Below are positions 1 through 64,000 of a stretch of 64,000 nucleotides of DNA, one piece after another. Below the pieces are notes generated by a model. It saw nothing but the letters and a program-made list of their open reading frames with translations. It ran no database searches and was not told where the DNA came from. The stretch is from positions 806,001 to 870,000 of the forward strand of contig NZ_CP055930.1 of assembly GCF_013927005.1 (NCBI RefSeq), given 5' to 3'. The stretch is from Enterobacter sp. RHBSTW-00175. Lineage in GTDB: Bacteria; Pseudomonadota; Gammaproteobacteria; Enterobacterales; Enterobacteriaceae. Within the stretch, counting starts at the first letter, position 1; every line of letters starts with the position of its first letter. The position numbers and the translations under genes were made by a program.

Positions 1-201
1 GCTTTCGTCAAATCCATAGCAGGTAAGGATGTCCCGAAAGACGCACTGAGCGAATTAAAATCAGTCAAAAAGCATGACTGCGTAGAAGTATCTGATAAAA
101 GCTATAAATGTAATGTGACTGCTGTTGTCGATAACGAAAAGCGTACTGCTGCTGTAACTCTTGTCAAAACGGATGATGGCTGGCAGGTAGTTGACAAATA
201 A
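1..201 (+). CDS. C-terminal part of an unknown secreted or lipoprotein-like protein
   Basis: Frame 1 is open from the first base to a TAA at 199-201 and gives 66 residues ending in DGWQVVDK. The start lies outside the window. The visible part is hydrophilic with two cysteines (KKHDCVEV and SYKCNV). It ends in the short beta-strand pattern seen in DUF4878-type and other small lipoproteins, where a domain closes with DGWKV. That resemblance is weak and I do not name a family. A terminator hairpin follows at 225-260, which supports a real gene end. Nothing about substrate or partner can be said from this fragment. Confidence 0.6.
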   Translation, partial: AFVKSIAGKDVPKDALSELKSVKKHDCVEVSDKSYKCNVTAVVDNEKRTAAVTLVKTDDGWQVVDK

Positions 202-224
202 GACCACCGTAAAGTAATCCCGAC

Positions 225-260
225 AGGCAGGACACCGAATGGGTGGTTCCTGCCTTTTTT
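225..260 (+). terminator. Rho-independent terminator
   Basis: GGCAGG near 225-231 pairs with CCTGCC at 249-254, with further ACC/GGT pairing inside, and is followed by six T. It closes the partial gene ending at 201. Confidence 0.75.
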
Positions 261-346
261 ATGCTATGTAGTGTCCTACCGGAAACGCCTGTTCCATTTA
301 TCTCCATCATCCAGTATCCCATGCCTTATCCACACCGCTGTCGCTG

Positions 347-772
347 TCACAGTCTTTTCCTGATCACTGAGCCTGGCGGAGTATAAGCCAGAGAACCGGC
401 AATGCGTTTCTTTTCATACTGTGAAAGCAAATCAGCATAAATATGCTCTGCTTCATCCAGATTGCCTGAAATATAATTCACGAGCGAATTCAGGCAATGC
501 AACAATGTGTCACTGTTTGCGAGTTGCCTGAGCAGAGGGGCCTTCAGGGTAGAAACGACACCCATAAACATCTGCATGATATTATCAACGTGATAACACG
601 AATTGCGATATTGCGCCCGTGAATAAAAATACTTCAGATGGTATCCAGCGAAAAGCACATAAAGATTTCTGTAAAAAGCATTGTTATTAACACTGTCGCG
701 ATGATGTGTTATATATTTATCAACAACAAATATAAACTTTTCTTCCTGAGATGAAACACAAATATTACTCAT
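347..772 (-). CDS. Hypothetical 141-residue protein
   Basis: The ATG at 770-772 has a good Shine-Dalgarno (AAGGAGAG on the minus strand). The 141-residue product is rich in Tyr, Asn and His, has no signal peptide or membrane segment, and looks largely helical. I do not recognise the family. It stands alone, divergent from the repeat region at 1200-1613 and separated from it by about 130 bp of AT-rich DNA that could hold its promoter. Its low GC matches the other accessory genes of the first 7 kb. It could be an orphan toxin or defence component, but nothing in the sequence shows that. Confidence 0.6.
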   Translation of the reverse strand: MSNICVSSQEEKFIFVVDKYITHHRDSVNNNAFYRNLYVLFAGYHLKYFYSRAQYRNSCYHVDNIMQMFMGVVSTLKAPLLRQLANSDTLLHCLNSLVNYISGNLDEAEHIYADLLSQYEKKRIAGSLAYTPPGSVIRKRL

Positions 773-1199
773 AACTCTCTCCTTTTTTGTTTTTATAATT
801 AAGTACTATCACCTTTAAGATTTAAATCAATACAAAACTGAAAATATTTTATTTTAAAATAATAAATAGTTATTCTGTTAATACTGGAAACAGCTTTCGC
901 TGTTGCAATGTTGAGTCCGATCGATTGCAGTACCACTTTCTTTTTTCAAAAGCCAGGTAGTTTCCAGATTTCAGATAAAACCCCCTCAGGAATTTTTTTG
1001 AGAGAGTGCTACGCACTGGCTCACGCCCCCGACGACAGATATATGTTGATTATTTTTACCCGTCAGATGAAAACTCAACGTTTAATCTCCCTTGCAGCGC
1101 CGCTGAGTGCCCTCAGCACTCACTCGCTGAAGCAGAAAGGATTTTTCCGAAGGGGTTCCGGCGTGAGCCGTATTAAGTTAACGGGTAAATCATGTAGTC

Positions 1200-1613
1200 G
1201 GGTCCACTCTTTCGCAAAACTCAGCAGTCTGAACCTCCGCGCGAAGCGTATTTGTGCTGAGAGTTAAACTCAGCTGTCTGAACTTCTGCGCGAAGCGTAT
1301 TTCTACTGACAGCTAAACCCGGCTGTCTGAACTCCTACGCGAAGCGTGTTTGTGCTGAGAGTTAAACTCAGCTGTCTGAACTTCTGCGCGAAGCGTATTT
1401 CTACTGACAGCTAAACCCGGCTGTCTGAACTCCTACGCGAAGCGTGTTTGTGCTGAGAGTTAAACTCAGCTGCCGGAACTTCTGCGCGAAGCGTATTTCT
1501 ACTGACAGCTAAACACGGCTGTCTGAACTCCTGCGCGAAGCGTGTTTGTGCTGAGAGTTAAACTCAGCTGCCGGAACTTCTGCGCGAAGCGTATTTCTAC
1601 TGATAGTTAAACA
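1200..1613. repeat. Eight tandem 49-bp repeats, alternating two subtypes
   Basis: The word GCGAAGCGT recurs at exactly 49-bp steps: 1241, 1290, 1339, 1388, 1437, 1486, 1535 and 1584, with a partial unit before 1241. Odd copies carry the inverted repeat GCTGAG-agttaaa-CTCAGC (1256-1274 in the first). Even copies carry GACAGC...GCTGTC. The array is therefore a 98-bp dimer repeated four times. The last even copy has lost most of its stem. The open frame at 908-1267 runs into the array and is probably not a gene. The array lies about 450 bp upstream of a RepL-like gene, so iterons, an incompatibility locus or a repeated RNA are all possible. Confidence 0.9.
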
Positions 1614-1627
1614 CTGTAGCAATGTTC

Positions 1628-1666
1628 TGAAGCCCAGTGGCGCACCACACAGGTGCGCAGGCTTCA
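1628..1666. other. Strong two-tier hairpin after the repeat array
   Basis: TGAAGCC (1628-1634) pairs with GGCTTCA (1660-1666), and inside it GCGCACC (1640-1646) pairs with GGTGCGC (1652-1658) around the loop ACACA. There is no T-run, so it is a weak terminator candidate. A protein-binding palindrome or a structured RNA end is as likely. Confidence 0.7.
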
Positions 1667-1669
1667 CTT

Positions 1670-2063
1670 AAGGAATAATATTACGAAAGAAAATCAGCAA
1701 TGGCAGTGTTTATCAAACTGTGTACAAAAGAATTTTGTGTCAGTCTAAAGCAAAATTTCGGTTTCTTGTTTCTTTATCACTCTTTTATCTTGCAAATCTA
1801 AAACAAAAATTAATAAATTATATCAATAAGTTAAAACACAATTACAGTTATATTTTTCAGAACCAAAAATTATTAATTACATAACAAGTGATGGTGAAAT
1901 TTAGCACCCTTCGTAATAACTCTGACAACCCTTAATTTTACATTAAAAAAGAATAAGCACAGAGCAATAAATATAATATTTTTTAAATTTTTATTACTAA
2001 TAATATTGACAAACAAATTTAATATGCCATATCTGTTATCACAATAATAAAAAAGGAGCCATT
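1670..2063. other. AT-rich gene-free stretch upstream of the RepL-like gene
   Basis: About 390 bp, very AT-rich with many A and T tracts, and no credible reading frame. It presumably holds the promoter of the gene at 2064 and, if that gene is a true initiator, could include an origin. No DnaA box or clear iteron is visible here; the repeats lie further upstream. Confidence 0.4.
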
Positions 2064-2627
2064 ATGTCAAACACAAGTGTTATGTTAACTAAAGAACAAA
2101 AAGCAATTATTGCAGAAGCATTAGATGTTATGCCCGAAGATCTGGAAGAAATAAAAGTTAAAGCAAGTGCCTGTAAAAAGACATCCTTTCGTGACGATTT
2201 TTCGATGGTCTTTAAAGATAATACGGCTACACTCGCCAGAATGGATCTGACACCAACGGCATTCAGAATTGTTCTTTATCTTTTCTCAGCCATTGATTAT
2301 GGAAATATTATCCCTGACTTTTCACAGTCACGTACCGCCAGAGAGTTAGGACTGAATAAATCGAATGTTTCACGTGCATTCAGGGAATTATTTGAGAGGA
2401 AAATACTGATCCGTAATGCTGAAGATGGTCAGGTTTACCTGAATTCTAATTTATGCGTAAAAGGTATTCCTCATCGTTTCAATGAAGATCTGATGGATAA
2501 ATTCAGTAAATCCAGACTTGAGACTGAAGATTTTGCCACTTCATTCAACTTTTATCGCGCAGGGCGCAAAACAAAGCCTGTAAAAAAATCCAGAAACAGA
2601 TATCCAACTGACGGCATTCCCTTTTAA
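2064..2627 (+). CDS. RepL-like winged-helix replication/maintenance protein
   Basis: The 187-residue protein starts at an ATG preceded by AAAAAGGAGCC. Residues about 45-135 read as a winged helix: a stretch beginning FSMVFKDN, then LTPTAFRIVLYLFS, then a recognition-helix region SRTARELGLNKSNVSRAFRE and the wing ILIRNAEDGQVYLN. This layout matches the RepL family of plasmid initiators known mainly from Firmicutes, and similar proteins are annotated on enterobacterial islands. The C-terminus is basic (RAGRKTKPVKKSRNR). A second, smaller winged-helix gene follows 69 bp downstream. A role in replication or maintenance is inferred from the family; a plain transcriptional regulator remains possible. 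Confidence 0.6.
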   Translation: MSNTSVMLTKEQKAIIAEALDVMPEDLEEIKVKASACKKTSFRDDFSMVFKDNTATLARMDLTPTAFRIVLYLFSAIDYGNIIPDFSQSRTARELGLNKSNVSRAFRELFERKILIRNAEDGQVYLNSNLCVKGIPHRFNEDLMDKFSKSRLETEDFATSFNFYRAGRKTKPVKKSRNRYPTDGIPF

Positions 2628-2696
2628 AAGACATAACAGCGCGGTGATTTTACGCCCCACACCAGCGAAAAACTTAACAAAATAAAAGATATCTTT

Positions 2697-3002
2697 ATGA
2701 AGCAAAGACTCCCTGCTTACCTTTACCAGAATAAATTATCAGATGAACAACGCAATCTGAACAATACTGCTCACAATGTGTTTTGGCTTCTCACATTAAT
2801 CGCTTCATACACACCAGATAAAAACACTGTTTACCTGAACTTTCACCGTGCAACATCCATCGCACAGCAGGAAGAGATACATATTACGCCAGCCCGATTT
2901 TATCGGGCCATCGATGAACTGATTGATACGAATGTTATTATACCTACTGAGTTTAAATACCAGTATCGTTTAAACCCTGTATTTTTCAGTTATCTTAAAT
3001 AA
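2697..3002 (+). CDS. Small winged-helix protein, possible partner of the RepL-like gene
   Basis: The 101-residue protein starts at 2697 and has a helix-turn-helix type pattern: NTAHNVFWLLTLIASYT, then HRATSIAQQEEIHITPARF, then RAIDELIDTNVIIP and a short wing ending at the C-terminus. It looks like a shortened relative of the wing domain in the gene upstream and shares its direction, so the two probably form one transcript. No strong Shine-Dalgarno is visible. Function unknown; DNA binding is inferred from the fold pattern alone. Confidence 0.5.
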   Translation: MKQRLPAYLYQNKLSDEQRNLNNTAHNVFWLLTLIASYTPDKNTVYLNFHRATSIAQQEEIHITPARFYRAIDELIDTNVIIPTEFKYQYRLNPVFFSYLK

Positions 3003-3175
3003 AACAAAGGGCAGAGAATGAAAGTTCAGGATATTCCTATCCTGCAATGCTTGCTATAGCAAAACCACATGACCACTATCAAAAGCATATAATTTTTATA
3101 TATCATTGCCAGTAGAATTAAAATAAGAAGGTACAGACTTGTGCTGTCTGTACCCATGATAATTTATTACAGACT

Positions 3176-3451
3176 TTACACCTTTTTACCTGCGTTATTC
3201 TTTCTGATAATATTTTTTTCATTGACAAGGTACTCAATACACATTCGTACTTCATCATTAATGGTAACATCTGTAGCACCCTCCACCAGTATAGAACACA
3301 ACAAATAAAGAAGGACGTGCTCAAACTCTATCTCTTCGACTGGATCTACATAATTACGATAGGTTTCAATAGCCTCATACAAGCTATCCGGTGAAGTCAC
3401 AAATGCACATACAAAATCTTTATCTTCCGGTACTCTGATTGAATTATTCAT
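3176..3451 (-). CDS. Hypothetical acidic 91-residue protein
   Basis: The ATG at 3451 is preceded by AGGAG on the minus strand with good spacing. The protein is acidic in its first two thirds (EEIEFEHV, DVTINDEVRM) and ends basic (IIRKNNAGKKV). It has no membrane segment or known motif. It is monocistronic and convergent with the winged-helix gene at 2697-3002. I do not recognise it. Small acidic island proteins of this size are sometimes anti-restriction or immunity proteins, but no sequence feature supports that here. Confidence 0.55.
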   Translation of the reverse strand: MNNSIRVPEDKDFVCAFVTSPDSLYEAIETYRNYVDPVEEIEFEHVLLYLLCSILVEGATDVTINDEVRMCIEYLVNEKNIIRKNNAGKKV

Positions 3452-3655
3452 TTTAAATCTCCTGTACTTATTAATCTATAATGTCACGGTAAAAATGCCA
3501 TCATAATTTTTACCAATGACTATTGTTATTACTTCTTAATACCAAAGCCTGACCTAATACTACTTGTAAAATATCAGGCGGCCCTCTGCTCATTGTTGAA
3601 TAGCACCATTTATTTTTACACACCAAATTTAATACACTCATCATTAACCCCGTAA

Positions 3656-3862
3656 TCAGGCTGCATTTTTACGTGAACGCTCAATTGCAGATGCGATCCA
3701 TTCATCAACTTCGCTTTCGACAAATGCAATTGCACGCGAACCAATTTTTATTGGTTGTGGAAATAAACCTTCGTTGATTAGACGATAAATCCAGGCCTTG
3801 CCATAGCCGGTTCTGTTCATAACTTCTGGCAAGCGAATTAGGCGGGTATTTTGATTTTTCAT
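3656..3862 (-). CDS. AlpA-family excisionase / regulator
   Basis: The 68-residue protein has the standard AlpA layout: IRLPEVMNRTGYGKAWIYRL (MerR-like helix-turn-helix), then INEGLFPQPIKIGSRAIAF, then the helix VESEVDEWIASAIERSR. AlpA proteins regulate integrase expression or act as excision factors in P4-like and CP4-57-like elements. Its presence argues that the left 17 kb belongs to at least one integrative element besides the P4-like satellite starting at 17100. It lies 122 bp upstream of the DUF6387-like gene on the same strand by coordinates, but that gene is transcribed toward it and has its own start. Confidence 0.9.
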   Translation of the reverse strand: MKNQNTRLIRLPEVMNRTGYGKAWIYRLINEGLFPQPIKIGSRAIAFVESEVDEWIASAIERSRKNAA

Positions 3863-3984
3863 TTTGTTTTCCCTTTATCGTTGTGATGGGATCACTATAC
3901 GAACAGTTGGGAAAAGAAAGGAGCGAGCTTCCTAACTGCAGGGTTACGGTCTGCCCTGCAGTAGTAGACTTCGGGAATTCGAGA

Positions 3985-4839
3985 TCAGTTAGAATCAGAG
4001 AGTTTCATCACATCTGAAACTCTCATGTTTTTCAGGTGGGGATTTCGGTTCATGAAAAAATTGAACTGCCTAATGAAGTCTATCGTTGCAGCTTTCATCG
4101 CAAGCGGACGATCTGAGTCTTTAATGTGATACCCTAAACGGGTAGTTGTTTCTTCATCTTCATCAGTATAAAGAAGCCGGGAGAGGCGATCATCTGAGAT
4201 TCTTAGTTCTTTCCTTTTTGCCCAAAGTAAGATGTCCAGCATCGCAACCAACCTGTAATTTATGATTTTTTTAATGGTTCCATAGCCGAAACGAACGATA
4301 CCGGTTTCATTAACTTCCACTCCTTTTACCGATCTCCATTGTGGCAGGGCCGCTTTTATCGATTCGGCTATTTCATCGTCAGTACCACTACCAAGATCGA
4401 TTTCAAGCAACACCGTTTTCTCACATAAGGGGGACAAGAGTTGTGACACATAAGCTTCGTGATGAGGCGCATTAACACAATATTCATCGTTTCCTTCCTC
4501 CCAAGTGAAAAGATTCACACTAAGGGCCATCACACTAAGTTCAGCAAGCCTGGTGATATCCGTGATAAAAATGTGTGGAGGACTGTAGAGAGTATCGTTA
4601 ACTGTTGGATAATCGAGTTGCTTCCCTTTGAAAAGATGGGGGTTCCCACTGAAAATTTCAGTCATGTACACCCATAGCCCTTTCTTTTCTTCGTCAGTAG
4701 GCCCTGGCTTGTACAGAAGCGCTCTTGCCCAAAGTTCGTGATACAAGGCATTTAAACTGATGTCTTCGAGCTTGCGATAGTTATCTATGTCAAGCCAAGC
4801 TTTGATTTCTTTAGTATGCTCTGGTGACCAGTTTTTCAA
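3985..4839 (-). CDS. DUF6387-like protein
   Basis: The 284-residue protein starts MKNWSPEHTKEIKAWLDIDNYRKL. From memory this opening resembles DUF6387 proteins, which are common beside AlpA and P4-type integrases in enterobacterial islands. The body is helical with Trp-rich segments and has no signal peptide or transmembrane helix. A hydrophilic C-terminal part carries RLLYTDEDEETTTRLGYH. Function is unknown. It is upstream of the AlpA gene in the same direction, with about 120 bp between, so the two may be co-expressed. A profile search with the DUF6387 model would settle the name. Confidence 0.55.
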   Translation of the reverse strand: MKNWSPEHTKEIKAWLDIDNYRKLEDISLNALYHELWARALLYKPGPTDEEKKGLWVYMTEIFSGNPHLFKGKQLDYPTVNDTLYSPPHIFITDITRLAELSVMALSVNLFTWEEGNDEYCVNAPHHEAYVSQLLSPLCEKTVLLEIDLGSGTDDEIAESIKAALPQWRSVKGVEVNETGIVRFGYGTIKKIINYRLVAMLDILLWAKRKELRISDDRLSRLLYTDEDEETTTRLGYHIKDSDRPLAMKAATIDFIRQFNFFMNRNPHLKNMRVSDVMKLSDSN

Positions 4840-5594
<755 letters not shown>

Positions 5595-6587
5595 ATGGAC
5601 TTAGTCATGTCCTTATTACAAAAGGGATTATTAGAAAAGGCATTAGACCTTGCCATTTCTGAATCATTCTTCAATGCAACGTCGCCTGATGGTATAAAGA
5701 ATGCTTTAAAAGCTGGCTATGATATTAATGCTGTTCATAATAACGGAGACAATGCCCTTTTTAGCTGCAGAACCCTGGAAGCCATGGATTGCCTGCTAAG
5801 TTATGGAATTAATATACACCATATCAACGGACATGGGCAAAATGCGCTCTTTCATCAAAAAAACCCAGAAATACTGAAGAAACTGATTGGACTGGGTTTA
5901 GACACCTCGCATACGGATACTAATGGCTACACATGCATTTTTGAACATTACAGGAATGCTGAAGGACTGACAGAATTAATTAATGCTGGTTGTGATATAA
6001 ATCACATCGATAAAAAAGGAAGAAATATTCTCTTCCTGCCCCTCTCCCCGGAAGTTTTATCCGTAGCAATAGATGCTGGATGCAATGTCAATCAAATTGA
6101 TCATTCAGGGAAAGGGTTTATTGACAATGTATATGATTATGAATTACATGATATCATTCTCTCGCATATTGATAGATTTGACAGAAGAACGCTGCATGTA
6201 GATTTTTGTAATCTCGACTCAGCCTTTTTCTTGTATTACCTTTCTGAACATGGATTCAAAATAGAACTTAATAAAGACCATTTCACCATTAACAGTTACA
6301 TTGGTGATTATAAAGAAATCTTATCCATACTTGATTTCATCAGTGAAATTCATGATATTCACTTCTATAAATACAAAGGCGGCCCTCTCTATAAAGATAT
6401 CGACAAGCGAATTGTAAAGTGGATGATAAGAAATAAGCTCTTGGTTGATTTATCAAAAATAAATAAACACAAGGATTACGAAGAAATTAATTTATACAAA
6501 ATCCGTCGCGAACAGAAAGAAATCTCCAAGCATTTAAAACCTGCTAAAAGTATATCTGTAACAGTTAAAAATGGCGGAAGATTGTGA
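5595..6587 (+). CDS. Ankyrin-repeat protein
   Basis: I place the start at the second ATG (5595) because GGGGGTG just upstream is a good Shine-Dalgarno; an ATG at 5583 would overlap it. The 330-residue product has four to five ankyrin-type units of about 30 residues. Their repeated phrases include ALKAGYDINAVHNNGDNALF, LLSYGINIHHINGHGQNALF, LIGLGLDTSHTDTNGYTCIF and LINAGCDINHIDKKGRNILF. The unit is unusual in ending ALF or LF where most ankyrins have TPLH. The C-terminal 150 residues are not repeats and are basic at the end. Ankyrins bind proteins; the partner is unknown. Low GC suggests transfer. Confidence 0.75.
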   Translation: MDLVMSLLQKGLLEKALDLAISESFFNATSPDGIKNALKAGYDINAVHNNGDNALFSCRTLEAMDCLLSYGINIHHINGHGQNALFHQKNPEILKKLIGLGLDTSHTDTNGYTCIFEHYRNAEGLTELINAGCDINHIDKKGRNILFLPLSPEVLSVAIDAGCNVNQIDHSGKGFIDNVYDYELHDIILSHIDRFDRRTLHVDFCNLDSAFFLYYLSEHGFKIELNKDHFTINSYIGDYKEILSILDFISEIHDIHFYKYKGGPLYKDIDKRIVKWMIRNKLLVDLSKINKHKDYEEINLYKIRREQKEISKHLKPAKSISVTVKNGGRL

Positions 6588-7360
6588 GAGCTTATATGTG
6601 TGATTTATTCGAATTGCTTCAATATACTGCCTCAACATGAACAAAGAAATTCAGCATTAACTATATTGGGAATTACTCTATGAAACGTATGGTGCTAAGG
6701 GTCTGACGCCTCTGCCTGGTGATGTGGAAGCAGCAGGCAATTTGAAAATATCTGCTCGTTGTTTAGTGAACTTGTCAATCATTACCCAGTGATATTGGTT
6801 ATCAGCACTCGTGCTGGATCACGGCACTTCTGGAAATAAAATTTAATGAGGTAAAGGATTGTCAGACGTATTCAAGAACTGCCCGTCGCTGATAGCCAGT
6901 ATCAATGTCAAATCAGGTTCTGATCTCCTAATCGTGCTCTCGCGATCAGTTTTCATAGAAACAGTATCCTTTATGCTCAGAAAGGCATATACCCCTAAAG
7001 TAGCTCAGGTTTATCTGGCTGAGGCTATGACGCGAAACCATTAGGGAATCTGAAAAAAGTAAAGACTGTGTGATTTGTGAGCTTGATTGAATGCACTGTG
7101 AGCTCACGCCGCTGGCGATATTGCTTAAACACCACCGGCAAATAGATCGATAGTCCCCACGGAGGAACGAGGGCATATGCCAGCTTACGTTGTTCAGGAA
7201 CTTCTGCTTAGTGCCAGAAGCAGACATTTCTAGCTTTAAAACTGGGAGCAAGTCAGGGCAGCTCTTTGCAGTATCGTTTGACCGAGCACTCATTCAGGAG
7301 CCCCAAAAAAAGATACGATATTTTTTTCGACTTGTACATCAAAGAGCAAAGGAAGCAAAG
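6588..7360. other. No gene recognised
   Basis: About 770 bp between the ankyrin gene and the ATPase gene. Frames are short, overlap on both strands and lack ribosome sites. A partial hairpin GCTTAGTGCCAGAAGC at 7206-7221 resembles one at 12424-12438 (see findings). It may be the remnant of older island genes. Confidence 0.4.
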
Positions 7361-9958
7361 ATGTCTGAATTAGCACAAGAATCAATCGGAACCAATGACT
7401 TCGAAAAGTGGCTGAATGAACGTAGTAACTGGCTTCAAACGGCAGCAAAACAGCTTATCGAGAATAAACGTTTACCAAATGAGGTCGAACTCACTGAGCT
7501 GGTTCGACTCTGCAAACTGGAAGCAGCTAAACAAAATGACCCTGGGTTCTTGAAGGTTGCACCTGGCTCATTCTCAGCAGGGTTGCTACAGCGAATTGTA
7601 CGTATTGAAGAAGTAAGCCAAGTATTTGGTGTAAATGCCATCAAACCAGGGGCGTCCTTACCATTCGGAGCTGGTAGTTTAGCTGTTATATATGGGCAGA
7701 ATGGCTCAGGGAAAAGTAGTTTTTCTCGTCTGCTCAAACAACTCTGTGGCTCACGTTCAAGGGACGAAATCCGCCCGAATGTTTTCAGCAGCGAAGAGCA
7801 TACATGCAGTGCTCAATGTCGAATCACCATTGATGGTAAACCCGTAGAAATCAATTGGCAGGCGGGGGCTGCCCCACATCCGATGCTCAAGTATGCCCAA
7901 GTATTTGACTCGAAAACTGCGACTCAATATATGGGACGCACTGAATCAAGCTACGAACCGAGCAGCATGCGTTTTATATCTTTGCTCATTCAGATCTCAG
8001 GAATGGTTTCTGAACAATTAAGTCGAGAGAAGGAAAAGCTTGTCCGTGCTCTTCCACTTTTCCCAAGTGATCTTACAGAGACCGCCGAAAATACTTGGTT
8101 CTACTCTCTTAAAGCATCAACCTCCGCTGAGAAAATTGAATCGTTTTGCCAATATGGGAATGATTTGGAAGATGAGCGTATCAAAGGTGAAGCTCTGTTA
8201 GCAGAGAAAGACATCAAGGGACGCCTGATTGCAATTAGTAAGGAAGAGATTGCCTCAGAAAACATTAAGCAGGCCATGAGGTTATTGAAGGAAGGTCTTG
8301 CGGATGGGAAAGCCGAGGAATTGTTTAAGGCAAAAGAATTGGCTGTTGCAGCAAGAAAGGCTGCCAATATAGTTGCACAGCAGGCATTCGCAACAGCCCC
8401 TCTACAAGGCGTTGGTGAAACGGCTTGGAAGCTAATGTGGGATCAAGCGCGAAACTACTCTATTGTTCATGCTTACCATAGCCGCGAATTTCCCGTTACT
8501 ACTGGAGGTGCGTATTGTGTGCTCTGCCAGCAGAAACTTACGGAGGAAGGCTCAGCTCGACTCAAAAGTTTTGAGGCTTTCGTTACGGCTGGTTTAGAGA
8601 CCACGGCAAAAACTGCGGAAGCCACTAGCGCTGAACTCATTGCGAAGGTCGTTCAGTTACCTTCAATAGAGGATTGGATTGCACGGCTGGCTCAATTGAA
8701 ATTTGATGAGACCTTTGCTCGTGCCTGTTATGAAACTTTGAAAGCAAGGCGCTCACAGTTTGAGGCATGTACCGCCGTTGGTTCTATCATCGCATTCGAT
8801 TGGGCGCTTATTGATCAGGCAGTTGAAAAACGTGCTATCGACTTAATTGCTGAGAAGATTAGTTTGATGCAATTGCAACAAGATGGGCAACGCCAGCAAC
8901 TTGAAAAACGCATTAAGCAACTCAAGGCACTGCAATGGTTATGTCAAAACAAAATGGCAATTCTCGCCGAGCGTGAGCGCTTGGTTGCAGTGGATTTGCT
9001 AGATAAAGCTGTGAGACTAACGGCCAGCAATTCCTTGACAACTAAGCGTACCGAACTAGGGAGAACTGAGCTTGATGCTGGATATCAGAGCCGTTTTGAT
9101 GCGGAGTTAAAGGTACTTGGTGGGCGACGTTTGCCGGTAGTGCCGCAGAGCAAAGCTCAAGGTAAAGGAGTAATAACTTTTGGGCTTACCCTTGTCGGGG
9201 CACGAGCTGGCTTCACTCCTGATGTAATACTCAGTGAAGGAGAAGCCCGCATTGTTGCATTAGCGGCATTCTTGGCCGATACGACTGGTTCGAATCAGTT
9301 AGCCCCCTTCATCTTTGATGACCCTATTTCGTCATTAGATCAAGACTTCGAAGAGCGGGTTGTAGCTAGGCTTGTCGAGTTAGCGAAGACCAGACAGGTC
9401 ATAATCTTCACACACCGCCTTTCGCTTGTTTCCATCATTGATGCTGTAATTAAAAAGCACAGTGAGAATCCGGCTAATGAGAAAATTAACCATACCGTGC
9501 AGTCGCTTAGACGATTAGATAAAATTTCGGGAATCTTGGCGCAACACAGCTTGCGGGATGCCAAGCCTGAAAAGTCGCTTAATATGATTAGGGATCATGT
9601 CATCCCTAAGCTCAAAAAGCATCAAGCCGATGCAGATGCCGATGTTTATGATCTTACGGCAAAAAGTGCATGCAGTGATTTTCGGATAATCTTGGAACGA
9701 ATAGTAGAATTTGTCCTTTTAAATGATGTGATTGTCCGGTTCAGACGTGATGTCAATACTAAAGGGAAGCTGCGGGGTATCACCAAGGTAATAGCAGAAG
9801 ACTGTGATCTTATTGACGCGCTGATGACCAAGTATTCAGTTTACGAGCACTCTCAATCCGATGAGCTGCCTCTGGTTCCGGTTGAACTCGATGAATTCGA
9901 AAAAGATGTATTGGAGCTCATTGCATGGATAAATGAGTTTAAAACTCGAATCGGCTGA
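7361..9958 (+). CDS. AAA_13-family zinc-hook ATPase, RloC/PrrC-like (probable anti-phage)
   Basis: The start is set at MSELAQ (7361), which has GGAAG six bases upstream; the frame is open back to 7190 but without a ribosome site. The 865-residue protein has Walker A GQNGSGKSS (residues about 112-120), a coiled-coil middle with a CVLC zinc-hook motif near 385, the ABC signature LSEGEAR near 623 and Walker B FIFDDPISSLDQ near 650. This SMC-like plan is that of AAA_13 proteins, including RloC and PrrC anticodon nucleases. The C-terminal helical part has RIILE near 773 and YEH near 828, the Arg-x3-Glu...His pattern used by those nucleases. No restriction genes lie nearby. tRNA cleavage is inferred, not shown. 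Confidence 0.7.
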   Translation: MSELAQESIGTNDFEKWLNERSNWLQTAAKQLIENKRLPNEVELTELVRLCKLEAAKQNDPGFLKVAPGSFSAGLLQRIVRIEEVSQVFGVNAIKPGASLPFGAGSLAVIYGQNGSGKSSFSRLLKQLCGSRSRDEIRPNVFSSEEHTCSAQCRITIDGKPVEINWQAGAAPHPMLKYAQVFDSKTATQYMGRTESSYEPSSMRFISLLIQISGMVSEQLSREKEKLVRALPLFPSDLTETAENTWFYSLKASTSAEKIESFCQYGNDLEDERIKGEALLAEKDIKGRLIAISKEEIASENIKQAMRLLKEGLADGKAEELFKAKELAVAARKAANIVAQQAFATAPLQGVGETAWKLMWDQARNYSIVHAYHSREFPVTTGGAYCVLCQQKLTEEGSARLKSFEAFVTAGLETTAKTAEATSAELIAKVVQLPSIEDWIARLAQLKFDETFARACYETLKARRSQFEACTAVGSIIAFDWALIDQAVEKRAIDLIAEKISLMQLQQDGQRQQLEKRIKQLKALQWLCQNKMAILAERERLVAVDLLDKAVRLTASNSLTTKRTELGRTELDAGYQSRFDAELKVLGGRRLPVVPQSKAQGKGVITFGLTLVGARAGFTPDVILSEGEARIVALAAFLADTTGSNQLAPFIFDDPISSLDQDFEERVVARLVELAKTRQVIIFTHRLSLVSIIDAVIKKHSENPANEKINHTVQSLRRLDKISGILAQHSLRDAKPEKSLNMIRDHVIPKLKKHQADADADVYDLTAKSACSDFRIILERIVEFVLLNDVIVRFRRDVNTKGKLRGITKVIAEDCDLIDALMTKYSVYEHSQSDELPLVPVELDEFEKDVLELIAWINEFKTRIG

Positions 9959-10030
9959 AGTTAAAATTGCGAGCGGCCTCGCAGCCATGGGCCGCTATTC
10001 GCTCACAACGGATCTTGTAACTTTGCTTTG

Positions 10031-10055
10031 AAACCGCTACCAGGCGGTTTTCTTA
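10031..10055 (+). terminator. Rho-independent terminator of the ATPase gene
   Basis: AACCGC (10032-10037) pairs with GCGGTT (10044-10049) and is followed by TTTTCTT. It lies 73 bp after the ATPase stop. Confidence 0.6.
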
Positions 10056-10104
10056 CCCCCTCTTCCAGGAATTCGGTAAAACGCTAATTCTGCCAAACTA
10101 AACA

Positions 10105-10136
10105 TAAAAAAACCGTCCCTAATGAGACGGTCTAAA
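10105..10136 (-). terminator. Rho-independent terminator of the CBASS operon
   Basis: On the minus strand AGACCGTC pairs with GACGGT around a short loop and is followed by seven T (plus-strand A-run 10105-10111). It lies about 100 bp beyond the CD-NTase stop and is correctly oriented for it. Confidence 0.75.
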
Positions 10137-10231
10137 ACGTTAAGCTGAATGCGATTTTGCAGCTGAAGATATCTAAAATTATACAACAATAATTTATAAA
10201 TTTTCATTATCAATAAACAAAGGCTATGACG

Positions 10232-11359
10232 CTAATCAACTTTTGAATTACTCAAATATTCTCTCATTCCCTCATCGATTGAATCTTTATGAAAAATAGA
10301 ATTCATTTCATTATGAACGGCTGTCAATAATGTATCGACTTGCAGAGATAACTTTAGCAGCTCACCTTTTTTTTCGTCAGTGTCAAATATCTTCCTGGTT
10401 CCATCAGGGACCTCCAGTTTCTTTGCCTCGTCAAAATTATGCCATAACCAGTCAAGCCAGCGCTGTGTTTCGCTTAGTATTGCAAGTTCATAGAAGTGAC
10501 CTCTTAAGAGGTTGCCAATATCAGCATGATACATAATAGATGCAATATCAAAACTACTGAGGTTTATTTCTATGCTTTCCTCATGCGCATCTGTTTTGAT
10601 ATTTTTAAGTAATCTTATTGATTTCCTTAAGCCGCCTAGCGTTGTGTTGCAGCGGCTCTCAATATAATTAATATGAAGGAACGGCGTGTTATAAATCCGC
10701 TGGTTATCCTTTTTATTTAAAATTGCCACACCTCTGTCAACTTCATTGCCTGTATCTTGATATCTGGCATTATTCCACCAAACAGCCGGGACTACATCCA
10801 CATCTCTGGCTAAAGAGCCGCCAGTTATTTTTACTGCTTTAGAGTTTTCAGTGTGAACCTTTGCAGCCGGGAAAGCAGCCCTGAGGCTATCTTCAATTTC
10901 TTCCCGTAGGATCTGGAGTACATCTACAGCTTGTTTCTTGGATAAAACATAACTATTTGCTTTGCTTCCTTCGTTTGAAAAAACGAATAGCTGTTCATCA
11001 ATAGTAAGAATATCTACATCGCTAACGCCTTTAATATGGATGTTAAGCGGTACAGAACCCTGCAAACGAAAGGATGCTGTAATTTCCTTTTTTTCCAATC
11101 GGTTAGATAGTTGGTTTTCTATCCTTTTCCCTGTTTCGATGCTAACCCTAGTATAAACTGGATCAACTTCCTGCATGGCACCTAATGCATATTTCGTAGC
11201 TGATTTCCCGGAAGCCCTGCTTTCCCAGGTTTCTTGTTGTAGAGATTTATTCAGTAAGATCTCTCTGCTTTCAAGCCCGCTGTCCATTGCAAATATTTCA
11301 TTTATCCCTCTTCTTCGCGTTCTTAAACGTTCGATTCGTGATGAAAAGTTATCGGCCAT
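10232..11359 (-). CDS. CBASS CD-NTase (cGAS/DncV-like nucleotidyltransferase)
   Basis: This 375-residue protein carries the nucleotidyltransferase signature LQGSVPLNIHIKGVSDVDIL: Gly-Ser at 101-102 and metal-binding Asp114 and Asp116. A third acidic site lies in ARDVDVVPA (Asp186/188). CD-NTases of CBASS make cyclic di- or trinucleotides on phage infection to trigger an effector. The start codon follows the stop of the Cap15-like gene by one base (TAA-C-ATG), so translation is almost certainly coupled. There is no Cap2/Cap3 or HORMA/TRIP13 pair, so this is a minimal (type I) operon. The product nucleotide cannot be read from the sequence. The clade needs a tree. Confidence 0.85.
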   Translation of the reverse strand: MADNFSSRIERLRTRRRGINEIFAMDSGLESREILLNKSLQQETWESRASGKSATKYALGAMQEVDPVYTRVSIETGKRIENQLSNRLEKKEITASFRLQGSVPLNIHIKGVSDVDILTIDEQLFVFSNEGSKANSYVLSKKQAVDVLQILREEIEDSLRAAFPAAKVHTENSKAVKITGGSLARDVDVVPAVWWNNARYQDTGNEVDRGVAILNKKDNQRIYNTPFLHINYIESRCNTTLGGLRKSIRLLKNIKTDAHEESIEINLSSFDIASIMYHADIGNLLRGHFYELAILSETQRWLDWLWHNFDEAKKLEVPDGTRKIFDTDEKKGELLKLSLQVDTLLTAVHNEMNSIFHKDSIDEGMREYLSNSKVD

Positions 11360-11360
11360 G

Positions 11361-11984
11361 TTATAACTTCCTTAGCTTCATTGTCCCAAAGGTATTCCGA
11401 CCTCTGCCATTAAAATACTCGCCATCAGCAGTTGTCAGGCTTTTATCAAAAATTAATTCTGCAAATCCCATATGCGGACTTAACTCTTTTTCGTTTATTC
11501 TCGGATCATTCCTGTAGTTGTAAACTAACCGATAACCTATTTCTCCATCATATATAATGGAGGCAGCTATGCTGTCGGAACCTGACTGTGAGGTTTGCAA
11601 CCGTATATGAACTTTATCCCATGACTGGAATATATTAATTTTAGCATGCCATGAAAAAACGTCTCCTTCCTTGTTTTCGCCGCGCCCTTCACAATCCCAC
11701 TCTCCCGACAGGTCCGGGACATTTATTATTTTTGATATTAACTTCCACTTCCATAACCTTGAGTCAAAAATCCAGTAGAGAATTAGATACATTGTACCTG
11801 CACTAATAAGCGAAGAGACCGTTGGGGTCATTACAGATTTCGCCTCAATATAAGAATTATTTTCAAGGTAAGTTAAAATAACAAAAACCAAAAACCCTGA
11901 TATCAGAGAAGCTAATGAACCAATTATTTTACCTACCTTACTCCTGTTAAAACCACTTATAACAATATATTCATGGCTTTTCAT
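11361..11984 (-). CDS. cap15: Cap15-like CBASS membrane effector (2TM plus beta-barrel)
   Basis: The 207-residue protein begins with two membrane helices (about 18-40 and 56-74). A cytosolic beta-rich domain opens with VPDLSGEWDCEGRG and continues INIFQSWDKVHIRLQTSQS. That order, and the LSGEW and QSW...S-S motifs, match the SMODS-associated 2TM beta-strand-rich effector family that includes Cap15. In that family the barrel binds a cyclic dinucleotide and the helices oligomerise to disrupt the inner membrane. It is the first gene of the operon, with the CD-NTase directly behind. A longer upstream frame at 12219-11971 overlaps its start by 14 bp but has no features of a gene. Confidence 0.8.
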   Translation of the reverse strand: MKSHEYIVISGFNRSKVGKIIGSLASLISGFLVFVILTYLENNSYIEAKSVMTPTVSSLISAGTMYLILYWIFDSRLWKWKLISKIINVPDLSGEWDCEGRGENKEGDVFSWHAKINIFQSWDKVHIRLQTSQSGSDSIAASIIYDGEIGYRLVYNYRNDPRINEKELSPHMGFAELIFDKSLTTADGEYFNGRGRNTFGTMKLRKL

Positions 11985-12469
11985 ATGACTCCTGAAAGTA
12001 TGAAAGTATGATAGTGATAGATGTACCGCTAAGTTCTTCCTGAAACTGATAACAGTATCTTATAGGAATCATCCTAACTCCACAGGATTGTAGCAATTTC
12101 TTTGAAAAGCAAGCCCTACAATCAGTTGCATTAAGTCTCCATGCCGGTTTTACCAATAGATTTGCCAATTCGGTAAAATCCTTATTTTGCAGAATGAACC
12201 CCGCTGCGGCGCTCAACACTATATCTTGTGCCTCCCTCAGTTGGACGGCATGTCAGATATAGTGATCGGCGGTGATTATCAGGACAGAACCCGCCGGTTT
12301 CCCCACTGCGCCCTTCGGTAAAAATCCGGCCGTGGCGAGGTTCAACCACAAAATGTCATTTTTGATATAAAGTCAATGTCCGCTTTTCGCTCACAGCGGA
12401 CCTTCTGCTCAGTTAGTTCGGCCGCTTCGTGCCAGGAGCGGACTCAATGTAATGCTATCCATTAAATCC

Positions 12470-12690
12470 TTATTCGATGCGCTCCACATTTGGATAACGC
12501 TCGGTAGTGGCTTCATGGAAAATGTCACCCAGCCAGCAATCTCACCTTCTGCCATATCGTCTAGAATAGCGATGTCATAAAGTCGAGAAAACTTTCTCTC
12601 CGTCAGGTCGGCACGAAATACTAGCCACCGATCATTCTTGCGTTGAACACCAATATGCCGTCCAAAAACGTTATAAATCAACATATGCAA
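12470..12690 (-). pseudogene. DUF7661-like gene with a frameshift
   Basis: The N-terminal part reads MLIYNVFGRHIGVQRKNDRW and continues RADLTERKFSRLYDIAILDD, which from memory matches DUF7661 proteins of enterobacterial islands. After EGEIAGW (near 12530) the frame diverges. Shifting by one phase restores GDIFHEATTERYPNVERIE and a TAA at 12470-12472, which looks like the family's natural C-terminus. The unshifted frame runs on to 12409 with a tail unlike the family. The break sits at a TGGCTGGG repeat, so slippage is a likely cause. Function of the family is unknown. A sequencing error cannot be excluded. Confidence 0.6.
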
Positions 12691-13329
12691 TCTCTGATCA
12701 TGCTAATGAGTCCCTGAATCTATGATACATACGTCTGGGCGGGTCTCGTACAAATATGAAAGCCCAGCATCCATCCCTCACTCACACCAGCCATTTGCTT
12801 TACTTTATATCCTCCTGACAACTCGGAAGAAAATTAAGCATCGACCTTTTGAGATTGATTAGTTTGGCTTTATTTCATCCGTTACCCATCAGACCTAATC
12901 TGTCGGGCCCGAAACGCATTACTTCGCGGTTCGGCGGAGCTTACCAGCCTGCCGGTTAGCGCAGCTGGGCTGACGACCCGGCTGGCCGTGGTGGAACCGG
13001 AGGGGGCATTTAGGTTCGTTAAGGGAGATGGGGTTCAATGCCGTTAATAAAAGTAAGGGAAAGATCTGACTCGTTATGCGGGTTCGAGTACCAAAAACAT
13101 AAGTTGCTGACAACAATCTGCATTCACTCTGAGCTAACGAGCTGAATGCTGTGGCCAGGATCAAATAACCAATCTCGTCATCACAGTAGACTCAGCCTAC
13201 ACAAGCCAGTTTTTTGCTCCAAAGCTCAAATCTGTAGACAAAATGTACAACCTGAATGTATAACGACCAATTGGGATTATTCTTACTTGCTGACTGATAT
13301 CTGGCACCCTGCCCACGGCTCTCACTTGG
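12691..13329. other. No gene recognised
   Basis: About 640 bp upstream of the thymidylate-synthase homologue. The part at 12910-13000 is GC-rich and partly self-complementary, unlike its surroundings, and may be a short repeat element. Frames on either strand lack ribosome sites. A promoter for the 13330 gene should lie in the last 150 bp, but I cannot place -35 and -10 boxes with confidence. Confidence 0.4.
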
Positions 13330-14280
13330 ATGACAAATATGGAAATTGAGAAAAACACGATTGATGATGTTATGCGGGCTGTGTTTGAAAATATCCTGTC
13401 AGATGGGGTTCCTGTTGAAACAACACGGGGACCGACAAAAGAGATTCTGGGTACACACATCATTTTAAACAATCCGATTTGCCGGATTAGCAGAACAGAA
13501 TCCAGGGGTAAAATATTCACCTGTCTGGGGGAGTTAATGTGGTACCTATCGGGCAGTGACGATGTCGAATCTATTCGCTATTACATCTCAAAATACCGGG
13601 ATTCTGCAGAAAGTGATGGCACGATTAATGGCGCTTACGGGCCTCGTCTCTTTGGTACCAAGAATGGAATCAACCAGATTGAGAATGTCATCCGGCTTTT
13701 AAAAAAACGCAACACATCCAGGCGAGCAGCCATACAACTGTTTGACGCAAATGATATAGCCCATCCCTTCGTTGATGTCCCCTGTACTGTCGGGCTCCAG
13801 TTTGCGATTAGGAATGATTCCCTCGATATGTTTACATTCATGCGCTCTAACGATGCACGGGCAGGACTGGTTCACGACATATTTGCATTCACGATGCTTC
13901 AGGAAATGATTGCAAAAACCCTCGGTTTAAATTTGGGTGTTTATCGCCACTATGCGGCAAGTCTGCACATCTACATCGAGGATATTCCCCTCATCGAAGC
14001 TGCGCTCAAAGAGGGTTATGCGCCATCTGTACCAGTTATGGTAGCAATGCCCACAGAGGATATAACTAACTACTTATGCAACATTGTTGATGCAGAGAAA
14101 CGCATCCGTGAGGGCGATATTCCAGATATTGATGCGCTAAGGCTGAGTGAATACTGGAAAGATGTCCTTCGTATGCTGGCGATATTCAGATGCAAAAAAG
14201 ATAAGAACCTGCCAGCTGCTCAGGCCATTGCAGGGAAATTGCAAAATCAGTCCTACAAAATTTATCTTGAGTGGTTGTGA
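13330..14280 (+). CDS. Thymidylate-synthase homologue with dCMP-type active site (putative deoxycytidylate hydroxymethylase/methylase)
   Basis: The 316-residue protein has the thymidylate synthase core: paired Arg131-Arg132, the nucleophile in VDVPC (Cys152), the phosphate site MRSND (Arg172, Ser173, Asp175), Gly179 and the H-x-Y motif (His213, Tyr215). Spacing from Cys to Arg-Ser is exactly that of E. coli ThyA (146 to 166). The residue matching ThyA Asn177, which reads the uracil ring, is Asp183. Asp at this place is the hallmark of T4 dCMP hydroxymethylase (Asp179) and of engineered dCMP-using enzymes. I infer a cytosine nucleotide substrate. It is followed 9 bp later by the gene at 14290, clearly one operon. 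The start could also be the ATG at 13339. Confidence 0.75.
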   Translation: MTNMEIEKNTIDDVMRAVFENILSDGVPVETTRGPTKEILGTHIILNNPICRISRTESRGKIFTCLGELMWYLSGSDDVESIRYYISKYRDSAESDGTINGAYGPRLFGTKNGINQIENVIRLLKKRNTSRRAAIQLFDANDIAHPFVDVPCTVGLQFAIRNDSLDMFTFMRSNDARAGLVHDIFAFTMLQEMIAKTLGLNLGVYRHYAASLHIYIEDIPLIEAALKEGYAPSVPVMVAMPTEDITNYLCNIVDAEKRIREGDIPDIDALRLSEYWKDVLRMLAIFRCKKDKNLPAAQAIAGKLQNQSYKIYLEWL

Positions 14281-14289
14281 GGGAGAAAA

Positions 14290-15228
14290 ATGAAACGACA
14301 GGACCTAATTGATGAAATTTCAGAACAGCTCAAATCATTCAGTACACATGAAACCCCGCTTGAGGGATTAGATACCCCCGACAAAATCACAACGCTCGCC
14401 GCACAGATACTCGACAGCAAGCGTCGCATTGAGTACGTCGGAGCCATTGGCAGAAATAAGATATCCCCGCTACGGGGAAATCCCCACTGTGATATCTTTG
14501 ATCCGCTACGGGCTGCGTGGTTGCATGTTTATGAAGGGAATGTAGATGAGGCGTGCTGGCTTATTTTCCTGTCTACCCACTTTGGCAAACATCTTAAGTA
14601 CGGTTGGCAGTTGTGCGCCGACATTTACGGTGGCCTCGGTGGCGATGTATGGACCTGGGAGAAAGTGGTTGCGGAAGTGGACACCTTTCACGCCTGGTAT
14701 GAGGGCTGCTATCGCCAGATGCTGGCAGACGGTCAGAAAAGAAGGTTTGGGAACCACAGAAAGTACGAATCCCTCAGACCGGACTGCAAGCGCCCCCTTC
14801 CACGCGTCATCAGCTCATATGTAGCGTGGGTAGGAAACGCAGGTAGTCATGAAGCGCGGTTTGCTGAAGCCAAAGCCGCATCCAGTAGTCAGGAAGAGTA
14901 CTTTGATATTCTTTACCGGAGCATGAAGGCGGTTTTGTCATTTGGGCGGGCTGGAAGGTTCGACTTTCTGACGATGCTCATCAAGTTCGGCATTATTGAT
15001 GCCAAGCCGGGGACGCTGTATCTGAACGGGGCAACAGGACCTCTGGATGGCGCAAACCTTCTGTTTTACGGTGAAGCGAGAAATGCGGCCAATTATAAAG
15101 TATTGGACGATCTTCTGGCGAGGCTCAGCGCCTTCATGGACATGGGGCAGCTTGAAATGCAAATTCTTGAAGATGCTCTTTGCAACTGGCAGAAATCACC
15201 CTCTCGCCACGTTTACTTTGGAGGATGA
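14290..15228 (+). CDS. Putative alpha-glutamyl/putrescinyl thymine pyrophosphorylase clade 3 protein
   Basis: The ATG at 14290 lies nine bases after the previous stop, with GGGAGAAAA as ribosome site. The 312-residue protein has FGNHRKYESL near 155, then SYVAWVGNAGSHEARF, YLNGATGPLDGANLLF and a closing LCNWQKSPSRHVYF. From memory these belong to the family annotated as aGPT-Pplase clade 3, relatives of phage enzymes that replace the pyrophosphoryl group on hydroxymethyl-pyrimidines in DNA with an amine. The pairing with a hydroxymethylase-like enzyme upstream fits a two-step base or nucleotide modification. The family call is moderate and the substrate is inferred. Its stop is two bases from the stop of the convergent ImmA gene. 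Confidence 0.6.
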   Translation: MKRQDLIDEISEQLKSFSTHETPLEGLDTPDKITTLAAQILDSKRRIEYVGAIGRNKISPLRGNPHCDIFDPLRAAWLHVYEGNVDEACWLIFLSTHFGKHLKYGWQLCADIYGGLGGDVWTWEKVVAEVDTFHAWYEGCYRQMLADGQKRRFGNHRKYESLRPDCKRPLPRVISSYVAWVGNAGSHEARFAEAKAASSSQEEYFDILYRSMKAVLSFGRAGRFDFLTMLIKFGIIDAKPGTLYLNGATGPLDGANLLFYGEARNAANYKVLDDLLARLSAFMDMGQLEMQILEDALCNWQKSPSRHVYFGG

Positions 15229-15230
15229 CT

Positions 15231-16313
15231 TCAGGACAGATCTTCACGGTTATATTTGACTTTGAATTTGGCAAAATGATCAAAGGGGATTCTTTGGGCG
15301 TGCTGTAACTGCCCCAGCACTATCCCTTTTGATACACCAATTTTCCGGGCAAATTTAATAATATTTTTCCAGTTCCGCCCAGTCAGCGTGTCAAACTCTG
15401 CACGGTATGCTGGGGGAATCAGGACGCTGCTGGAAAACTCGTTTGCTTCCTGTTCTTCTTTTTCAGAAAGGCCACTCATTCCTTCTATGCGGTGCTGTTC
15501 ACAGTTGTGCAGAACCAGATGGCCAACCTCATGAAACAACGTAAACCAGAAATGATCGTCTCTCAGATACCGAAAACTCATTATCAGTGTCGCTTTGCCG
15601 TGTTCAAAAAAACAGGTAGCGCCGCTTGCTGGACATCCTTTTGGCGTTGGCAGGATCACAAGCGCTACACCAGCGTCAGCGAGTATGCTGCGTATCGCAG
15701 GAAGAAATACTTTGGGATCAGGCTCAAGAGAATGTTTTCTTAAATCTTCCAGACTGCCTTTAAGTATTTCCTTATCCCATGCATAAGTTCTCTGTTTCCG
15801 CGAAATATATTCAGCTTTCTTGAGCCAAGTAATTACGGCCATTTCTTCCGTTCTGAAAGCTTCGGATTTTCTGAAAGCTATAGCAGTCTGTTTATTTTTA
15901 TAATAATTAAACCATTCGGGTACGGATGAAACGCCGAAAAAGCTCAGGCAACACTCGACTTTTTTATTACCGCTCAGGCCCTTCGGAATCCAACCCAGTT
16001 TACTCATATCTGACGTAGGCAGAGACTGAACCCATTCATTATTTTGGCGAATGATCGCATCTTTATGTTGGCGATATTTGTCTTCACGACTGAGCCAGAA
16101 AGTCGTGCTGACATCGAAGAGAGATTCAAGCTTGTTGGCAATCTTCTCAGTGAGAATAAGCTCACCAGAAATCAACTCACGACCTTTAATCAGGGAAAGG
16201 CCAACTCTTTTACTGAGCTCTTCTTCGTTGAAACCATGTTCGTCCATGAGGTCTATTATGGTATCTCCGGGGGCTGACACCCAGTCCGGGTTAAATCCGT
16301 TATCAGAAACCAT
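15231..16313 (-). CDS. XRE-family antitoxin/regulator fused to ImmA/IrrE metallopeptidase
   Basis: The 360-residue protein has an N-terminal helix-turn-helix of HigA type (GDTIIDLMDEHGFNEEELSK to about residue 75) and a C-terminal ImmA/IrrE (COG2856) zinc peptidase with HEVGH at 261-265. A downstream acidic segment, EKEEQEANEFSSSVLIP, is also typical of the family. Such proteins control mobile-element repressors or act as antitoxins whose peptidase senses stress. It overlaps the upstream HigB-like gene by 11 bp, so the pair is co-translated. It faces the pyrophosphorylase gene tail to tail. It may be a separate toxin-antitoxin cassette or a regulator of the neighbouring nucleotide module. Confidence 0.85.
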   Translation of the reverse strand: MVSDNGFNPDWVSAPGDTIIDLMDEHGFNEEELSKRVGLSLIKGRELISGELILTEKIANKLESLFDVSTTFWLSREDKYRQHKDAIIRQNNEWVQSLPTSDMSKLGWIPKGLSGNKKVECCLSFFGVSSVPEWFNYYKNKQTAIAFRKSEAFRTEEMAVITWLKKAEYISRKQRTYAWDKEILKGSLEDLRKHSLEPDPKVFLPAIRSILADAGVALVILPTPKGCPASGATCFFEHGKATLIMSFRYLRDDHFWFTLFHEVGHLVLHNCEQHRIEGMSGLSEKEEQEANEFSSSVLIPPAYRAEFDTLTGRNWKNIIKFARKIGVSKGIVLGQLQHAQRIPFDHFAKFKVKYNREDLS

Positions 16314-16638
16314 AATCTTCGCCTATATGAACCAGTTTCAACCGGGTTACCCGCCCCCAGTCAAGTGAGTTGTCTGCCTGCCGGGGGGGGGCTAGATGCC
16401 CATTTACAAAGTACATTTTAACCCCTTCTGTGAGGTTAATTGTAATGTAATCGCATCCATTTTCGCATAAAAATTCTGTTTTAAGAAAACCCGGAAGCTT
16501 AGCTACCGATGCTGAAGACCAGATATCAGCACACCGCACGCGCAGTTTTGCAGCTACTGCATCACCGAACAAATTTATCCCTGCTTCTTTGAACTCAACT
16601 GAATCTCTGAGTTCGGAACTGTCACAAAAAATCTGCAA
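16303..16638 (-). CDS. HigB/RelE-like small protein upstream of the XRE-ImmA gene
   Basis: The open frame ends SLDWGRVTRLKLVHIGEDYGF, close to the WxRVxxIxLxEIxDYH ending of HigB-type toxins. It contains KLRVRCADIWSSASVAKLPG and ITINLTEGVKMYFVNGHLAP, which fit the beta-sheet core of that fold. The only start in the frame is a TTG at 16636-16638. The frame stays open for another 33 bp upstream without ATG or GTG (reading NIIFSDKSLSVGNP), so the true start may be a rare codon or may have been lost. Position before a HigA-ImmA fusion supports a toxin role. It is diverged from classical HigB and activity is unproven. Confidence 0.5.
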   Translation of the reverse strand: MQIFCDSSELRDSVEFKEAGINLFGDAVAAKLRVRCADIWSSASVAKLPGFLKTEFLCENGCDYITINLTEGVKMYFVNGHLAPPRQADNSLDWGRVTRLKLVHIGEDYGF

Positions 16639-16671
16639 TGGGTTACCAACGCTGAGCGATTTATCAGAGAA

Positions 16672-17099
16672 TATTATATTCTAATGTATAAAAAATCCAC
16701 GATTTCACGGGTGGTTATGACCAGCTCCCCGTTGATTCACACAGAAGGCTGTTAGCAATGTCCGCAGATCGCTCATAGCAGACATGAATACTCTGCTGAT
16801 TGGCCACTCCGTGCCTGAACGGGCGAGGTACACCATCTACTCAAACGGACAAGTTTATGGATCACTACAGTATTTGAGATAGAGCAGTTTTTATTGACCC
16901 CCTCAGTAATCAGACGCTAAATATCCCGCCACACTTACATTTAGTATGCCATAGAGGGTGTTATTTTGAAGTCGCTAGGCATGTTGGAACCATGCGAGGT
17001 ACTGTGGTTCTACTTTATGGTTCCTTTTTGGAACCCATAACGAAATTAATTTAAACAGAAACATTAAATATCAATACACTATGATTAAAAGTACAGGGA
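16672..17099. other. No gene recognised; tail of the left island
   Basis: About 430 bp of non-coding, partly AT-rich DNA between the HigB-like gene and the left attachment repeat of the P4-like element. An imperfect hairpin lies around 16756-16786 (AATGTCCGC...AGCAGACAT) and another around 17000-17035 (GGTTC...GGAACC words). Neither is clearly a terminator. No tRNA end precedes the repeat at 17100. Confidence 0.4.
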
Positions 17100-17114
17100 C
17101 GCCAGCCCACCAAA
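17100..17114. repeat. Left attachment core of the P4-like element
   Basis: CGCCAGCCCACCAAA, identical to 28018-28032. It ends in CCACCA like an RNA gene 3' end, but the DNA before it is not tRNA. The parental RNA gene, if any, would lie left of this window, which suggests islands in tandem. Confidence 0.75.
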
Positions 17115-17147
17115 TAATGATCCGGATGTGTCCGGTGAAGTACAGAA

Positions 17148-17181
17148 AGCCCGCATGGCACAAGCCCTGCGGGCTTTTTTT
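17148..17181 (+). terminator. Rho-independent terminator next to the left attachment site
   Basis: AGCCCGC (17148-17154) pairs with GCGGGCT (17169-17175), followed by T7. Nearly the same hairpin lies next to the right attachment site (28077-28109), so the attachment core travels with a terminator on both sides. Confidence 0.8.
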
Positions 17182-17224
17182 GTGTCTGTCGTTGTCCGAG
17201 AACATCCGGCTGAATCCGGTGATT

Positions 17225-17278
17225 ATTGGTATACGTTTAGGTATACGGTAGGATGTATACCTAAAAGCGTATACCAAT
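17225..17278. promoter_or_regulatory. Large inverted repeat upstream of int (arm-type sites/operator)
   Basis: ATTGGTATACG-TTTAGGTATAC on the left is mirrored by GTATACCTAAA-AG-CGTATACCAAT on the right. The same 22-base word occurs at 27933-27954 inside the right end of the element. Placement at both ends fits integrase or Vis arm-type binding sites; at this end it also overlaps the int promoter, so autoregulation is likely. Confidence 0.65.
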
Positions 17279-17297
17279 TCATGAAGGAGCGGCCACA

Positions 17298-18488
17298 GTG
17301 GCACGGACAACACGCCCCCTGACCAACACCGAAGTTCTACGTGCTAAGGCGCTAGAGAAGGATCTAACGCTGCATGATGGCGACGGGCTTTTCCTGATAG
17401 TGAAAACCAGTGGCAAAAAACTCTGGCGTTTCCGTTATCAACGTCCGGCAACAAAGCAGCGGACAATGATTGGGCTCGGAGCCTTCCCCGCCCTATCACT
17501 TGCAGATGCCCGAGGGTTAAGAGCGGATTACCTTGCCTTGTTAGCTAATGGCATCGACCCCCAAGTTCAAGCTGAAGTTGCAGAGGAAGAGCAGCAAATC
17601 GCTCTGGACAGTATTTTTTCGACGGTTGCCGCTAACTGGTTCCAACTCAAAAGCAAAAGCGTTACCCCTGATTACGCAAAAGACATTTGGCGCTCACTGG
17701 AGAAAGATGTATTCCCTGCCATCGGTGAGATCCCCGTTCAGCAAATCAAAGCCCGGACACTGGTTGAAGCTCTTGAGCCAATCAAAGCTCGTGGGGCGCT
17801 TGAGACTGTACGTCGGCTGGTGCAGCGCATTAACGAGATAATGATTTATGCCGTAAACACTGGTCTGATTGATGCCAATCCAGCATCAGGTGTTGGAATG
17901 GCCTTTGAGAAACCCAAAAAACAAAACATGCCGACACTACGACCAGAAGAATTACCAAAGCTAATGCGTTCTCTGGTGATGTCGAATCTCTCTGTTTCGA
18001 CTCGCTGCCTGATTGAATGGCAACTTTTGACCCTCGTGCGCCCCTCTGAGGCCTCCGGTGCACGTTGGGCTGAGATCGATCTCGATGCAAAGCTCTGGAC
18101 TATTCCAGCCGAGCGGATGAAGGCCAAGCGTGAGCATATTGTTCCCCTATCGCCGCAGGCATTAGATATTCTAGAAGTGATGAAGCCAATCAGCGCTCAT
18201 CGTGAACATGTTTTTCCGAGTCGAAATGACCCAAAACAAGCAATGAATAGCCAGACGGCAAATGCTGCTTTAAAACGAATTGGGTATGGAGGTAAATTGG
18301 TTGCACATGGATTGAGGTCTATTGCAAGCACAGCTTTAAATGAAGAGGGTTTTAATTCTGATGTCATTGAGGCAGCTTTAGCGCACAGCGATAAAAATGA
18401 AGTCAGGAAAGCTTATAATCGCTCTACGTATCTTGAACACAGGAAACAACTAATGGATTGGTGGGGGAACCATGTATCTTCTGCGTAA
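17298..18488 (+). CDS. int: P4-type tyrosine integrase
   Basis: I take the GTG at 17298 as start, with AAGGAGC ten bases upstream. The 396-residue protein has the DUF4102 N-terminal arm-binding domain (HDGDGLFLIVKTSGKKLWRF), a central SAM-like domain and the catalytic domain. Catalytic residues are Arg in LVRPSEASGARW, His and Arg in VAHGLRSIAS and the nucleophile Tyr in KAYNRSTYLEHR. It catalyses integration and excision between the phage and chromosomal sites, here CGCCAGCCCACCAAA. Length and motifs match P4 Int. It is the first gene after the left attachment site, convergent with the Pycsar operon and separated from it by a shared terminator. Confidence 0.95.
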   Translation: MARTTRPLTNTEVLRAKALEKDLTLHDGDGLFLIVKTSGKKLWRFRYQRPATKQRTMIGLGAFPALSLADARGLRADYLALLANGIDPQVQAEVAEEEQQIALDSIFSTVAANWFQLKSKSVTPDYAKDIWRSLEKDVFPAIGEIPVQQIKARTLVEALEPIKARGALETVRRLVQRINEIMIYAVNTGLIDANPASGVGMAFEKPKKQNMPTLRPEELPKLMRSLVMSNLSVSTRCLIEWQLLTLVRPSEASGARWAEIDLDAKLWTIPAERMKAKREHIVPLSPQALDILEVMKPISAHREHVFPSRNDPKQAMNSQTANAALKRIGYGGKLVAHGLRSIASTALNEEGFNSDVIEAALAHSDKNEVRKAYNRSTYLEHRKQLMDWWGNHVSSA

Positions 18489-18496
18489 TAATAATT

Positions 18497-18522
18497 TTAA
18501 GGGCAGCATAAGCACTGCCCTT
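18497..18522. terminator. Bidirectional terminator between int and pycC
   Basis: TAAGGGCAG (18497-18505) pairs with CTGCCCTTA (18514-18522) between two convergent genes. A- and T-rich flanks are short, so strength is moderate. Confidence 0.65.
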
Positions 18523-18526
18523 ACCC

Positions 18527-19876
18527 CTATACAATATACACACCTATAATGTTTCGATAATAAATAGCTGCCCCTCCCCCTCGTACAATAACCTCCATTG
18601 TATGTAAGCCTCTAAAAGATGTTGCTTCTGACAAGGTTAATATTAAACCTTCGCTATCGCGTTTTAAATTTATTCGAGAAGCGTTATCCACCTTAATTAA
18701 GCTTTCATTTTCCACACGAACAACATAATCCTCGGATAAATCATCCTTAGCTTCTTCCCCATGATTTTTTTTGCAAAAAATTATATTTAGATTACCTAAT
18801 CCAGGGTAAATCCTTAATTTAAATATTAATTTTTTTTGTTTTGGCAAAAATCGAGATATTGATTTATATTCTACTTCTTTATCATCCTCGTCAACATAAC
18901 AACCAAAAATAAAATGATTAGGATGTAAAACAGATGAGGACATTTTTTTATCATTCAATTTGAATGGCAACAAGCTTTGATATTCATCCATATTTAATAA
19001 TCGAATTCGCCTGTCTATAGGCCTTCCTTCCTTATTCGTTATATTCGGCTCTATAAACTTAATCTCTCGCCCTGCTTTACTCTTCAATGAAGTATATTCC
19101 AAAGGAAAATCAATATAATCTAAAATCCCTTGCCCTAACATGGCTGTATTTTTGTCTGCTAGTTGTTGTAACTTGGCTGTCATATCAACTGGAAGCCCTA
19201 ATGCTGTTACTTCGCACGATTCTCCTAAACCAAAGTTACCCCAAATAACTTCATCTTCTGACCCATAATCCAAGCCAATTCGGACACCTAGATCAATTTC
19301 AGTGCCAAGGTCCTCGTTCAAAGATGGGAATATATACTCCTTCAAAATCAATCTGAGTGTTGATGCAGCGTTTATAGCATCTGCTATTGCATCCTCTTTG
19401 CTTACATCAGACCTACCAAAGAAGGCCATCAAAGCATCGCCCATAAGTCGATGAGGATAACCATCTAGCGCTCGAACAATGTCAATGCAAGCTTGAAGTA
19501 TTCTATTTTTAACGATATATGCTTGTTCTAGCGGCAATAAAAGTGATAAGCGGGAGCTTTTACGTATATCAATAAACATCGTCACTATGTATTGATTATG
19601 CGTTACACTAAGACCATTTAACATTGTAAGTTCAGGATGGGTGCCAATTTTATGTTCGTTTAATCCAAGCTTATTAAACAGAGGTCTAATTTCACGCTGA
19701 TAATCATACTCCAAGAAATTGCTCGGGCTTGTTGAAAAAGATTCTGAAATAAGTACCGAATCTCCCCTCCGACTTTCCATACCAACAGACAAAGCGCCAT
19801 CCATGGTCATTCCTTTTCTTAAGGTTATATTTTTTATACCCTTAAAGTTTTTCTCGGTAATATCTTTAAAACTCAT
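18527..19876 (-). CDS. pycC: Pycsar pyrimidine cyclase PycC
   Basis: The 449-residue protein has a class III nucleotidyl cyclase domain: TMFIDIRKSS with metal ligand Asp103, HRLMGDALMAFFG with Asp147, and IGLDYGSEDEVIWGNFG. From about 310 to the end there is a beta-rich domain like the AGS-C sensor found behind cyclases and CD-NTases in defence loci. In Pycsar the cyclase makes cCMP or cUMP upon phage infection; which one cannot be read here. Its ATG overlaps the TGA of the effector gene by four bases. The int-psu interval where it sits is the documented P4 hotspot for anti-phage cargo. GC is lower than the P4 backbone, consistent with a cassette. Confidence 0.85.
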   Translation of the reverse strand: MSFKDITEKNFKGIKNITLRKGMTMDGALSVGMESRRGDSVLISESFSTSPSNFLEYDYQREIRPLFNKLGLNEHKIGTHPELTMLNGLSVTHNQYIVTMFIDIRKSSRLSLLLPLEQAYIVKNRILQACIDIVRALDGYPHRLMGDALMAFFGRSDVSKEDAIADAINAASTLRLILKEYIFPSLNEDLGTEIDLGVRIGLDYGSEDEVIWGNFGLGESCEVTALGLPVDMTAKLQQLADKNTAMLGQGILDYIDFPLEYTSLKSKAGREIKFIEPNITNKEGRPIDRRIRLLNMDEYQSLLPFKLNDKKMSSSVLHPNHFIFGCYVDEDDKEVEYKSISRFLPKQKKLIFKLRIYPGLGNLNIIFCKKNHGEEAKDDLSEDYVVRVENESLIKVDNASRINLKRDSEGLILTLSEATSFRGLHTMEVIVRGGGAAIYYRNIIGVYIV

Positions 19877-20430
19877 AATAGAACTCCATTTGCAAAATCA
19901 ACGAATTTTGAAAAGCAAAGACAAATCATGCAAAAATATGCATATTTCAAATATCTAACCGCATCAGAAAACAACAAGAACTTTTCCTTGGCAATTCCCG
20001 CCAAAATATAGCTTTGAGCACACATATCCCTTAATAACCCTTCATCATCTTCGTCATTATATTTTGAAAAGTATTCATTCACATCGTTTAGATTACCAAT
20101 AAATACAAATGAAACCAGTGATCCACTTGCCTCGTGAACTTTATTTACCGACTTCATTTTTGGAATGATACTTCGCAGCGAATAAACCACAGATAAAACA
20201 ATAAAAAAACCGATCAAAAAAACCATTACACAAAAAAACAAGTTATACAAATTGCTACCTAGAAACAAACCTTTAAAGCTTCCTATTTTATTCGAGAATA
20301 TTGTTAAACTCGCCCCACTCGCAGCCAAAAGCAAGGCTGCCTTGTTATTTGTGGTGGAAATATAACCATCAGTCCTTTTTATTATATCAAACTGTAGTTT
20401 TATTTTCTCTTTGTTTTCTTGAATATCCAC
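19873..20430 (-). CDS. pycTM: Pycsar transmembrane effector PycTM
   Basis: The 185-residue protein opens KIKLQFDIIKRTDGYISTTN followed by NKAALLLAASGASLTIFSN, the signature of the Pycsar effector family (DUF5706). Helices about 28-46, 60-88 and 160-182 are hydrophobic, and a charged loop (YNDEDDEG) lies between. On binding a cyclic pyrimidine, PycTM is thought to damage the inner membrane and abort infection. It is the first gene of a two-gene operon with pycC, ATGA overlap. Promoter elements should lie in 20431-20520, which is AT-rich; I cannot fix them exactly. Confidence 0.85.
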   Translation of the reverse strand: MDIQENKEKIKLQFDIIKRTDGYISTTNNKAALLLAASGASLTIFSNKIGSFKGLFLGSNLYNLFFCVMVFLIGFFIVLSVVYSLRSIIPKMKSVNKVHEASGSLVSFVFIGNLNDVNEYFSKYNDEDDEGLLRDMCAQSYILAGIAKEKFLLFSDAVRYLKYAYFCMICLCFSKFVDFANGVLL

Positions 20431-20872
20431 TTCACCCCCTCAGACATATACTTTAAATATTATTTTTTTGTCGCCCATCTTACAACTTACTCTCCAAAAA
20501 ATTTGTTATGCATCACAATATATTCTTGAAGCATTGCTATTGAATTTTATAACATTAACTTCTAATAGATATGACACTTCATAATCATTATGCATAATGA
20601 TTATGCCCGCACAATTCCCTCCCCCACACACCAGGCCGCATATACTACGTGAATGTACGGATTGGGCACTACAGAATTCAAATGTAATCACTTATCTCCT
20701 AGATGAACGATTTCTGCTAACTCAAGGTAGCGCTTGTAACACCTTGATGAAACGCCTCACAACATCATCATTTTGTCTCCACTTATATTGGCCATAAATC
20801 TCTTGGTGAATCCGCGTGTCACTGAGACTCGTTCAGACAGAGAAAATAAATAAGCGAATTACTTCTGGCGCG
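20431..20872. other. Gene-free stretch between the Pycsar operon and cos
   Basis: About 440 bp, AT-rich near the Pycsar promoter. A palindrome TCATAATCATTATGCATAAT lies at about 20579-20598, followed by ATGATTATGC. No credible gene. Confidence 0.45.
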
Positions 20873-20895
20873 CAATGCTCTCCCCGCCCCGCCTG
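20873..20895. other. cos: cos site of P2/P4 type
   Basis: TGCTCTCCCCGCCCCGCC at 20876-20893 is nearly the complement of the P2/P4 19-base cohesive end (GGCGAGGCGGGGAAAGCAC). It lies directly beyond psu as in P4, followed by CGCTTAATGGGGCG and TGCATG-rich inverted repeats to about 21030. Helper terminase would cut here for packaging. Confidence 0.75.
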
Positions 20896-21066
20896 CCCGC
20901 TTAATGGGGCGCTTTTAATGCAGGTGCATGGGTGGCCTCAGGCCGCGCCAGAGCTGGTGCTGGCGGGGGAGGCAGGGACGCGAAAACGCATGCAAAACCA
21001 TGCACCTTATGCATGCATGGCTTAATTCGGGAAAAAGGGCGGGATTTACGGGGATTTTTTGACGGG

Positions 21067-21633
21067 CTACTGCGCGGCAAGTTCAGCGCGTTTTCGGACG
21101 TAATTCTGGTTTTGTGCAGGCGTGAATTTTTCACGATTATCATCCCGTGAAGCCGCGTCAGGCCTGAATCCGATGGCTGTTAAAATGTCATTATCCTGTG
21201 CGGAATAATTTATTTTTTCACCAGCAGCCAGCCACACCGACAGCGCTTCACGCAGATAATCGACTGAATGCTGCATCACGCAGTGTTTTACAGCGGGATG
21301 CTGGTTGTTATAGCCCATCAGCTCAGGTGCAAGAGCGGCGGTCAGCTCCGCGCCGTGCGTCTGCATAAAATCATTCAGGCGGTTACGGATGCTGATGCGC
21401 TGCACGTCCTCATGTGAGCGAATATAGCGACCGGCAGCCTGATTAATTTCCCATTTTTTTACATCGATAATATCGCGCAGCGTTTGCAGGCTGCGGGAGC
21501 TATTAGCCTCACCTGTGGCTAACAGCTCTCCGTATTCCTGTTCGGCATCAGCCAGCTCCTGTTTGCGGGTCAGCCAGCTGGTTTTGTTGTTCTGACAGAC
21601 GTCAAAAGCCTGCTCCAGCGTTAATGTTGTCAT
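21067..21633 (-). CDS. psu: Polarity suppression / capsid decoration protein Psu
   Basis: The 188-residue protein matches P4 Psu from memory along its length: QAFDVCQNNKTSWLTRKQEL, then AAGRYIRSHEDVQRISIR, ALAPELMGY, GEKINYSAQDNDILTAIGFR and REKFTPAQN. In P4, Psu binds and inhibits the Rho terminator, relieving polarity, and also decorates the small capsid. It is all-helical and cytosolic. It is the last gene of the late operon sid-delta-psu, 18 bp after the delta-like gene. It is distinguished from helper-phage genes by its place next to cos. Confidence 0.95.
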   Translation of the reverse strand: MTTLTLEQAFDVCQNNKTSWLTRKQELADAEQEYGELLATGEANSSRSLQTLRDIIDVKKWEINQAAGRYIRSHEDVQRISIRNRLNDFMQTHGAELTAALAPELMGYNNQHPAVKHCVMQHSVDYLREALSVWLAAGEKINYSAQDNDILTAIGFRPDAASRDDNREKFTPAQNQNYVRKRAELAAQ

Positions 21634-21651
21634 CGGGTGTCTCCGTCGACG

Positions 21652-21879
21652 TTACAGACTTTGTTTTTTCGCTTTCCCGGCATGAGCCGAGATAAATTCG
21701 TCATCCTTTAATTCTGTCTCTGAAGGCGGCCTGATAACCGAGTCGAGCGACTCCATCGTCCGGAATGTGGCCGAACAGAGAATGTTGGTGCACTGGTAAT
21801 AGGCATGTTTGACGGTTTCAGACAGATAGCGGCTGGTACGGGTATGTGCCGGGCACTTACAGAACGGGCAGTGCATCAT
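21652..21879 (-). CDS. Ogr/Delta-type zinc-finger late activator
   Basis: The 75-residue protein begins HCPFCKCPAHTRTSRYLSE with a later CTNILCSATF, giving the Cys-x2-Cys...Cys-x4-Cys zinc site of the Ogr/Delta family. These proteins activate late promoters of P2 and P4. P4 Delta itself is a tandem duplication of about 166 residues, whereas this one is a single domain as in P2 Ogr. Its ATG overlaps the sid stop by four bases and a second ATG follows at once. It would drive its own operon and the helper's late genes. Confidence 0.9.
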   Translation of the reverse strand: MMHCPFCKCPAHTRTSRYLSETVKHAYYQCTNILCSATFRTMESLDSVIRPPSETELKDDEFISAHAGKAKKQSL

Positions 21880-22610
21880 GACAACAATCCCCGCGCTTCA
21901 AGGTCAGCCTTTCGCACACTCAGCTTGTCAAAGTAGCTCTTACGCTGACCGGCGGTTACTGCGACGCCGTAATCCATATGCGGCAGCGTCTCGGGCGACA
22001 GCCCGGCTTTAAACAGCACCGGCTCATCAGCCAGACGGATATGGCAGCCTTTCACCGCTTGCTTAAGCCACGTCTGCACCTCCTGCATAATCGCTTTATC
22101 CGGCTCGACATAGCCCTGAATCCCGACGGTGTTCGCAAGAGGATTCCCCAGTGCCAGCATTTTGAGTTTCATCGCCCGGACAAGCGCCCCGCACGTATCG
22201 CGTAACGCGTTATCCAGCTCTTTTCCCGCATACTGGCTGAGCACATTGTGATGTGCCTGACGGTATGCTCTGGCCGTACTGTCACAGTTACCTTTCAGCC
22301 GGTCGCATTCAAAGGTCAGCACCTCAGCGAGCTGGTCACACTCCTGTGCCAGTTCACGGGAAGCGACACGCGCCAGATGCTGTTTTTTCAGCTCATCCGT
22401 CAGCACCGCACCACCGGCACGAAATGCCGTGCGCCATTCACTCGCGTCACTACCGCTCTCCTGCTCAAGCTCTTTTTTTTGCTGTGCGGTACGGGCAATC
22501 GCGGTGGCGGTGTCATCCATCATGCGGGCGTTTTCAAGATGCTCAGTTCTGGCCGCGTTCAGTTGCCGGAATGCCGGAGTCAGATAGTCAGGAATAGTCG
22601 TGGTGGTCAT
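21876..22610 (-). CDS. sid: Capsid size determination protein Sid
   Basis: The start is MTTTTIPDYL at 22610, preceded by GAGGAG; the frame runs on upstream without a ribosome site. This gives 244 residues, the P4 Sid length. Similar stretches from memory include HLENARMMDDTATAI, ASEWRTAFRAGGAVLTDELK and LSPETLPHMDYGV. Sid forms an external scaffold that makes P2 gpN build the small T=4 capsid, excluding the larger helper genome. First gene of the late operon. The promoter should lie in 22611-22760, and an Ogr-type activator site is expected there but I did not resolve it. Confidence 0.95.
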   Translation of the reverse strand: MTTTTIPDYLTPAFRQLNAARTEHLENARMMDDTATAIARTAQQKKELEQESGSDASEWRTAFRAGGAVLTDELKKQHLARVASRELAQECDQLAEVLTFECDRLKGNCDSTARAYRQAHHNVLSQYAGKELDNALRDTCGALVRAMKLKMLALGNPLANTVGIQGYVEPDKAIMQEVQTWLKQAVKGCHIRLADEPVLFKAGLSPETLPHMDYGVAVTAGQRKSYFDKLSVRKADLEARGLLS

Positions 22611-22780
22611 GTTGTTACTCCTCAGTGATGTCAAGCTGAGGAGATTCTGCATCGCCCCGCACAACAACTCGATTCATTGCCGTTGTAGCAGACATGGCAC
22701 AAACAGGACTTTAAAACCTAGCTGGCCAGAGAAAGGTCTCAGGAAATTCCTCTCTCTCTGTTTGTTTTTTTACATATAAC

Positions 22781-22889
22781 TATTCACTACTATTCACTGT
22801 AAATAAAAATATAGTTAATACAGCAAGTTAAGAAGTGAACAGTTGAGAGAAAAGTGTTCACCGGGTGTTCACTACTGTTCACTGAGTGG
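22781..22889. repeat. ori: Origin-type iterons (TTCACT / GTGAACAG words)
   Basis: ATTCACTACTATTCACTGT at 22781-22799, GTGAACAGT near 22835, then GTGTTCACC, GTGTTCACT and TGTTCACTG within 22853-22882. P4 alpha binds repeats of the type GGTGAACAGT at its origin and at crr. The match in word and in position relative to vis supports an origin role. Confidence 0.6.
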
Positions 22890-22980
22890 ATATAACGCAT
22901 TTCTTTTTTTGATGGTTTATACCTATTAATAAATAGAGAATCCTCATCTTTATGAAACAAAATAGTATATCTGTCTCCAC

Positions 22981-23010
22981 TCAAGACCACCCAAGACCAC
23001 TCAAGACCAT
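22981..23010. repeat. Three tandem 10-bp repeats
   Basis: TCAAGACCAC, CCAAGACCAC and TCAAGACCAT follow one another without gap. One helical turn per unit suggests a cooperative protein site, perhaps for Vis or a late activator; no binder is known to me. Confidence 0.6.
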
Positions 23011-23162
23011 TCGAACTTTTTTCGTATAAAATTCATCCATGCAACTTGAACTCTTACACAATTCTCCCTTGTTGCATTCAGGAAATATATTCACAAAATA
23101 GAGAGCTACCCGATTCCGGACGGATGAGTTCGGATCTCTGTGGATATTAATGAGGTAGCGTT

Positions 23163-23429
23163 ATGCACACGGCTTTATCAGTACCAGTTTCCCGCTCTGG
23201 CGCGCATTTAACGCCAGTTTCAGCACCACCTCAGGAGCGTTTTTTACGACTCCCTGAAGTGATCCATCAATGCGGCCTTTCCCGTTCCACACTCTACGAT
23301 TTAATCGCCCGAGATGCTTTCCCGGCGCAGGTCTCCCTCGGAGGGAAAAACGTCGCCTGGCTTCAGTCCGAAGTGACCGCATGGATGGCGGAACGCATTG
23401 CTCACCGCAACAGGAAGTGTGACGCATGA
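23163..23429 (+). CDS. vis: Vis-like AlpA-family regulator and excision factor
   Basis: The 88-residue protein has P4 Vis length. After a 25-residue leader it shows the AlpA motif: [20 protein letters not shown], then [16 protein letters not shown] and the helix [16 protein letters not shown]. In P4, Vis represses two promoters and is the excision factor for Int. It is preceded by GAGGTAGCGTT. The stop overlaps the start of a long leader frame at 23426 that I treat as the immunity region. It differs from the AlpA protein at 3656-3862, which belongs to the left island. Confidence 0.9.
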
Positions 23430-23782
23430 ATCAGAGTCACTTTCAAAAAGCGCCTTTTCCTGGCTTGCATCTGTTGTGTGTTTCCTGGTACAGTTTTGTT
23501 GCTGTCGCAAAATCGGCAGCCGGGATTTGCAGCCCGTGTAATTCACAGGCGACACAACACGCGCCTTGCGTGTTTTTTTACGTCGTAGCTCAGGCACACC
23601 TATATTTCGGGCTGTGGTGTTTACACCGTGGTTCCAGTCAAATAATGGTGGCTCGAGTGGGGCAGTCTTCGGACTGGCCGGTATTCTGTGAAGCCGGTAC
23701 TGCAAACCCTGTTCGGGTCACCACCAATGAGATTTGCAGCTCCGGTGGTGGCGTTAACCGCTATTCACAGGAGGTTGCCCTA
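23430..23782 (+). promoter_or_regulatory. P4-type immunity leader region
   Basis: A frame is open through here, but the product lacks a ribosome site and is cysteine-rich junk. Instead the stretch has the marks of the P4 immunity leader, where a small RNA (CI) pairs with the nascent transcript to force termination. GATTTGCAGC occurs at 23524-23533 and again at 23731-23740, ATTCACAGG near 23541 and 23764, and a terminator lies between (23556-23580). Exact CI RNA ends cannot be set from sequence. Confidence 0.45.
23556..23580 (+). terminator. Terminator inside the immunity leader
   Basis: AACACGC (23556-23562) pairs with GCGTGTT (23568-23574), followed by T7. It precedes icd, epsilon and alpha, as premature termination requires in P4 immunity. 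Confidence 0.75.
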
Positions 23783-23986
23783 ATGGCTACGACCCTCACC
23801 CCGTTACACCCAAAATTTATCTTTGTGTTTGCCGCCGTTCGTCGTGCAGACCGCAAGCCGCGTATCTGTATGCTCCGCACCGTTGCCGGTGACGAACAGA
23901 CCGCTCGCCGCTCTCTCGTTCGTGACTACGTGCTTTCCCTTGCTGCCCGTCTGCCGTTTACGGAGGTGTGCCATGCATACCAGTGA
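23783..23986 (+). CDS. Icd-like host cell-division inhibitor
   Basis: AGGAGG at 23769-23774 sets the ATG at 23783, giving 67 residues. The core [20 protein letters not shown] followed by [20 protein letters not shown] is the conserved part of proteins named Icd-like host cell division inhibitor in P4-like elements. Databases often extend them upstream through the leader, which I think is wrong here. Overexpressed Icd-type proteins cause filamentation; the target is not visible. Its stop overlaps the start of the epsilon-like gene by 14 bp. Confidence 0.7.
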
Positions 23987-24266
23987 TCAGACCATCTCAG
24001 CGCGTCATGATGACCTCAATAGCATCCGTGAGCACCTGAGCCTCGAATCGTTTCATAAACTCAATCGCGCCTGTGAAACCCTGCATTATTTTGGCAGCGA
24101 TTTACGGCGTCATGAAATAAACGGGCTCAGCCAGCTTTATACCCCTCAAATCCTGAGTTACGTACACGAAGATATCAGTCATGTGCTGGAAGAACTCAAA
24201 GCCAAAGGCCTGTGCCGGGATTTCATTGCCCCGTCATCTGTGAACGGAGGTGAACGCCATGTTTGA
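23973..24266 (+). CDS. Epsilon-like helper derepression protein
   Basis: ATG at 23973 is preceded by GGAGGTG. The 97-residue helical protein has the pattern [41 protein letters not shown], and [18 protein letters not shown]. This matches my memory of P4 epsilon (about 95 residues), which binds the P2 repressor C and derepresses the helper. Position after the icd-like gene and before the small orfs agrees. Its stop overlaps the start of the next gene (24259), so the genes are translated as a chain. Confidence 0.7.
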
Positions 24267-24708
24267 TTTCCCTCAGCCGGGTGAAACATACCGTTGTTCA
24301 GGTTTTCCTGACGTGGTGGTGTCGGGCGTACTGGCCGACGGTATTCCGTGGGATATGCCGTATCGCTGTCCGGGGCTGGTCTGGAATCCCTACCGGCGCA
24401 CCTACACCATCCTCATCCGTATTATCGCTACGGGTGGTATGGCAGAAATTCCGCTCAGTCGTTTTTTGCGGGACTTTACCTGTGAGCGGCCGGACGTATT
24501 TAAGCGCGACCCCGAAAACCGTCATGTCGTTTTACGCGAAATTGCCGCCAACCCGGATTTACAGCAATACCGGGCACGAAATCTCGATATTTATCCGGGC
24601 GATATTTCCCCGGTCAGGCGGCCAGCGCCGGTGGCGCGAAAATGGCGGAACAATGTCGCAACGGAGACAGAAATTAAACCGGATAACAGCTACCGCCATT
24701 ATCTGTAA
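24259..24708 (+). CDS. P4 Orf151-like protein
   Basis: GGAGGTG at 24246-24252 favours the ATG at 24259 over a GTG at 24250, giving 149 residues. The protein begins [20 protein letters not shown] and is rich in Pro, Arg and Tyr, with a C-terminal RRPAPVARKW tail. Length and place match P4 orf151. Its function is not known. No motif beyond this is visible. It overlaps the stop of the epsilon-like gene by eight bases. Confidence 0.7.
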   Translation: MFDFPQPGETYRCSGFPDVVVSGVLADGIPWDMPYRCPGLVWNPYRRTYTILIRIIATGGMAEIPLSRFLRDFTCERPDVFKRDPENRHVVLREIAANPDLQQYRARNLDIYPGDISPVRRPAPVARKWRNNVATETEIKPDNSYRHYL

Positions 24709-24779
24709 TTAAAAACGACACCCAAAAATAAAATGTGCGTATCTGCGCAGGGATACGCACGTGCTCAGGAGACGGAATC

Positions 24780-25040
24780 ATGCCTGTTAATAACCCGGCT
24801 TTAATACAGAAAGAGCGCCTTGCCGCGTTCAGCCAGAATGACCTTGCATGTCAGGAACACATTCGCAACGTCGGCCAGTTCGTCGGCGATATGATGCAGG
24901 AACTGGAGAGTACGACCCTGTGTCGTGACACGATACACCAGACTCAGCTCGCCCCGGTTATTTACCTCATGACGTTACAACTCGACGGTGTGGTCGACCG
25001 CTGCGGTCAGAGCTGGCTGACCGGGGAGGCTGCTGTATGA
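24780..25040 (+). CDS. Small P4-associated protein
   Basis: The start is the ATG at 24780 with CAGGAGACG upstream; an in-frame start at 24735 has none. The 86-residue helical protein reads [20 protein letters not shown] and [20 protein letters not shown]. Similar small proteins occupy this place in many enterobacterial P4-like elements. Function unknown. It overlaps the start of the next gene by four bases (ATGA). Confidence 0.65.
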
Positions 25041-25357
25041 AACAGCCGCTCACGCCCGTTCTTCGCGCCGCGCTGTATCGTCGTGCGGTCGCCTGCGCCT
25101 GGCTGAATTTGTGCGCCCGTCAGCACCGCTATCCGCAGCTCACGCTCGATACGCTGGAAACTGCCATGAGTGCCGAGCTGGAGGGCTTTTATCTGCGCCA
25201 GCACGGTGAGGAAAAAGGTCGCCAGATTGCCTGTGCGCTGCTGGAAGATTTAATGGAAGCCGGTCCACTCAAAGCCTCGCCGTCACTGTCCTTTCTCGGG
25301 CTGGTCGTTATGGATGAACTCTGTGCCCGTCACATTACATCGCCGGTTGTGCACTGA
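25037..25357 (+). CDS. P4 Orf106 homologue (DUF5375-like)
   Basis: The 106-residue protein is exactly as long as P4 Orf106 and matches it from memory in [39 protein letters not shown] and [15 protein letters not shown]. The family is annotated DUF5375 and has no known role. It is helical and cytosolic. It lies directly before alpha with a 14-bp gap containing GAGGGAG, so it is probably co-translated with the primase. Confidence 0.85.
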
Positions 25358-25371
25358 GGGAGAAAATAACG

Positions 25372-27705
25372 ATGAAAATGAACGTAACCGAAACCATAAA
25401 ACAGGCGTGCGGCCACTGGCCACGCATTCTCCCGGCGCTGGGCGTACCGGTCATCAAAAACCGGCATCAGGCGTGTCCGGTGTGCGGCGGATCTGACCGC
25501 TTTCGTTTTGACGATAAAGAGGGGCGCGGGACGTGGTTTTGTAACCAGTGCGGCGCAGGTGACGGGCTTAAGCTGGTCGAAAAGGTGTTCGGCGTGTCGC
25601 CCTCCGAGGCCGCCGGGAAGGTGAACGCCCTGACCGGCAGCCTGCCGCCGGTTGCTGAGGATATTATTGCCGCCGCTGAGGCTGAAACTGACGCCAGCCG
25701 CAAAGCCGCTGCCACGCTTGCCGCAAAGCTTCTGGAGAAAACCCGCCCGGCCACCGGCAGCGCCTACCTGACCCGCAAGGGCTTTCCTGCGCTCGAATGC
25801 CGGACGCTGACCACCACACACAAGACCGGCGGCGTGACCTACCGCGCCGGTGATTTAATCGTGCCGCTGCAGGACGATACCGGCGCACTGGTTAACGTTC
25901 AGCTCATTAATGCTGACGGCCTCAAACGCACCCTGAAAGGCGGAGCAGTAAAAGGAACGTATCACCTTATCGAAGGGAAAAAAGAGGCGGGAAAACGGCT
26001 GTGGATAGCGGAGGGCTATGCGACCGCACTCACCGTGCATCACCTGACCGGTGAAACCGTTATGGTGGCGCTCTCGTCCGTGAACCTTCTTTCTCTGGCA
26101 AGCCTTGCCCGACAGAGGCACCCGGCCTGTCAGATTATCCTCGCCGCCGACCGCGACCTCAGCGGAAACGGCCAGACCAAAGCCGAAACGGCCGCGCAGG
26201 CCTGTGAAGGCACGGCTGCCCTCCCGCCGGTGTTCGGTGACTGGAATGATGCGTTTATGCAGAATGGTGAGGAGGCCACACGTAAGGCGATTTATGGTGC
26301 CATCCGGCCAGCGTCTGAAAGTCCGTTCAGCACCATGAGTGAGGCGGAATTTACCGCCATGAGCACCAGTGAAAAGGCGATGCGGGTGCATGAGCACTAT
26401 GGTGAAGCGCTGGCCGTGGATGCTAACGGCCAGCTCCTGTCCCGCTATGAAGCCGGGATATGGAAAATTATCCCGCCGTCAGATTTTGCGCGCGATGTAG
26501 CCGGGCTGTTCCAGCGTCTGCGCGCCCCGTTCTCGTCGGGGAAAATTGCCTCGGTAGTCGACACCCTGAAACTGATTATTCCCCAGCAGGACGCCCCTGC
26601 ACGGCGGCTGATTGGCTTTCGCAACGGCGTGCTCGATACCCAAAGCGGCTTATTCAGCCCACACAGTAAAACGCACTGGCTGCGCACGCTGTGCGACGTG
26701 GATTTTACCCCGCCGGTGGAGGGGGAAACGCTGGAAACCCACGCGCCGAATTTCTGGCGCTGGCTCGACCGTGCGGCCAGCGGCAATGCTGAAAAACGCG
26801 ATGTTATACTCGCTGCGCTGTTTATGGTGCTGGCTAACCGCTACGACTGGCAGCTCTTTCTCGAAGTGACCGGTCCCGGCGGCAGCGGGAAAAGTATTCT
26901 GGCCGAAATCGCCACCATGCTCGCTGGTGAGGACAACGCCACGTCGGCCACCATCGAAACGCTGGAATCCCCACGGGAACGTGCGGCGCTCATTGGTTTC
27001 TCGCTGATACGCCTGCCTGACCAGGAGAAATGGAGCGGTGACGGTGCAGGGCTTAAGGCTATCACCGGCGGCGATGCCGTGTCGGTCGACCCGAAATACC
27101 GCGATGCCTACTCGACGCATATCCCGGCGGTGATTCTGGCCGTGAACAACAACCCGATGCGCTTTACCGACCGCAGCGGCGGTGTATCGCGTCGCCGGGT
27201 GATCATGCACTTCCCGGAACAGATTGCCCCGGAGGAGCGTGACCCAAAGCTTAAGGATAAAATCGCACGCGAGCTGGCCGTCATCGTGCGCCAGCTCATG
27301 CAAAAATTTAGCGACCCGATGACGGCGCGCACGCTGCTACAGTCTCAGCAGAACTCTGACGAGGCACTCAGTATCAAGCGCGACGCTGATCCAACATTTG
27401 ATTTTTGTGGCTACCTTGAGGCGCTGCCCGAGCCTGACGGGATGTATATGGGGAATGCGAATATTGTCCCGCGTCAGCCGCGTCTGTACCTCTATCACGC
27501 GTATCTGGTTTACATGGAGGCGCACGGCTACAAGAACACGCTCAGCCTGACCATGTTCGGCAAAGGGCTGTCATCGATGCTGAAAGAGTACGGGCTGAAT
27601 TACGGCAAACGGCGAACGAATCAGGGGATGCAGACCAATCTCACGCTCAGGGGCGAAAGCAACGCCGACTGGCTGCCCCGGTGCGACGAAACCTCAGCGA
27701 TATAA
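25372..27705 (+). CDS. P4 alpha: primase, helicase and origin-binding protein
   Basis: The 777-residue protein has P4 alpha length. The N-terminus carries a zinc-binding primase domain (CPVCGGSDRFRF, WFCNQCGAGDG), followed by a Toprim-like catalytic region (IAEGYATALTVHHLTGE) with the Asp pair in ILAADRDLSGNGQ. The second half is a superfamily 3 helicase with Walker A GPGGSGKSILAE, a DQEKW Walker B area and a sensor region AVILAVNNNP. The last 150 residues should bind the TTCACT/GTGAACA iterons found on both sides (22781-22889, 27754-27849). It replicates the satellite without host DnaA. It ends just before a strong terminator. Confidence 0.97.
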   Translation: MKMNVTETIKQACGHWPRILPALGVPVIKNRHQACPVCGGSDRFRFDDKEGRGTWFCNQCGAGDGLKLVEKVFGVSPSEAAGKVNALTGSLPPVAEDIIAAAEAETDASRKAAATLAAKLLEKTRPATGSAYLTRKGFPALECRTLTTTHKTGGVTYRAGDLIVPLQDDTGALVNVQLINADGLKRTLKGGAVKGTYHLIEGKKEAGKRLWIAEGYATALTVHHLTGETVMVALSSVNLLSLASLARQRHPACQIILAADRDLSGNGQTKAETAAQACEGTAALPPVFGDWNDAFMQNGEEATRKAIYGAIRPASESPFSTMSEAEFTAMSTSEKAMRVHEHYGEALAVDANGQLLSRYEAGIWKIIPPSDFARDVAGLFQRLRAPFSSGKIASVVDTLKLIIPQQDAPARRLIGFRNGVLDTQSGLFSPHSKTHWLRTLCDVDFTPPVEGETLETHAPNFWRWLDRAASGNAEKRDVILAALFMVLANRYDWQLFLEVTGPGGSGKSILAEIATMLAGEDNATSATIETLESPRERAALIGFSLIRLPDQEKWSGDGAGLKAITGGDAVSVDPKYRDAYSTHIPAVILAVNNNPMRFTDRSGGVSRRRVIMHFPEQIAPEERDPKLKDKIARELAVIVRQLMQKFSDPMTARTLLQSQQNSDEALSIKRDADPTFDFCGYLEALPEPDGMYMGNANIVPRQPRLYLYHAYLVYMEAHGYKNTLSLTMFGKGLSSMLKEYGLNYGKRRTNQGMQTNLTLRGESNADWLPRCDETSAI

Positions 27706-27712
27706 CCTACCC

Positions 27713-27738
27713 TGACCGGCATCAGCCGGTCTTTTTTT
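27713..27738 (+). terminator. Rho-independent terminator of the alpha operon
   Basis: GACCGGC pairs with GCCGGTC around ATCA and is followed by T7. Confidence 0.9.
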
Positions 27739-27753
27739 ACCTGTAATCCCGGA

Positions 27754-27849
27754 AAGTGAACAGTAAAGTGTTCACTGTTCACGGACTATTCACTACCTAT
27801 CTTATTGAAATATATTGCAATTAATGCCGAGTGAACAGTGTGAACAGTT
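27754..27849. repeat. Second iteron cluster (crr-like)
   Basis: GTGAACAGT near 27756, GTGTTCACTGTTCAC near 27768-27782, TATTCACTA near 27787 and GTGAACAGTGTGAACAGT at 27831-27848. P4 replication needs such a cis replication region in addition to ori, and places it beyond alpha as here. Confidence 0.65.
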
Positions 27850-27931
27850 TTCTGTAAAAAAAGTTTTTTTCTTGATGTGATCTATTCAAAAACAAGTTCG
27901 CTTAATCACAGGAAACATAGCTACAAATCAC

Positions 27932-27959
27932 CATTGGTATACGTTTAGGTATACCAATG
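27932..27959. promoter_or_regulatory. Palindromic arm-type site at the right end
   Basis: CATTGGTATAC-GTTTAG-GTATACCAATG, sharing 22 identical bases with the site upstream of int (17225 onward). Lies 59 bp inside the right attachment core. Confidence 0.65.
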
Positions 27960-28017
27960 AAAGTTGAATTGAAAAATAAACAATAAAAACATAAAGTTGA
28001 GAACATTATTCAGACTC

Positions 28018-28032
28018 CGCCAGCCCACCAAA
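28018..28032. repeat. Right attachment core of the P4-like element
   Basis: CGCCAGCCCACCAAA, identical to 17100-17114. Chromosomal backbone starts to the right. Confidence 0.75.
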
Positions 28033-28076
28033 ATTCTCCATCGGTGATTACCAGAGTCATCCGATGAAGTCCTAAG

Positions 28077-28109
28077 AGCCCGCACGGCACAAGCCCTGCG
28101 GGCTTTTTT
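28077..28109 (+). terminator. Rho-independent terminator beyond the right attachment site
   Basis: AGCCCGC (28077-28083) pairs with GCGGGCT (28098-28104), then T-run. It probably belongs to the RNA or gene that originally formed the attachment site. Confidence 0.8.
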
Positions 28110-28429
28110 GTACCCTTAATTTACCCCGCAAAGTCTGAAGTCAACACATTAAATCCGAACCTTTCAGCCATTCAGAGGAAAATTTCTTCGTCGAAATAGA
28201 TCGATTAACCTGATATTTAGCATGGCATTAAGTAACGAAATTACTACGCGGCAGCCCTACAGGCTTATGTAATGATCAGAACAGTATCAGAACGAATTCC
28301 GCTAAGATGAATCAGTAGGTTATCTCCCTTCGGAACCGAGGGGGAGCTATGCGGGGGAATCGGCGCTTTTAGAAGACAACATAATTTTATGCCAAATAAG
28401 CATAGTGCTGAGAGCATTTTCTAAAAATT
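28110..28429. other. No gene recognised
   Basis: About 320 bp without a credible frame. A weak hairpin with CTCCC...GGGGGAG words lies around 28325-28350. Confidence 0.4.
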
Positions 28430-28972
28430 TTATCTAAAACTCCACTGCACAGTAATAACAAACACCGAGGGTATTATTAAACCAACATCCATACCAAAAT
28501 ATGATGTGAAATTATACTGGAACCCATGATAAATATAAGGTGAGAAACCAACTCCAGTCACTTTTTTAAAATCATGATAAGAACCATGGTCACCACAATC
28601 GCTAAAGGCATCAAAGAAAAACTCACCTACATACCCATATATCCCCTTAAAAACCAGTCCATCGCCAAGATACGCCCAATCTTTTCTGACGCCAGCCGCT
28701 AAGCATCTGTCATTAAAGCTATTATTCATCGTACCAAGAATATAACTATATTCTGATTGTTCTGAAAATTTTCGTTCTACCGATACAAATTTGTTGTCAA
28801 GATGTTCTGTATATTGTCCATGATTATGCGTTAAATGGTAAACATAAGACCCTGTATTTATCGAATAAAGATTTATGTCATCTGCCTGACAAGTGAATGT
28901 CGCGATACATGCCGCCCCGCATAAATAATGACGTATATCTGGTTTGATTTTATTCTCATATTTAGCATTCAT
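28430..28972 (-). CDS. Putative outer-membrane beta-barrel protein
   Basis: The 180-residue protein has a basic N-terminus and a hydrophobic stretch (HYLCGAACIATFTCQA) that may be a poor signal peptide. It then shows alternating aromatic strands (GSYVYHLTHNH, YSYILGTMNN, VFKGIYGYVGEFFFDAF, SPYIYHGFQYNFTSYFGMDVG) and ends ITVQWSFR. The pattern fits a small beta-barrel of PagP or phage-lysogeny type, but I do not recognise a named family. A Cys pair may form a disulfide. It lies just inside the backbone beside the satellite and has lower GC than the genes to its right, so it could be cargo left by an earlier element. Confidence 0.5.
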   Translation of the reverse strand: MNAKYENKIKPDIRHYLCGAACIATFTCQADDINLYSINTGSYVYHLTHNHGQYTEHLDNKFVSVERKFSEQSEYSYILGTMNNSFNDRCLAAGVRKDWAYLGDGLVFKGIYGYVGEFFFDAFSDCGDHGSYHDFKKVTGVGFSPYIYHGFQYNFTSYFGMDVGLIIPSVFVITVQWSFR

Positions 28973-29080
28973 GATTAGGCTCTTAAAGAGAAAACGTTTT
29001 ACATTTCAAAGAACTTTAAAGTCGTTTGTGATAGCAGGTGGATGTAATGTTTTACATCCACCTGCGTGGTGATATACGTT

Positions 29081-31774
29081 TTAGCGTTCTACAACTCTCC
29101 ATCGTTTCGTTAATTGTTTTTCCATTTCAACAATCAAAAACAGAATGAATCCAATACTGAACGTTATAACCCAATACCGGAACGGCAGCGCTTCAGTGCC
29201 AAACAGCATCTGCATGAACGGTGCGTAAATGATAAGAAGCTGTAGCGCTAACAGTACGCCGCTCACGATCCAAATCCCTTTATTCTCCAGCAGGCCTTTA
29301 CTCAATGAGAAGCCGTCATTCACGCGGCAGTTAAGCATGTAGAACCACTGCGCGGTCACCAGGGTTTGCAGCAGCACGGTACGGATAAACTCAGCTGAGT
29401 AACCGCGGGGCTGTAGCCAGGCTTCCAGCACGAAGGCGCTGATGGCAATCAGCAGACCGACAAACACCACGCGCCAGATGGCATAGCCGTCCATGACGTG
29501 GAGATTCGCCTTGCGCGGTGGGCGGGTCATGATGTCCTTCTCGCCTGCTTCAAACGCCAGGCCAAACGACAGTGTTGCCGACGTCGCCATGTTCATCCAC
29601 AGGATCAGGACCGGCGTCAGCGGGATCAGGTTCCCCGCCAGCAGCGCAATAATGATCAGCAGAGCCTGTGCGATGTTACTGGGGATAACGAACAGAATGG
29701 TCTTTTTCAGGTTATCGTAAACCCGCCGTCCCTCATGTACCGCACGGGCAATGGTGGCAAAGTTGTCATCCGTTAACACCATGTCGGCGGCTTCCTTGGT
29801 GACTTCCGTCCCCTTAATCCCCATGGCGATACCCACGTCCGCCCGCTTGAGCGCCGGGGCATCATTGACGCCATCCCCGGTCATGCCCACCACTTCCTGT
29901 TTACTTTGCAGGGCCTGCACAAGGCGGAATTTATCCTCCGGGCTGGTTCGGGCAAAAATATCGTACTGCTGCGCGGCGTCGCTCAGCTGACGATCGTCCA
30001 TCGCCTCCAGCTCACGTCCAGTGATGGCGCTAGCGGCGTTACCAATCCCCAACATTTGCCCAATACTCATTGCCGTTTGCGGGTGGTCGCCGGTGATCAT
30101 CTTCACGCGGATCCCCGCCTGCAGGCAGTCGGCAATGGCGGTAATGGCCTCCGGACGCGGCGGATCCATCATTCCGGCAACCCCAAGCAGGATCACCCCA
30201 TCCTGCAAATCCGGGTGATCCAGCTCTCGTTGACCGTCGCGGGCGGGTTTCCAGGCCGCAGCCACCATGCGCAGCCCCTCACGGGCATACTCTTCAATCT
30301 TCCCTTCCCAGTAAGGAAGATCAAACGGCTGCAGTCCGTCATTCGTCTGCTGGAACTGACAGAGGCGGAACAGGACGTCCGGCGCGCCGGTAATCAGAAT
30401 CACCTCTTCATCGCCAAGACGGTACAACGTGGACATGTATTTATACTGCGAATCAAACGGGATTTTACTGCGCATTTCGGTATCGAGCGGTGGAATCGGG
30501 ATTTTCGCCGCCAGCACCTTCAGCGCGCCCTCGGTCGGCCCCCCGGTGATTTTCCACAGCCCCTGCTCGTCTTTGATCAACTGACTGTCGTTACAGAGGT
30601 CAATGGTGCGCAGATAGCGTTCCAGTAACGACCCCTGCGTTACGCTGACGGGCGTCGGGTCATCAACGGGGTGAATATTCCCCACCGGTTCGTAACTGTC
30701 GCCCTCCACGCGATAAGTTGTGTCAGCGGTAATCACCGCTTTGACCGTCATTTCATTCATGGTCAGGGTGCCGGTTTTATCCGAGCAGATGACCGTCATC
30801 GCGCCCAGTGTTTCCACCGTAGGCAGCTTACGAATGATGGCCTTGCGACGCGCCATGGCCTGTACGCCGAGAGAAAGAATAATGGAAATGATGGCCGGCA
30901 GGCCTTCCGGCACCGCGGCAACGGCGAGGCTGATGAGCGACAGCACCAGCTCGGAAACCGGCATATCCCGGAACAGAAGACTGAAGACAAACAGCGCCAC
31001 CATCATCACCAGGATAGTGATGAAGATGGTCTTACCGAGCTTATCCATCTGCACCATCAGCGGCGTACGGTGTTTTTCGATATCGGACATCATCTGGTTG
31101 ATATGGCCAAGCTCGGTTTCGCCCCCGGTTGCCACCACCACGCCTTTCCCGCCGCCGGAGCTTACGGTGGTGCCGGAATAGAGCAAGTTATACCGGTCAC
31201 CTAAAGGCAGTTCCCCGCTTAACGCATCGCTGTTTTTCTCAACAACGGTGGATTCGCCGGTCAAAATGGCCTCCTCCACGCGAAGGTTATGCGCTTCAAT
31301 CACACGCAAATCCGCAGGAATACGATCCCCGGCGCGGATCACTACGATGTCGCCCGGGACCAACGCCGTGGTGGGGATCGTTTCATGATTACCTTGTCGC
31401 ACCACCACGGCTTCGCTGGAGAGCATATTGCGAATACTTTGCAGCGATTTTTCTGCATTGCTCTCCTGAATATGGCCAATCAGCGCGTTAATGATGGCCA
31501 CCCCGAGGATGACAAACATATCTACCCACTGGCCCATAAAGAGCTTGAGTAGCGCAGCCACCAGCAGAACGTAAATCAGCACATCGTTAAAATGGGCCAG
31601 GAAGCGCAGCCATGCGGGCTTGCCCTTTTTCTGCGGTAACGCATTCTCACCATACTGCTGGAGTCGGGCCGATGCCTCAGTGCTGCTCAGCCCCTCCGCG
31701 GTGGAGTTGATATTCGCCAGGGTGTCGTCAACAGTTTGTTGATAATAAGGACGTTCAGGTTTTCCTGTTTTCAT
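29081..31774 (-). CDS. P2-type cation-transporting ATPase
   Basis: The 897-residue protein has the full P-type plan: actuator motif TGES, M4 motif PEGLPA, phosphorylation site DKTGTLT (about residue 330), nucleotide-binding domain, hinge TGDGVNDAPAL and ten predicted membrane helices. It is closest in layout to the SERCA/PMR1-like P2A group. Two Ca-site residues of SERCA are changed: M5 reads PSNIAQA where SERCA has SSNVGEV (Glu to Gln), and M6 reads NMATSAT where SERCA has NLVTDGL (Asp to Ser). I therefore do not call it a Ca pump; a monovalent or other cation is possible. Its stop is followed by the outer-membrane gene, and the UspF-like gene lies 47 bp upstream. Confidence 0.85.
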   Translation of the reverse strand: MKTGKPERPYYQQTVDDTLANINSTAEGLSSTEASARLQQYGENALPQKKGKPAWLRFLAHFNDVLIYVLLVAALLKLFMGQWVDMFVILGVAIINALIGHIQESNAEKSLQSIRNMLSSEAVVVRQGNHETIPTTALVPGDIVVIRAGDRIPADLRVIEAHNLRVEEAILTGESTVVEKNSDALSGELPLGDRYNLLYSGTTVSSGGGKGVVVATGGETELGHINQMMSDIEKHRTPLMVQMDKLGKTIFITILVMMVALFVFSLLFRDMPVSELVLSLISLAVAAVPEGLPAIISIILSLGVQAMARRKAIIRKLPTVETLGAMTVICSDKTGTLTMNEMTVKAVITADTTYRVEGDSYEPVGNIHPVDDPTPVSVTQGSLLERYLRTIDLCNDSQLIKDEQGLWKITGGPTEGALKVLAAKIPIPPLDTEMRSKIPFDSQYKYMSTLYRLGDEEVILITGAPDVLFRLCQFQQTNDGLQPFDLPYWEGKIEEYAREGLRMVAAAWKPARDGQRELDHPDLQDGVILLGVAGMMDPPRPEAITAIADCLQAGIRVKMITGDHPQTAMSIGQMLGIGNAASAITGRELEAMDDRQLSDAAQQYDIFARTSPEDKFRLVQALQSKQEVVGMTGDGVNDAPALKRADVGIAMGIKGTEVTKEAADMVLTDDNFATIARAVHEGRRVYDNLKKTILFVIPSNIAQALLIIIALLAGNLIPLTPVLILWMNMATSATLSFGLAFEAGEKDIMTRPPRKANLHVMDGYAIWRVVFVGLLIAISAFVLEAWLQPRGYSAEFIRTVLLQTLVTAQWFYMLNCRVNDGFSLSKGLLENKGIWIVSGVLLALQLLIIYAPFMQMLFGTEALPFRYWVITFSIGFILFLIVEMEKQLTKRWRVVER

Positions 31775-31821
31775 CGTTCCTTCCTCAGGTTCTTTTCAGA
31801 AATCACCTTGCTTTCATGTCA

Positions 31822-32253
31822 TTAACGAATAACGAAAACAGGAACATGTGCGTAACGCACAATACTTGCCGCCTCTGACCCTAACAGATGGGTTTGAATA
31901 TTGGGATTTCGAGAACCGATAATAATTGCCCCGGCAGCAAGTTCATCCGCAAGCTTAATAACCTCATCGCGAACATTCCCGCTCCGGACATGGAGATGAA
32001 TACGTTCTTCTGGCAGATTCAATTTTTTGACCAGGTCAGTCAGTTTTTCTTTCGAATTATTAATCATATATTCATCCATCTTGCGCGCATCTGAAATAAA
32101 ACCACGCGTCAGTTCGGCTGAAAACCTGGGCATGACGTGCAGCAAATGAATGTCACCCGACGCGCTTTGCGCCAGAAACTGTGCATGGTGCAACGCTTTA
32201 TCCGCCAGGCCAGTCTCGTAAACATCCACCGGAACCAGAATATTTTTATACAT
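31822..32253 (-). CDS. Universal stress protein, UspF/UspG type
   Basis: The ATG at 32253 is preceded by AAGGATG; the frame extends upstream without a ribosome site. The 143-residue product opens MYKNILVPVDVYETGLADKA and ends IIIGSRNPNIQTHLLGSEAA SIVRYAHVPVFVIR. These are the nucleotide-binding loop and last strand of the UspF/G subfamily. Members bind ATP and rise under stress; a specific partner is not known. It reads into the ATPase gene 47 bp downstream, so the two may share a transcript. Confidence 0.9.
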   Translation of the reverse strand: MYKNILVPVDVYETGLADKALHHAQFLAQSASGDIHLLHVMPRFSAELTRGFISDARKMDEYMINNSKEKLTDLVKKLNLPEERIHLHVRSGNVRDEVIKLADELAAGAIIIGSRNPNIQTHLLGSEAASIVRYAHVPVFVIR

Positions 32254-32481
32254 ATCGAGCATCCTTTTTATAACCAACACGGTAGTGAGAGAAGCAATAA
32301 AACGCATTAAATGCAGGGGGTTACCCTTAATGCCAGCAACGGGAAAAAGAGATGAATGATATTAAACGTAGCACAGGAATATCAGGTTAAACGCTTACCC
32401 ACTGATATTGGTTAATTAACATTTGTCTTTTCTCCAACTATGCTCATAGAAAGACGCTCCTTACGGCGCATGGAGGAATGA

Positions 32482-32592
32482 ATGTACGGTTTAAGCCTTT
32501 TCCGTCTTGGTTTGTTTATCGCACTTGCCATTATTGCCAGCACGGCAATTGGCCTATTTACCTATATGGTTGTCACTGTTCTGGCAGAATAG
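32482..32592 (+). CDS. Small single-span membrane protein (36 residues)
   Basis: TGGAGGA six bases before the ATG at 32482 is a good ribosome site. The product MYGLSLFRLGLFIALAIIAS continues TAIGLFTYMVVTVLAE and is almost entirely one transmembrane helix with a single Arg near the N-terminus. It sits between the divergent UspF-like gene and the efflux operon. I know no named homologue. The combination of ribosome site, composition and place makes translation likely. Confidence 0.6.
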   Translation: MYGLSLFRLGLFIALAIIASTAIGLFTYMVVTVLAE

Positions 32593-32650
32593 TGTCACCC
32601 CCTGCCCTTGCTACGGAATAAATAAAACAGTTATTTATTAGGGGAATACA

Positions 32651-33736
32651 GTGAACCGCTACCTCTCTCTTTTACCATTCATTATGTTAACGCTCACGGC
32701 GTGCGACCCGAAACACGAGCAAGCTTCTCCCCTGCCGCGAATGGTAAAAGTGGCGGAGGTGACCGTCCCCGGTCATGCCCAGCAGCGTGTTTTCCCCGCC
32801 CGCATAGAATCGGGTGATGCAACAGACCTTTCCTTCAAGCGCGCAGGTCAAATTGAAGCGCTCGATATACGTCAGGGCGCAACCATCAAACAGGGGCAAC
32901 AGCTTGCCAGACTGAATGCCCGTGAAGCCCAGCAGCGTGTTAACGACAGACAAACGGCCGCGACGCTGGCCCAGAGGCAATTCGATCGCTTCCAGACGCT
33001 GGCAGGTCGCCAGGCGATTTCGAAAGCCGAAATGGACGTGCAGCGCGCGAACCGCGATTCGGCGAATGCGTCGTTGCAGATTGCCCGTGAAGAGCTGAAT
33101 CAGATGACGCTCGTCGCCCCCTTCAGCGGAACGGCGGCCAGCGTGCATGTGCGAAACCATCAGGTGGTGTCTGCCGGTCAGCCCATTGCGACCCTGACCC
33201 GCACCGACCTGCTGGACGTGGTGTTTAGTATTCCTGAGAACCTGTTCAAAACCTTTGATATCCGTAACGCGCAGTATCGTCCCGTGGTGAGAATTAACGC
33301 CTTCCCGGATCGGGAGTTTACCGCTGTCTACAAAGAGCATTCGGGCAGCAGCGACAGCAACACCCTGACCTGGCAGGTGATACTCACCATGCCGCGCCCG
33401 GATGATTTTCCCGCCGTGGGAGGCGTAAGCGGTACGGTGACTATCAATTTAACCAACCTCCCGGCTGGCGCGGGCGCTCAGGCGCTGGTCATTCCGGTTG
33501 AAGCGGTCTTTAACCCGGACAACAGCCCACGCAATGAACCGCACGTCTGGGTGGTGGCCGGGGAAGGTGACGCACTCCATCTTGAAGACCGCAAGGTCAG
33601 CGTGGGGCAAGTGACCGCAGAAGGTGTGGTGATCACCAGCGGGCTTAAGGCCGGTGAGCGCGTGGTGGCTGCAGGTGTTGGTGAGCTTCATGCTAACCAG
33701 CCGGTGCGTATCTGGACGCGTGAACGGGGACTGTAA
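32651..33736 (+). CDS. RND efflux periplasmic adaptor lipoprotein
   Basis: The 361-residue protein has a lipoprotein signal (LLPFIMLTLTACDP, lipidation Cys about 18). A split lipoyl/barrel-sandwich domain and a coiled-coil hairpin follow (RQFDRFQTLAGRQAISKAEM). The second lipoyl half is LVAPFSGTAASVHVRNHQVV, followed by beta-barrel and membrane-proximal domains ending GVGELHANQPVRIW. This is the membrane fusion protein of a tripartite pump. Its TAA shares one base with the ATG of the pump gene (33736). No outer-membrane partner is encoded nearby, so a general TolC is probably used. Substrates unknown. Confidence 0.92.
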   Translation: MNRYLSLLPFIMLTLTACDPKHEQASPLPRMVKVAEVTVPGHAQQRVFPARIESGDATDLSFKRAGQIEALDIRQGATIKQGQQLARLNAREAQQRVNDRQTAATLAQRQFDRFQTLAGRQAISKAEMDVQRANRDSANASLQIAREELNQMTLVAPFSGTAASVHVRNHQVVSAGQPIATLTRTDLLDVVFSIPENLFKTFDIRNAQYRPVVRINAFPDREFTAVYKEHSGSSDSNTLTWQVILTMPRPDDFPAVGGVSGTVTINLTNLPAGAGAQALVIPVEAVFNPDNSPRNEPHVWVVAGEGDALHLEDRKVSVGQVTAEGVVITSGLKAGERVVAAGVGELHANQPVRIWTRERGL

Positions 33737-36700
33737 TGGATATCTCTCGTCAGTTTATCAATAACCCCATTCGCGTCTGGCTGACGATCCTGCTGCTGGG
33801 TGTGGGGGGCATTTTCGCCCTGCTCAACATCGGCAGACTGGAAGATCCCGCCTTTACCATCAAAACTGCCGTGGTCATCACCCACTATCCCGGCGCCTCT
33901 GCTCAGCAGGTTGAAGAGGAGGTTACGCTGCCGCTGGAGAATGCCCTTCAGCAGTTGCCTTATCTGGACAATGTCAGCTCCATCTCTTCAAACGGTCTGT
34001 CGCAAATCACCGTGAACATTGCCTCACGCTATCATTCGAACGAACTGCCGCAAATCTGGGACGAACTGCGCCGTCGCGTGGGCGATGCTTCGCGTCAGTT
34101 CCCGCCCGGCGTCGTTACGCCCTTCGTGAATGATGATTTCGGCGACGTGTTCGGCTTTTTCTTCGCGATTTCCGGGGATGAATTCAGTAATCCTGAACTG
34201 GTGAGATATGCCGAACAGCTGCGTCGCGAACTGATTCTGGTCCCCGGCGTCGGTAAGGTTGCCATCGGTGGGGCCATCAGCCAGCAGGTCAACATCGATA
34301 TCTCCCTGACTAAAATGGCCGCGCGCGGCATTACGCTGAACCAGCTTTCCGCCCTGCTCAGCAGGCTTAACGTCGTTTCCAGCGCCGGAGAAATCAGCTC
34401 CGGAACAGAATCCATTCGCCTGCATCCGACCGGTGAGTTCGAAAATCTTGACGAGCTGGCGGATCTCATCATCACCCCTTCCGGCACCGGGGCGGCGACG
34501 CGGCTGCGGGATATCGCCACGCTATCGCGCGGGCTGAACGAATCGCCCGCCAGTATCTATCATGCCAACGGCAGAAAAGCCGTCACCATGGGCGTTTCAT
34601 TTATTCCCGGCGTGAACGTGATCGACGTGGGCCACGCACTGGAGGCGAAGCTAAACCAGATGTCGGCGGAAAAACCGGCAGGGATACACATCGACCTGTT
34701 CTACGATCAGGCTGCCGAAGTGGGCCACTCTGTTAACGGTTTTATCATTAACTTCCTGATGGCGCTGGCGATTGTCATCGGCGTGCTGCTGATCTTTATG
34801 GGCGTGCGCAGCGGGATCATCATCGCCTTTTCCCTCGCGCTTAACGTACTCGGCACGCTGCTGATCATGTATCTGTGGGGCATTGAACTGCAGCGCATCT
34901 CGCTCGGCGCCCTGATTATCGCCCTCAGTATGCTGGTGGATAACGCCATCGTGATTGTTGAAGGGGTGCTGATTGCGCGTCAGCAGGGCTCCCCGCTGTT
35001 GACCGCCATTAACTACATCATCCGTCGCTCCGCCCTGCCGCTGCTGGGGGCGACGGTGATCGCCATCCTGGCGTTTGCGCCTATCGGGCTGTCACAGGAT
35101 TCTACCGGGGAATACTGTAAATCCCTGTTCCAGGTACTGCTGATTTCCCTGATGCTGAGCTGGTTCTCGGCGCTCACCATCACGCCAGTGCTAATCAAGT
35201 GGTGGCTGTTTAAAACCGACAGCACACCAGAAAAAAGTAACGAGTCAGACCCTTACGACAAACGCCTCTACCGCCTTTACCAGCGCCTGCTTAATACGCT
35301 GCTGCACTGGAAAGCACCGACGCTCATCATGATGGCGGCGTTGCTGGCCGCGTCAGTCTGGGGTTTCGGCGCCGTGCGGCAAAACTTTTTCCCGTCGTCA
35401 AATACGCCGATTTTCTTTGTCGACCTCTGGTTACCCTACGGCACCGATATCAAATGGACCGAGAAAATGACCAGCGATATCGAGAAAACCATTAACGGCC
35501 AGCCGGGCGTAGAAACCACCGTCTCAACCATTGGCCAGGGCAGTATGCGGTTTATTTTGACCTACAGCGGACAGCGGCAGTACAGCAACTACGCGCAGAT
35601 CATGGTGCGCATGGATGACCAGCGCAACATCTCCGCACTGACACGCCACGTCGATGAGTACATCGCCCGAAACTACCCGCAGGTTAACGCCAGTACCAAA
35701 CGTGTGATGTTTGGCCCCTCCGGCGACAGCGCCATTGAGGTGCGCATCAAGGGCCCCGATCCTGACCGACTACGCCTGATTGCCAGCCAGGTGGACGATA
35801 TTCTGGTGCGCGACCCGGCCACAGCAAGCGTAAGAAACGACTGGCAAAACCGCAGCAAGGTGATTCGCCCGCAGTATGTCGCCGCGTTGGGGCGCGAGCT
35901 TGGCGTGGATAAGCAGGACGTCGACAACGCGCTGGAGATGAATTTTTCCGGCAGTCGTGCGGGGCTGTATCGGGAAGGCAGCGACCTGCTCCCGGTCGTG
36001 GTACGCCCGCCGGAAAGCGAACGACTGGACGCCAATCACCTGAACAACGTGCTGGTCTGGAGCCAGACCCGACAGCAGTATATCCCGCTGAGTAACGTCG
36101 TCAGCCGCTTTTCACTGGAGTGGGAAGATCCGCTTATTCTGCGCCGCGACCGCTCGCGGGTGCTGACGGTTATGACCGACCCCGATCCGCTTAGCCAGCA
36201 AACATCAGGCGACATTCTCGCCCGGGTGAAACCACAGATTGACGCCCTCGCCCTGCCCCACGGCTACAGCATCGAGTGGGGAGGTGATGCAGAAAACTCC
36301 AGCGAAGCACAGCAGGGGCTCTTCACCACGCTGCCGATCGGATTCCTGGTGATGTTTGTTATCACCGTTTTGATGTTCAGCTCGGTGAAAAACGCCGTCG
36401 CCATCTGGCTGACCGTGCCGCTGGCGCTGATTGGCGTCACGCCGGGATTCTTGGTAACCGGTATTCCGTTTGGCTTTATGGCGTTGATTGGTCTGCTAAG
36501 CCTGAGCGGGATGCTGATCCGCAACGGCATTGTACTGGTGGAAGAGATCGAGCAGCAGAAAGCGCATAAAGATCAGCACGAAGCGATCGTTTATGCCGCC
36601 ACCTCGCGCCTGCGCCCCATCTTGCTCACCGCATTTACCACCGTTCTGGGGCTGGCGCCGCTGCTGCTGGATGTTTTCTTCCAGAGCATGGCCGTTGTGA

Positions 36701-36798
36701 TTATGTTCGGACTTGGGTTTGCTACAATCCTGACGCTGCTGGTACTTCCCGTGATTTATGCGTGCTTCCATCGTAAGGACAAAGCGGAACAACAATGA
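33736..36798 (+). CDS. RND-family efflux permease
   Basis: The 1020-residue protein has the duplicated RND plan: one N-terminal helix, a large porter domain (GASAQQVEEEVTLPLENALQ), a helix bundle, then the same again. In the proton-relay helix it reads LSMLVDNAIVIVEG, so the AcrB pair Asp407-Asp408 is Asp-Asn here. In the second bundle SGMLIRNGIVLVEE has Arg where AcrB has Lys940. It resembles single-pump HAE-1-like transporters that work as homotrimers. It expels drugs or other hydrophobic compounds by proton exchange; the substrate cannot be inferred. It overlaps the adaptor gene by one base and the acyltransferase gene by four. Confidence 0.93.
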   Translation: MDISRQFINNPIRVWLTILLLGVGGIFALLNIGRLEDPAFTIKTAVVITHYPGASAQQVEEEVTLPLENALQQLPYLDNVSSISSNGLSQITVNIASRYHSNELPQIWDELRRRVGDASRQFPPGVVTPFVNDDFGDVFGFFFAISGDEFSNPELVRYAEQLRRELILVPGVGKVAIGGAISQQVNIDISLTKMAARGITLNQLSALLSRLNVVSSAGEISSGTESIRLHPTGEFENLDELADLIITPSGTGAATRLRDIATLSRGLNESPASIYHANGRKAVTMGVSFIPGVNVIDVGHALEAKLNQMSAEKPAGIHIDLFYDQAAEVGHSVNGFIINFLMALAIVIGVLLIFMGVRSGIIIAFSLALNVLGTLLIMYLWGIELQRISLGALIIALSMLVDNAIVIVEGVLIARQQGSPLLTAINYIIRRSALPLLGATVIAILAFAPIGLSQDSTGEYCKSLFQVLLISLMLSWFSALTITPVLIKWWLFKTDSTPEKSNESDPYDKRLYRLYQRLLNTLLHWKAPTLIMMAALLAASVWGFGAVRQNFFPSSNTPIFFVDLWLPYGTDIKWTEKMTSDIEKTINGQPGVETTVSTIGQGSMRFILTYSGQRQYSNYAQIMVRMDDQRNISALTRHVDEYIARNYPQVNASTKRVMFGPSGDSAIEVRIKGPDPDRLRLIASQVDDILVRDPATASVRNDWQNRSKVIRPQYVAALGRELGVDKQDVDNALEMNFSGSRAGLYREGSDLLPVVVRPPESERLDANHLNNVLVWSQTRQQYIPLSNVVSRFSLEWEDPLILRRDRSRVLTVMTDPDPLSQQTSGDILARVKPQIDALALPHGYSIEWGGDAENSSEAQQGLFTTLPIGFLVMFVITVLMFSSVKNAVAIWLTVPLALIGVTPGFLVTGIPFGFMALIGLLSLSGMLIRNGIVLVEEIEQQKAHKDQHEAIVYAATSRLRPILLTAFTTVLGLAPLLLDVFFQSMAVVIMFGLGFATILTLLVLPVIYACFHRKDKAEQQ

Positions 36799-37760
36799 AT
36801 GCGACAGGCCTGAACATTATCAAGACGCTGGGCTGTATGACGGCAGTCACCTTCTTCACCATCTACAATACCTGGGATCATTATGATTATGACTATCACT
36901 GGATCCTGGGGTTTTTAACCTTTATCTCGACCATCGCCACGCCGCTGTTTTTTGTGGTCGCGGGCTATCTCGACGGCCAGTCCCGGCACGGCACCCGCTG
37001 GCAGTTGGGCAAGATTAAAAGCCTGGTGATTGTCTTTCTGTTCTGGATAACGATCTACTACCTGTGGGAACCGTATCAGCGCGGGTATTTAATCCAGCCG
37101 TGGTTCGTGTTTGCGTTTGTCGTGATTTACACCTTCCATCCGGCGGTGGAGTGGCTCAGCCAGCGGCGCGCACTGTTCTGCGGCGTGATTGCCAGCCTGC
37201 TTCTCTTCTCCTACGGGTATGATTTGCTTTCAGCGCTCTATCCGAACGTCCACGTCTTTTCCCTTTCGCCACAGTACCGCCTGTGGACGTGGTTACTGTT
37301 TTACCTGACGGGGCAGCTTTTCTGCGATCCCAACATCGCCGAGTGGATAAGCCGCAGGAATGTGGTCAGGGCCGCGGTTATCGCCATCCCGTTTATTTAT
37401 CTCTTCACCTGGTTTTACGAGCGCCACTTCTTTTTTGCCCTGTTCAAGGCTGACAGAAACGCCTTTATTCTCACCGGCTCGCAAATCTACATTCTGATCA
37501 TTGCGCTGGTGATCGCGGCGAACGGCGTGCACTTTCGCCGCAATGCAGAATTGAAAGAATCCATTCTGGCCGCCATCAGCAAAACGATGACCGGCGTGTA
37601 CATTGTGCACTACTCGGTGTTTCACCTGCTGACGGCGCTGTTCCCGGTGACATCTCTCGGTATGAAGCTGACCCTGATCGTGCTCACTTTCGTCACCTCG
37701 GTGCTGTTCTCCATGCTGGTGCTTTCTAACGCCGTAGCAAAAAAGGTGATCACCCTTTAA
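36795..37760 (+). CDS. Acyltransferase-3 family membrane protein
   Basis: The 321-residue protein has about ten hydrophobic helices and the pattern of acyltransferase-3 proteins: a first helix with [16 protein letters not shown], then [18 protein letters not shown] and a late [12 protein letters not shown]. The catalytic His/Arg of helix 1 is not clear, since the usual R..A...V..H is replaced by KTLGCMTAV. Members O-acetylate surface sugars or peptidoglycan. It overlaps the RND gene by ATGA, a rare and tight link with an efflux pump. Its end overlaps the end of the convergent pagP by four bases. Confidence 0.75.
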
Positions 37761-38335
37761 AAGCCTAAACGCAGCCAGGCAAAGAGCACGTTACCGTTGT
37801 TATAGGTCCCGGGAATATAGGTGAACTGGACGGTAACGCGCTTATACCCGGCAGAGAACAGCGGGAAGATAAACGGCAGAGGCACATAGTTCGCAAAATC
37901 ATCGCGCGCCGTGATCCCCGCAGCGGCACCCAGTCCAAGCCGGAAGTCTTTGGCATTATCCAGATACCAGCCCTTCTCCCAGCCATAGCCCATCGCGGGC
38001 TGCCATTCGTTGTGCGAGTCTTTGAACATCATCGCGAAAAGCGCGCTCCAGTTGCCCTCTTCGTTATAGCGGGAGACGCCCAGCCCGCCGCCCCACGGCA
38101 TTTCATTGTATTTGTCCGTTTTTTCTTTGTCGTACATAAAGCGGGCGTGCCAGCTCAAAAATGGCAGGTAGAGATCGTAACGTTGAGGCTGCTCCCAGGT
38201 TTGCGAAATATCATCCGTCAGCGCATTCCACCAGCCGCTGATGCGCTGTTCACCATAGACGCCAGGCTCCGCATGAAGCGGCGCGATGAATAAAAACAGG
38301 GCCATCCAGAATGCCGAAAAGGTGCGTTGCATCAT
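37757..38335 (-). CDS. pagP: Lipid A palmitoyltransferase PagP
   Basis: The 192-residue protein has a signal peptide (cleaved after LFIAPLHA) and the PagP barrel. Catalytic His lies in PFLSWHARF and the Asp-Ser pair in [10 protein letters not shown]. The amphipathic N-terminal helix [20 protein letters not shown] and the C-terminal [10 protein letters not shown] are typical. PagP moves palmitate from phospholipid to lipid A in the outer membrane and is usually induced by PhoPQ. In E. coli it lies near cspE; here it is beside an RND operon. No PhoP box could be placed with confidence in the upstream 260 bp. Confidence 0.95.
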
Positions 38336-38594
38336 TATTCCCTCAGCTTAACTCACGCAGCGGTCACTATTACTGTAAACCATTCAACACTTAATTATAT
38401 CGCCGCTGGTGTAGATGAAATTTATCTCTTCAACATCTTCGCAGGTATCCCACGCACCTGCCCCCCCAACGTCTTTAAATTTCTGCCAACCCTCCGCCAT
38501 TTATGGCAAACAGCCAAAGGCGGCATGACGACCATCTCTATATAGTTGTCCATAACACAACACTAACACCCTCTCGGGTGCAGTAGAGGTAGTC

Positions 38595-39422
38595 ATGCGT
38601 AACGTTGAATTGAACGCGGCCGTTCGTGCTGAAATAGAAAAAGTGATCGAAGTCTCCGCCTACCTGTGGCAACGAGAATGGGCAGAGCGTAATGGTGGCA
38701 ACATCTCGGTAGATTTGACGGATATCTTCGGTGAAGTACCCTTCAATCTTGACCAGTTCCCGCACTGCCCACTGTCAATGGTTGGGGGCAGCAGCGCCTT
38801 CCCGGCCGACAGTGCAGGCCATATTTTCTTCGTGAAGGGAACAGGGGAACGCATTCGCGAACTGCGCGACCCTACGCTCGCGGGTTGTGTGCTGCGTATT
38901 GATGACAAAGCACAAGGTTATCACCTGCTGTGGGGCGGTCGCGGTCAGTCTGATTACAAACCCACCAGCGAATTTATCTCTCATGTCGAAATTATCATGG
39001 ATAAACAGCGCGCTGGTCGCCCTGACCGCTGCGTGGTGCACACGCATCCACTTGAGCTTATCGCCCTTTCTCACCATCCAAAATATGCCCATGACAGCAA
39101 AGCCTACACCCAGGCCTGCTGGCAGATGCTCCCTGAAGTTCGCGCCTTCGTTCCGCGCGGTATCGGCATCGTTCCTTACTGTATGCCGGGCAGTCAGGTA
39201 ATGGCGGATGGCACAACCACGCAGCTGCGTCATCACGATGTGGCCATCTGGGAAAAACACGGCGCTGTTGCCACCGGTATTGATGCGTTGCAGGCCTTTG
39301 ATTTCGTCGATGTCGCCAACAAAGGCGCCAAGCTGCACTTAATGTGTCTTGCAAGCGGCTTCGAGCCGGAAGGCGTAAGCATGAACGACATGCGAGAGCT
39401 GGAAGAGACGTTCGGGCTTTAA
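38595..39422 (+). CDS. Class II aldolase, rhamnulose-1-phosphate aldolase-like
   Basis: The 275-residue protein shows the class II aldolase/adducin fold: WAERNGGNISVDL near the start, HIFFVKGTGERI, the zinc His pair in CVVHTHPLELIALS, VPYCMPGSQVMADG and a third His in HDVAIWEKHGAVATG. It is nearest in motif order to RhaD, which splits rhamnulose-1-phosphate, but differs from E. coli RhaD in many positions and no rhaA or rhaB lies nearby. Other sugar-phosphate substrates are possible. Start at the ATG after AGAGGTAG. It is monocistronic. Confidence 0.8.
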   Translation: MRNVELNAAVRAEIEKVIEVSAYLWQREWAERNGGNISVDLTDIFGEVPFNLDQFPHCPLSMVGGSSAFPADSAGHIFFVKGTGERIRELRDPTLAGCVLRIDDKAQGYHLLWGGRGQSDYKPTSEFISHVEIIMDKQRAGRPDRCVVHTHPLELIALSHHPKYAHDSKAYTQACWQMLPEVRAFVPRGIGIVPYCMPGSQVMADGTTTQLRHHDVAIWEKHGAVATGIDALQAFDFVDVANKGAKLHLMCLASGFEPEGVSMNDMRELEETFGL

Positions 39423-39697
39423 TCCGCCAGCAAGAAGTAAGGCTGTTCCCCGCAGGCAATGTCAGAAATACACTGCCTGCGTCGTATTGCCCACTCCCCC
39501 GCCATACCTGTACCACAACACAAGTCACTCAACGAAATAATCACCAGTTGAAATAACAGCATATTTTAATTAATAAATAATAAAAACCTGAAAAGCTATG
39601 TTGATTTATATCAAGGTTCTTTAGCGCGGCAAGTGGAAAATTACTGGTGTTGGGAAAATTCTTATCTGATAAATAATGGAACTGGGTAGAGAATAAA

Positions 39698-39901
39698 ATG
39701 GAAATTACACTTCAAAGCCTTGATTTTATAGCGCAATCGTTTGCAATGATGGATGCAACCACCCACACACATTCAGTAGACGCTCTGACGGGGAATATGC
39801 CGGCAGAGGTAAGAGAGGAATTTAATACCTTATACAACAAGTATCTGGATGAGATAACGCTCGATACGCATCCTGCTACCGGCGGCGAAAAAAGAGGCTA
39901 A
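39698..39901 (+). CDS. Small hypothetical protein (67 residues)
   Basis: Start ATG at 39698 is preceded by GGGTAGAG. The acidic helical product reads ITLQSLDFIAQSFAMMDATT and PAEVREEFNTLYNKYLDEIT. I do not recognise it. It is followed after four bases by the 91-residue gene and then by a 27-residue membrane protein, making a three-gene operon of small proteins. The upstream 270 bp are AT-rich with no other gene. The set looks like a stress-induced or regulatory unit, but this is only inference. Confidence 0.6.
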   Translation: MEITLQSLDFIAQSFAMMDATTHTHSVDALTGNMPAEVREEFNTLYNKYLDEITLDTHPATGGEKRG

Positions 39902-39905
39902 CACG

Positions 39906-40181
39906 ATGCTGAAAACGTACGCGGTATCGACCTCTGCGGCCATGAAACGGCTGAACAACGTGTTCCTCAAAAAGGGGCAAAAAGTTCACAAAATACGGGA
40001 TAAACGCGCCCAGGTTGTACTGGGTAAATATTGTATAAAAGATGTCGAGACCGGCGATATTATTTCATTCTCCAGCCAACTGACCGACTGGTTAAAAGAG
40101 GAGTGGCTGCTGGGGCATGAGGAGTTCGTCACAGACGAAAATATCAATATGGATGGATATCAACAATGTACAGGCCAATAG
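39906..40181 (+). CDS. Small hypothetical protein (91 residues)
   Basis: The ATG at 39906 lies four bases after the previous stop, with AAAAGAGG as ribosome site inside the upstream gene. The product is basic in the first half (FLKKGQKVHKIRDKRAQVVL), acidic in the second (EEWLLGHEEFVTDENINMDG) and probably beta-rich around YCIKDVETGDIISFS. Family unknown. Its end overlaps the start of a 27-residue membrane protein at 40166. Confidence 0.6.
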   Translation: MLKTYAVSTSAAMKRLNNVFLKKGQKVHKIRDKRAQVVLGKYCIKDVETGDIISFSSQLTDWLKEEWLLGHEEFVTDENINMDGYQQCTGQ

Positions 40182-40249
40182 TTGTTGTACTGTTCATTCT
40201 CCTGACGCTCTCAGCGCTGGTCGAAATGGGTTATTTAACACTCGGGTAA
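40166..40249 (+). CDS. Small single-span membrane protein (27 residues)
   Basis: ATG at 40166 overlaps the end of the 91-residue gene by 16 bp in another frame. The product MYRPIVVVLFILLTLSALVE, then MGYLTLG, is a single hydrophobic helix with one Arg on the N-side. GGATGGAT upstream is an acceptable ribosome site. Such tiny membrane proteins usually tune larger membrane complexes. No homologue is known to me. Confidence 0.5.
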   Translation: MYRPIVVVLFILLTLSALVEMGYLTLG

Positions 40250-40377
40250 TCAGACCCTGAAATATAATGCGCGGGAAGTCGCTGACCATTTACAGTTTTT
40301 TCCTAAAGCCTTCCCCGCATTCATCATGCCATTCTTAATCACGCTCATAATACGAAAATGTTAATTGAGGATGAATG

Positions 40378-40734
40378 ATGAAAAAAACAATTATTGCATT
40401 ATCTGCCGTTCTGCTGGCTTCTCCTGTTTTTGCCGCGACCACACATGCCACCGACGATACCGTTGCTGCCGCTACGGCTAATGCCAACGACGCGAAGCAA
40501 AAGCTGCACGAAGAGCAGAACAAAGGCGAAGAGCTTAAGCTGAAAAAGCAACATGCCGCTGAAGGTAAGAGCGAGAACTTCTCCAGTAAGGTGAGTGAAG
40601 ACTCCCAGAAAGCCTGGCATAAAACCAAAGAAGGCACCGAAAAAGGTTGGGATGCAACCAAAGAAGGGGCTGAAAAAGGCTGGAACAAAACCAAAGAAGG
40701 CGCAGCCGAGCTGGAAAAGAAAGTCACTGAATAA
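40378..40734 (+). CDS. Periplasmic helical repeat protein (LEA-like)
   Basis: I use the second of two adjacent ATGs (40378), seven bases after GAGG. The 118-residue protein has a signal peptide (KKTIIALSAVLLASPVFA-A) and a Lys/Glu-rich mature part. Near the end there is an 11-residue repeat: KTKEGTEKGWD, ATKEGAEKGWN, KTKEGAAELEK. The 11-residue period and composition recall group 3 LEA and other desiccation or envelope-stress proteins. No enzyme motif. A terminator follows directly, so it is a one-gene unit. Confidence 0.75.
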   Translation: MKKTIIALSAVLLASPVFAATTHATDDTVAAATANANDAKQKLHEEQNKGEELKLKKQHAAEGKSENFSSKVSEDSQKAWHKTKEGTEKGWDATKEGAEKGWNKTKEGAAELEKKVTE

Positions 40735-40740
40735 TGTCCG

Positions 40741-40768
40741 AAAAGGTCGCGAGAGCGGCCTTTTTTAT
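40741..40768 (+). terminator. Rho-independent terminator
   Basis: AAGGTCGC (40743-40750) pairs with GCGGCCTT (40755-40762) around GAGA, followed by T-run. Confidence 0.9.
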
Positions 40769-40864
40769 TTCCCCGCCCTTTTCCCCTTTCATTCCACCTG
40801 AAACCGCTAATATTGAAGCGTAAAGACCGCACATTCTTCATCCCATGAAGAGAGGTACACGCAC

Positions 40865-41209
40865 ATGAATATTGAAGAAGTGGCGCCAGAAACCTGCGGT
40901 GTCACGGTCGAGCTGTTGACGAGTGTTGATCTGGGTCCTGAAATTGCTGGCATGGAAGGTCGTCAGTTACGTATGCGCAGGGTCACCATCGCGCCGGGCG
41001 GCGTTTTCGGGCCTGTGCATAACCATATCGACCGTCCAGGCACGGTCTACATTTTACAGGGCACCATCACCGATCACCGAAACGGTATTGCCACCGATTA
41101 CGGCCCCGGCGTGGGATGGCCGGAAGATCACGACACAACGCACTGGCTCGAAAATCGCGGAACACTTCCTGCGATCGAAATCTCCGTCGATATCGTCCAC
41201 ATCGCCTGA
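40865..41209 (+). CDS. Cupin-domain protein
   Basis: The 114-residue protein has the first cupin motif in APGGVFGPVHNHIDRPGTVY with two His, then ILQGTITDH, and the second motif around DYGPGVGWPEDHDTTHWLEN. Metal-binding His residues are therefore present. Single-domain cupins range from dioxygenases to sensors, and substrate is not evident. GAAGAGAGG lies about a dozen bases before the ATG. It has its own terminator at 41214-41243. Confidence 0.85.
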   Translation: MNIEEVAPETCGVTVELLTSVDLGPEIAGMEGRQLRMRRVTIAPGGVFGPVHNHIDRPGTVYILQGTITDHRNGIATDYGPGVGWPEDHDTTHWLENRGTLPAIEISVDIVHIA

Positions 41210-41213
41210 CAGA

Positions 41214-41243
41214 AAACCCGGCCTCTTTGTGCCGGGTTTGTTG
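41214..41243 (+). terminator. Rho-independent terminator of the cupin gene
   Basis: AAACCCGGC (41214-41222) pairs with GCCGGGTTT (41231-41239), then TGTTGTTG. Confidence 0.7.
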
Positions 41244-41308
41244 TTGCGGGCCGAATAAAATCTCTGCTCCATGCGTTAACACTATACCGGAATGATGGAG
41301 AGCCTTGT

Positions 41309-41884
41309 ATGACGCGTTTTGCCACCCTGTTGATTGTTATTTTATTCAGCCCGATGCTGCTTGCGGCACCCGTTCGTTATGACATCGACCAGCAGAAAAC
41401 AGGCATTGTGCTGTCGTGGCGCGCGTTTGGTGGGATCCTTTCCCAGGCGTGGCTGAAAGACGTCACCGGAAGAGTCACCCTCGATCCTGATAACGAATTT
41501 AATGACCAGATCCAGGTGACGATCCCGGTTGCGACGCTGATGGCGTCCAACAGCCTTCTCACCTGGCAGCTCAAAAGTAATATGTTTTTCGACGCCGAGC
41601 GCTATCCGACAATCGCGTTTATCAGCGACCGGGTCGTTATCCTCCAGAAGGGGCATTTTCGGGTGTTTGGCGTTCTGGACGTGCGGGAGATACGTCGTCC
41701 GGTCATTCTGGACGTCACACTTGAAGAGCAATCGCCATCATCGCTGACTCTCCATGCCACTACCGCTATCTCGCGTTCGGCATTCGGTCTGGATCGCTTC
41801 GCGATGGTTGTGGACGACCGCATTGCTATCGATATTAATATTGGGGCGCATCCACTGTCCGGGTCAGCCAATCACCCGCAGTAG
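41309..41884 (+). CDS. YceI-family periplasmic lipid-binding protein
   Basis: The 191-residue protein has a signal peptide (TLLIVILFSPMLLA-AP). The YceI beta-barrel follows: VRYDIDQQKTGIVLSWRAFG, then VTGRVTLDP, SNMFFDAERYPTIAFISD and AISRSAFGLDRF. YceI barrels bind isoprenoid lipids in the periplasm. It is convergent with the anti-sigma gene and overlaps its end by 21 bp. ATG at 41309 has GGAGAGC upstream. It may belong functionally with the sigma/anti-sigma pair, though it is on the other strand. Confidence 0.88.
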   Translation: MTRFATLLIVILFSPMLLAAPVRYDIDQQKTGIVLSWRAFGGILSQAWLKDVTGRVTLDPDNEFNDQIQVTIPVATLMASNSLLTWQLKSNMFFDAERYPTIAFISDRVVILQKGHFRVFGVLDVREIRRPVILDVTLEEQSPSSLTLHATTAISRSAFGLDRFAMVVDDRIAIDINIGAHPLSGSANHPQ

Positions 41885-42652
41885 CGCCTGCGCCGTTGCC
41901 TGGAGTTCTGAGGCCGGGTTTCGGCCAATCAGCACATACTGATGCCCGCGATGATTCCACCAGGCCAGGTTCATGCTGTGTCGTTTTTCCTGTTTAACCG
42001 GCGTTGTCTCCCCCGTGTCCGTGGCGGAAATACACAGCGCCATCGGGCCATAGTCGTGATGAAGCCAGGCAATCTGCGCAATCGAGGTGCGTTCGTAACG
42101 TAAAATACGCACCATCTTCAGCTCTGCCCCCGGCAGCATCAGCTGCTGTTCATCCAGCTGTAGCCCCAGATCCTGTGCGGTGCGGGCCAGACCACGTTGA
42201 AGCACCGGTGCGGCACTGTCGGCGTCCACCAGCGTTTCGGTACTGTAAAGCGACATATATTGCGCTTCCAGATCGCGGATCTGCGCACTCTCGTCGCGCT
42301 CTCCCGACGATGTTCGCACCAGATACCCCACGCCAGTTCCCAGCACCAAAAAGCTCAGCGATGCTGCAATTAATGCGCGGCGGCTGACATTTGCCTGCGG
42401 CGGCGAATTGGCGGCCAGATGTGCCTCCAGCCGTTCCTGCATTCGGGCCAGCGGCGCTTCGTTAAGTAACGGGGCAAACGCGCTTTGATAATCCTGATGG
42501 CTTTTACGCAATTCAGCCGTGCGCCCGGCAAGCTGTTCATCACGTTGCAGATACTGTTCAAACTGGCGCGCATCCTCGCTCTGCATCTCGCCATCCAGCC
42601 AGGTGACAATGGCATCGTCGTGATACGGGGGAGTAAAACGGGTAGTTTTCAA
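41864..42652 (-). CDS. Anti-sigma factor with one membrane helix
   Basis: The 262-residue protein begins with a cytosolic helical domain (DAIVTWLDGEMQSEDARQFE), the anti-sigma opening WLDGE...D without the zinc HCC motif. A single transmembrane helix lies near 92-110 (ALIAASLSFLVLGTGVGYLV) and an exported domain of about 150 residues follows. Its ATG overlaps the sigma gene stop by four bases. It should hold the ECF sigma factor at the membrane until an envelope or redox signal releases it; the signal is not visible. Confidence 0.88.
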   Translation of the reverse strand: MKTTRFTPPYHDDAIVTWLDGEMQSEDARQFEQYLQRDEQLAGRTAELRKSHQDYQSAFAPLLNEAPLARMQERLEAHLAANSPPQANVSRRALIAASLSFLVLGTGVGYLVRTSSGERDESAQIRDLEAQYMSLYSTETLVDADSAAPVLQRGLARTAQDLGLQLDEQQLMLPGAELKMVRILRYERTSIAQIAWLHHDYGPMALCISATDTGETTPVKQEKRHSMNLAWWNHRGHQYVLIGRNPASELQATAQALLRVIG

Positions 42653-43164
42653 GAGCGTTTCTCCTTTGCAGTGGGCGGCAGGTCAAACGACTTCACCAGC
42701 GTCGCGCGCGCGGTGGCTAAACGACTCATGATCGTGCCAACAGGAACCGCTAACGTGTCCGCCGCCTCCTGATAGGTAAACCCTTCAACATAAACTAAAA
42801 ACACGGTATTCCGTTGCGCCTCAGGCAGCGCATTCACCCGCTGCATAATTTGCCGGTAACGCAGGCTGTCATCATTGCTTTCGCGGGTATCTGGCGCTTC
42901 CAGTTCGTCGCTTTCCACAAAGCCCTGCCCCTGCCGGACACGACGCGCACGCAGATCGGAAACCCATATTGAATGCAGAATCGAAAACAGCCACCTGTCG
43001 ATGCGCGTACCCGGCGTAAACTGCGCGCTCTTTTCGAGCGCACGCACGCAGGTGGACTGAACCAACTCTTCGGCAATATCACGATTTCGCGACAACACCA
43101 GCCCGTAGCGCCACAGGCGCGTCAGGTGTGCTGCAAGCTGCTGGCGAACGTCACTGGTTGTGAT
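42649..43164 (-). CDS. ECF-type RNA polymerase sigma factor, apparent AUC start
   Basis: Regions 2 and 4 are clear: IAEELVQSTCVRALEKSAQF with WLFSILHSIWVSDLRARR, and LPEAQRNTVFLVYVEGFTYQ with VPVGTIMSRLATAR. The first conventional start in frame is a GTG at 43098, which cuts into region 2. The frame extends to 43164, where ATC ACA ACC AGT follows GGGAGGAG by six bases. The extra residues TTSDVRQQLAAHLTRLWRYG look like the missing start of region 2. I therefore propose ATC (AUC) as start, giving 171 residues. It is preceded by a TPR gene 22 bp upstream and overlaps the anti-sigma gene by ATGA. Confidence 0.75.
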   Translation of the reverse strand: MTTSDVRQQLAAHLTRLWRYGLVLSRNRDIAEELVQSTCVRALEKSAQFTPGTRIDRWLFSILHSIWVSDLRARRVRQGQGFVESDELEAPDTRESNDDSLRYRQIMQRVNALPEAQRNTVFLVYVEGFTYQEAADTLAVPVGTIMSRLATARATLVKSFDLPPTAKEKRS

Positions 43165-43185
43165 TTTTAGCTCCTCCCACGGGGC

Positions 43186-43722
43186 TCAGGACTCAGAATG
43201 TCCGTTAATGGCGGCCTGCAAATCGCGATACTCTTCGCAGGTCTGGCCACAAATACCGGCAATAACTTTCAGCTGTTCTTTTGCCAGATCGGGGCGACCT
43301 TTTACCATCCAGGCTTCGCCCAGGTATTCACGGGCTTTGGCGTAGTTAGGCTCCAGGGCAAGCGAACGCTGGTAATAGCCAATCCCTTCATCCGTGCGGC
43401 CAAGCTTACGCGTCGCGTAGCCCCGGTAGTTCCAGGCTTCTGCCGTATTGCTGTTTTTCAGGGTATCGAGCAGGTTCAATGCTGCCTGATACTCCCCTTT
43501 TTTTGCCAGATGATAGGCATAGTTGGTCTTGTCCTGATCGCTCAGACTGCTGGTTTTATCCGGTACACATTTCTGGCTTACGCTGTCGTATACCTGCCCG
43601 GACGGGCAATCAGGTGTTTTACTCTCAGTACTATTATTACCCATTGCCAGCGCAAGTGGGGATTGCAGGAAAAGCACCAGTGCTGAAACGGCCAGGTAAC
43701 GAGTCGTGGTCAACGTTTTCAT
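43186..43722 (-). CDS. Periplasmic TPR-repeat protein
   Basis: The start is the ATG at 43722 with TGGAGC upstream; a longer frame has no ribosome site. The 178-residue protein has a signal peptide (VSALVLFLQSPLALA-MG), a short Cys-containing segment (PDCPSGQVYDSVSQKCVPD) and two to three TPR units. The units include YAYHLAKKGEYQAALNLLDT, AWNYRGYATRKLGRTDEGI and YYQRSLALEPNYAKAREYLG. It heads an operon with the ECF sigma and anti-sigma genes, so it may take part in the same signalling or be a target of it. Confidence 0.85.
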   Translation of the reverse strand: MKTLTTTRYLAVSALVLFLQSPLALAMGNNSTESKTPDCPSGQVYDSVSQKCVPDKTSSLSDQDKTNYAYHLAKKGEYQAALNLLDTLKNSNTAEAWNYRGYATRKLGRTDEGIGYYQRSLALEPNYAKAREYLGEAWMVKGRPDLAKEQLKVIAGICGQTCEEYRDLQAAINGHSES

Positions 43723-44407
43723 GTTCTGCTCCAGGATAAATGCACAGTGGGTGTTCATGCAGTTAACGCGTGACCTGGATTTTTTATTCATCACCTGGTG
43801 CACTTTTTTCAGCGAAAAGGGGGGGTGATACCCACAACAGATAATGCGTATTTTTAATACATATTCATGCCAATTATGATTATAAAAATAGTGCTAGCAG
43901 ATTATATTTTTCACGCCACTACGCCATTAAATCATTTAATGGATAATATATCATATTCTTCAATTAATATAATGAAGCTTAAACATCTGTTAAGCTACCG
44001 TTAAGTTACTATATAAATAAAATAAGCCAGCATCAAAAAATCAATACCCCTAACGCAAATTAATCACTTTACCTCAGAGTAGAATCGTCAAAAAACAACA
44101 ATAATCGATTGATAATTAACACAAAAGCCATCACACACCATCATCACTGTCATTCTGCGTTTATTCGCTGGCGCTACATTTGCGCAATCGCCTGTTTATA
44201 GCTATATCCTTTTTACAGGCAATTAAATAATAACAACATTAATAAAAAGGTTTTATCGAAAATAAACACTGAGAATATCGCCATCGACATCAAATAATAC
44301 GTTTCACGCGCGTAGCCACTCTTCAAACTGGCGGGTCTCGCTCGCTCTGAAGAAACCAAAAGAGAGTTGCTAATCCAAATAGTATCGCTGCCGGGAGCCG
44401 TTACCCT
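43723..44407. promoter_or_regulatory. Long AT-rich regulatory region upstream of the adhesin operon
   Basis: About 680 bp without a gene, between divergent transcription units. It contains a perfect 9-bp inverted repeat, CCATTAAAT-C-ATTTAATGG (43924-43942). The AT-richness (about 43820-44130) suggests silencing by H-NS, as is common for large adhesins. The ribosome site of the adhesin is GGGAGCCG at 44394-44401. Confidence 0.5.
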
Positions 44408-47400
44408 ATGAGCAAAATATCTGTCATCTCAAAACTGACTGGTGTGGAGTCAACCACAGAAGGCACTCAGGTCACTCTGACCCACTCTTCTGTCATTAAG
44501 CTTCACCTTGAGCGCTCCGATATCGACCACTTTGCCCGCAGTAGCAACGATCTGATTATCACCCTTCACTCGGGTGAAACCATCACCATTAAGAACTTCT
44601 ACGTTGCGGATGCGCAAGGACTTAGCCAGCTGGTACTTGAAGAGGATGGCGGCCTGCTGTGGTGGGTTGATGATCCGGCGGTGGTGCACTTCGAGTCCAT
44701 CGCTTCCACGGATGTACTGCTTGCCGCAGCGGGGACAGAGTCCGCAACCGGTGGCGCCGTGTGGCCCTGGGTACTTGGCGGTGTTGCCGCGGCAGGGGGC
44801 ATTGCCCTTGCCGCAGGTGGCGGTGGTGGCGGCGGTGGTGGTGGTCACAGTAGTGGCGGCAATGGCGGGCAAAACCCTGGTACCGATCCAACAGACCCCA
44901 CTACACCGGTAGACCCGGCCGATCCTGATACCACCGCCCCGGCGGCCCCGACGATCACCGGTGCCAGTGATGATGTTGGCTCAATTCAGGGGGCGCTCTC
45001 TCGCGGTCAAAGTACCGATGATACGCGCCCTACCTTCAGCGGCGTGGCGGAAGCTGGCGCGAAGGTGACAATTTATGACAACGGTAAAGCCATCGGCACA
45101 GTGACTGCGGGCAGTGACGGCAAATGGCAATTCACTCCCTCTTCAGATTTGAGCGAAGGCGCGCACAGCATTACCTCAAAAGCCACCGATAGCGCAGGTA
45201 ACACTGGCCCTGCATCCCCATCGTTTACCGTGATAATAGATACCACTCCACCCGCAACACCCGGCGTGCTGAGCGCCAGCGATCGCACGGGCTCCAGCGC
45301 CATTCCGATCCTGAGCGGCCAGTACACCCATGCCGGCAAACCCGTGTTGAGCGGAAAAGGTGACCCGGGCGATACCATCACCCTGTATGACAAAGGGGTG
45401 AAAATTGGCGAAACGACGGTAGATGCGAAAGGTAACTGGAGCTTTACGCCAGGTAAGACGCTTTCAGAAGGTGCGCACTCCCTGACGCTCACCGAAACCG
45501 ATCCCGCCGGGAACACCAGCGGGATGTCCAGGCCTCTGAACTTTATTATCGACACTCAGCCGCCTGCTACCCCAGTTGCACAGATTAACGGCACGGGGGA
45601 TCAGGTCACCGGCACGGCCGAAGCCGGCAGTATTATTACCATCAAAAACAGCGCCGGAACGGTGATTGGGACCACCACCACAGACGGGACTGGCCACTTC
45701 ACCCTTACGCTCTCGCCTGCCCTCACCAACGGTGAAAAAATATCGATAATCGCCACTGACGAAGCCGGTAACCCGAGTGCCCCGGCAAACCTGAATGCCC
45801 CGGATACCACACCGCCGGCCATTCCTGATGGCGTGGCGGTATCTCAGGATGGCGACCACGTTACCGGCACAGCCGAGCCGGGCAGTACCATTATCGTGAA
45901 GGGGGAAAACGGCCAGCAAATTGGTACGGGAACCACCGACAATAACGGTCATTTCGACGTAACCATCTCCCCGGGGCAAAAAAACGGTGAGCTGCTGGAC
46001 GTCACGGCAACCGATGGCGCAAACAACACCAGCCAGCCGGCCCATGCCACTGCCCCGGATACCACTCCACCGGCCGCACCGACCGACCTGGATGTCTCAG
46101 CAGATGGCACGGAGCTAACCGGTAAAGCTGAAGCGGGCAGCACCGTCACCGTGACCAACAGCACGGGCACCGTGGGAACGGCGCTGGTGGACGATCAGGG
46201 TAACTTTACAATCACGCTCAACCCGGCACAAAACAACGGTGAAACCTTAACCGCACGGGCAACCGACCCGGCAGGCAATACCGGCGATCCGGCCAGTACC
46301 GTTGCGCCAGACACGACACCAGCGCAAACGCCAGAGATAATCGGCGTGACGGATAACCAGGCTGACTTCACCGGCAGCGTGGCTAATGGCGGCATCACAA
46401 ACGACAACCACCCTACCATCTACGGTAAAGGCGAAGCGGGCACTACGCTGGACCTGTACACCAACGGCAATAAAATTGGCTCGACGGTGATTTTGTCTGA
46501 CGGCACCTGGAGCTTCCCGGCGGATGTGCATCTGGTAGAAGGCGGGAACGTCATTACGGCAAAAGCGGTAGACAGCAAAGGCCAGGAGAGCGGCTGGTCC
46601 GCCACCTGGAGCATTACCGTCGATACCAGCGCCCCGAACGCCCCTGTTATCAGCCAGGTGATTGACGATGCTGCGGCCAGTACAGGGAATATCACCAGCG
46701 GGCAGCTCACCAACGACACCACCCCAACCTTTAACGGCACCGGGGAGGCTGGCGCAACCATTAACGTAATGGAAAACGGCAATATCATAGGTACTGCGCT
46801 GGTCGCGCCAAACGGGTCATGGACATGGACACCGTCCAGTGCCTCCGCCTTTGTCACCGGGACACACAACCTGAGTTTTGTGGCCGTTGATGCTGCGGGT
46901 AACCACAGCACCACCGCCACCAGTTTTGTGCTTAACCTTTCAACGGTAGCCCCTGGCAAACCGACCATTGATAACGTAACCGATGATGTGGGCAGCGAGA
47001 AAGGCCCGGTCACCAGTGGTCAACCGACCGATGACACCCAGCCCCTTTTCGAAGGGAAAACGGATGTGGGTAGCACCGTTGCCATTTACGACGGCAGCAA
47101 GTTCCTGGGCAACGCAACGGTAGATGCCTCCGGCAACTGGAGTTTTACGCCGCCTCTGCCGCTTGGCGAAGGGTCGCACAGCATTACGGCGGTCGCCATC
47201 AATGCCGCCGGGAACACCACCACTTCCAGCACGTTTAACGTGGTGGTGGATACCATTGCGCCAGATGCCCCGTCCACCCCGGTTGTCACCGTGAACCCGG
47301 ACGGCACGGACGTCATACTCGCACCAGGGCAGCCAACCCGCGATACCACGCCGACCCTGAGCGGAACCGGCACAAAAGGGGATGTGATCACCATCTACAA

Positions 47401-50400
47401 CGGCAACGCAGTGCTGGGCACCGCCGAGGTTGATGATACCGGCCACTGGAGCTGGACGCCTACAACGCCATTGCCGAACGGAACTTACAACATCACCCTG
47501 ACCGCCACCGACAAAGACGGCGCGGGCAATGAGAGCGCCGCCTCGCACGGGGCGACCATTATTATTGATACCGATCCACCAGCCACGCCGTCGGCTCCGA
47601 CCATTACTGATAACGTGGATGCATTCACCGGGGTTATCGCCAATAACGGCACCACCAACGATCCGCGCCCGGTGCTGAGCGGAACAGGTTCAGCGGGTGA
47701 TGTGATCACCATTTACGACGACTATAACGGCACCAAAAGTCCGATTGGTACGGCGACGGTTGATATCAACGGCAACTGGAACTTCCAGCCATCGGCGCTG
47801 GGCCAGGGCGATCACACCTTCAGCACTACAGCAAAAGACGAAGCCGGGAACGTCAGCGCAAGCGGTACGCCGATTACCGTGACGGTAGATACCTTAGTGC
47901 CTGCGCAGCCTTCAGATATCAGCATTAACGTGCAGGGCACCACGCTGTCCGGTACGGCTGAAGCAGGCTCTACGGTGGAAATTCGCGATGCCAACAACAA
48001 CCTGATTGGTACCGGCACCGCCGATTCCAACAACCACTTCAGCATTACTCTGACCAGCCCCCAGACGTCAGGGAATAACCTGACCGTGACCGCCGAAGAC
48101 AAAGCCGGGAACACCAGCGATCCTGCCAGCTACCAGGTCACCGGCACCGTTCAGCCCCCCACCATCGACACCATTATCGATGATGTTGGCATCCTGGTAG
48201 GGAACGTGAAAGGCAGTACTTCAGACGATACGCTGCCGGTGCTGAACGGTACGGCTGCCGCAGGCAGCACCGTGAACCTGTACCAGGACGGGCTGCTCCT
48301 GACCACCTTCACACTGGGTGCCAGCCAGACAAGCTGGAGCTATCAGCTGACCACACCGCTTGTCTCGGGCACACACAGCTTTACCGCCACGGCCACGGTG
48401 GGTTCTGCCACCAGCGATCTCTCCGCCGCCGCCAGCGTGACTATCGATCTGATTTCTGTGGGCGTTCCGGTTATCGATGCAGTCACTGACAATGTTCCGC
48501 CTTACACCGGGCCGCTGACCAACGGGCAATCCACTAACGATAACACCCCAACCCTGAGCGGCACCGCAGGCGTGGGCGATATCATCACCATCTTTGATAA
48601 CGGGCTGCCGATTGGCGTCGCGACGGCGGTGGCAAATGGGGCATGGTCCTTCACTCCCGTCCCCCAGTTGGATGGGCTTCACACCTATACCATTACCGTG
48701 ACTCACCTGGGCATTACCAGCCTGCCTTCCATGCCATTTATGGTGGTCATCGACACCACAGCACCAGATAAACCGACGATCACAACCATTACTGACGACG
48801 TTCCGCTGTACGTGGGCGGCATCGACAAGAACGCGTCCACCAACGACACCACACCAACCCTGAACGGCAAAGCCGAAGCGGGCAGCACGGTGACCATCAG
48901 CGATAACGGCACGGTGCTGGGTACAGCACTGGCCGACGTCAACGGCAACTGGACCTTTACGCCTTCAAAAGCGCTGGCAGACGGTCAGCACAGCTTCACG
49001 GTGGTGGCAACCGATCCGCTGGGCAACCAGAGTACGGTGTCGGACAGCTACGGTATTACTATCTCTACCACACCGCCCGCACAGCCAACGCTGGATACGG
49101 TCTATGACGATGTGCAGGGAAGCGTGGGCAATCTCACCAACGGTCAGTTGACCAACGATAACCTGCCGACCCTGAGCGGTACGGGCAGCGAAGGCAATAT
49201 CATTCACATTCTGGATAACGGCGTGCAGATAGGCACGGCGATTGTGAGCGGCGGCGTCTGGAGCTTCACCCCAACCACGGCCCTGACTGATGGCGTACAT
49301 AACCTGCGCATTTATGCCAACGACGATGCGGGCAACGTGTCCACTACCACGCCTGTTTTCGCCATCACCGTCGATGCCACCGCTCCGGCCACACCTGCCG
49401 TCACCGGCGTCCTGGACGATGTGGGTTCGATTACCGGGCAAATAGCAGCTAACGGTCGCACCGATGACAATCGTCCGACCCTGAGCGGCACCGGGGATGC
49501 CGGCACCACCATCCACATCAAAGATGGCGCAAACGAAATTGGTACCGCAGTGGTCACTGCGGGGGGCACCTGGACATTTACCCCTACTGCGAATCTGGCC
49601 GACGGGCTGCACAGCCTGGTCATCACCGCCACCGACCCGGCCGGGAATACCAGCACCGGCAGCACAACCGTGACCTTCACGGTAGATACCAGCGCGCCAG
49701 TTGCCCCGATAGTCGCAAGCGTAATCGACAACGTGGGTACGACGGTGACCCTGGCCAATGGCGATTCCACCAACGACACCACACCAGCCTTTAACGGCAC
49801 CACGGAAGGCAATGCCCTGATCACCGTCTACGACAATGGCAAGCAAATTGGCCAGGTCACAGCAGACGGCTCAGGATTGTGGGCTTACACCCCCGCCGCA
49901 CTGACAGAGGGCAGCCACAGCTTCACCTTTACCGCCACCGATGTGGTCGGAAACGTAGGCCCGGCCTCCCCGCCGTATGTGCTGGTGGTTGACCTGACGC
50001 CGCCTGCCGCACCGGCCATCACGCAGGCGGTGGATGATTTCGGCACCATTCAGGGGCCACTGGGCGCCGGGCAGCTCACCGATGACGCCCAGCCACTGCT
50101 AAAAGGCACCAGCGAGCCGCTCGCCACGGTCAACGTCTATGACGGAGGCACGCTCATCGGCACGACTAACGCCGATATCAACGGCAACTGGTCGTTGCAA
50201 CTGAGCGCCAACCTGAGCGAAACCACCCACAGCTTCACGGCACGGGCGGTAGATGCAGCCGGTAACATCAGCAACCCGTCTGCACCGTTCCAGCTGACCG
50301 TCGATACCACGCCGCCAGCTCCGCCGGTTATCCTTACCGTGGCTGATGACGCAGGCCCGAACATTGGCAATCTCACCAGTGGCCAACTGACGGACGACAA

Positions 50401-53400
50401 CAAACCGACCCTGAGCGGCACGGCGGTAGCGGGTTCACTGGTTCGTATTTACGATGGCAGCACCCTGCTTGGCAGCGTTGTCGCCACCAACGGCAACTTG
50501 AGCTTTACTCCAACCAGCCCGCTTACCGATGGCTCGCACACGCTCAGGGCCACGGCCAGCGATCCGGCAGGCAACGTCAGCGGTGATTCAAACACCTTCA
50601 CCCTGGTGGTGGATGCGACCGCACCGAACGCGCCAGCCATTACCTCCATCGTGGACGATGTGGGCAGCATCACCGGGCCAGTGACCAGCTCAACCCCCAC
50701 CAACGACACGCGGCCTGCGCTGAACGGCACCGCAGAAGCCAACAGCGTGGTGAAAATTTATGATGGCACTACGCTTGTCGGCCAGGTTACCGCAGATGCC
50801 AACGGCAACTGGAGCCTGCCACAGACCACCACCATCCTCAGCGACGGGCAGCATAACTTTACCGTTACCGCCACGGATGCTGCGGGTAACACCAGTACCG
50901 CATCCCCTGTCACCTCTATTGTGGTGGATACCCTTGCACCGGTGGCGCCGGGCGGACTGGCGGTGGTTAACGTTGGTACGCGCGTAACGGGTACAGCAGA
51001 AGCGGGCAGCACCGTGACCATCACCACCAGCGGCGGTACGGTGCTCGGCACCGCCACGGCGGACGGTAACGGCAACTTTACCGCCACCATCAACCCGGCG
51101 CAGACCAGCGGTGAAACGCTGCTGGCCTTTGCCACCGATAAAGCGGGCAACGTCGGGCTTTCTTCCCCGGTCATCGCACCGTTTACCACCCTGCCGGGTG
51201 CGCCAGTCATCAACACCGTGACAGATGATTTCGGTACGGTGAAAGGCACGCTGAGTAACGGGCAGAGTACCGACGACGCCACTCCGACGCTTGCGGGGAC
51301 CGCGCAGCCAGGCTCAACGGTGACCCTGTTTAACAACGGGGTGTCGATGGGCACAGTCACCGCTGACGTAAACGGCAACTGGAGCTTTACCGCGCCCGCT
51401 CTGAGCGAAGGTGCGCATACGTTCACAGCAACCGCCTCCAACGGCACGGGTACCGGCCCGGTTTCGGGCAGCATTGCCGTGGTTGTGGATACCACCGCAC
51501 CAGGCATCCCGACAGGCACTTTTAACGCCGATGGCAGCGTGCTGACCGGTCAGGCCGAAGCGGGCAGCACGGTCACCATTCGCCTGCCGGATGGCACCAC
51601 CTACACCACGACGGCCAACGCCAGCGGTGTCTTCTCTCTGACCTTTGCCAACAAGCAAACTGAAGGGGGAACTCTGACACTGAACGCGACCGATGCCGCA
51701 GGTAACACTTCACTGCCGGGGCAGGCTATCGCCCCTAACCTGCCGCTGTCTGCAGCGAATAACCTCGACGAGCTGAACTTCACCACCACGGCGACAGTGA
51801 CCGATGCCCAGTACAGCGATTACGGTCTGCTGCTGGTGGGCGCGGTAGGTAACGTGCTCTCGCTGCTGGGGAACAACAGCGCGCAGGTCACCTTCACCAT
51901 TGACCCGGGAGCGTCGGCCAATATCAGTATTAACGCCTACGGGACGGGCGCGGTGCTCAGCTTGCTCAACACCATGCAGATTGTGGTGCAGCACTGGGAC
52001 GCCACCAACAACGTCTGGACTACGGTGGTGGACTCCGGGGATGGCAGCACGCTGAACCTGTTGACCCTCGGGGCGAACGGCGTATCCCTGAACCTGACCG
52101 GGCTGCCTCAGGGGCAGTATCGGGTGCTGACCTACAATACCAGCCTGCTGGCAACAGGGGCTTACAGCAGCCTCGATGTGGACGTCACGCAAACCAGTGC
52201 GGGCACCATTGTTGGCAGCAACCTGAACGTTGCGGGTAACGTGATAACCGACAACGATGCCGTCTCCGGCAGCGACAACGCGCCGTCCGGCACGCTGGTC
52301 ACCCAGGTGACGAACGCGCAGGGCCAGACCATCGCGATCAATGCCAGCGGCACCACCGTGGTTCACGGTCTGTACGGCGACTTGACCATCAGCGCCAACG
52401 GGACCTACACCTACACGCTGACCACCACCAGCGCCAGCGCCAACGGCCGCACGGAGAACTTCACCTACACCATCGCGCATAACGGCTCAACCGCCAGCGC
52501 CCAGCTGGTGATTTCGCTTGGCACCAGCTCCGGGGCAACGGTCGCCCATGCGACGGCTGTAGATGACGCGACAAGCTTCACTTTCGATACCAGCGTTCAT
52601 GCCATCGACAACGGGACATCATCCCAGGGCGGGTTCACGGTGGTGGGCGTCAGTCTGGGCAACGTGCTGAGTCTTGACGTGCTAAGTAACCTCAGCAACC
52701 CGATTATCTATAACGTCGATCAGGGCACCACCCGCACCATGACGTTGCAGGCAAGCGTTGGCGGGGTAGCCATCGGCTCGGTGTTTGACCTTTACGTCTA
52801 TAAGTTCAACGCCGCAACCCAGACCTACCAGCAGTATCGTTACGATAAAAGCTGGCTGACCGCGCCGCTGCTGGGCGGCACGTCCGGCAAGCTAACGCTG
52901 GATCTCCCGGCCGGGCAGTATCTGTTCCTGCTGAATACCGCATCGGGGATCACCGCCCTGACTGGCTACACCCTGAACGTGCTTGAGGATCACGTTTACA
53001 CCGTATCCAGCACCGACGGTTCGACCACCGGTAACGTGATGGCGGACGACATCCTGCCAACCGGCGTGACCGCCACGGTGACCGAAGTGAACGGCGTGCA
53101 GGTTAACGCAACCGGCACCACAACCATTCAGGGGCTGTACGGCACACTGACCATTGATGCTCAGGGCCACTACAGCTACACCCTGAAAGCCGGCACCGGG
53201 GCAGACAAAATCCGCACCCCGGATACCTTTGTCTACACCATTACCGACTCGACCGGGCACAAGGACAGCGCGTCGCTCAACATCACCCCAACGCCGCACG
53301 CGCTGGATGCCATCGACGATGTCAGCAAACTGGTGACCTTTGATGCCACACAGCACATCGCAGCCTGGAGCGATACCTCCGTTGGCAGCGCAAGCTGGCA

Positions 53401-54442
53401 GGCCGCCCTGCTGAGTACCACCCGCGCCTCCGGTAGCGGCACCTTTACCGTCGACCCGAACACCGCGCTGCACAATGTGGTGCTGCACTTTGACATTGCA
53501 TCCGTGCTGCCGCTGGGCGGGCTAGGTGTCACCTGGTCGATTACCCTGCAAGGGGCTTCAACGCCGATTGCCTCCAGCTCGTTTAGCGGTGGCTCCACCA
53601 CCATCAACCTGAGCGGGCTGGATCTGGATGCAGGGACATACACCCTGAGCTTTACCGGTACTGCGGGGCCACTGGGTGTGGGCGGCATTACGATCACCCC
53701 ATCCGTAACAGGCACCTCAGTGTTCCTCAATAACTTCGAAACCACCGCCGGGCATCTGGTGACGGGCAATATCTACGACGGTACGGATTCGCAGGGGGCG
53801 CTGGATCAGCTGGCATCGGTGAACACCCGTCTGAGCATCACCGGGTATGACGGCCATGTCACCACGCTTGATCCGTACACCACCAGCAACGCCAGCGCGT
53901 CGATTGTCGGGCATTACGGCACGCTCTCTATTGGCGTGGACGGCAGCTACACCTACACGCTGAACAGCGGGATCTCGCTTTCCACCATGACCAGCAAGGA
54001 GGTCTTCAACTACACCCTGACCGCTGCCAACGGCCAGACCGATACCGCCTCGCTGACCATCAATCTGTCACCGCAGATGACCAGCACCAACCACAACGAC
54101 TTCATGACCGGCAGTGCCTATGGCGACACGCTGATTTATCACGTGCTCGATACCACCACAGGTGCCGGTACCGGGGGCAACGGCACCGGCGATCACTGGA
54201 CCAACTTCTCTGTTTCGCAGGGGGATAATATCGATATCGGCGATTTGCTGGTGGGCTGGAACGGCCAGACATCGTCGCTCGGTAACTATGTGTCCGTCTC
54301 CACTAACGGAAGTAACACCGTGATTTCCATCGACCGCGACGGCACAGGAAGTGCTTACGCCAAAACCACACTGGTCACCCTGGATAATGTTCAGACCACC
54401 TTCGACGAGCTTGTAAATCAGCACCACAACATCATTACCTGA
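44408..54442 (+). CDS. bapA: Giant BapA-like biofilm adhesin
   Basis: The 3344-residue protein begins with the Bap prefix domain (SKLTGVESTTEGTQVTLTHS to about residue 100), then a Gly-rich linker and a Pro/Asp linker. About two dozen Ig-like repeats of 85-105 residues follow, each with the theme AGSTVTIYDNGTxIGT, GxWSFTP and ATDxAGN. From about 2440 three beta domains with the theme YGTLTIxxDGxYTYTL follow. The last 120 residues form the C-terminal secretion domain of type I substrates. It is exported by the TolC-ABC-HlyD genes behind it. No LapD/LapG pair is in the window, although LLAAAGTES near residue 105 resembles a LapG cleavage site. Name by resemblance to Salmonella BapA. Confidence 0.85.
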   Translation: MSKISVISKLTGVESTTEGTQVTLTHSSVIKLHLERSDIDHFARSSNDLIITLHSGETITIKNFYVADAQGLSQLVLEEDGGLLWWVDDPAVVHFESIASTDVLLAAAGTESATGGAVWPWVLGGVAAAGGIALAAGGGGGGGGGGHSSGGNGGQNPGTDPTDPTTPVDPADPDTTAPAAPTITGASDDVGSIQGALSRGQSTDDTRPTFSGVAEAGAKVTIYDNGKAIGTVTAGSDGKWQFTPSSDLSEGAHSITSKATDSAGNTGPASPSFTVIIDTTPPATPGVLSASDRTGSSAIPILSGQYTHAGKPVLSGKGDPGDTITLYDKGVKIGETTVDAKGNWSFTPGKTLSEGAHSLTLTETDPAGNTSGMSRPLNFIIDTQPPATPVAQINGTGDQVTGTAEAGSIITIKNSAGTVIGTTTTDGTGHFTLTLSPALTNGEKISIIATDEAGNPSAPANLNAPDTTPPAIPDGVAVSQDGDHVTGTAEPGSTIIVKGENGQQIGTGTTDNNGHFDVTISPGQKNGELLDVTATDGANNTSQPAHATAPDTTPPAAPTDLDVSADGTELTGKAEAGSTVTVTNSTGTVGTALVDDQGNFTITLNPAQNNGETLTARATDPAGNTGDPASTVAPDTTPAQTPEIIGVTDNQADFTGSVANGGITNDNHPTIYGKGEAGTTLDLYTNGNKIGSTVILSDGTWSFPADVHLVEGGNVITAKAVDSKGQESGWSATWSITVDTSAPNAPVISQVIDDAAASTGNITSGQLTNDTTPTFNGTGEAGATINVMENGNIIGTALVAPNGSWTWTPSSASAFVTGTHNLSFVAVDAAGNHSTTATSFVLNLSTVAPGKPTIDNVTDDVGSEKGPVTSGQPTDDTQPLFEGKTDVGSTVAIYDGSKFLGNATVDASGNWSFTPPLPLGEGSHSITAVAINAAGNTTTSSTFNVVVDTIAPDAPSTPVVTVNPDGTDVILAPGQPTRDTTPTLSGTGTKGDVITIYNGNAVLGTAEVDDTGHWSWTPTTPLPNGTYNITLTATDKDGAGNESAASHGATIIIDTDPPATPSAPTITDNVDAFTGVIANNGTTNDPRPVLSGTGSAGDVITIYDDYNGTKSPIGTATVDINGNWNFQPSALGQGDHTFSTTAKDEAGNVSASGTPITVTVDTLVPAQPSDISINVQGTTLSGTAEAGSTVEIRDANNNLIGTGTADSNNHFSITLTSPQTSGNNLTVTAEDKAGNTSDPASYQVTGTVQPPTIDTIIDDVGILVGNVKGSTSDDTLPVLNGTAAAGSTVNLYQDGLLLTTFTLGASQTSWSYQLTTPLVSGTHSFTATATVGSATSDLSAAASVTIDLISVGVPVIDAVTDNVPPYTGPLTNGQSTNDNTPTLSGTAGVGDIITIFDNGLPIGVATAVANGAWSFTPVPQLDGLHTYTITVTHLGITSLPSMPFMVVIDTTAPDKPTITTITDDVPLYVGGIDKNASTNDTTPTLNGKAEAGSTVTISDNGTVLGTALADVNGNWTFTPSKALADGQHSFTVVATDPLGNQSTVSDSYGITISTTPPAQPTLDTVYDDVQGSVGNLTNGQLTNDNLPTLSGTGSEGNIIHILDNGVQIGTAIVSGGVWSFTPTTALTDGVHNLRIYANDDAGNVSTTTPVFAITVDATAPATPAVTGVLDDVGSITGQIAANGRTDDNRPTLSGTGDAGTTIHIKDGANEIGTAVVTAGGTWTFTPTANLADGLHSLVITATDPAGNTSTGSTTVTFTVDTSAPVAPIVASVIDNVGTTVTLANGDSTNDTTPAFNGTTEGNALITVYDNGKQIGQVTADGSGLWAYTPAALTEGSHSFTFTATDVVGNVGPASPPYVLVVDLTPPAAPAITQAVDDFGTIQGPLGAGQLTDDAQPLLKGTSEPLATVNVYDGGTLIGTTNADINGNWSLQLSANLSETTHSFTARAVDAAGNISNPSAPFQLTVDTTPPAPPVILTVADDAGPNIGNLTSGQLTDDNKPTLSGTAVAGSLVRIYDGSTLLGSVVATNGNLSFTPTSPLTDGSHTLRATASDPAGNVSGDSNTFTLVVDATAPNAPAITSIVDDVGSITGPVTSSTPTNDTRPALNGTAEANSVVKIYDGTTLVGQVTADANGNWSLPQTTTILSDGQHNFTVTATDAAGNTSTASPVTSIVVDTLAPVAPGGLAVVNVGTRVTGTAEAGSTVTITTSGGTVLGTATADGNGNFTATINPAQTSGETLLAFATDKAGNVGLSSPVIAPFTTLPGAPVINTVTDDFGTVKGTLSNGQSTDDATPTLAGTAQPGSTVTLFNNGVSMGTVTADVNGNWSFTAPALSEGAHTFTATASNGTGTGPVSGSIAVVVDTTAPGIPTGTFNADGSVLTGQAEAGSTVTIRLPDGTTYTTTANASGVFSLTFANKQTEGGTLTLNATDAAGNTSLPGQAIAPNLPLSAANNLDELNFTTTATVTDAQYSDYGLLLVGAVGNVLSLLGNNSAQVTFTIDPGASANISINAYGTGAVLSLLNTMQIVVQHWDATNNVWTTVVDSGDGSTLNLLTLGANGVSLNLTGLPQGQYRVLTYNTSLLATGAYSSLDVDVTQTSAGTIVGSNLNVAGNVITDNDAVSGSDNAPSGTLVTQVTNAQGQTIAINASGTTVVHGLYGDLTISANGTYTYTLTTTSASANGRTENFTYTIAHNGSTASAQLVISLGTSSGATVAHATAVDDATSFTFDTSVHAIDNGTSSQGGFTVVGVSLGNVLSLDVLSNLSNPIIYNVDQGTTRTMTLQASVGGVAIGSVFDLYVYKFNAATQTYQQYRYDKSWLTAPLLGGTSGKLTLDLPAGQYLFLLNTASGITALTGYTLNVLEDHVYTVSSTDGSTTGNVMADDILPTGVTATVTEVNGVQVNATGTTTIQGLYGTLTIDAQGHYSYTLKAGTGADKIRTPDTFVYTITDSTGHKDSASLNITPTPHALDAIDDVSKLVTFDATQHIAAWSDTSVGSASWQAALLSTTRASGSGTFTVDPNTALHNVVLHFDIASVLPLGGLGVTWSITLQGASTPIASSSFSGGSTTINLSGLDLDAGTYTLSFTGTAGPLGVGGITITPSVTGTSVFLNNFETTAGHLVTGNIYDGTDSQGALDQLASVNTRLSITGYDGHVTTLDPYTTSNASASIVGHYGTLSIGVDGSYTYTLNSGISLSTMTSKEVFNYTLTAANGQTDTASLTINLSPQMTSTNHNDFMTGSAYGDTLIYHVLDTTTGAGTGGNGTGDHWTNFSVSQGDNIDIGDLLVGWNGQTSSLGNYVSVSTNGSNTVISIDRDGTGSAYAKTTLVTLDNVQTTFDELVNQHHNIIT

Positions 54443-54458
54443 CAGCCGAAAATAATGA

Positions 54459-54479
54459 CCCGGGCGCTTGCCGCCCGGG
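54459..54479 (+). other. Intercistronic hairpin between adhesin and tolC-like gene
   Basis: CCCGGGCG (54459-54466) pairs with CGCCCGGG (54472-54479) around CTTGC. No T-run, so it is probably an mRNA-stabilising or attenuating hairpin that sets the ratio of adhesin to transporter. Confidence 0.75.
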
Positions 54480-54521
54480 CATAGACAACATAAAGCGGTA
54501 CTCTTTTATTAGGGACAAGAC

Positions 54522-55922
54522 ATGAGAAAAAGAATGCCTCGCTGGTGGCTCTCGTGCTGCCTGTTTTCTGTACCCGTGTTGCCTGCTCAGGCGGTTGTGA
54601 TTAATGCCGAACAGCTGAGTGCTGAGCAGGAACTTCCCTCTCTTGAAGGCCGCGTTGCACTTCCGACCAGCAAAACACCGCCGGGCGTATTAAACCTGGA
54701 TGACGCCGTCGTCCGCGCCGTGAGCTGGCATCCGGCCATCAGCGAAGCGGTGGGAAAACTCTTCCAGCAATCAGAACAGGTCGATGTCGCCAAATCGAAA
54801 TACTATCCGCAGGTTAACGCCGGGATGGATAGCGGCTACACGCATAATGGCGGCGACTCCGGTTTTACCCCTTCACTGGTGCTCTCGCTTTCGCAAATGC
54901 TGTATGACTTCGGCAAAGTGGCAAGCCAGGTGCGCGCCGAAAACGCTGGCGTCGCACAACAGCAGGCCAATGTGCTGGTCAGTATCGATACCATTGCCCA
55001 CGACACGGCCACCGCCATGGTGCAGGTTCAGACCTGGCAACAGATGGTTGAAACCGCCAGAGAGCAGCTTGATGCCCTGAACGCAATCGGCAAGCTCACC
55101 CGCCAGCGTAACGACGAAGGGGCGACGTCGCTCTCAGACGTAGTACAAACCGATGCCCGTGTTGAAGGCGCACGCGCACAGTTAATGCAGTATCAGGCCA
55201 ACCTGGACAGCTCGCGCGCCACGCTGATGAGCAACCTCAGCTGGAATACACTGGGCGCAATCAGCAATGATTTCCCGGACCGAATGAAACGCAGCTGCGA
55301 CATCGCTGAGCCAGACGACCGGCTAGTGCCGGCGGTGCTTGCGGCCTGGGCGCAGGCTAATATCGCGCAGGCCAATCTGGACTACGCCAACGCCCAGATG
55401 ACCCCGACCGTCTCGCTGGAGCCGGAAGTTCGCCACTATCTGAATGACAACTATGCGGGACACGGTTCACTGGATCGCACCCAGTATTCCGCGTGGGTCA
55501 AAGTCGAGATGCCGCTCTATCAGGGCGGCGGGTTAACCGCGCGGCGCAATGCAGCCGGACACGCGGTTGAAGCGGCACAGTCTACCATTCAACGCACGCG
55601 GCTGGACGTCAGACAAAAACTGCTGGAATCGCGCAGCCAGGTGATGAGCCTGCTCAGCACATTGCAGATCCAGTCCCGCCAGGAATCGCTCAGCGTGCGC
55701 ACCCGCGAGCTCTACCAGCAACAGTATCTTGAGCTTGGCTCACGCCCGCTGCTGGACGTGCTAAACGCTGAACAAGAGGTCTACCAGGCGCGTTTTACTC
55801 AGCAGCAAACGCTCGGCCAGTTGCATCAACTCCAGCTGAACTGCCTGTACAACACGGGCCGTATGCGCCACGCCTTTAGCCTGGATAACCGCACGATCCA
55901 GTCTGTGGAGATCCAGCCATGA
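54522..55922 (+). CDS. TolC-family outer-membrane channel of the type I system
   Basis: The 466-residue protein has a signal peptide (LSCCLFSVPVLPAQA) and two outer-membrane efflux repeats: VSWHPAISEAVGKLFQQSEQ with YPQVNAGMDSGYTHNG, and the second around ANAQMTPTVSLEPEVRHYL. YDFGKVASQVRAENAGVAQQ and PLYQGGGLTARRNAAGHAVE are typical helical barrel segments. It is the dedicated exit duct for the adhesin. It follows the adhesin by 79 bp and overlaps the ABC gene by four bases. The order adhesin, TolC, ABC, HlyD equals that of Salmonella bapABCD. Confidence 0.93.
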   Translation: MRKRMPRWWLSCCLFSVPVLPAQAVVINAEQLSAEQELPSLEGRVALPTSKTPPGVLNLDDAVVRAVSWHPAISEAVGKLFQQSEQVDVAKSKYYPQVNAGMDSGYTHNGGDSGFTPSLVLSLSQMLYDFGKVASQVRAENAGVAQQQANVLVSIDTIAHDTATAMVQVQTWQQMVETAREQLDALNAIGKLTRQRNDEGATSLSDVVQTDARVEGARAQLMQYQANLDSSRATLMSNLSWNTLGAISNDFPDRMKRSCDIAEPDDRLVPAVLAAWAQANIAQANLDYANAQMTPTVSLEPEVRHYLNDNYAGHGSLDRTQYSAWVKVEMPLYQGGGLTARRNAAGHAVEAAQSTIQRTRLDVRQKLLESRSQVMSLLSTLQIQSRQESLSVRTRELYQQQYLELGSRPLLDVLNAEQEVYQARFTQQQTLGQLHQLQLNCLYNTGRMRHAFSLDNRTIQSVEIQP

Positions 55923-58105
55923 AACACACCGACCCATCGCAAAACGAACCGATTTCGGATCAGGCCCTGGCGCACTGGGCCCAGGCATTTGGTCATGTTG
56001 CCGATCACTACCGGGTGGCCTGTTCCCCCGGCGCGCTGGTTGCGGACGCCCCGTGGCTCAGCGGCAAACCGATGATAAACGCCCTCACCCTGCTGGCGCG
56101 TGAGGCCGGGCTTTCGTTCCAGCTTTTGCACTCCACGCAGGACGCCATCAACAGCTGGCGTTTGCCGCTGGTGGTTGAGCTGAAAGAGGGCAAGATTGGC
56201 GTCATTGAATACTTTGACGGCGAAGACACGCTGGAGATCTGTTTTATCGACAGCACGCCGCAAACTAACCGTCTATCCCTTCAGGCGCTGCTGCCCGCCA
56301 TTCGTCATGTGGCCGCCCTGCGCCCGCTGGCGGCCTTAAAAGACAGCCGCGTGGATGCCTATATTTCGAAGTATCGCCCGGACTGGCTCTACCGACTGGT
56401 AATGCGCGACCTGCGCCCCTACACCTGGGTGATGCTGGCTGCCCTCTTTATCAACCTGTTATCCCTTTCTGGCGTGGTCTTTTCGATGCAGGTATATGAC
56501 CGGGTGATCCCCGCCCAGTCGTACCCCACCCTGTATGTGCTGACGATTGGCGTGCTGATTGCCACCCTGTTTGGCTTTGTGCTGCGTATCGCCCGGGGTC
56601 ACATTATGGATCTGCTGGGTAAACGCGCCGATTTACGCGTCTCTGACCGGGTCTTCGGCCATGCCCTGCGCCTGCGTAACAGCGCGGTGCCTCGCTCCAC
56701 CGGCAGCTTTATCTCGCAGCTGCGCGAGCTGGAGCAGATCCGCGAAATGGTCACCTCGTCGACCATTTCCACCATTGTCGACCTGCCCTTCTTTCTGCTG
56801 TTTGTGGTGGTGCTGGCAATCATTGCCCCACCGCTGGCGTGGATTGCGCCGGTAGCCGCCGTGCTGATGGTGCTGCCTGGTATTCTGTTGCAGAAAAAGC
56901 TGGCGGAGCTGGCGAAACAATCGGCCCATGAATCCACCCTGCGCAATGCGGTACTGGTCGAGAGCGTTCAGGGGCTGGAAGACATCAAGCTGATGCAGGC
57001 GGAAAACCGCTTCCTGCAACAGTGGAACAGCTACATCCAGATCACCGCAGAATCTGGCCTGCGCACCCGCGAGCTGAGCCAGGGGCTGATCAACTGGGGG
57101 ATGACGATCCAGAGCCTGGTCTACGCAGGGGTGATCGTTTTCGGCGCACCGATGGTTATCGAAGGCTCCTTAACCACGGGCTCCGTGGTTGCCGCCTCGA
57201 TGCTGGCCTCGCGCATGATTGCCCCGATGGCCACCCTGTGCGGCGTGCTGGCGCGCTGGCAGCAGGTGAAAGCCGCCAAAGAGGGCCTGGACAGCATCAT
57301 GCAGTTGCCCACCGAAAACCTGAGAGAAGACACCCCGATTCGCCAGGATGTGCTGCGCGGGCACTATCTATTCGATCAGGCGCAGTTTCGCTATCACCCG
57401 GAAGACCCGCGCATGGCGCTGCGCATCAACCGGCTGGAGATCAAACCCGGTGAGAGCATCGCGATCCTCGGGCGCAACGGCGCGGGCAAATCGACGCTGC
57501 TTCAGGCGCTGGCGGGCGGTATGGAGCTGGCCAGCGGCGAGCTGCGTCTGGACAACTTCAGCCTGCCGCATCTGGACGTGGCCGACCTGCGGCGCAACGT
57601 GGGCTTTATGACCCAGAATGCGCGGTTATTCCACGGCACGCTGCGCGAGAACATCACGCTCGGGATGCCACGTGCCACCGACGAAGAGATCGTTAATGTG
57701 CTGGAGATGTGCGGCGCGGCAAGCTTTGTACAGAAGCTACCAAAGGGGCTGGACTACCCGATCATGGAAAATGGTGTGGGATTGTCCGGCGGCCAGCGGC
57801 AATCCATTTTGCTGGCGCGAATGCTCCTGCGCGATCCCAATATCGTCCTGCTCGACGAACCCACTGCCTCTCTTGATGAACATACCGAACGCGAGTTTAT
57901 TCAGCGCCTGAGTCAGTGGCTGGGCAACCGCACGCTGGTTGTCGCCACACACCGCGTGCCCGTACTGGAACTGGTTGAGCGCGTGGTGGTGCTGAAAGAA
58001 GGGATGCTGGTCATGGATGCGCCGAAAGCGCAGGCCCTCAACAACAGCCGAATGCAGCAACAGGCGAACGGACGGGAGTGGAAAAATGAAAACCAGTCAG
58101 CATGA
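55919..58105 (+). CDS. Type I secretion ABC transporter with C39-like domain
   Basis: The 728-residue protein has an N-terminal C39-like domain of about 140 residues in which the catalytic Cys is not evident, so it recruits rather than cleaves substrate. Six membrane helices follow (LYRLVMRDLRPYTWVMLAAL onward), then an ABC domain with Walker A LGRNGAGKST, signature LSGGQRQ and Walker B IVLLDEPTASLDE. This is the LapB/BapC class of inner-membrane ATPases for giant adhesins. It overlaps the TolC gene by four bases and the HlyD gene by 20. Confidence 0.95.
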   Translation: MKHTDPSQNEPISDQALAHWAQAFGHVADHYRVACSPGALVADAPWLSGKPMINALTLLAREAGLSFQLLHSTQDAINSWRLPLVVELKEGKIGVIEYFDGEDTLEICFIDSTPQTNRLSLQALLPAIRHVAALRPLAALKDSRVDAYISKYRPDWLYRLVMRDLRPYTWVMLAALFINLLSLSGVVFSMQVYDRVIPAQSYPTLYVLTIGVLIATLFGFVLRIARGHIMDLLGKRADLRVSDRVFGHALRLRNSAVPRSTGSFISQLRELEQIREMVTSSTISTIVDLPFFLLFVVVLAIIAPPLAWIAPVAAVLMVLPGILLQKKLAELAKQSAHESTLRNAVLVESVQGLEDIKLMQAENRFLQQWNSYIQITAESGLRTRELSQGLINWGMTIQSLVYAGVIVFGAPMVIEGSLTTGSVVAASMLASRMIAPMATLCGVLARWQQVKAAKEGLDSIMQLPTENLREDTPIRQDVLRGHYLFDQAQFRYHPEDPRMALRINRLEIKPGESIAILGRNGAGKSTLLQALAGGMELASGELRLDNFSLPHLDVADLRRNVGFMTQNARLFHGTLRENITLGMPRATDEEIVNVLEMCGAASFVQKLPKGLDYPIMENGVGLSGGQRQSILLARMLLRDPNIVLLDEPTASLDEHTEREFIQRLSQWLGNRTLVVATHRVPVLELVERVVVLKEGMLVMDAPKAQALNNSRMQQQANGREWKNENQSA

Positions 58106-59285
58106 TGCCGCAACGATGGACGATCTGGACAATACGCTTGATTCGGAAAGCGGCTATTCCGGCGCGCGACGCATTGTACTGTGGACGCTTCTGCTGTTTA
58201 TCGTCACCGGCGTGTGGGCATGGTTCGGAATGCTGGATGAAGTCTCTACGGGAACCGGCAAAGTGATCCCAAGCTCTCGCGAACAGGTATTGCAGTCGCT
58301 CGATGGCGGAATACTGGCCGGGCTGAACGTGCATGAAGGGGATCAGGTTCAGGCAGGCCAGGTACTGGCAAGGCTCGACCCGACCCGTTCTGAGTCCAAC
58401 GTGGGGGAAAGTGCCGCCCGCTACCGCGCATCGCTGGCGTCCAGCGTGCGTTTAACCGCAGAAGTTAACGACCTTCCGCTGGTTTTTCCTGAATCATTAA
58501 AAGCCTGGCCTGACCTTCTCGCCACCGAAACCCATCTCTACAAATCCCGCCGCGCACAGCTTGAAGACACCGTGCGTGAACTGAACTCGGCCCTGAGTCT
58601 GGCGAATAAAGAGCTGGCGATAACGGAGCGTCTGGTAAAAACCGGTGCCGCCAGCCACGTTGAAGTGCTGCGTCTTCAGCGGCAGAAAAGCGACCTGGAA
58701 CTCAAGCTGACAGACGTGCGTTCGCAGTATTACGTGCAGGCGCGCGAGGCGCTGTCAAAAGCCAATGCCGAAGTGGATATGCTCTCCGCTATTCTTAAAG
58801 GACGTGAGGATTCCGTTACCCGCCTGACGGTACGCTCCCCTGTTCGCGGCATTGTGAAAAACATCAAAGTCACGACCATCGGCGGTGTGATCCCGCCAAA
58901 CGGCGAGCTGATGGAGATTGTCCCGGTGGACGATCATCTGCTGATTGAAACCCGCCTTTCGCCGCGCGACATCGCCTTTATTCATCCCGGGCAAAAAGCA
59001 CTGGTGAAGATAACCGCCTATGACTACGCCATTTACGGCGGTTTGCACGGGGTGGTGGAAACCATCTCCCCGGACACCATTCAGGACGAAGCCAAACCGG
59101 AAGTGTTTTATTACCGGGTGTTTATCCGCACCAGCCAGGATTTTCTGGTGAATAAAGCGGGAAGGCATTTTTCGATTGTGCCAGGGATGATTGCCACGGT
59201 GGATATCAAAACCGGCGAAAAAACCGTGCTGGATTATATGATTAAGCCGTTTAACCGGGCGAAAGAGGCGCTGAGAGAGCGGTGA
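58086..59285 (+). CDS. HlyD-family membrane fusion protein
   Basis: The start is the ATG at 58086, with GGGAGTGG upstream, inside the end of the ABC gene. The 399-residue protein has one membrane helix (RRIVLWTLLLFIVTGVWAWF), a lipoyl half (VLQSLDGGILAGLNVHEGDQ), a long helical hairpin, the second lipoyl half (LTVRSPVRGIVKNIKVTTIG) and a C-terminal beta domain ending EKTVLDYMIKPF, the usual HlyD signature. It bridges the ABC pump and the TolC channel. Last gene of the adhesin operon; the palindromic repeat at 59300 probably ends the transcript. Confidence 0.95.
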   Translation: MKTSQHDAATMDDLDNTLDSESGYSGARRIVLWTLLLFIVTGVWAWFGMLDEVSTGTGKVIPSSREQVLQSLDGGILAGLNVHEGDQVQAGQVLARLDPTRSESNVGESAARYRASLASSVRLTAEVNDLPLVFPESLKAWPDLLATETHLYKSRRAQLEDTVRELNSALSLANKELAITERLVKTGAASHVEVLRLQRQKSDLELKLTDVRSQYYVQAREALSKANAEVDMLSAILKGREDSVTRLTVRSPVRGIVKNIKVTTIGGVIPPNGELMEIVPVDDHLLIETRLSPRDIAFIHPGQKALVKITAYDYAIYGGLHGVVETISPDTIQDEAKPEVFYYRVFIRTSQDFLVNKAGRHFSIVPGMIATVDIKTGEKTVLDYMIKPFNRAKEALRER

Positions 59286-59295
59286 TTTTTGGTTT

Positions 59296-59377
59296 TCGCC
59301 CTCTCCCTGTGGGAGAGGTCATACGAGCACGGACGGCCCCCTCTCCTCTTTGGGGAGAGGGCTGGGGTGAGGGGGAA
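59296..59377. repeat. Palindromic repeats of CCCTCTCCC type
   Basis: CCCTCTCCC-tgt-GGGAGAGG at 59302-59321 and CCCCTCTCC...GGGGAGAGGG at 59338-59361. This is the REP-like unit widespread between operons in Enterobacter-like genomes. The first hairpin may also terminate the adhesin operon. Confidence 0.7.
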
Positions 59378-59660
59378 CATACGGCTCAGGTGGTCATTCC
59401 GTTCACTTTACGTTCCTTGCTACTCTGTCACCACAATACCGGTGAACGTGCCAGGGTAGCTCACCGCCGCTACCCTGGCGACCCGGGCTCCCGGCAAGAA
59501 AATCGTCGCTTCGCGATGCCCTCAGCGTTTGCTCCAGGCTAACCGGGGACGGGCGGATGAAACGTCCCTGTAAAGTCGCCCTCGCCGCGCATCCATGCGC
59601 GTCGCCCCGGCCTTCCGTAAACGCTTCGGCGATTTTCAGCCGGACCATGACACCGCTGTA
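59378..59660. repeat. GC-rich palindromic element with GGCGCAT...ATGCGCC core (copy 1)
   Basis: The stretch 59575-59613 reads, on the minus strand, AAGGCCGGGGCGACGCGCAT followed by GGATGCGCGGCGAGGGC. A close copy in the opposite orientation starts at 63950. No protein-coding content is credible in 59400-59650. Confidence 0.65.
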
Positions 59661-59923
59661 AGTCCCTTAATTCAATGGCGTAATATCATCGCTGAATTAA
59701 AGACAAAAATTACTGGGGAACCATCAGCCCTGTGGGAGAGGAACATTCAAAATCATTGACTATAACCCAATCACAAACTTGTTATAACCAACTGATTAAA
59801 AAGCCAATTTAATAGTTGTGCAATCTCAAGCGAATGCATACGGTTTCAACGTAATAGCACCCACAACGACACCCGCTGTTATGCAAATTGTATGCACCGC
59901 TTATGCAAAAGGAGATAGCAACA

Positions 59924-60609
59924 ATGCGGTTAAATGATAGTGTGTTCGGCGGACTACGCACAAAAGAATCTGCTTACTATGTTTTCCGGGATGATGGTAC
60001 AAGAGGCACCGGACGTTTAGGTATCAAAATTTTCCCTTCAGGACGTAAGTCTTTCGTCTATCGTTTCCAGGTCGGGGGAAAGCGCCAGTTTAAAACGCTG
60101 GGAGACTGGCCTCACTTCACGCTCGAACAGGCAACGCAACGTTATGCTGAACTGGCAGGTATGGCGCACCAGGCACGTTCTGATGCGATGGGTAAAAAAA
60201 TGCGCACCGGAACACTGCGCGAGCTGTTTGGAGCATTTCAGGCGTTTAAATCGCTCTCTGGCCATCGCAGTACAATCGGTCAATACGGCGCACACCTGGA
60301 ACAGCTAATCAAGCTGGAGCTTTTTACAGGTGATGAATCAGCTAACGAGATCACCTCTGTACAGATCACCCGCAAACATTTTGATAAGTCATTTACGATG
60401 AGGGATATACGCCGTACATTTAAAACTTTGGCGGGTATGCTGCATTTTCTGAAAACGAACGTGATATTGTAAACCAACATGTAAACAAGACAATCAATAA
60501 AAAGCACTATGATAAATATGATTATTTCATTGAAAAACGTGAAACAACTGAAAAATGGGGAAAGGCTTTAAACTTACTGCTTTCCGTCGACGGACTTAAA
60601 GGAATTTAA
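59924..60609 (+). pseudogene. Decayed P4-type integrase
   Basis: The gene starts MRLNDSVFGGLRTKESAYYV at 59924 with GGAGAT upstream, and the N-terminal arm-binding domain is intact. After about 140 residues it jumps to the C-terminal part FTMRDIRRTFKTLAG, so the catalytic core containing the first Arg is deleted. The frame then shifts near 60440. In the other frame SENERDIVNQHVNKTINK, KHYDKYDYFIEKRETTEKWG and a TAA at 60607 complete a normal integrase tail. It cannot be active. It marks the left edge of a former island that brought the genes at 60797-63336. Confidence 0.85.
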
Positions 60610-60679
60610 ATGATAGTTGAGAACCAAAAAACCCTCTAAATTATTCGCGCGATGATTATTAATTGAATATCAATTTACA

Positions 60680-60714
60680 GCCTGAATTTTAAAGAAAAAA
60701 ATTCAGGCTTTTTT
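60680..60714 (+). terminator. Rho-independent terminator after the integrase remnant
   Basis: GCCTGAATTTT (60680-60690) pairs with AAAATTCAGGC (60698-60708), followed by T6. Confidence 0.9.
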
Positions 60715-60796
60715 AGTGCTAGTGTGATCATGACCTCATTATCTAATTATAAAAACGTGTGATGTTCAGCCTTTAATAAAAGGAAGTGAATGATGC

Positions 60797-61486
60797 ATGT
60801 ATTTTTTTCAGGAAGATAAAAACATCAATCAGTATATATGTCAGCATGAATTATGGGTTCTTGCCCGTGTTGTTGATTTATATAACAGCAATACAAACAA
60901 AGAAGAAAAAATGTTAGAGCCACTCTGGAGGAAATACCGTGAAGGATTAGAAGGGATCATGGTATTTTTTTCGAGAATAGAAGCAGCAATATACAGCATT
61001 CATCTGGAGAAAAAATTCCGGCAAAAATGGGCGGTTTATTCTTTGAATGAATTAAATATTAAAGAAATGATAATACATAATCAGAGTATTAAAAACACTG
61101 ATGATTATAATTTATTACTTAGTGCAGGTTTTTGGGCAAATAAAGATAATCAATTAATGTATTCAGGTTATCATCTGGTACAGGTTACGATTCCTGTAAC
61201 CTATAATTCCAATGCTGTAGCAAATAAAGAAGGTCATGCAATATTAAGAATACCTTCGAGCGTTGTTGAGCGCTTTGAAAAATACTGGAGAGGAAGATTT
61301 TCAGATTTTAAAGAGTATACCGGATTTATGACAGGTTCTGATAATGAAATTATGGCGCAAGCCTTACTCGCATACAATCATATAAATTTAACTGAATCTA
61401 ACAGTATAGAAGACTGTAAATATATTGTTACCTGGAAAAACAACTGGATTTTTAATAATCCGGATAATCTAACTTTGATTAAATGA
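60797..61486 (+). CDS. Unknown protein upstream of the PAAR effector gene
   Basis: The 229-residue protein is AT-rich in coding and largely helical (QHELWVLARVVDLYNSNTNK, FFSRIEAAIYSIHLEKKFRQ). A later mixed region holds HLVQVTIPVTYNSNAVANKE and GHAILRIPSSVVERFEKYWR. No signal peptide. I do not recognise it. It is seven bases from the PAAR gene and shares its direction, the place where type VI adaptor or chaperone genes are usually found; it lacks obvious DUF4123 or DUF1795 features. A role in loading the effector is inferred only from position. Confidence 0.6.
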   Translation: MYFFQEDKNINQYICQHELWVLARVVDLYNSNTNKEEKMLEPLWRKYREGLEGIMVFFSRIEAAIYSIHLEKKFRQKWAVYSLNELNIKEMIIHNQSIKNTDDYNLLLSAGFWANKDNQLMYSGYHLVQVTIPVTYNSNAVANKEGHAILRIPSSVVERFEKYWRGRFSDFKEYTGFMTGSDNEIMAQALLAYNHINLTESNSIEDCKYIVTWKNNWIFNNPDNLTLIK

Positions 61487-61493
61487 GGTCGTA

Positions 61494-62897
61494 ATGGGTA
61501 CTGGATATTTTTTAGTGCGTGGTGATAAAACTACTTGTGGTGGCAGTATTATAGAAGGATGTGATTCTCATTCGATACATGGTCAGGCTACAGCACGGAT
61601 GGGTGATAAGTATATTTGTGGTGCTGATAAAAAAACATATCGTATAGCAGGAGGTATCCCCAATTATTCTATACATGGCGTTCAGGCAGCCGGGACTGCA
61701 CATAGCAGGGGAACGTGTGCCTGCAAATGCTATTTTATAAATTCTTTTACTGATTGCATTTACGGATATGAATCTGAAGCTATTAAAAGTTCTGTGAGTG
61801 CTACCCGGCCCATTTCCCTCATACACTCAGAATCATCACCAACACCAAAACCTGTTACACCAGTAGTAGAACCTGCTGAAGCGCCTACAGAGCCACAGGA
61901 AGAACGGGAACTCGTAGATGCAGGATTTTGCGTTCTGCCTTATGGTGCAACGCCAAAAGCTTTTGAACCTTATTTATTCAATACTCCCCCAGATGGTACT
62001 AAGGAGTTGTATAATCAATTGAATCCGGATATAAAGAAAAAACCTGGTTCAATAGTTATCATTGCTGATCCTGAACGCCAAAATCCAGAACAAATCAAAC
62101 ATCTGGAAAATGCCAGAGATAGAATTGATAACGCTTTAGAGCCTCTTTCATTAGATGAAGCCAGATTCCTTTATCAAAACAGAAATTTGATAGATATGGT
62201 TACTTCATATGGTTCAGATTATGGAGGGGTTATAAGTGATATGTCTGAGAAATATTTTGGTGAAATTGAGAAAACCTTAACTAAAATTCATGATGCATAT
62301 AAAAACCAATATTTAACTCGTGGAACATTGATAGGGGAACAATTTTTTATTGAACGTAGAAAATTATTTAAGGAATTAGATGGGATACTTTTAAAGATTT
62401 TCAGAAACAATATAGGTCTTGCTCAGTATGATGATATGAAAAAAGCCTTAAGGTTATCATCATCTTCGATCATTCATAGATGGAATCAAACTGGCGTTAA
62501 TGATATTGAAGGTTATGCAACTTATATAGAAAAATCTGCAAAGCTTGCTAAACTTATGAAAACCTTTAATAAAGTAGGCATTGGTTTATCTGCTTTAAAT
62601 GGAATGAATTCAATCTATGATGCCTGTACTGTTGGAAGGGAGTGTGAAAAAACCACTTATACAGAAATTGGAAAGTTCTCAGGTGGTATACTTGTTCCTA
62701 TATTATTAAGAAGTGCGACAGTTGCAGCATCTACTGGCTGTGTAGTTGTATTATCATATCTTAGTGCGCCCGCTGGAGGAGTTGGAGCTATTGCTTGTGA
62801 AATTGTTGTACCTGCACTTACCGGGTTTGGTCTTAGTAAAGCTGGAGAAGTAAGTGGTGAAATCATAGCTGAAAAAATATATAATTATTCTCATTAA
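61494..62897 (+). CDS. PAAR-domain protein with hydrophobic C-terminal toxin-like domain
   Basis: Residues 1-90 form a PAAR/DUF4150-type tip domain: GYFLVRGDKTTCGGSIIEGC, SIHGQATARMGDKYICG and SIHGVQAAGTAHSRGTC. A Pro-rich linker (SSPTPKPVTPVVEPAEAPTE) leads to a helical domain with no known catalytic motif. Near 395-450 is a hydrophobic hairpin (GGILVPILLRSATVAASTGC, VVVLSYLSAPAGGVGAIACE). This plan fits a type VI spike effector that inserts into membranes, colicin-fashion. The small two-helix membrane protein directly behind would be the immunity protein. No structural type VI genes are in the window. Confidence 0.7.
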   Translation: MGTGYFLVRGDKTTCGGSIIEGCDSHSIHGQATARMGDKYICGADKKTYRIAGGIPNYSIHGVQAAGTAHSRGTCACKCYFINSFTDCIYGYESEAIKSSVSATRPISLIHSESSPTPKPVTPVVEPAEAPTEPQEERELVDAGFCVLPYGATPKAFEPYLFNTPPDGTKELYNQLNPDIKKKPGSIVIIADPERQNPEQIKHLENARDRIDNALEPLSLDEARFLYQNRNLIDMVTSYGSDYGGVISDMSEKYFGEIEKTLTKIHDAYKNQYLTRGTLIGEQFFIERRKLFKELDGILLKIFRNNIGLAQYDDMKKALRLSSSSIIHRWNQTGVNDIEGYATYIEKSAKLAKLMKTFNKVGIGLSALNGMNSIYDACTVGRECEKTTYTEIGKFSGGILVPILLRSATVAASTGCVVVLSYLSAPAGGVGAIACEIVVPALTGFGLSKAGEVSGEIIAEKIYNYSH

Positions 62898-62952
62898 AAA
62901 TCCGGCAGGAGTATTTAATAACCCCTGCCGAAAGAAAAAGGTAAATATATTG

Positions 62953-63336
62953 ATGGCAGAATATGTATTTTTAATTTTAACATGCATAGTAATTTTAGGT
63001 TTAATTTTAATGTTTATTTTAATGCATGTTGAAAATAATAAGTTTTATATTATTTGTGATTTATATAAAAAAGAATTTGGAACTTTACCTTTTGAAGCGA
63101 AATTATTTAATACATCAAGCCCTTTTTTTATTATCGGATATAACATCAAAATGAATTTCATTATAATTCCTCTTGTGTTCAATATGCCCTCTAGTTTGGG
63201 TTTACAGGATGAAAAAGTGAAATTTATAAGAGGTTTGCCTAAAGAGTTAACAAATATTTTCTTAATGACTTTCTATCTTAGTGTATTAATGACTATTGTA
63301 TTTATTGCATTAATAATTGTTGCTATGACTGCATAG
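62953..63336 (+). CDS. Two-span membrane protein, probable immunity protein
   Basis: The ATG at 62953 gives 127 residues with one membrane helix at the N-terminus (YVFLILTCIVILGLILMFIL) and one at the C-terminus (IFLMTFYLSVLMTIVFIALI), with a loop of about 70 residues between. It follows the PAAR gene by 55 bp, with AAAGAAAAAGG before the start. Immunity proteins to membrane-acting type VI effectors are typically small inner-membrane proteins placed just behind the effector gene. The inference rests on position and topology. Confidence 0.65.
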   Translation: MAEYVFLILTCIVILGLILMFILMHVENNKFYIICDLYKKEFGTLPFEAKLFNTSSPFFIIGYNIKMNFIIIPLVFNMPSSLGLQDEKVKFIRGLPKELTNIFLMTFYLSVLMTIVFIALIIVAMTA

Positions 63337-63410
63337 GATCTTCTTCATAGCTCACTTGTGATTATTTATTTTAAAGCGAATATATTCCATCCCAAACAAG
63401 GAAGCATATA

Positions 63411-63566
63411 GTGATAGATTCAATCATTTTAATACTTGCGTTTCCTTTATTAATAGCTTACCAGGAAAGCACACTAATATATTCATTATTATTTGATTAT
63501 TGGGCTTTTTAATTGTATTATTAAGCCTGTTGGTGATATTTATAAATCGAAATGGCATTATCAATT
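63411..63566 (+). pseudogene. Small membrane protein, probably frameshifted
   Basis: From a GTG at 63411 a hydrophobic frame reads IDSIILILAFPLLIAYQE and stops at 63512. In another frame the sequence continues LLGFLIVLLSLLVIFINRNG to a stop near 63566. Joined, they make a two-span protein of about 50 residues resembling a decayed immunity-like gene. No sure ribosome site. Confidence 0.3.
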
Positions 63567-63578
63567 TTCTTTTTGATT

Positions 63579-63607
63579 AAAAAAGGACTCCAATGGAGTC
63601 CTTTTTT
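63579..63607. terminator. Bidirectional Rho-independent terminator
   Basis: AAAAAGGACTCC pairs with GGAGTCCTTTTT around AAT, with A-run and T-run on the two sides. Serves the cassette on the plus strand and the yfeW remnant on the minus strand. Confidence 0.92.
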
Positions 63608-63620
63608 AATAGTTTTAAAT

Positions 63621-63949
63621 TTATTTCAATGCACCATATATCTGATCAACAATCCATCCATATGTTGCCGCTGGCAATAAACCGCTGACAAACACATTAG
63701 GATTCACGGAAGGATTCGCCACTGGCGAATGCGGCCTGTTACCGAGGATAACGATAGCCATATTGTTAGCCGGGTCGATGGCCGTCAGAGTACCTGTCCA
63801 TCCGGTGTGGCCATATGTCAGAGAACTTGCCAGCACACCGAAAGTTGGTGTCATCGAAGCATTACCATTTACACGCCAGCCCAGGCCAAACGTAGCGTCT
63901 TCTGGCGAGCTTTGAGTGAACTGCTCTACCGTAGCCCTGTCATTTCCTG
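63621..63949 (-). pseudogene. yfeW: C-terminal part of YfeW (PBP4B-like serine hydrolase)
   Basis: The minus-strand frame gives TVEQFTQSSPEDATFGLGWR, then MTPTFGVLASSLTYGHTGW T, then AIDPANNMAIVILGNRPHSP and YGWIVDQIYGALK. This matches the end of YfeW, a beta-lactamase-fold penicillin-binding protein, from memory. The usual HTG motif is present (YGHTGWTGT). Upstream of GNDRATVEQ the frame enters a GC-rich palindromic repeat instead of yfeW sequence, so the gene appears cut at about 63949. The rest may continue beyond the repeat outside the window; if so the gene is interrupted rather than truncated. Confidence 0.75.
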
Positions 63950-64000
63950 TAGGCCGGGGCGAGGCGCATGGATGCGCCGAGAGGGCGCGACTTGCATGGA
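63950..64000. repeat. GC-rich palindromic element (copy 2, partial)
   Basis: AGGCCGGGGCGAGGCGCATG with GATGCGCCGAGAGGGC, the inverted copy of 59575-59613. The stem GGCGCA-tgga-TGCGCC is perfect here. Continues past the window end. Confidence 0.7.

Follow-up and report, generated by a model that had tools for sequence, protein, structure and literature searches.

PMC9519451 describes abortive infection by the PD-lambda-2 system, to which a HigB-like protein and a protein with Xre and peptidase domains contribute; of the two, the HTH-peptidase protein is toxic and the HigB-like protein rescues. In PprI-DdrO and CapP-CapH an M78 protease cleaves a separate repressor. Both of these proteases, PprI and CapP, are switched on by single-stranded DNA (PMC10904395). 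Among pyrimidine-modifying enzymes, Ala176 and Lys133 of the hydroxymethylase MilA are reported to favour CMP, Ser and Arg to favour dCMP, and Asp186 to mark cytosine substrates (PMC5175136), as Asp179 does in the phage T4 enzyme (PMC6400193). Phages such as M6 hypermodify thymidine by means of a uracil-type hydroxymethylase and a protein of the amino acid:DNA transferase (ADDT) family. For phage PhiW-14, attachment of the side chain is described at the level of DNA, via a pyrophosphoryl intermediate (PMC5977210). Sensing of phage modified nucleotides has been proposed for Dnd systems (PMC10853773), in a context other than the locus considered here.

That locus is a four-gene unit in a 64,000-nucleotide stretch of DNA from Enterobacter sp. 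RHBSTW-00175, which we call the window. Two plus-strand genes encode a thymidylate-synthase-superfamily enzyme (TS) and a protein of the aGPT-Pplase3/ADDT family (PP); two minus-strand genes encode a HigB-like protein (SM) and a HigA-type helix-turn-helix (HTH) fused to an ImmA/IrrE metallopeptidase (M78). To judge from its sequences, the unit is most likely a defence cassette joining pyrimidine hypermodification to a toxin-antitoxin-like switch. An earlier note on this DNA had picked out the plus-strand pair, a hydroxymethylase-type gene and, nine bases on, an aGPT-Pplase3 gene, and had placed it beside CBASS and a RloC-like ATPase. The pair and its CBASS neighbour, consisting of Cap15 and a cyclase, are both borne out (Table 1). 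The RloC likeness is not: the ATPase reading frame, scanned from position 7358, has the PADLOC family PDC-S06 as its best match, and RloC is absent among the matches listed (25 of 29 families). The minus-strand genes (15231-16638) and a Pycsar pair had been overlooked. The island holds the PDC-S06 ATPase, the Cap15 CBASS pair, the Pycsar pair and the four-gene unit. PADLOC models (2023) gave zero matches to TS or PP at E 0.01.

Table 1. Features of the window, with positions counted from its first letter.
Feature	Position	Strand	Evidence
ATPase, PDC-S06 family	7190-9958		PADLOC, E 0
CBASS: Cap15 and cyclase	10232-11984		Pfam, PADLOC
Transferred stretch	12893..16711	.	93.2% DNA identity to Pantoea agglomerans plasmid L001 (blastn)
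TS: thymidylate-synthase-superfamily enzyme, pyrimidine hydroxymethylase type	13330..14280	+	PF00303, MilA match, residue census
PP: aGPT-Pplase3 / amino acid:DNA transferase (ADDT) family	14290..15228	+	PF18746, PF18724, predicted structure
M78: HigA-type HTH fused to ImmA/IrrE (M78) metallopeptidase	15231..16313	-	PF06114 (Pfam, E 2.3e-7), HigA 4mcx, PADLOC PD-Lambda-2_B
SM: HigB/RelE-like putative toxin	16303..16638	-	family profile vs HigB proteins
Pycsar pair	18527-20430		Pfam, PADLOC

TS matches the Pfam family PF00303 (E 5.5e-27), and the solved structure nearest to its family profile is the CMP 5-hydroxymethylase MilA (5b6d, E 1e-70), the best thymidylate synthase reaching 1.1e-26. The host genome holds a full-length thymidylate synthase elsewhere (E 3.0e-129), so that TS is additional to it. 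Its catalytic residues are conserved throughout the family: the nucleophile Cys152 occurs in all 112 TS proteins, the window's included, and the catalytic Glu68 in 111, with one gap. At the position of MilA Ala176 there is a serine (Ser173) in 112/112; at the position of MilA Lys133 there is an arginine (Arg131) in 105 and a lysine in seven; and the cytosine-selecting site carries Asp instead of Asn (Asp183) in 111, the sole departure being a broken copy (L054). By the rule set out in PMC5175136 and PMC6400193, this combination of Ser, Arg and Asp favours a cytosine deoxynucleotide. TS is therefore probably a dCMP 5-hydroxymethylase, and dCMP would be its substrate. It shares with MilA and the T4 dCMP hydroxymethylase the fold, the nucleophilic Cys and the cytosine-selecting Asp, but it carries the Ser/Arg pattern of dCMP enzymes, not the CMP-type pattern of MilA, and it lies outside either an antibiotic cluster or a lytic phage.

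The family membership proposed for the second protein is upheld by profile search, PP scoring 317.2 bits against PF18746 (aGPT-Pplase3; E 1.3e-94, curated cut-off 25) and 222.2 bits against PF18724 (ADDT; E 9.8e-66, cut-off 26.2). Its predicted structure, modelled from 68 rows, is all-helical (pLDDT 96.0). The model matches DUF2419, MutY, OGG and EndoIII, a suggestive resemblance to the HhH DNA glycosylases, and it matches a phage protein named amino acid:DNA transferase (BFVD A0A5P8D6E5) with probability 1.00, E 1.1e-4 and TM scores of 0.44/0.47. A Foldseek search of the PDB with the model gave zero matches at E 0.001, the PP profile met only chance-level rows among PDB sequences (best E 0.41), and tblastn of PP against phage records found no match. 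Against the single ADDT sequence of phage M6 the family profile reached Prob 2.6, and many of the polar residues invariant in PP differ in M6, which suggests that the chemistry of PP may differ from that of the phage enzyme. PP would be expected to act on the product of TS. The pair resembles phage thymidine hypermodification in its two enzyme types, with a PF18724 match in both and a shared fold, yet it is cellular, its hydroxymethylase is of cytosine rather than uracil type, and it is tied to a toxin-antitoxin-like half. Phage ADDT pathways also employ a DNA kinase; neither such an enzyme nor a nucleotide kinase was seen in the unit.

On the opposite strand, SM is the first gene and overlaps the start of M78 by 11 bp, and M78 runs convergently into PP, tail to tail, with 2 bp separating the stop codons in the window. 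The M78 family profile, made from 40 of 112 proteins, aligns with the antitoxin HigA (4mcx, E 4.3e-10) over profile positions 12-84 and, weakly, with CapP (7t5t, E 0.0013), while the protein matches PADLOC PD-Lambda-2_B at E 4.5e-30. The HExxH motif of the peptidase is intact in the window (H261, E262 and H265, with E287 as the further Glu) and is found in 111 of the 112 proteins, the remaining one being a gap; the further Glu is present in 110, with two gaps. In CapP-CapH and PprI-DdrO the protease and the cleaved repressor are separate, but here a HigA-type HTH and an M78 domain are fused and partnered with a HigB-like protein.

The assignment of SM stands at the level of profile-profile comparison. 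A family profile built from 76 of the 106 SM proteins matches a set of 37 HigB proteins at Prob 94.1 (P 1.2e-7); four controls, namely a reversed SM alignment and those of M78, PP and the fifth gene, scored under 1 against HigB. The window's SM alone gave zero matches in Pfam, PADLOC or NCBIfam, none of ten single SM proteins passed a Pfam cut-off (one, from L055, met HigB-like_toxin at E 0.069), and the SM profile met only chance-level rows among PDB sequences (best E 0.99). Cys14 is found in 99 of 106 copies, and the window's copy has Val in its place. SM would, on this footing, be a HigB-like protein with putative toxin activity. The order of a HigB-like gene followed by one for an Xre-type HTH with a peptidase is that of PD-lambda-2 (PMC9519451), with M78 matching a PADLOC component of that system; it differs in the convergent pair of hydroxymethylase and ADDT-family genes, where a third PD-lambda-2 component was not seen. 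That component, related to a P4 antitoxin, is absent among the PADLOC families listed for ten window proteins (SM having matched none), and we have not filed the unit under PD-lambda-2 since its third component is unseen.

We compared 113 loci chosen for the presence of PP: the window, 80 genome loci (the 80 most similar of 201 relatives), seven plasmid loci and 25 viral loci, which come from 24 contigs and in part duplicate genome loci. Among the taxa named in their record titles are Pseudomonadota, Bacteroidota, Acidobacteriota, Chloroflexota, a myxobacterium, a planctomycete, Leptospira and Arthrobacter, and their proteins are mostly distinct (107 of 112 for TS, 106 of 112 for M78 and 97 of 106 for SM). 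TS accompanies PP in 112/113, the one miss (L046) being cut by a contig end, so the conservation of the pair elsewhere, on which the earlier note had staked its proposal, is established. The two-gene operon that it drew holds good as a co-conserved pair, but this is only half of a larger unit: M78 is present in 112/113 loci, the exception (L099) again cut by a contig end, and this rules out a stand-alone TS-PP pair. SM is found in 106, the misses being contig-cut apart from L003, L005 and L081, where the flank is sufficient and yet SM is undetectable. All four genes have the same arrangement, in the order TS, PP, M78, SM with the first two in one direction and the last two in the other, in 104 of the 105 loci that hold them all; the exception is a Sorangium locus (L044) with M78 and SM on the strand of the pair. 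The stop codons of PP and M78 lie a median of 1 base apart, and within 50 bases in 105/111.

The four proteins have also been inherited together. Their pairwise distances correlate (PP-M78 0.81, TS-PP 0.70, lowest 0.65), and 0 of 500 permutations gave correlations as high, in a comparison uncorrected for host descent that used 84 of 101 loci, with L018, L054, L074, L007 and near copies dropped. The 111 M78 proteins linked to the pair form one group in a tree of 126 (one change, support 99), outside which the remaining 15 fall; the tree leaves aside L007, L018 and L074, and hence the spirochaete and planctomycete copies. This topology fits a single origin of the link between the pair and SM-M78, as far as these sequences go. 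Among 398 genomes of the phylum, PF18746 occurs in four (G000, G091, G257 and G355, the window's own included), three of which carry the whole unit. The fourth, G091, encodes a divergent PF18746 protein (L216) that stands alone, with TS, M78 and SM absent from the 9 kb taken, and this counts against a strict linkage. No operator shared by the regions upstream of TS and SM emerged from the 38 loci with usable sequence among the first 40 of 84, the best 18-base matches resembling those of shuffled sequences.

The unit has also been transferred as a unit. The match of the window to the Pantoea agglomerans plasmid (L001) ends just outside the four genes, and elsewhere in the 64 kb only 66 bases, at 16718-16783, match the 12.9-kb Pantoea locus; a viral locus (L088) matches 13219-16711 at 94.7%, plus two short flanking pieces. 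These borders of identity around the four genes indicate that they moved together. In a collection of E. coli, 470 of 5426 genomes match some part of 12700-17300, none over 80% of that query, and the 30 listed among these 470 all match at positions above 16769, towards the integrase. PP is matched by eight of 72,556 plasmid records, all of which also match TS, and in all seven plasmid records inspected the pair converges on a gene of the ImmA/IrrE type.

Such mobility raises the prospect that SM-M78 stabilises mobile elements by addiction, with TS-PP as a metabolic antidote or as cargo and no part in phage defence. This would suit the plasmid records, of which the Pantoea agglomerans plasmid carries phage-like genes by its annotation, the 25 loci on viral contigs, and the phage integrases that make up five of 133 flanking reading frames scanned (out of 224, from loci L008-L056, up to 900 aa, without a baseline). 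The surroundings of the unit speak for defence instead: in the window it sits among CBASS, Pycsar and PDC-S06, and the flanks of other loci hold a CBASS cyclase, type I and III restriction-modification, Mza and MADS families, each with one or two members among the PADLOC matches listed (25 of 106), again without a baseline. We consider pure addiction quite improbable.

SM-M78 also occurs by itself. A search of 299 genomes with the M78 profile found full-length relatives (E under 1e-80) in 15, namely the window's own genome and G257, which have the pair, and 13 that have SM and M78 without it; SM is weak in two of these (L221, E 4e-4; L229, E 1e-4), and the sequence of another (L223) ends 228 bases past M78. 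None of the 13 was among the four genomes with a PF18746 match. Within these samples SM-M78 accompanies the pair but can also do without it. Where partners can be recognised they are of defensive kinds: hsdM and hsdS flank SM-M78 in L225 and L226, hsdM and a GajA gene flank it in L228, relatives of type I restriction enzymes are nearby in L217 and L220, and helicase-like genes are nearby in L218 and L219 (above the Pfam cut-off only in L219), L218 also holding a protein of the GIY-YIG type (T5orf172/MUG113). For the other six, no defence partner was recognised among the few proteins scanned. That a related HigB/HTH-M78 unit sits within operons of type I restriction suggests a guard that is portable and shared among defence systems.

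By analogy with toxins inside restriction operons, one could suppose that TS and PP mark the host's own DNA or its precursors, and that SM-M78 would kill once that mark is lacking or the enzymes that set it are inhibited. The association of SM-M78 relatives with modification systems (L225, L226 and L228) would agree with this, as would the resemblance of the PP model to base-flipping DNA glycosylases, suggestive as it is, and the in-DNA action of phage ADDT relatives, to judge from the PhiW-14 chemistry reported in PMC5977210. However, hydroxymethylation of a dNMP followed by incorporation would be expected to replace cytosine without choice of sequence, and neither a kinase nor a reader domain was seen in the unit; we think a self-mark of this sort unlikely.

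The earlier note had suggested that the pair may make a modified pyrimidine that poisons phage replication, or a signal molecule. In a poison scheme, a cytosine nucleotide made by TS and PP would halt phage DNA synthesis and SM-M78 would do no more than control expression or retention. The TS residue pattern does point to a cytosine deoxynucleotide and PP does belong to a base-hypermodification family; moreover, 29 of the 113 loci, though not the window, add a fifth gene with a uracil-DNA-glycosylase (UDG) fold, whose product could excise a modified base. The fold of this gene was established by structure comparison (model from 44 rows), the kinship being invisible when a profile of 26 of the 29 proteins was set against thin Mug/Ung alignments (Prob 0.2); its best PDB sequence match, a retron reverse transcriptase at E 0.05, was taken as chance. 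Against a poison stand the absence of a triphosphate-making kinase among the genes seen in the unit, the near-universal company of M78 (112 of 113 loci, the other cut) and the 13 genomes with SM-M78 and no pair. Since the pair supplies just two of the four genes, a poison made by it seems a less natural reading, and the HigB-like protein with its HTH-M78 partner is the likelier effector; we would be surprised if the pair alone did the work.

The reading that we prefer, to which we would give a probability of about 0.4, is a mobile defence cassette with two arms, in which the hydroxymethyl-cytosine product, or damage arising from it, frees a toxin. In the first arm, which would be the discriminating one, TS would hydroxymethylate dCMP and PP would derivatise the hydroxymethyl-cytosine, either as a free nucleotide or in DNA. 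The second, killing arm would consist of SM, a HigB-like toxin, held in check by a HigA-type protein that bears the M78 protease as its switch. On infection, the product of the first arm, or single-stranded DNA or lesions that follow from it, would switch on the protease; antitoxin function would be lost, and the freed toxin would arrest growth before phage release. The activation of PprI and CapP by single-stranded DNA (PMC10904395) is what suggests damage from the modified base, or else a nucleotide ligand, as the trigger, and the PhiW-14 chemistry (PMC5977210) leaves room for action at the level of DNA. In favour of the two-arm reading stand the order of genes in 104/105 loci, the catalytic residues of M78 and TS, the co-variation of the four proteins and the grouping of pair-linked M78, together with the analogy to PD-lambda-2, the position of SM-M78 beside restriction genes and the island shared with CBASS, PDC-S06 and Pycsar.

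Several observations pull against these two arms: the missing kinase, the low score and differing polar residues of PP against the M6 ADDT, the Val in place of Cys14 in the window's SM, the three loci without SM (L003, L005, L081), the lone L216 and the failure to find a common operator. The roles within the second arm could also be swapped, as the toxicity of the HTH-peptidase protein and the rescue by its HigB-like partner in PD-lambda-2 would suggest (PMC9519451). A bolder version would have phage-borne dCMP, released as host DNA is degraded or dCTP is hydrolysed, converted by TS and PP into an alarm nucleotide or DNA mark on which M78 frees the HigB-like toxin; this would be the first cellular immunity based on hypermodified cytosine nucleotides, and we offer it as a speculation with the odds against it.

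With respect to novelty, the DefensePredictor study of 2026 includes aGPT-Pplase as a defence domain that is predicted but unvalidated; the domains it validated include a thymidylate synthase, in another system, and a 5hmdU kinase (PMC13092281). The legend of its Figure 6 also names HTH and UDG, so that the figure may show the present unit, while its main text has zero mentions of IrrE, ImmA or HigB (PMC13092281). The claim that no described system has such a composition may stand for the four genes together, for which our literature search, with some key older papers outside it, found no description, but not for aGPT-Pplase, whose part in defence had already been predicted (PMC13092281).

What the locus offers is a small, defined and mobile unit in which base-hypermodification chemistry of phage type is bound to a toxin-antitoxin-like switch. 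It makes testable both the role of cellular aGPT-Pplase3 proteins and the nature of the ligand or lesion that fused HTH-M78 proteins sense.

The four-gene unit, together with a Pycsar pair, CBASS (10232-11984) and PDC-S06 (7190-9958), forms a dense defence island in the window (see table). PADLOC recognised the PycC cyclase of the Pycsar pair with an E-value of 1.7e-171. Left of the PDC-S06 gene, a 334-aa ORF (5583-6587) appears by eye to carry ankyrin-like repeats. On the integrase side of the cassette, the stretch upstream of the integrase resembles integrase junctions adjoining ssrA in many E. coli genomes among the matches listed, and the primase-like ORF, recognised by eye, suggests that a P4-like satellite lies next to the cassette.

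Locations of features in the window and in the collected loci (L-numbers)
Feature	Location	Strand	Basis
Pycsar pair (PycC cyclase, PycTM effector)	window 18527-20430	-	PADLOC (PycC)
Integrase, PRK09692 family	window 16769-18488		
Primase-like ORF, 777 aa	window 25372-27705		by eye
Repetitive adhesin-like ORF (3344 aa), then ORFs resembling type I secretion parts	window 44408-59285		by eye
UDG-fold gene linked to hydroxymethylase pair	L007 4193-4993; 28 further loci		
Extra small DUF4031 gene between the pair's two genes	L013, L021, L028, L049		
Divergent PF18746 protein	L216 1651-2556		
HigB-like/HTH-M78 unit between hsdM and hsdS (L225, L226) or hsdM and GajA (L228)	L225 6252-10644		
same	L226 3529-7783		
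same	L228 4754-10107		

The UDG-fold genes linked to the hydroxymethylase pair belong to an unnamed family of about 265 aa, for which a protein search returned 2326 matches, none of the 120 listed carrying a Pfam domain; all four loci with the DUF4031 gene also possess the UDG-fold gene. Two unit loci (L088, L089) come from a single 118.6-kb viral contig, close to its two ends; either the contig carries the unit twice or its ends overlap as a product of assembly.

The divergent PF18746 protein of L216 adjoins a beta-lactamase-family gene, and no hydroxymethylase, HTH-M78 or HigB-like gene was found near it. The HigB-like/HTH-M78 units within modification loci, which are devoid of the hydroxymethylase pair, are possibly a portable guard of defence systems.
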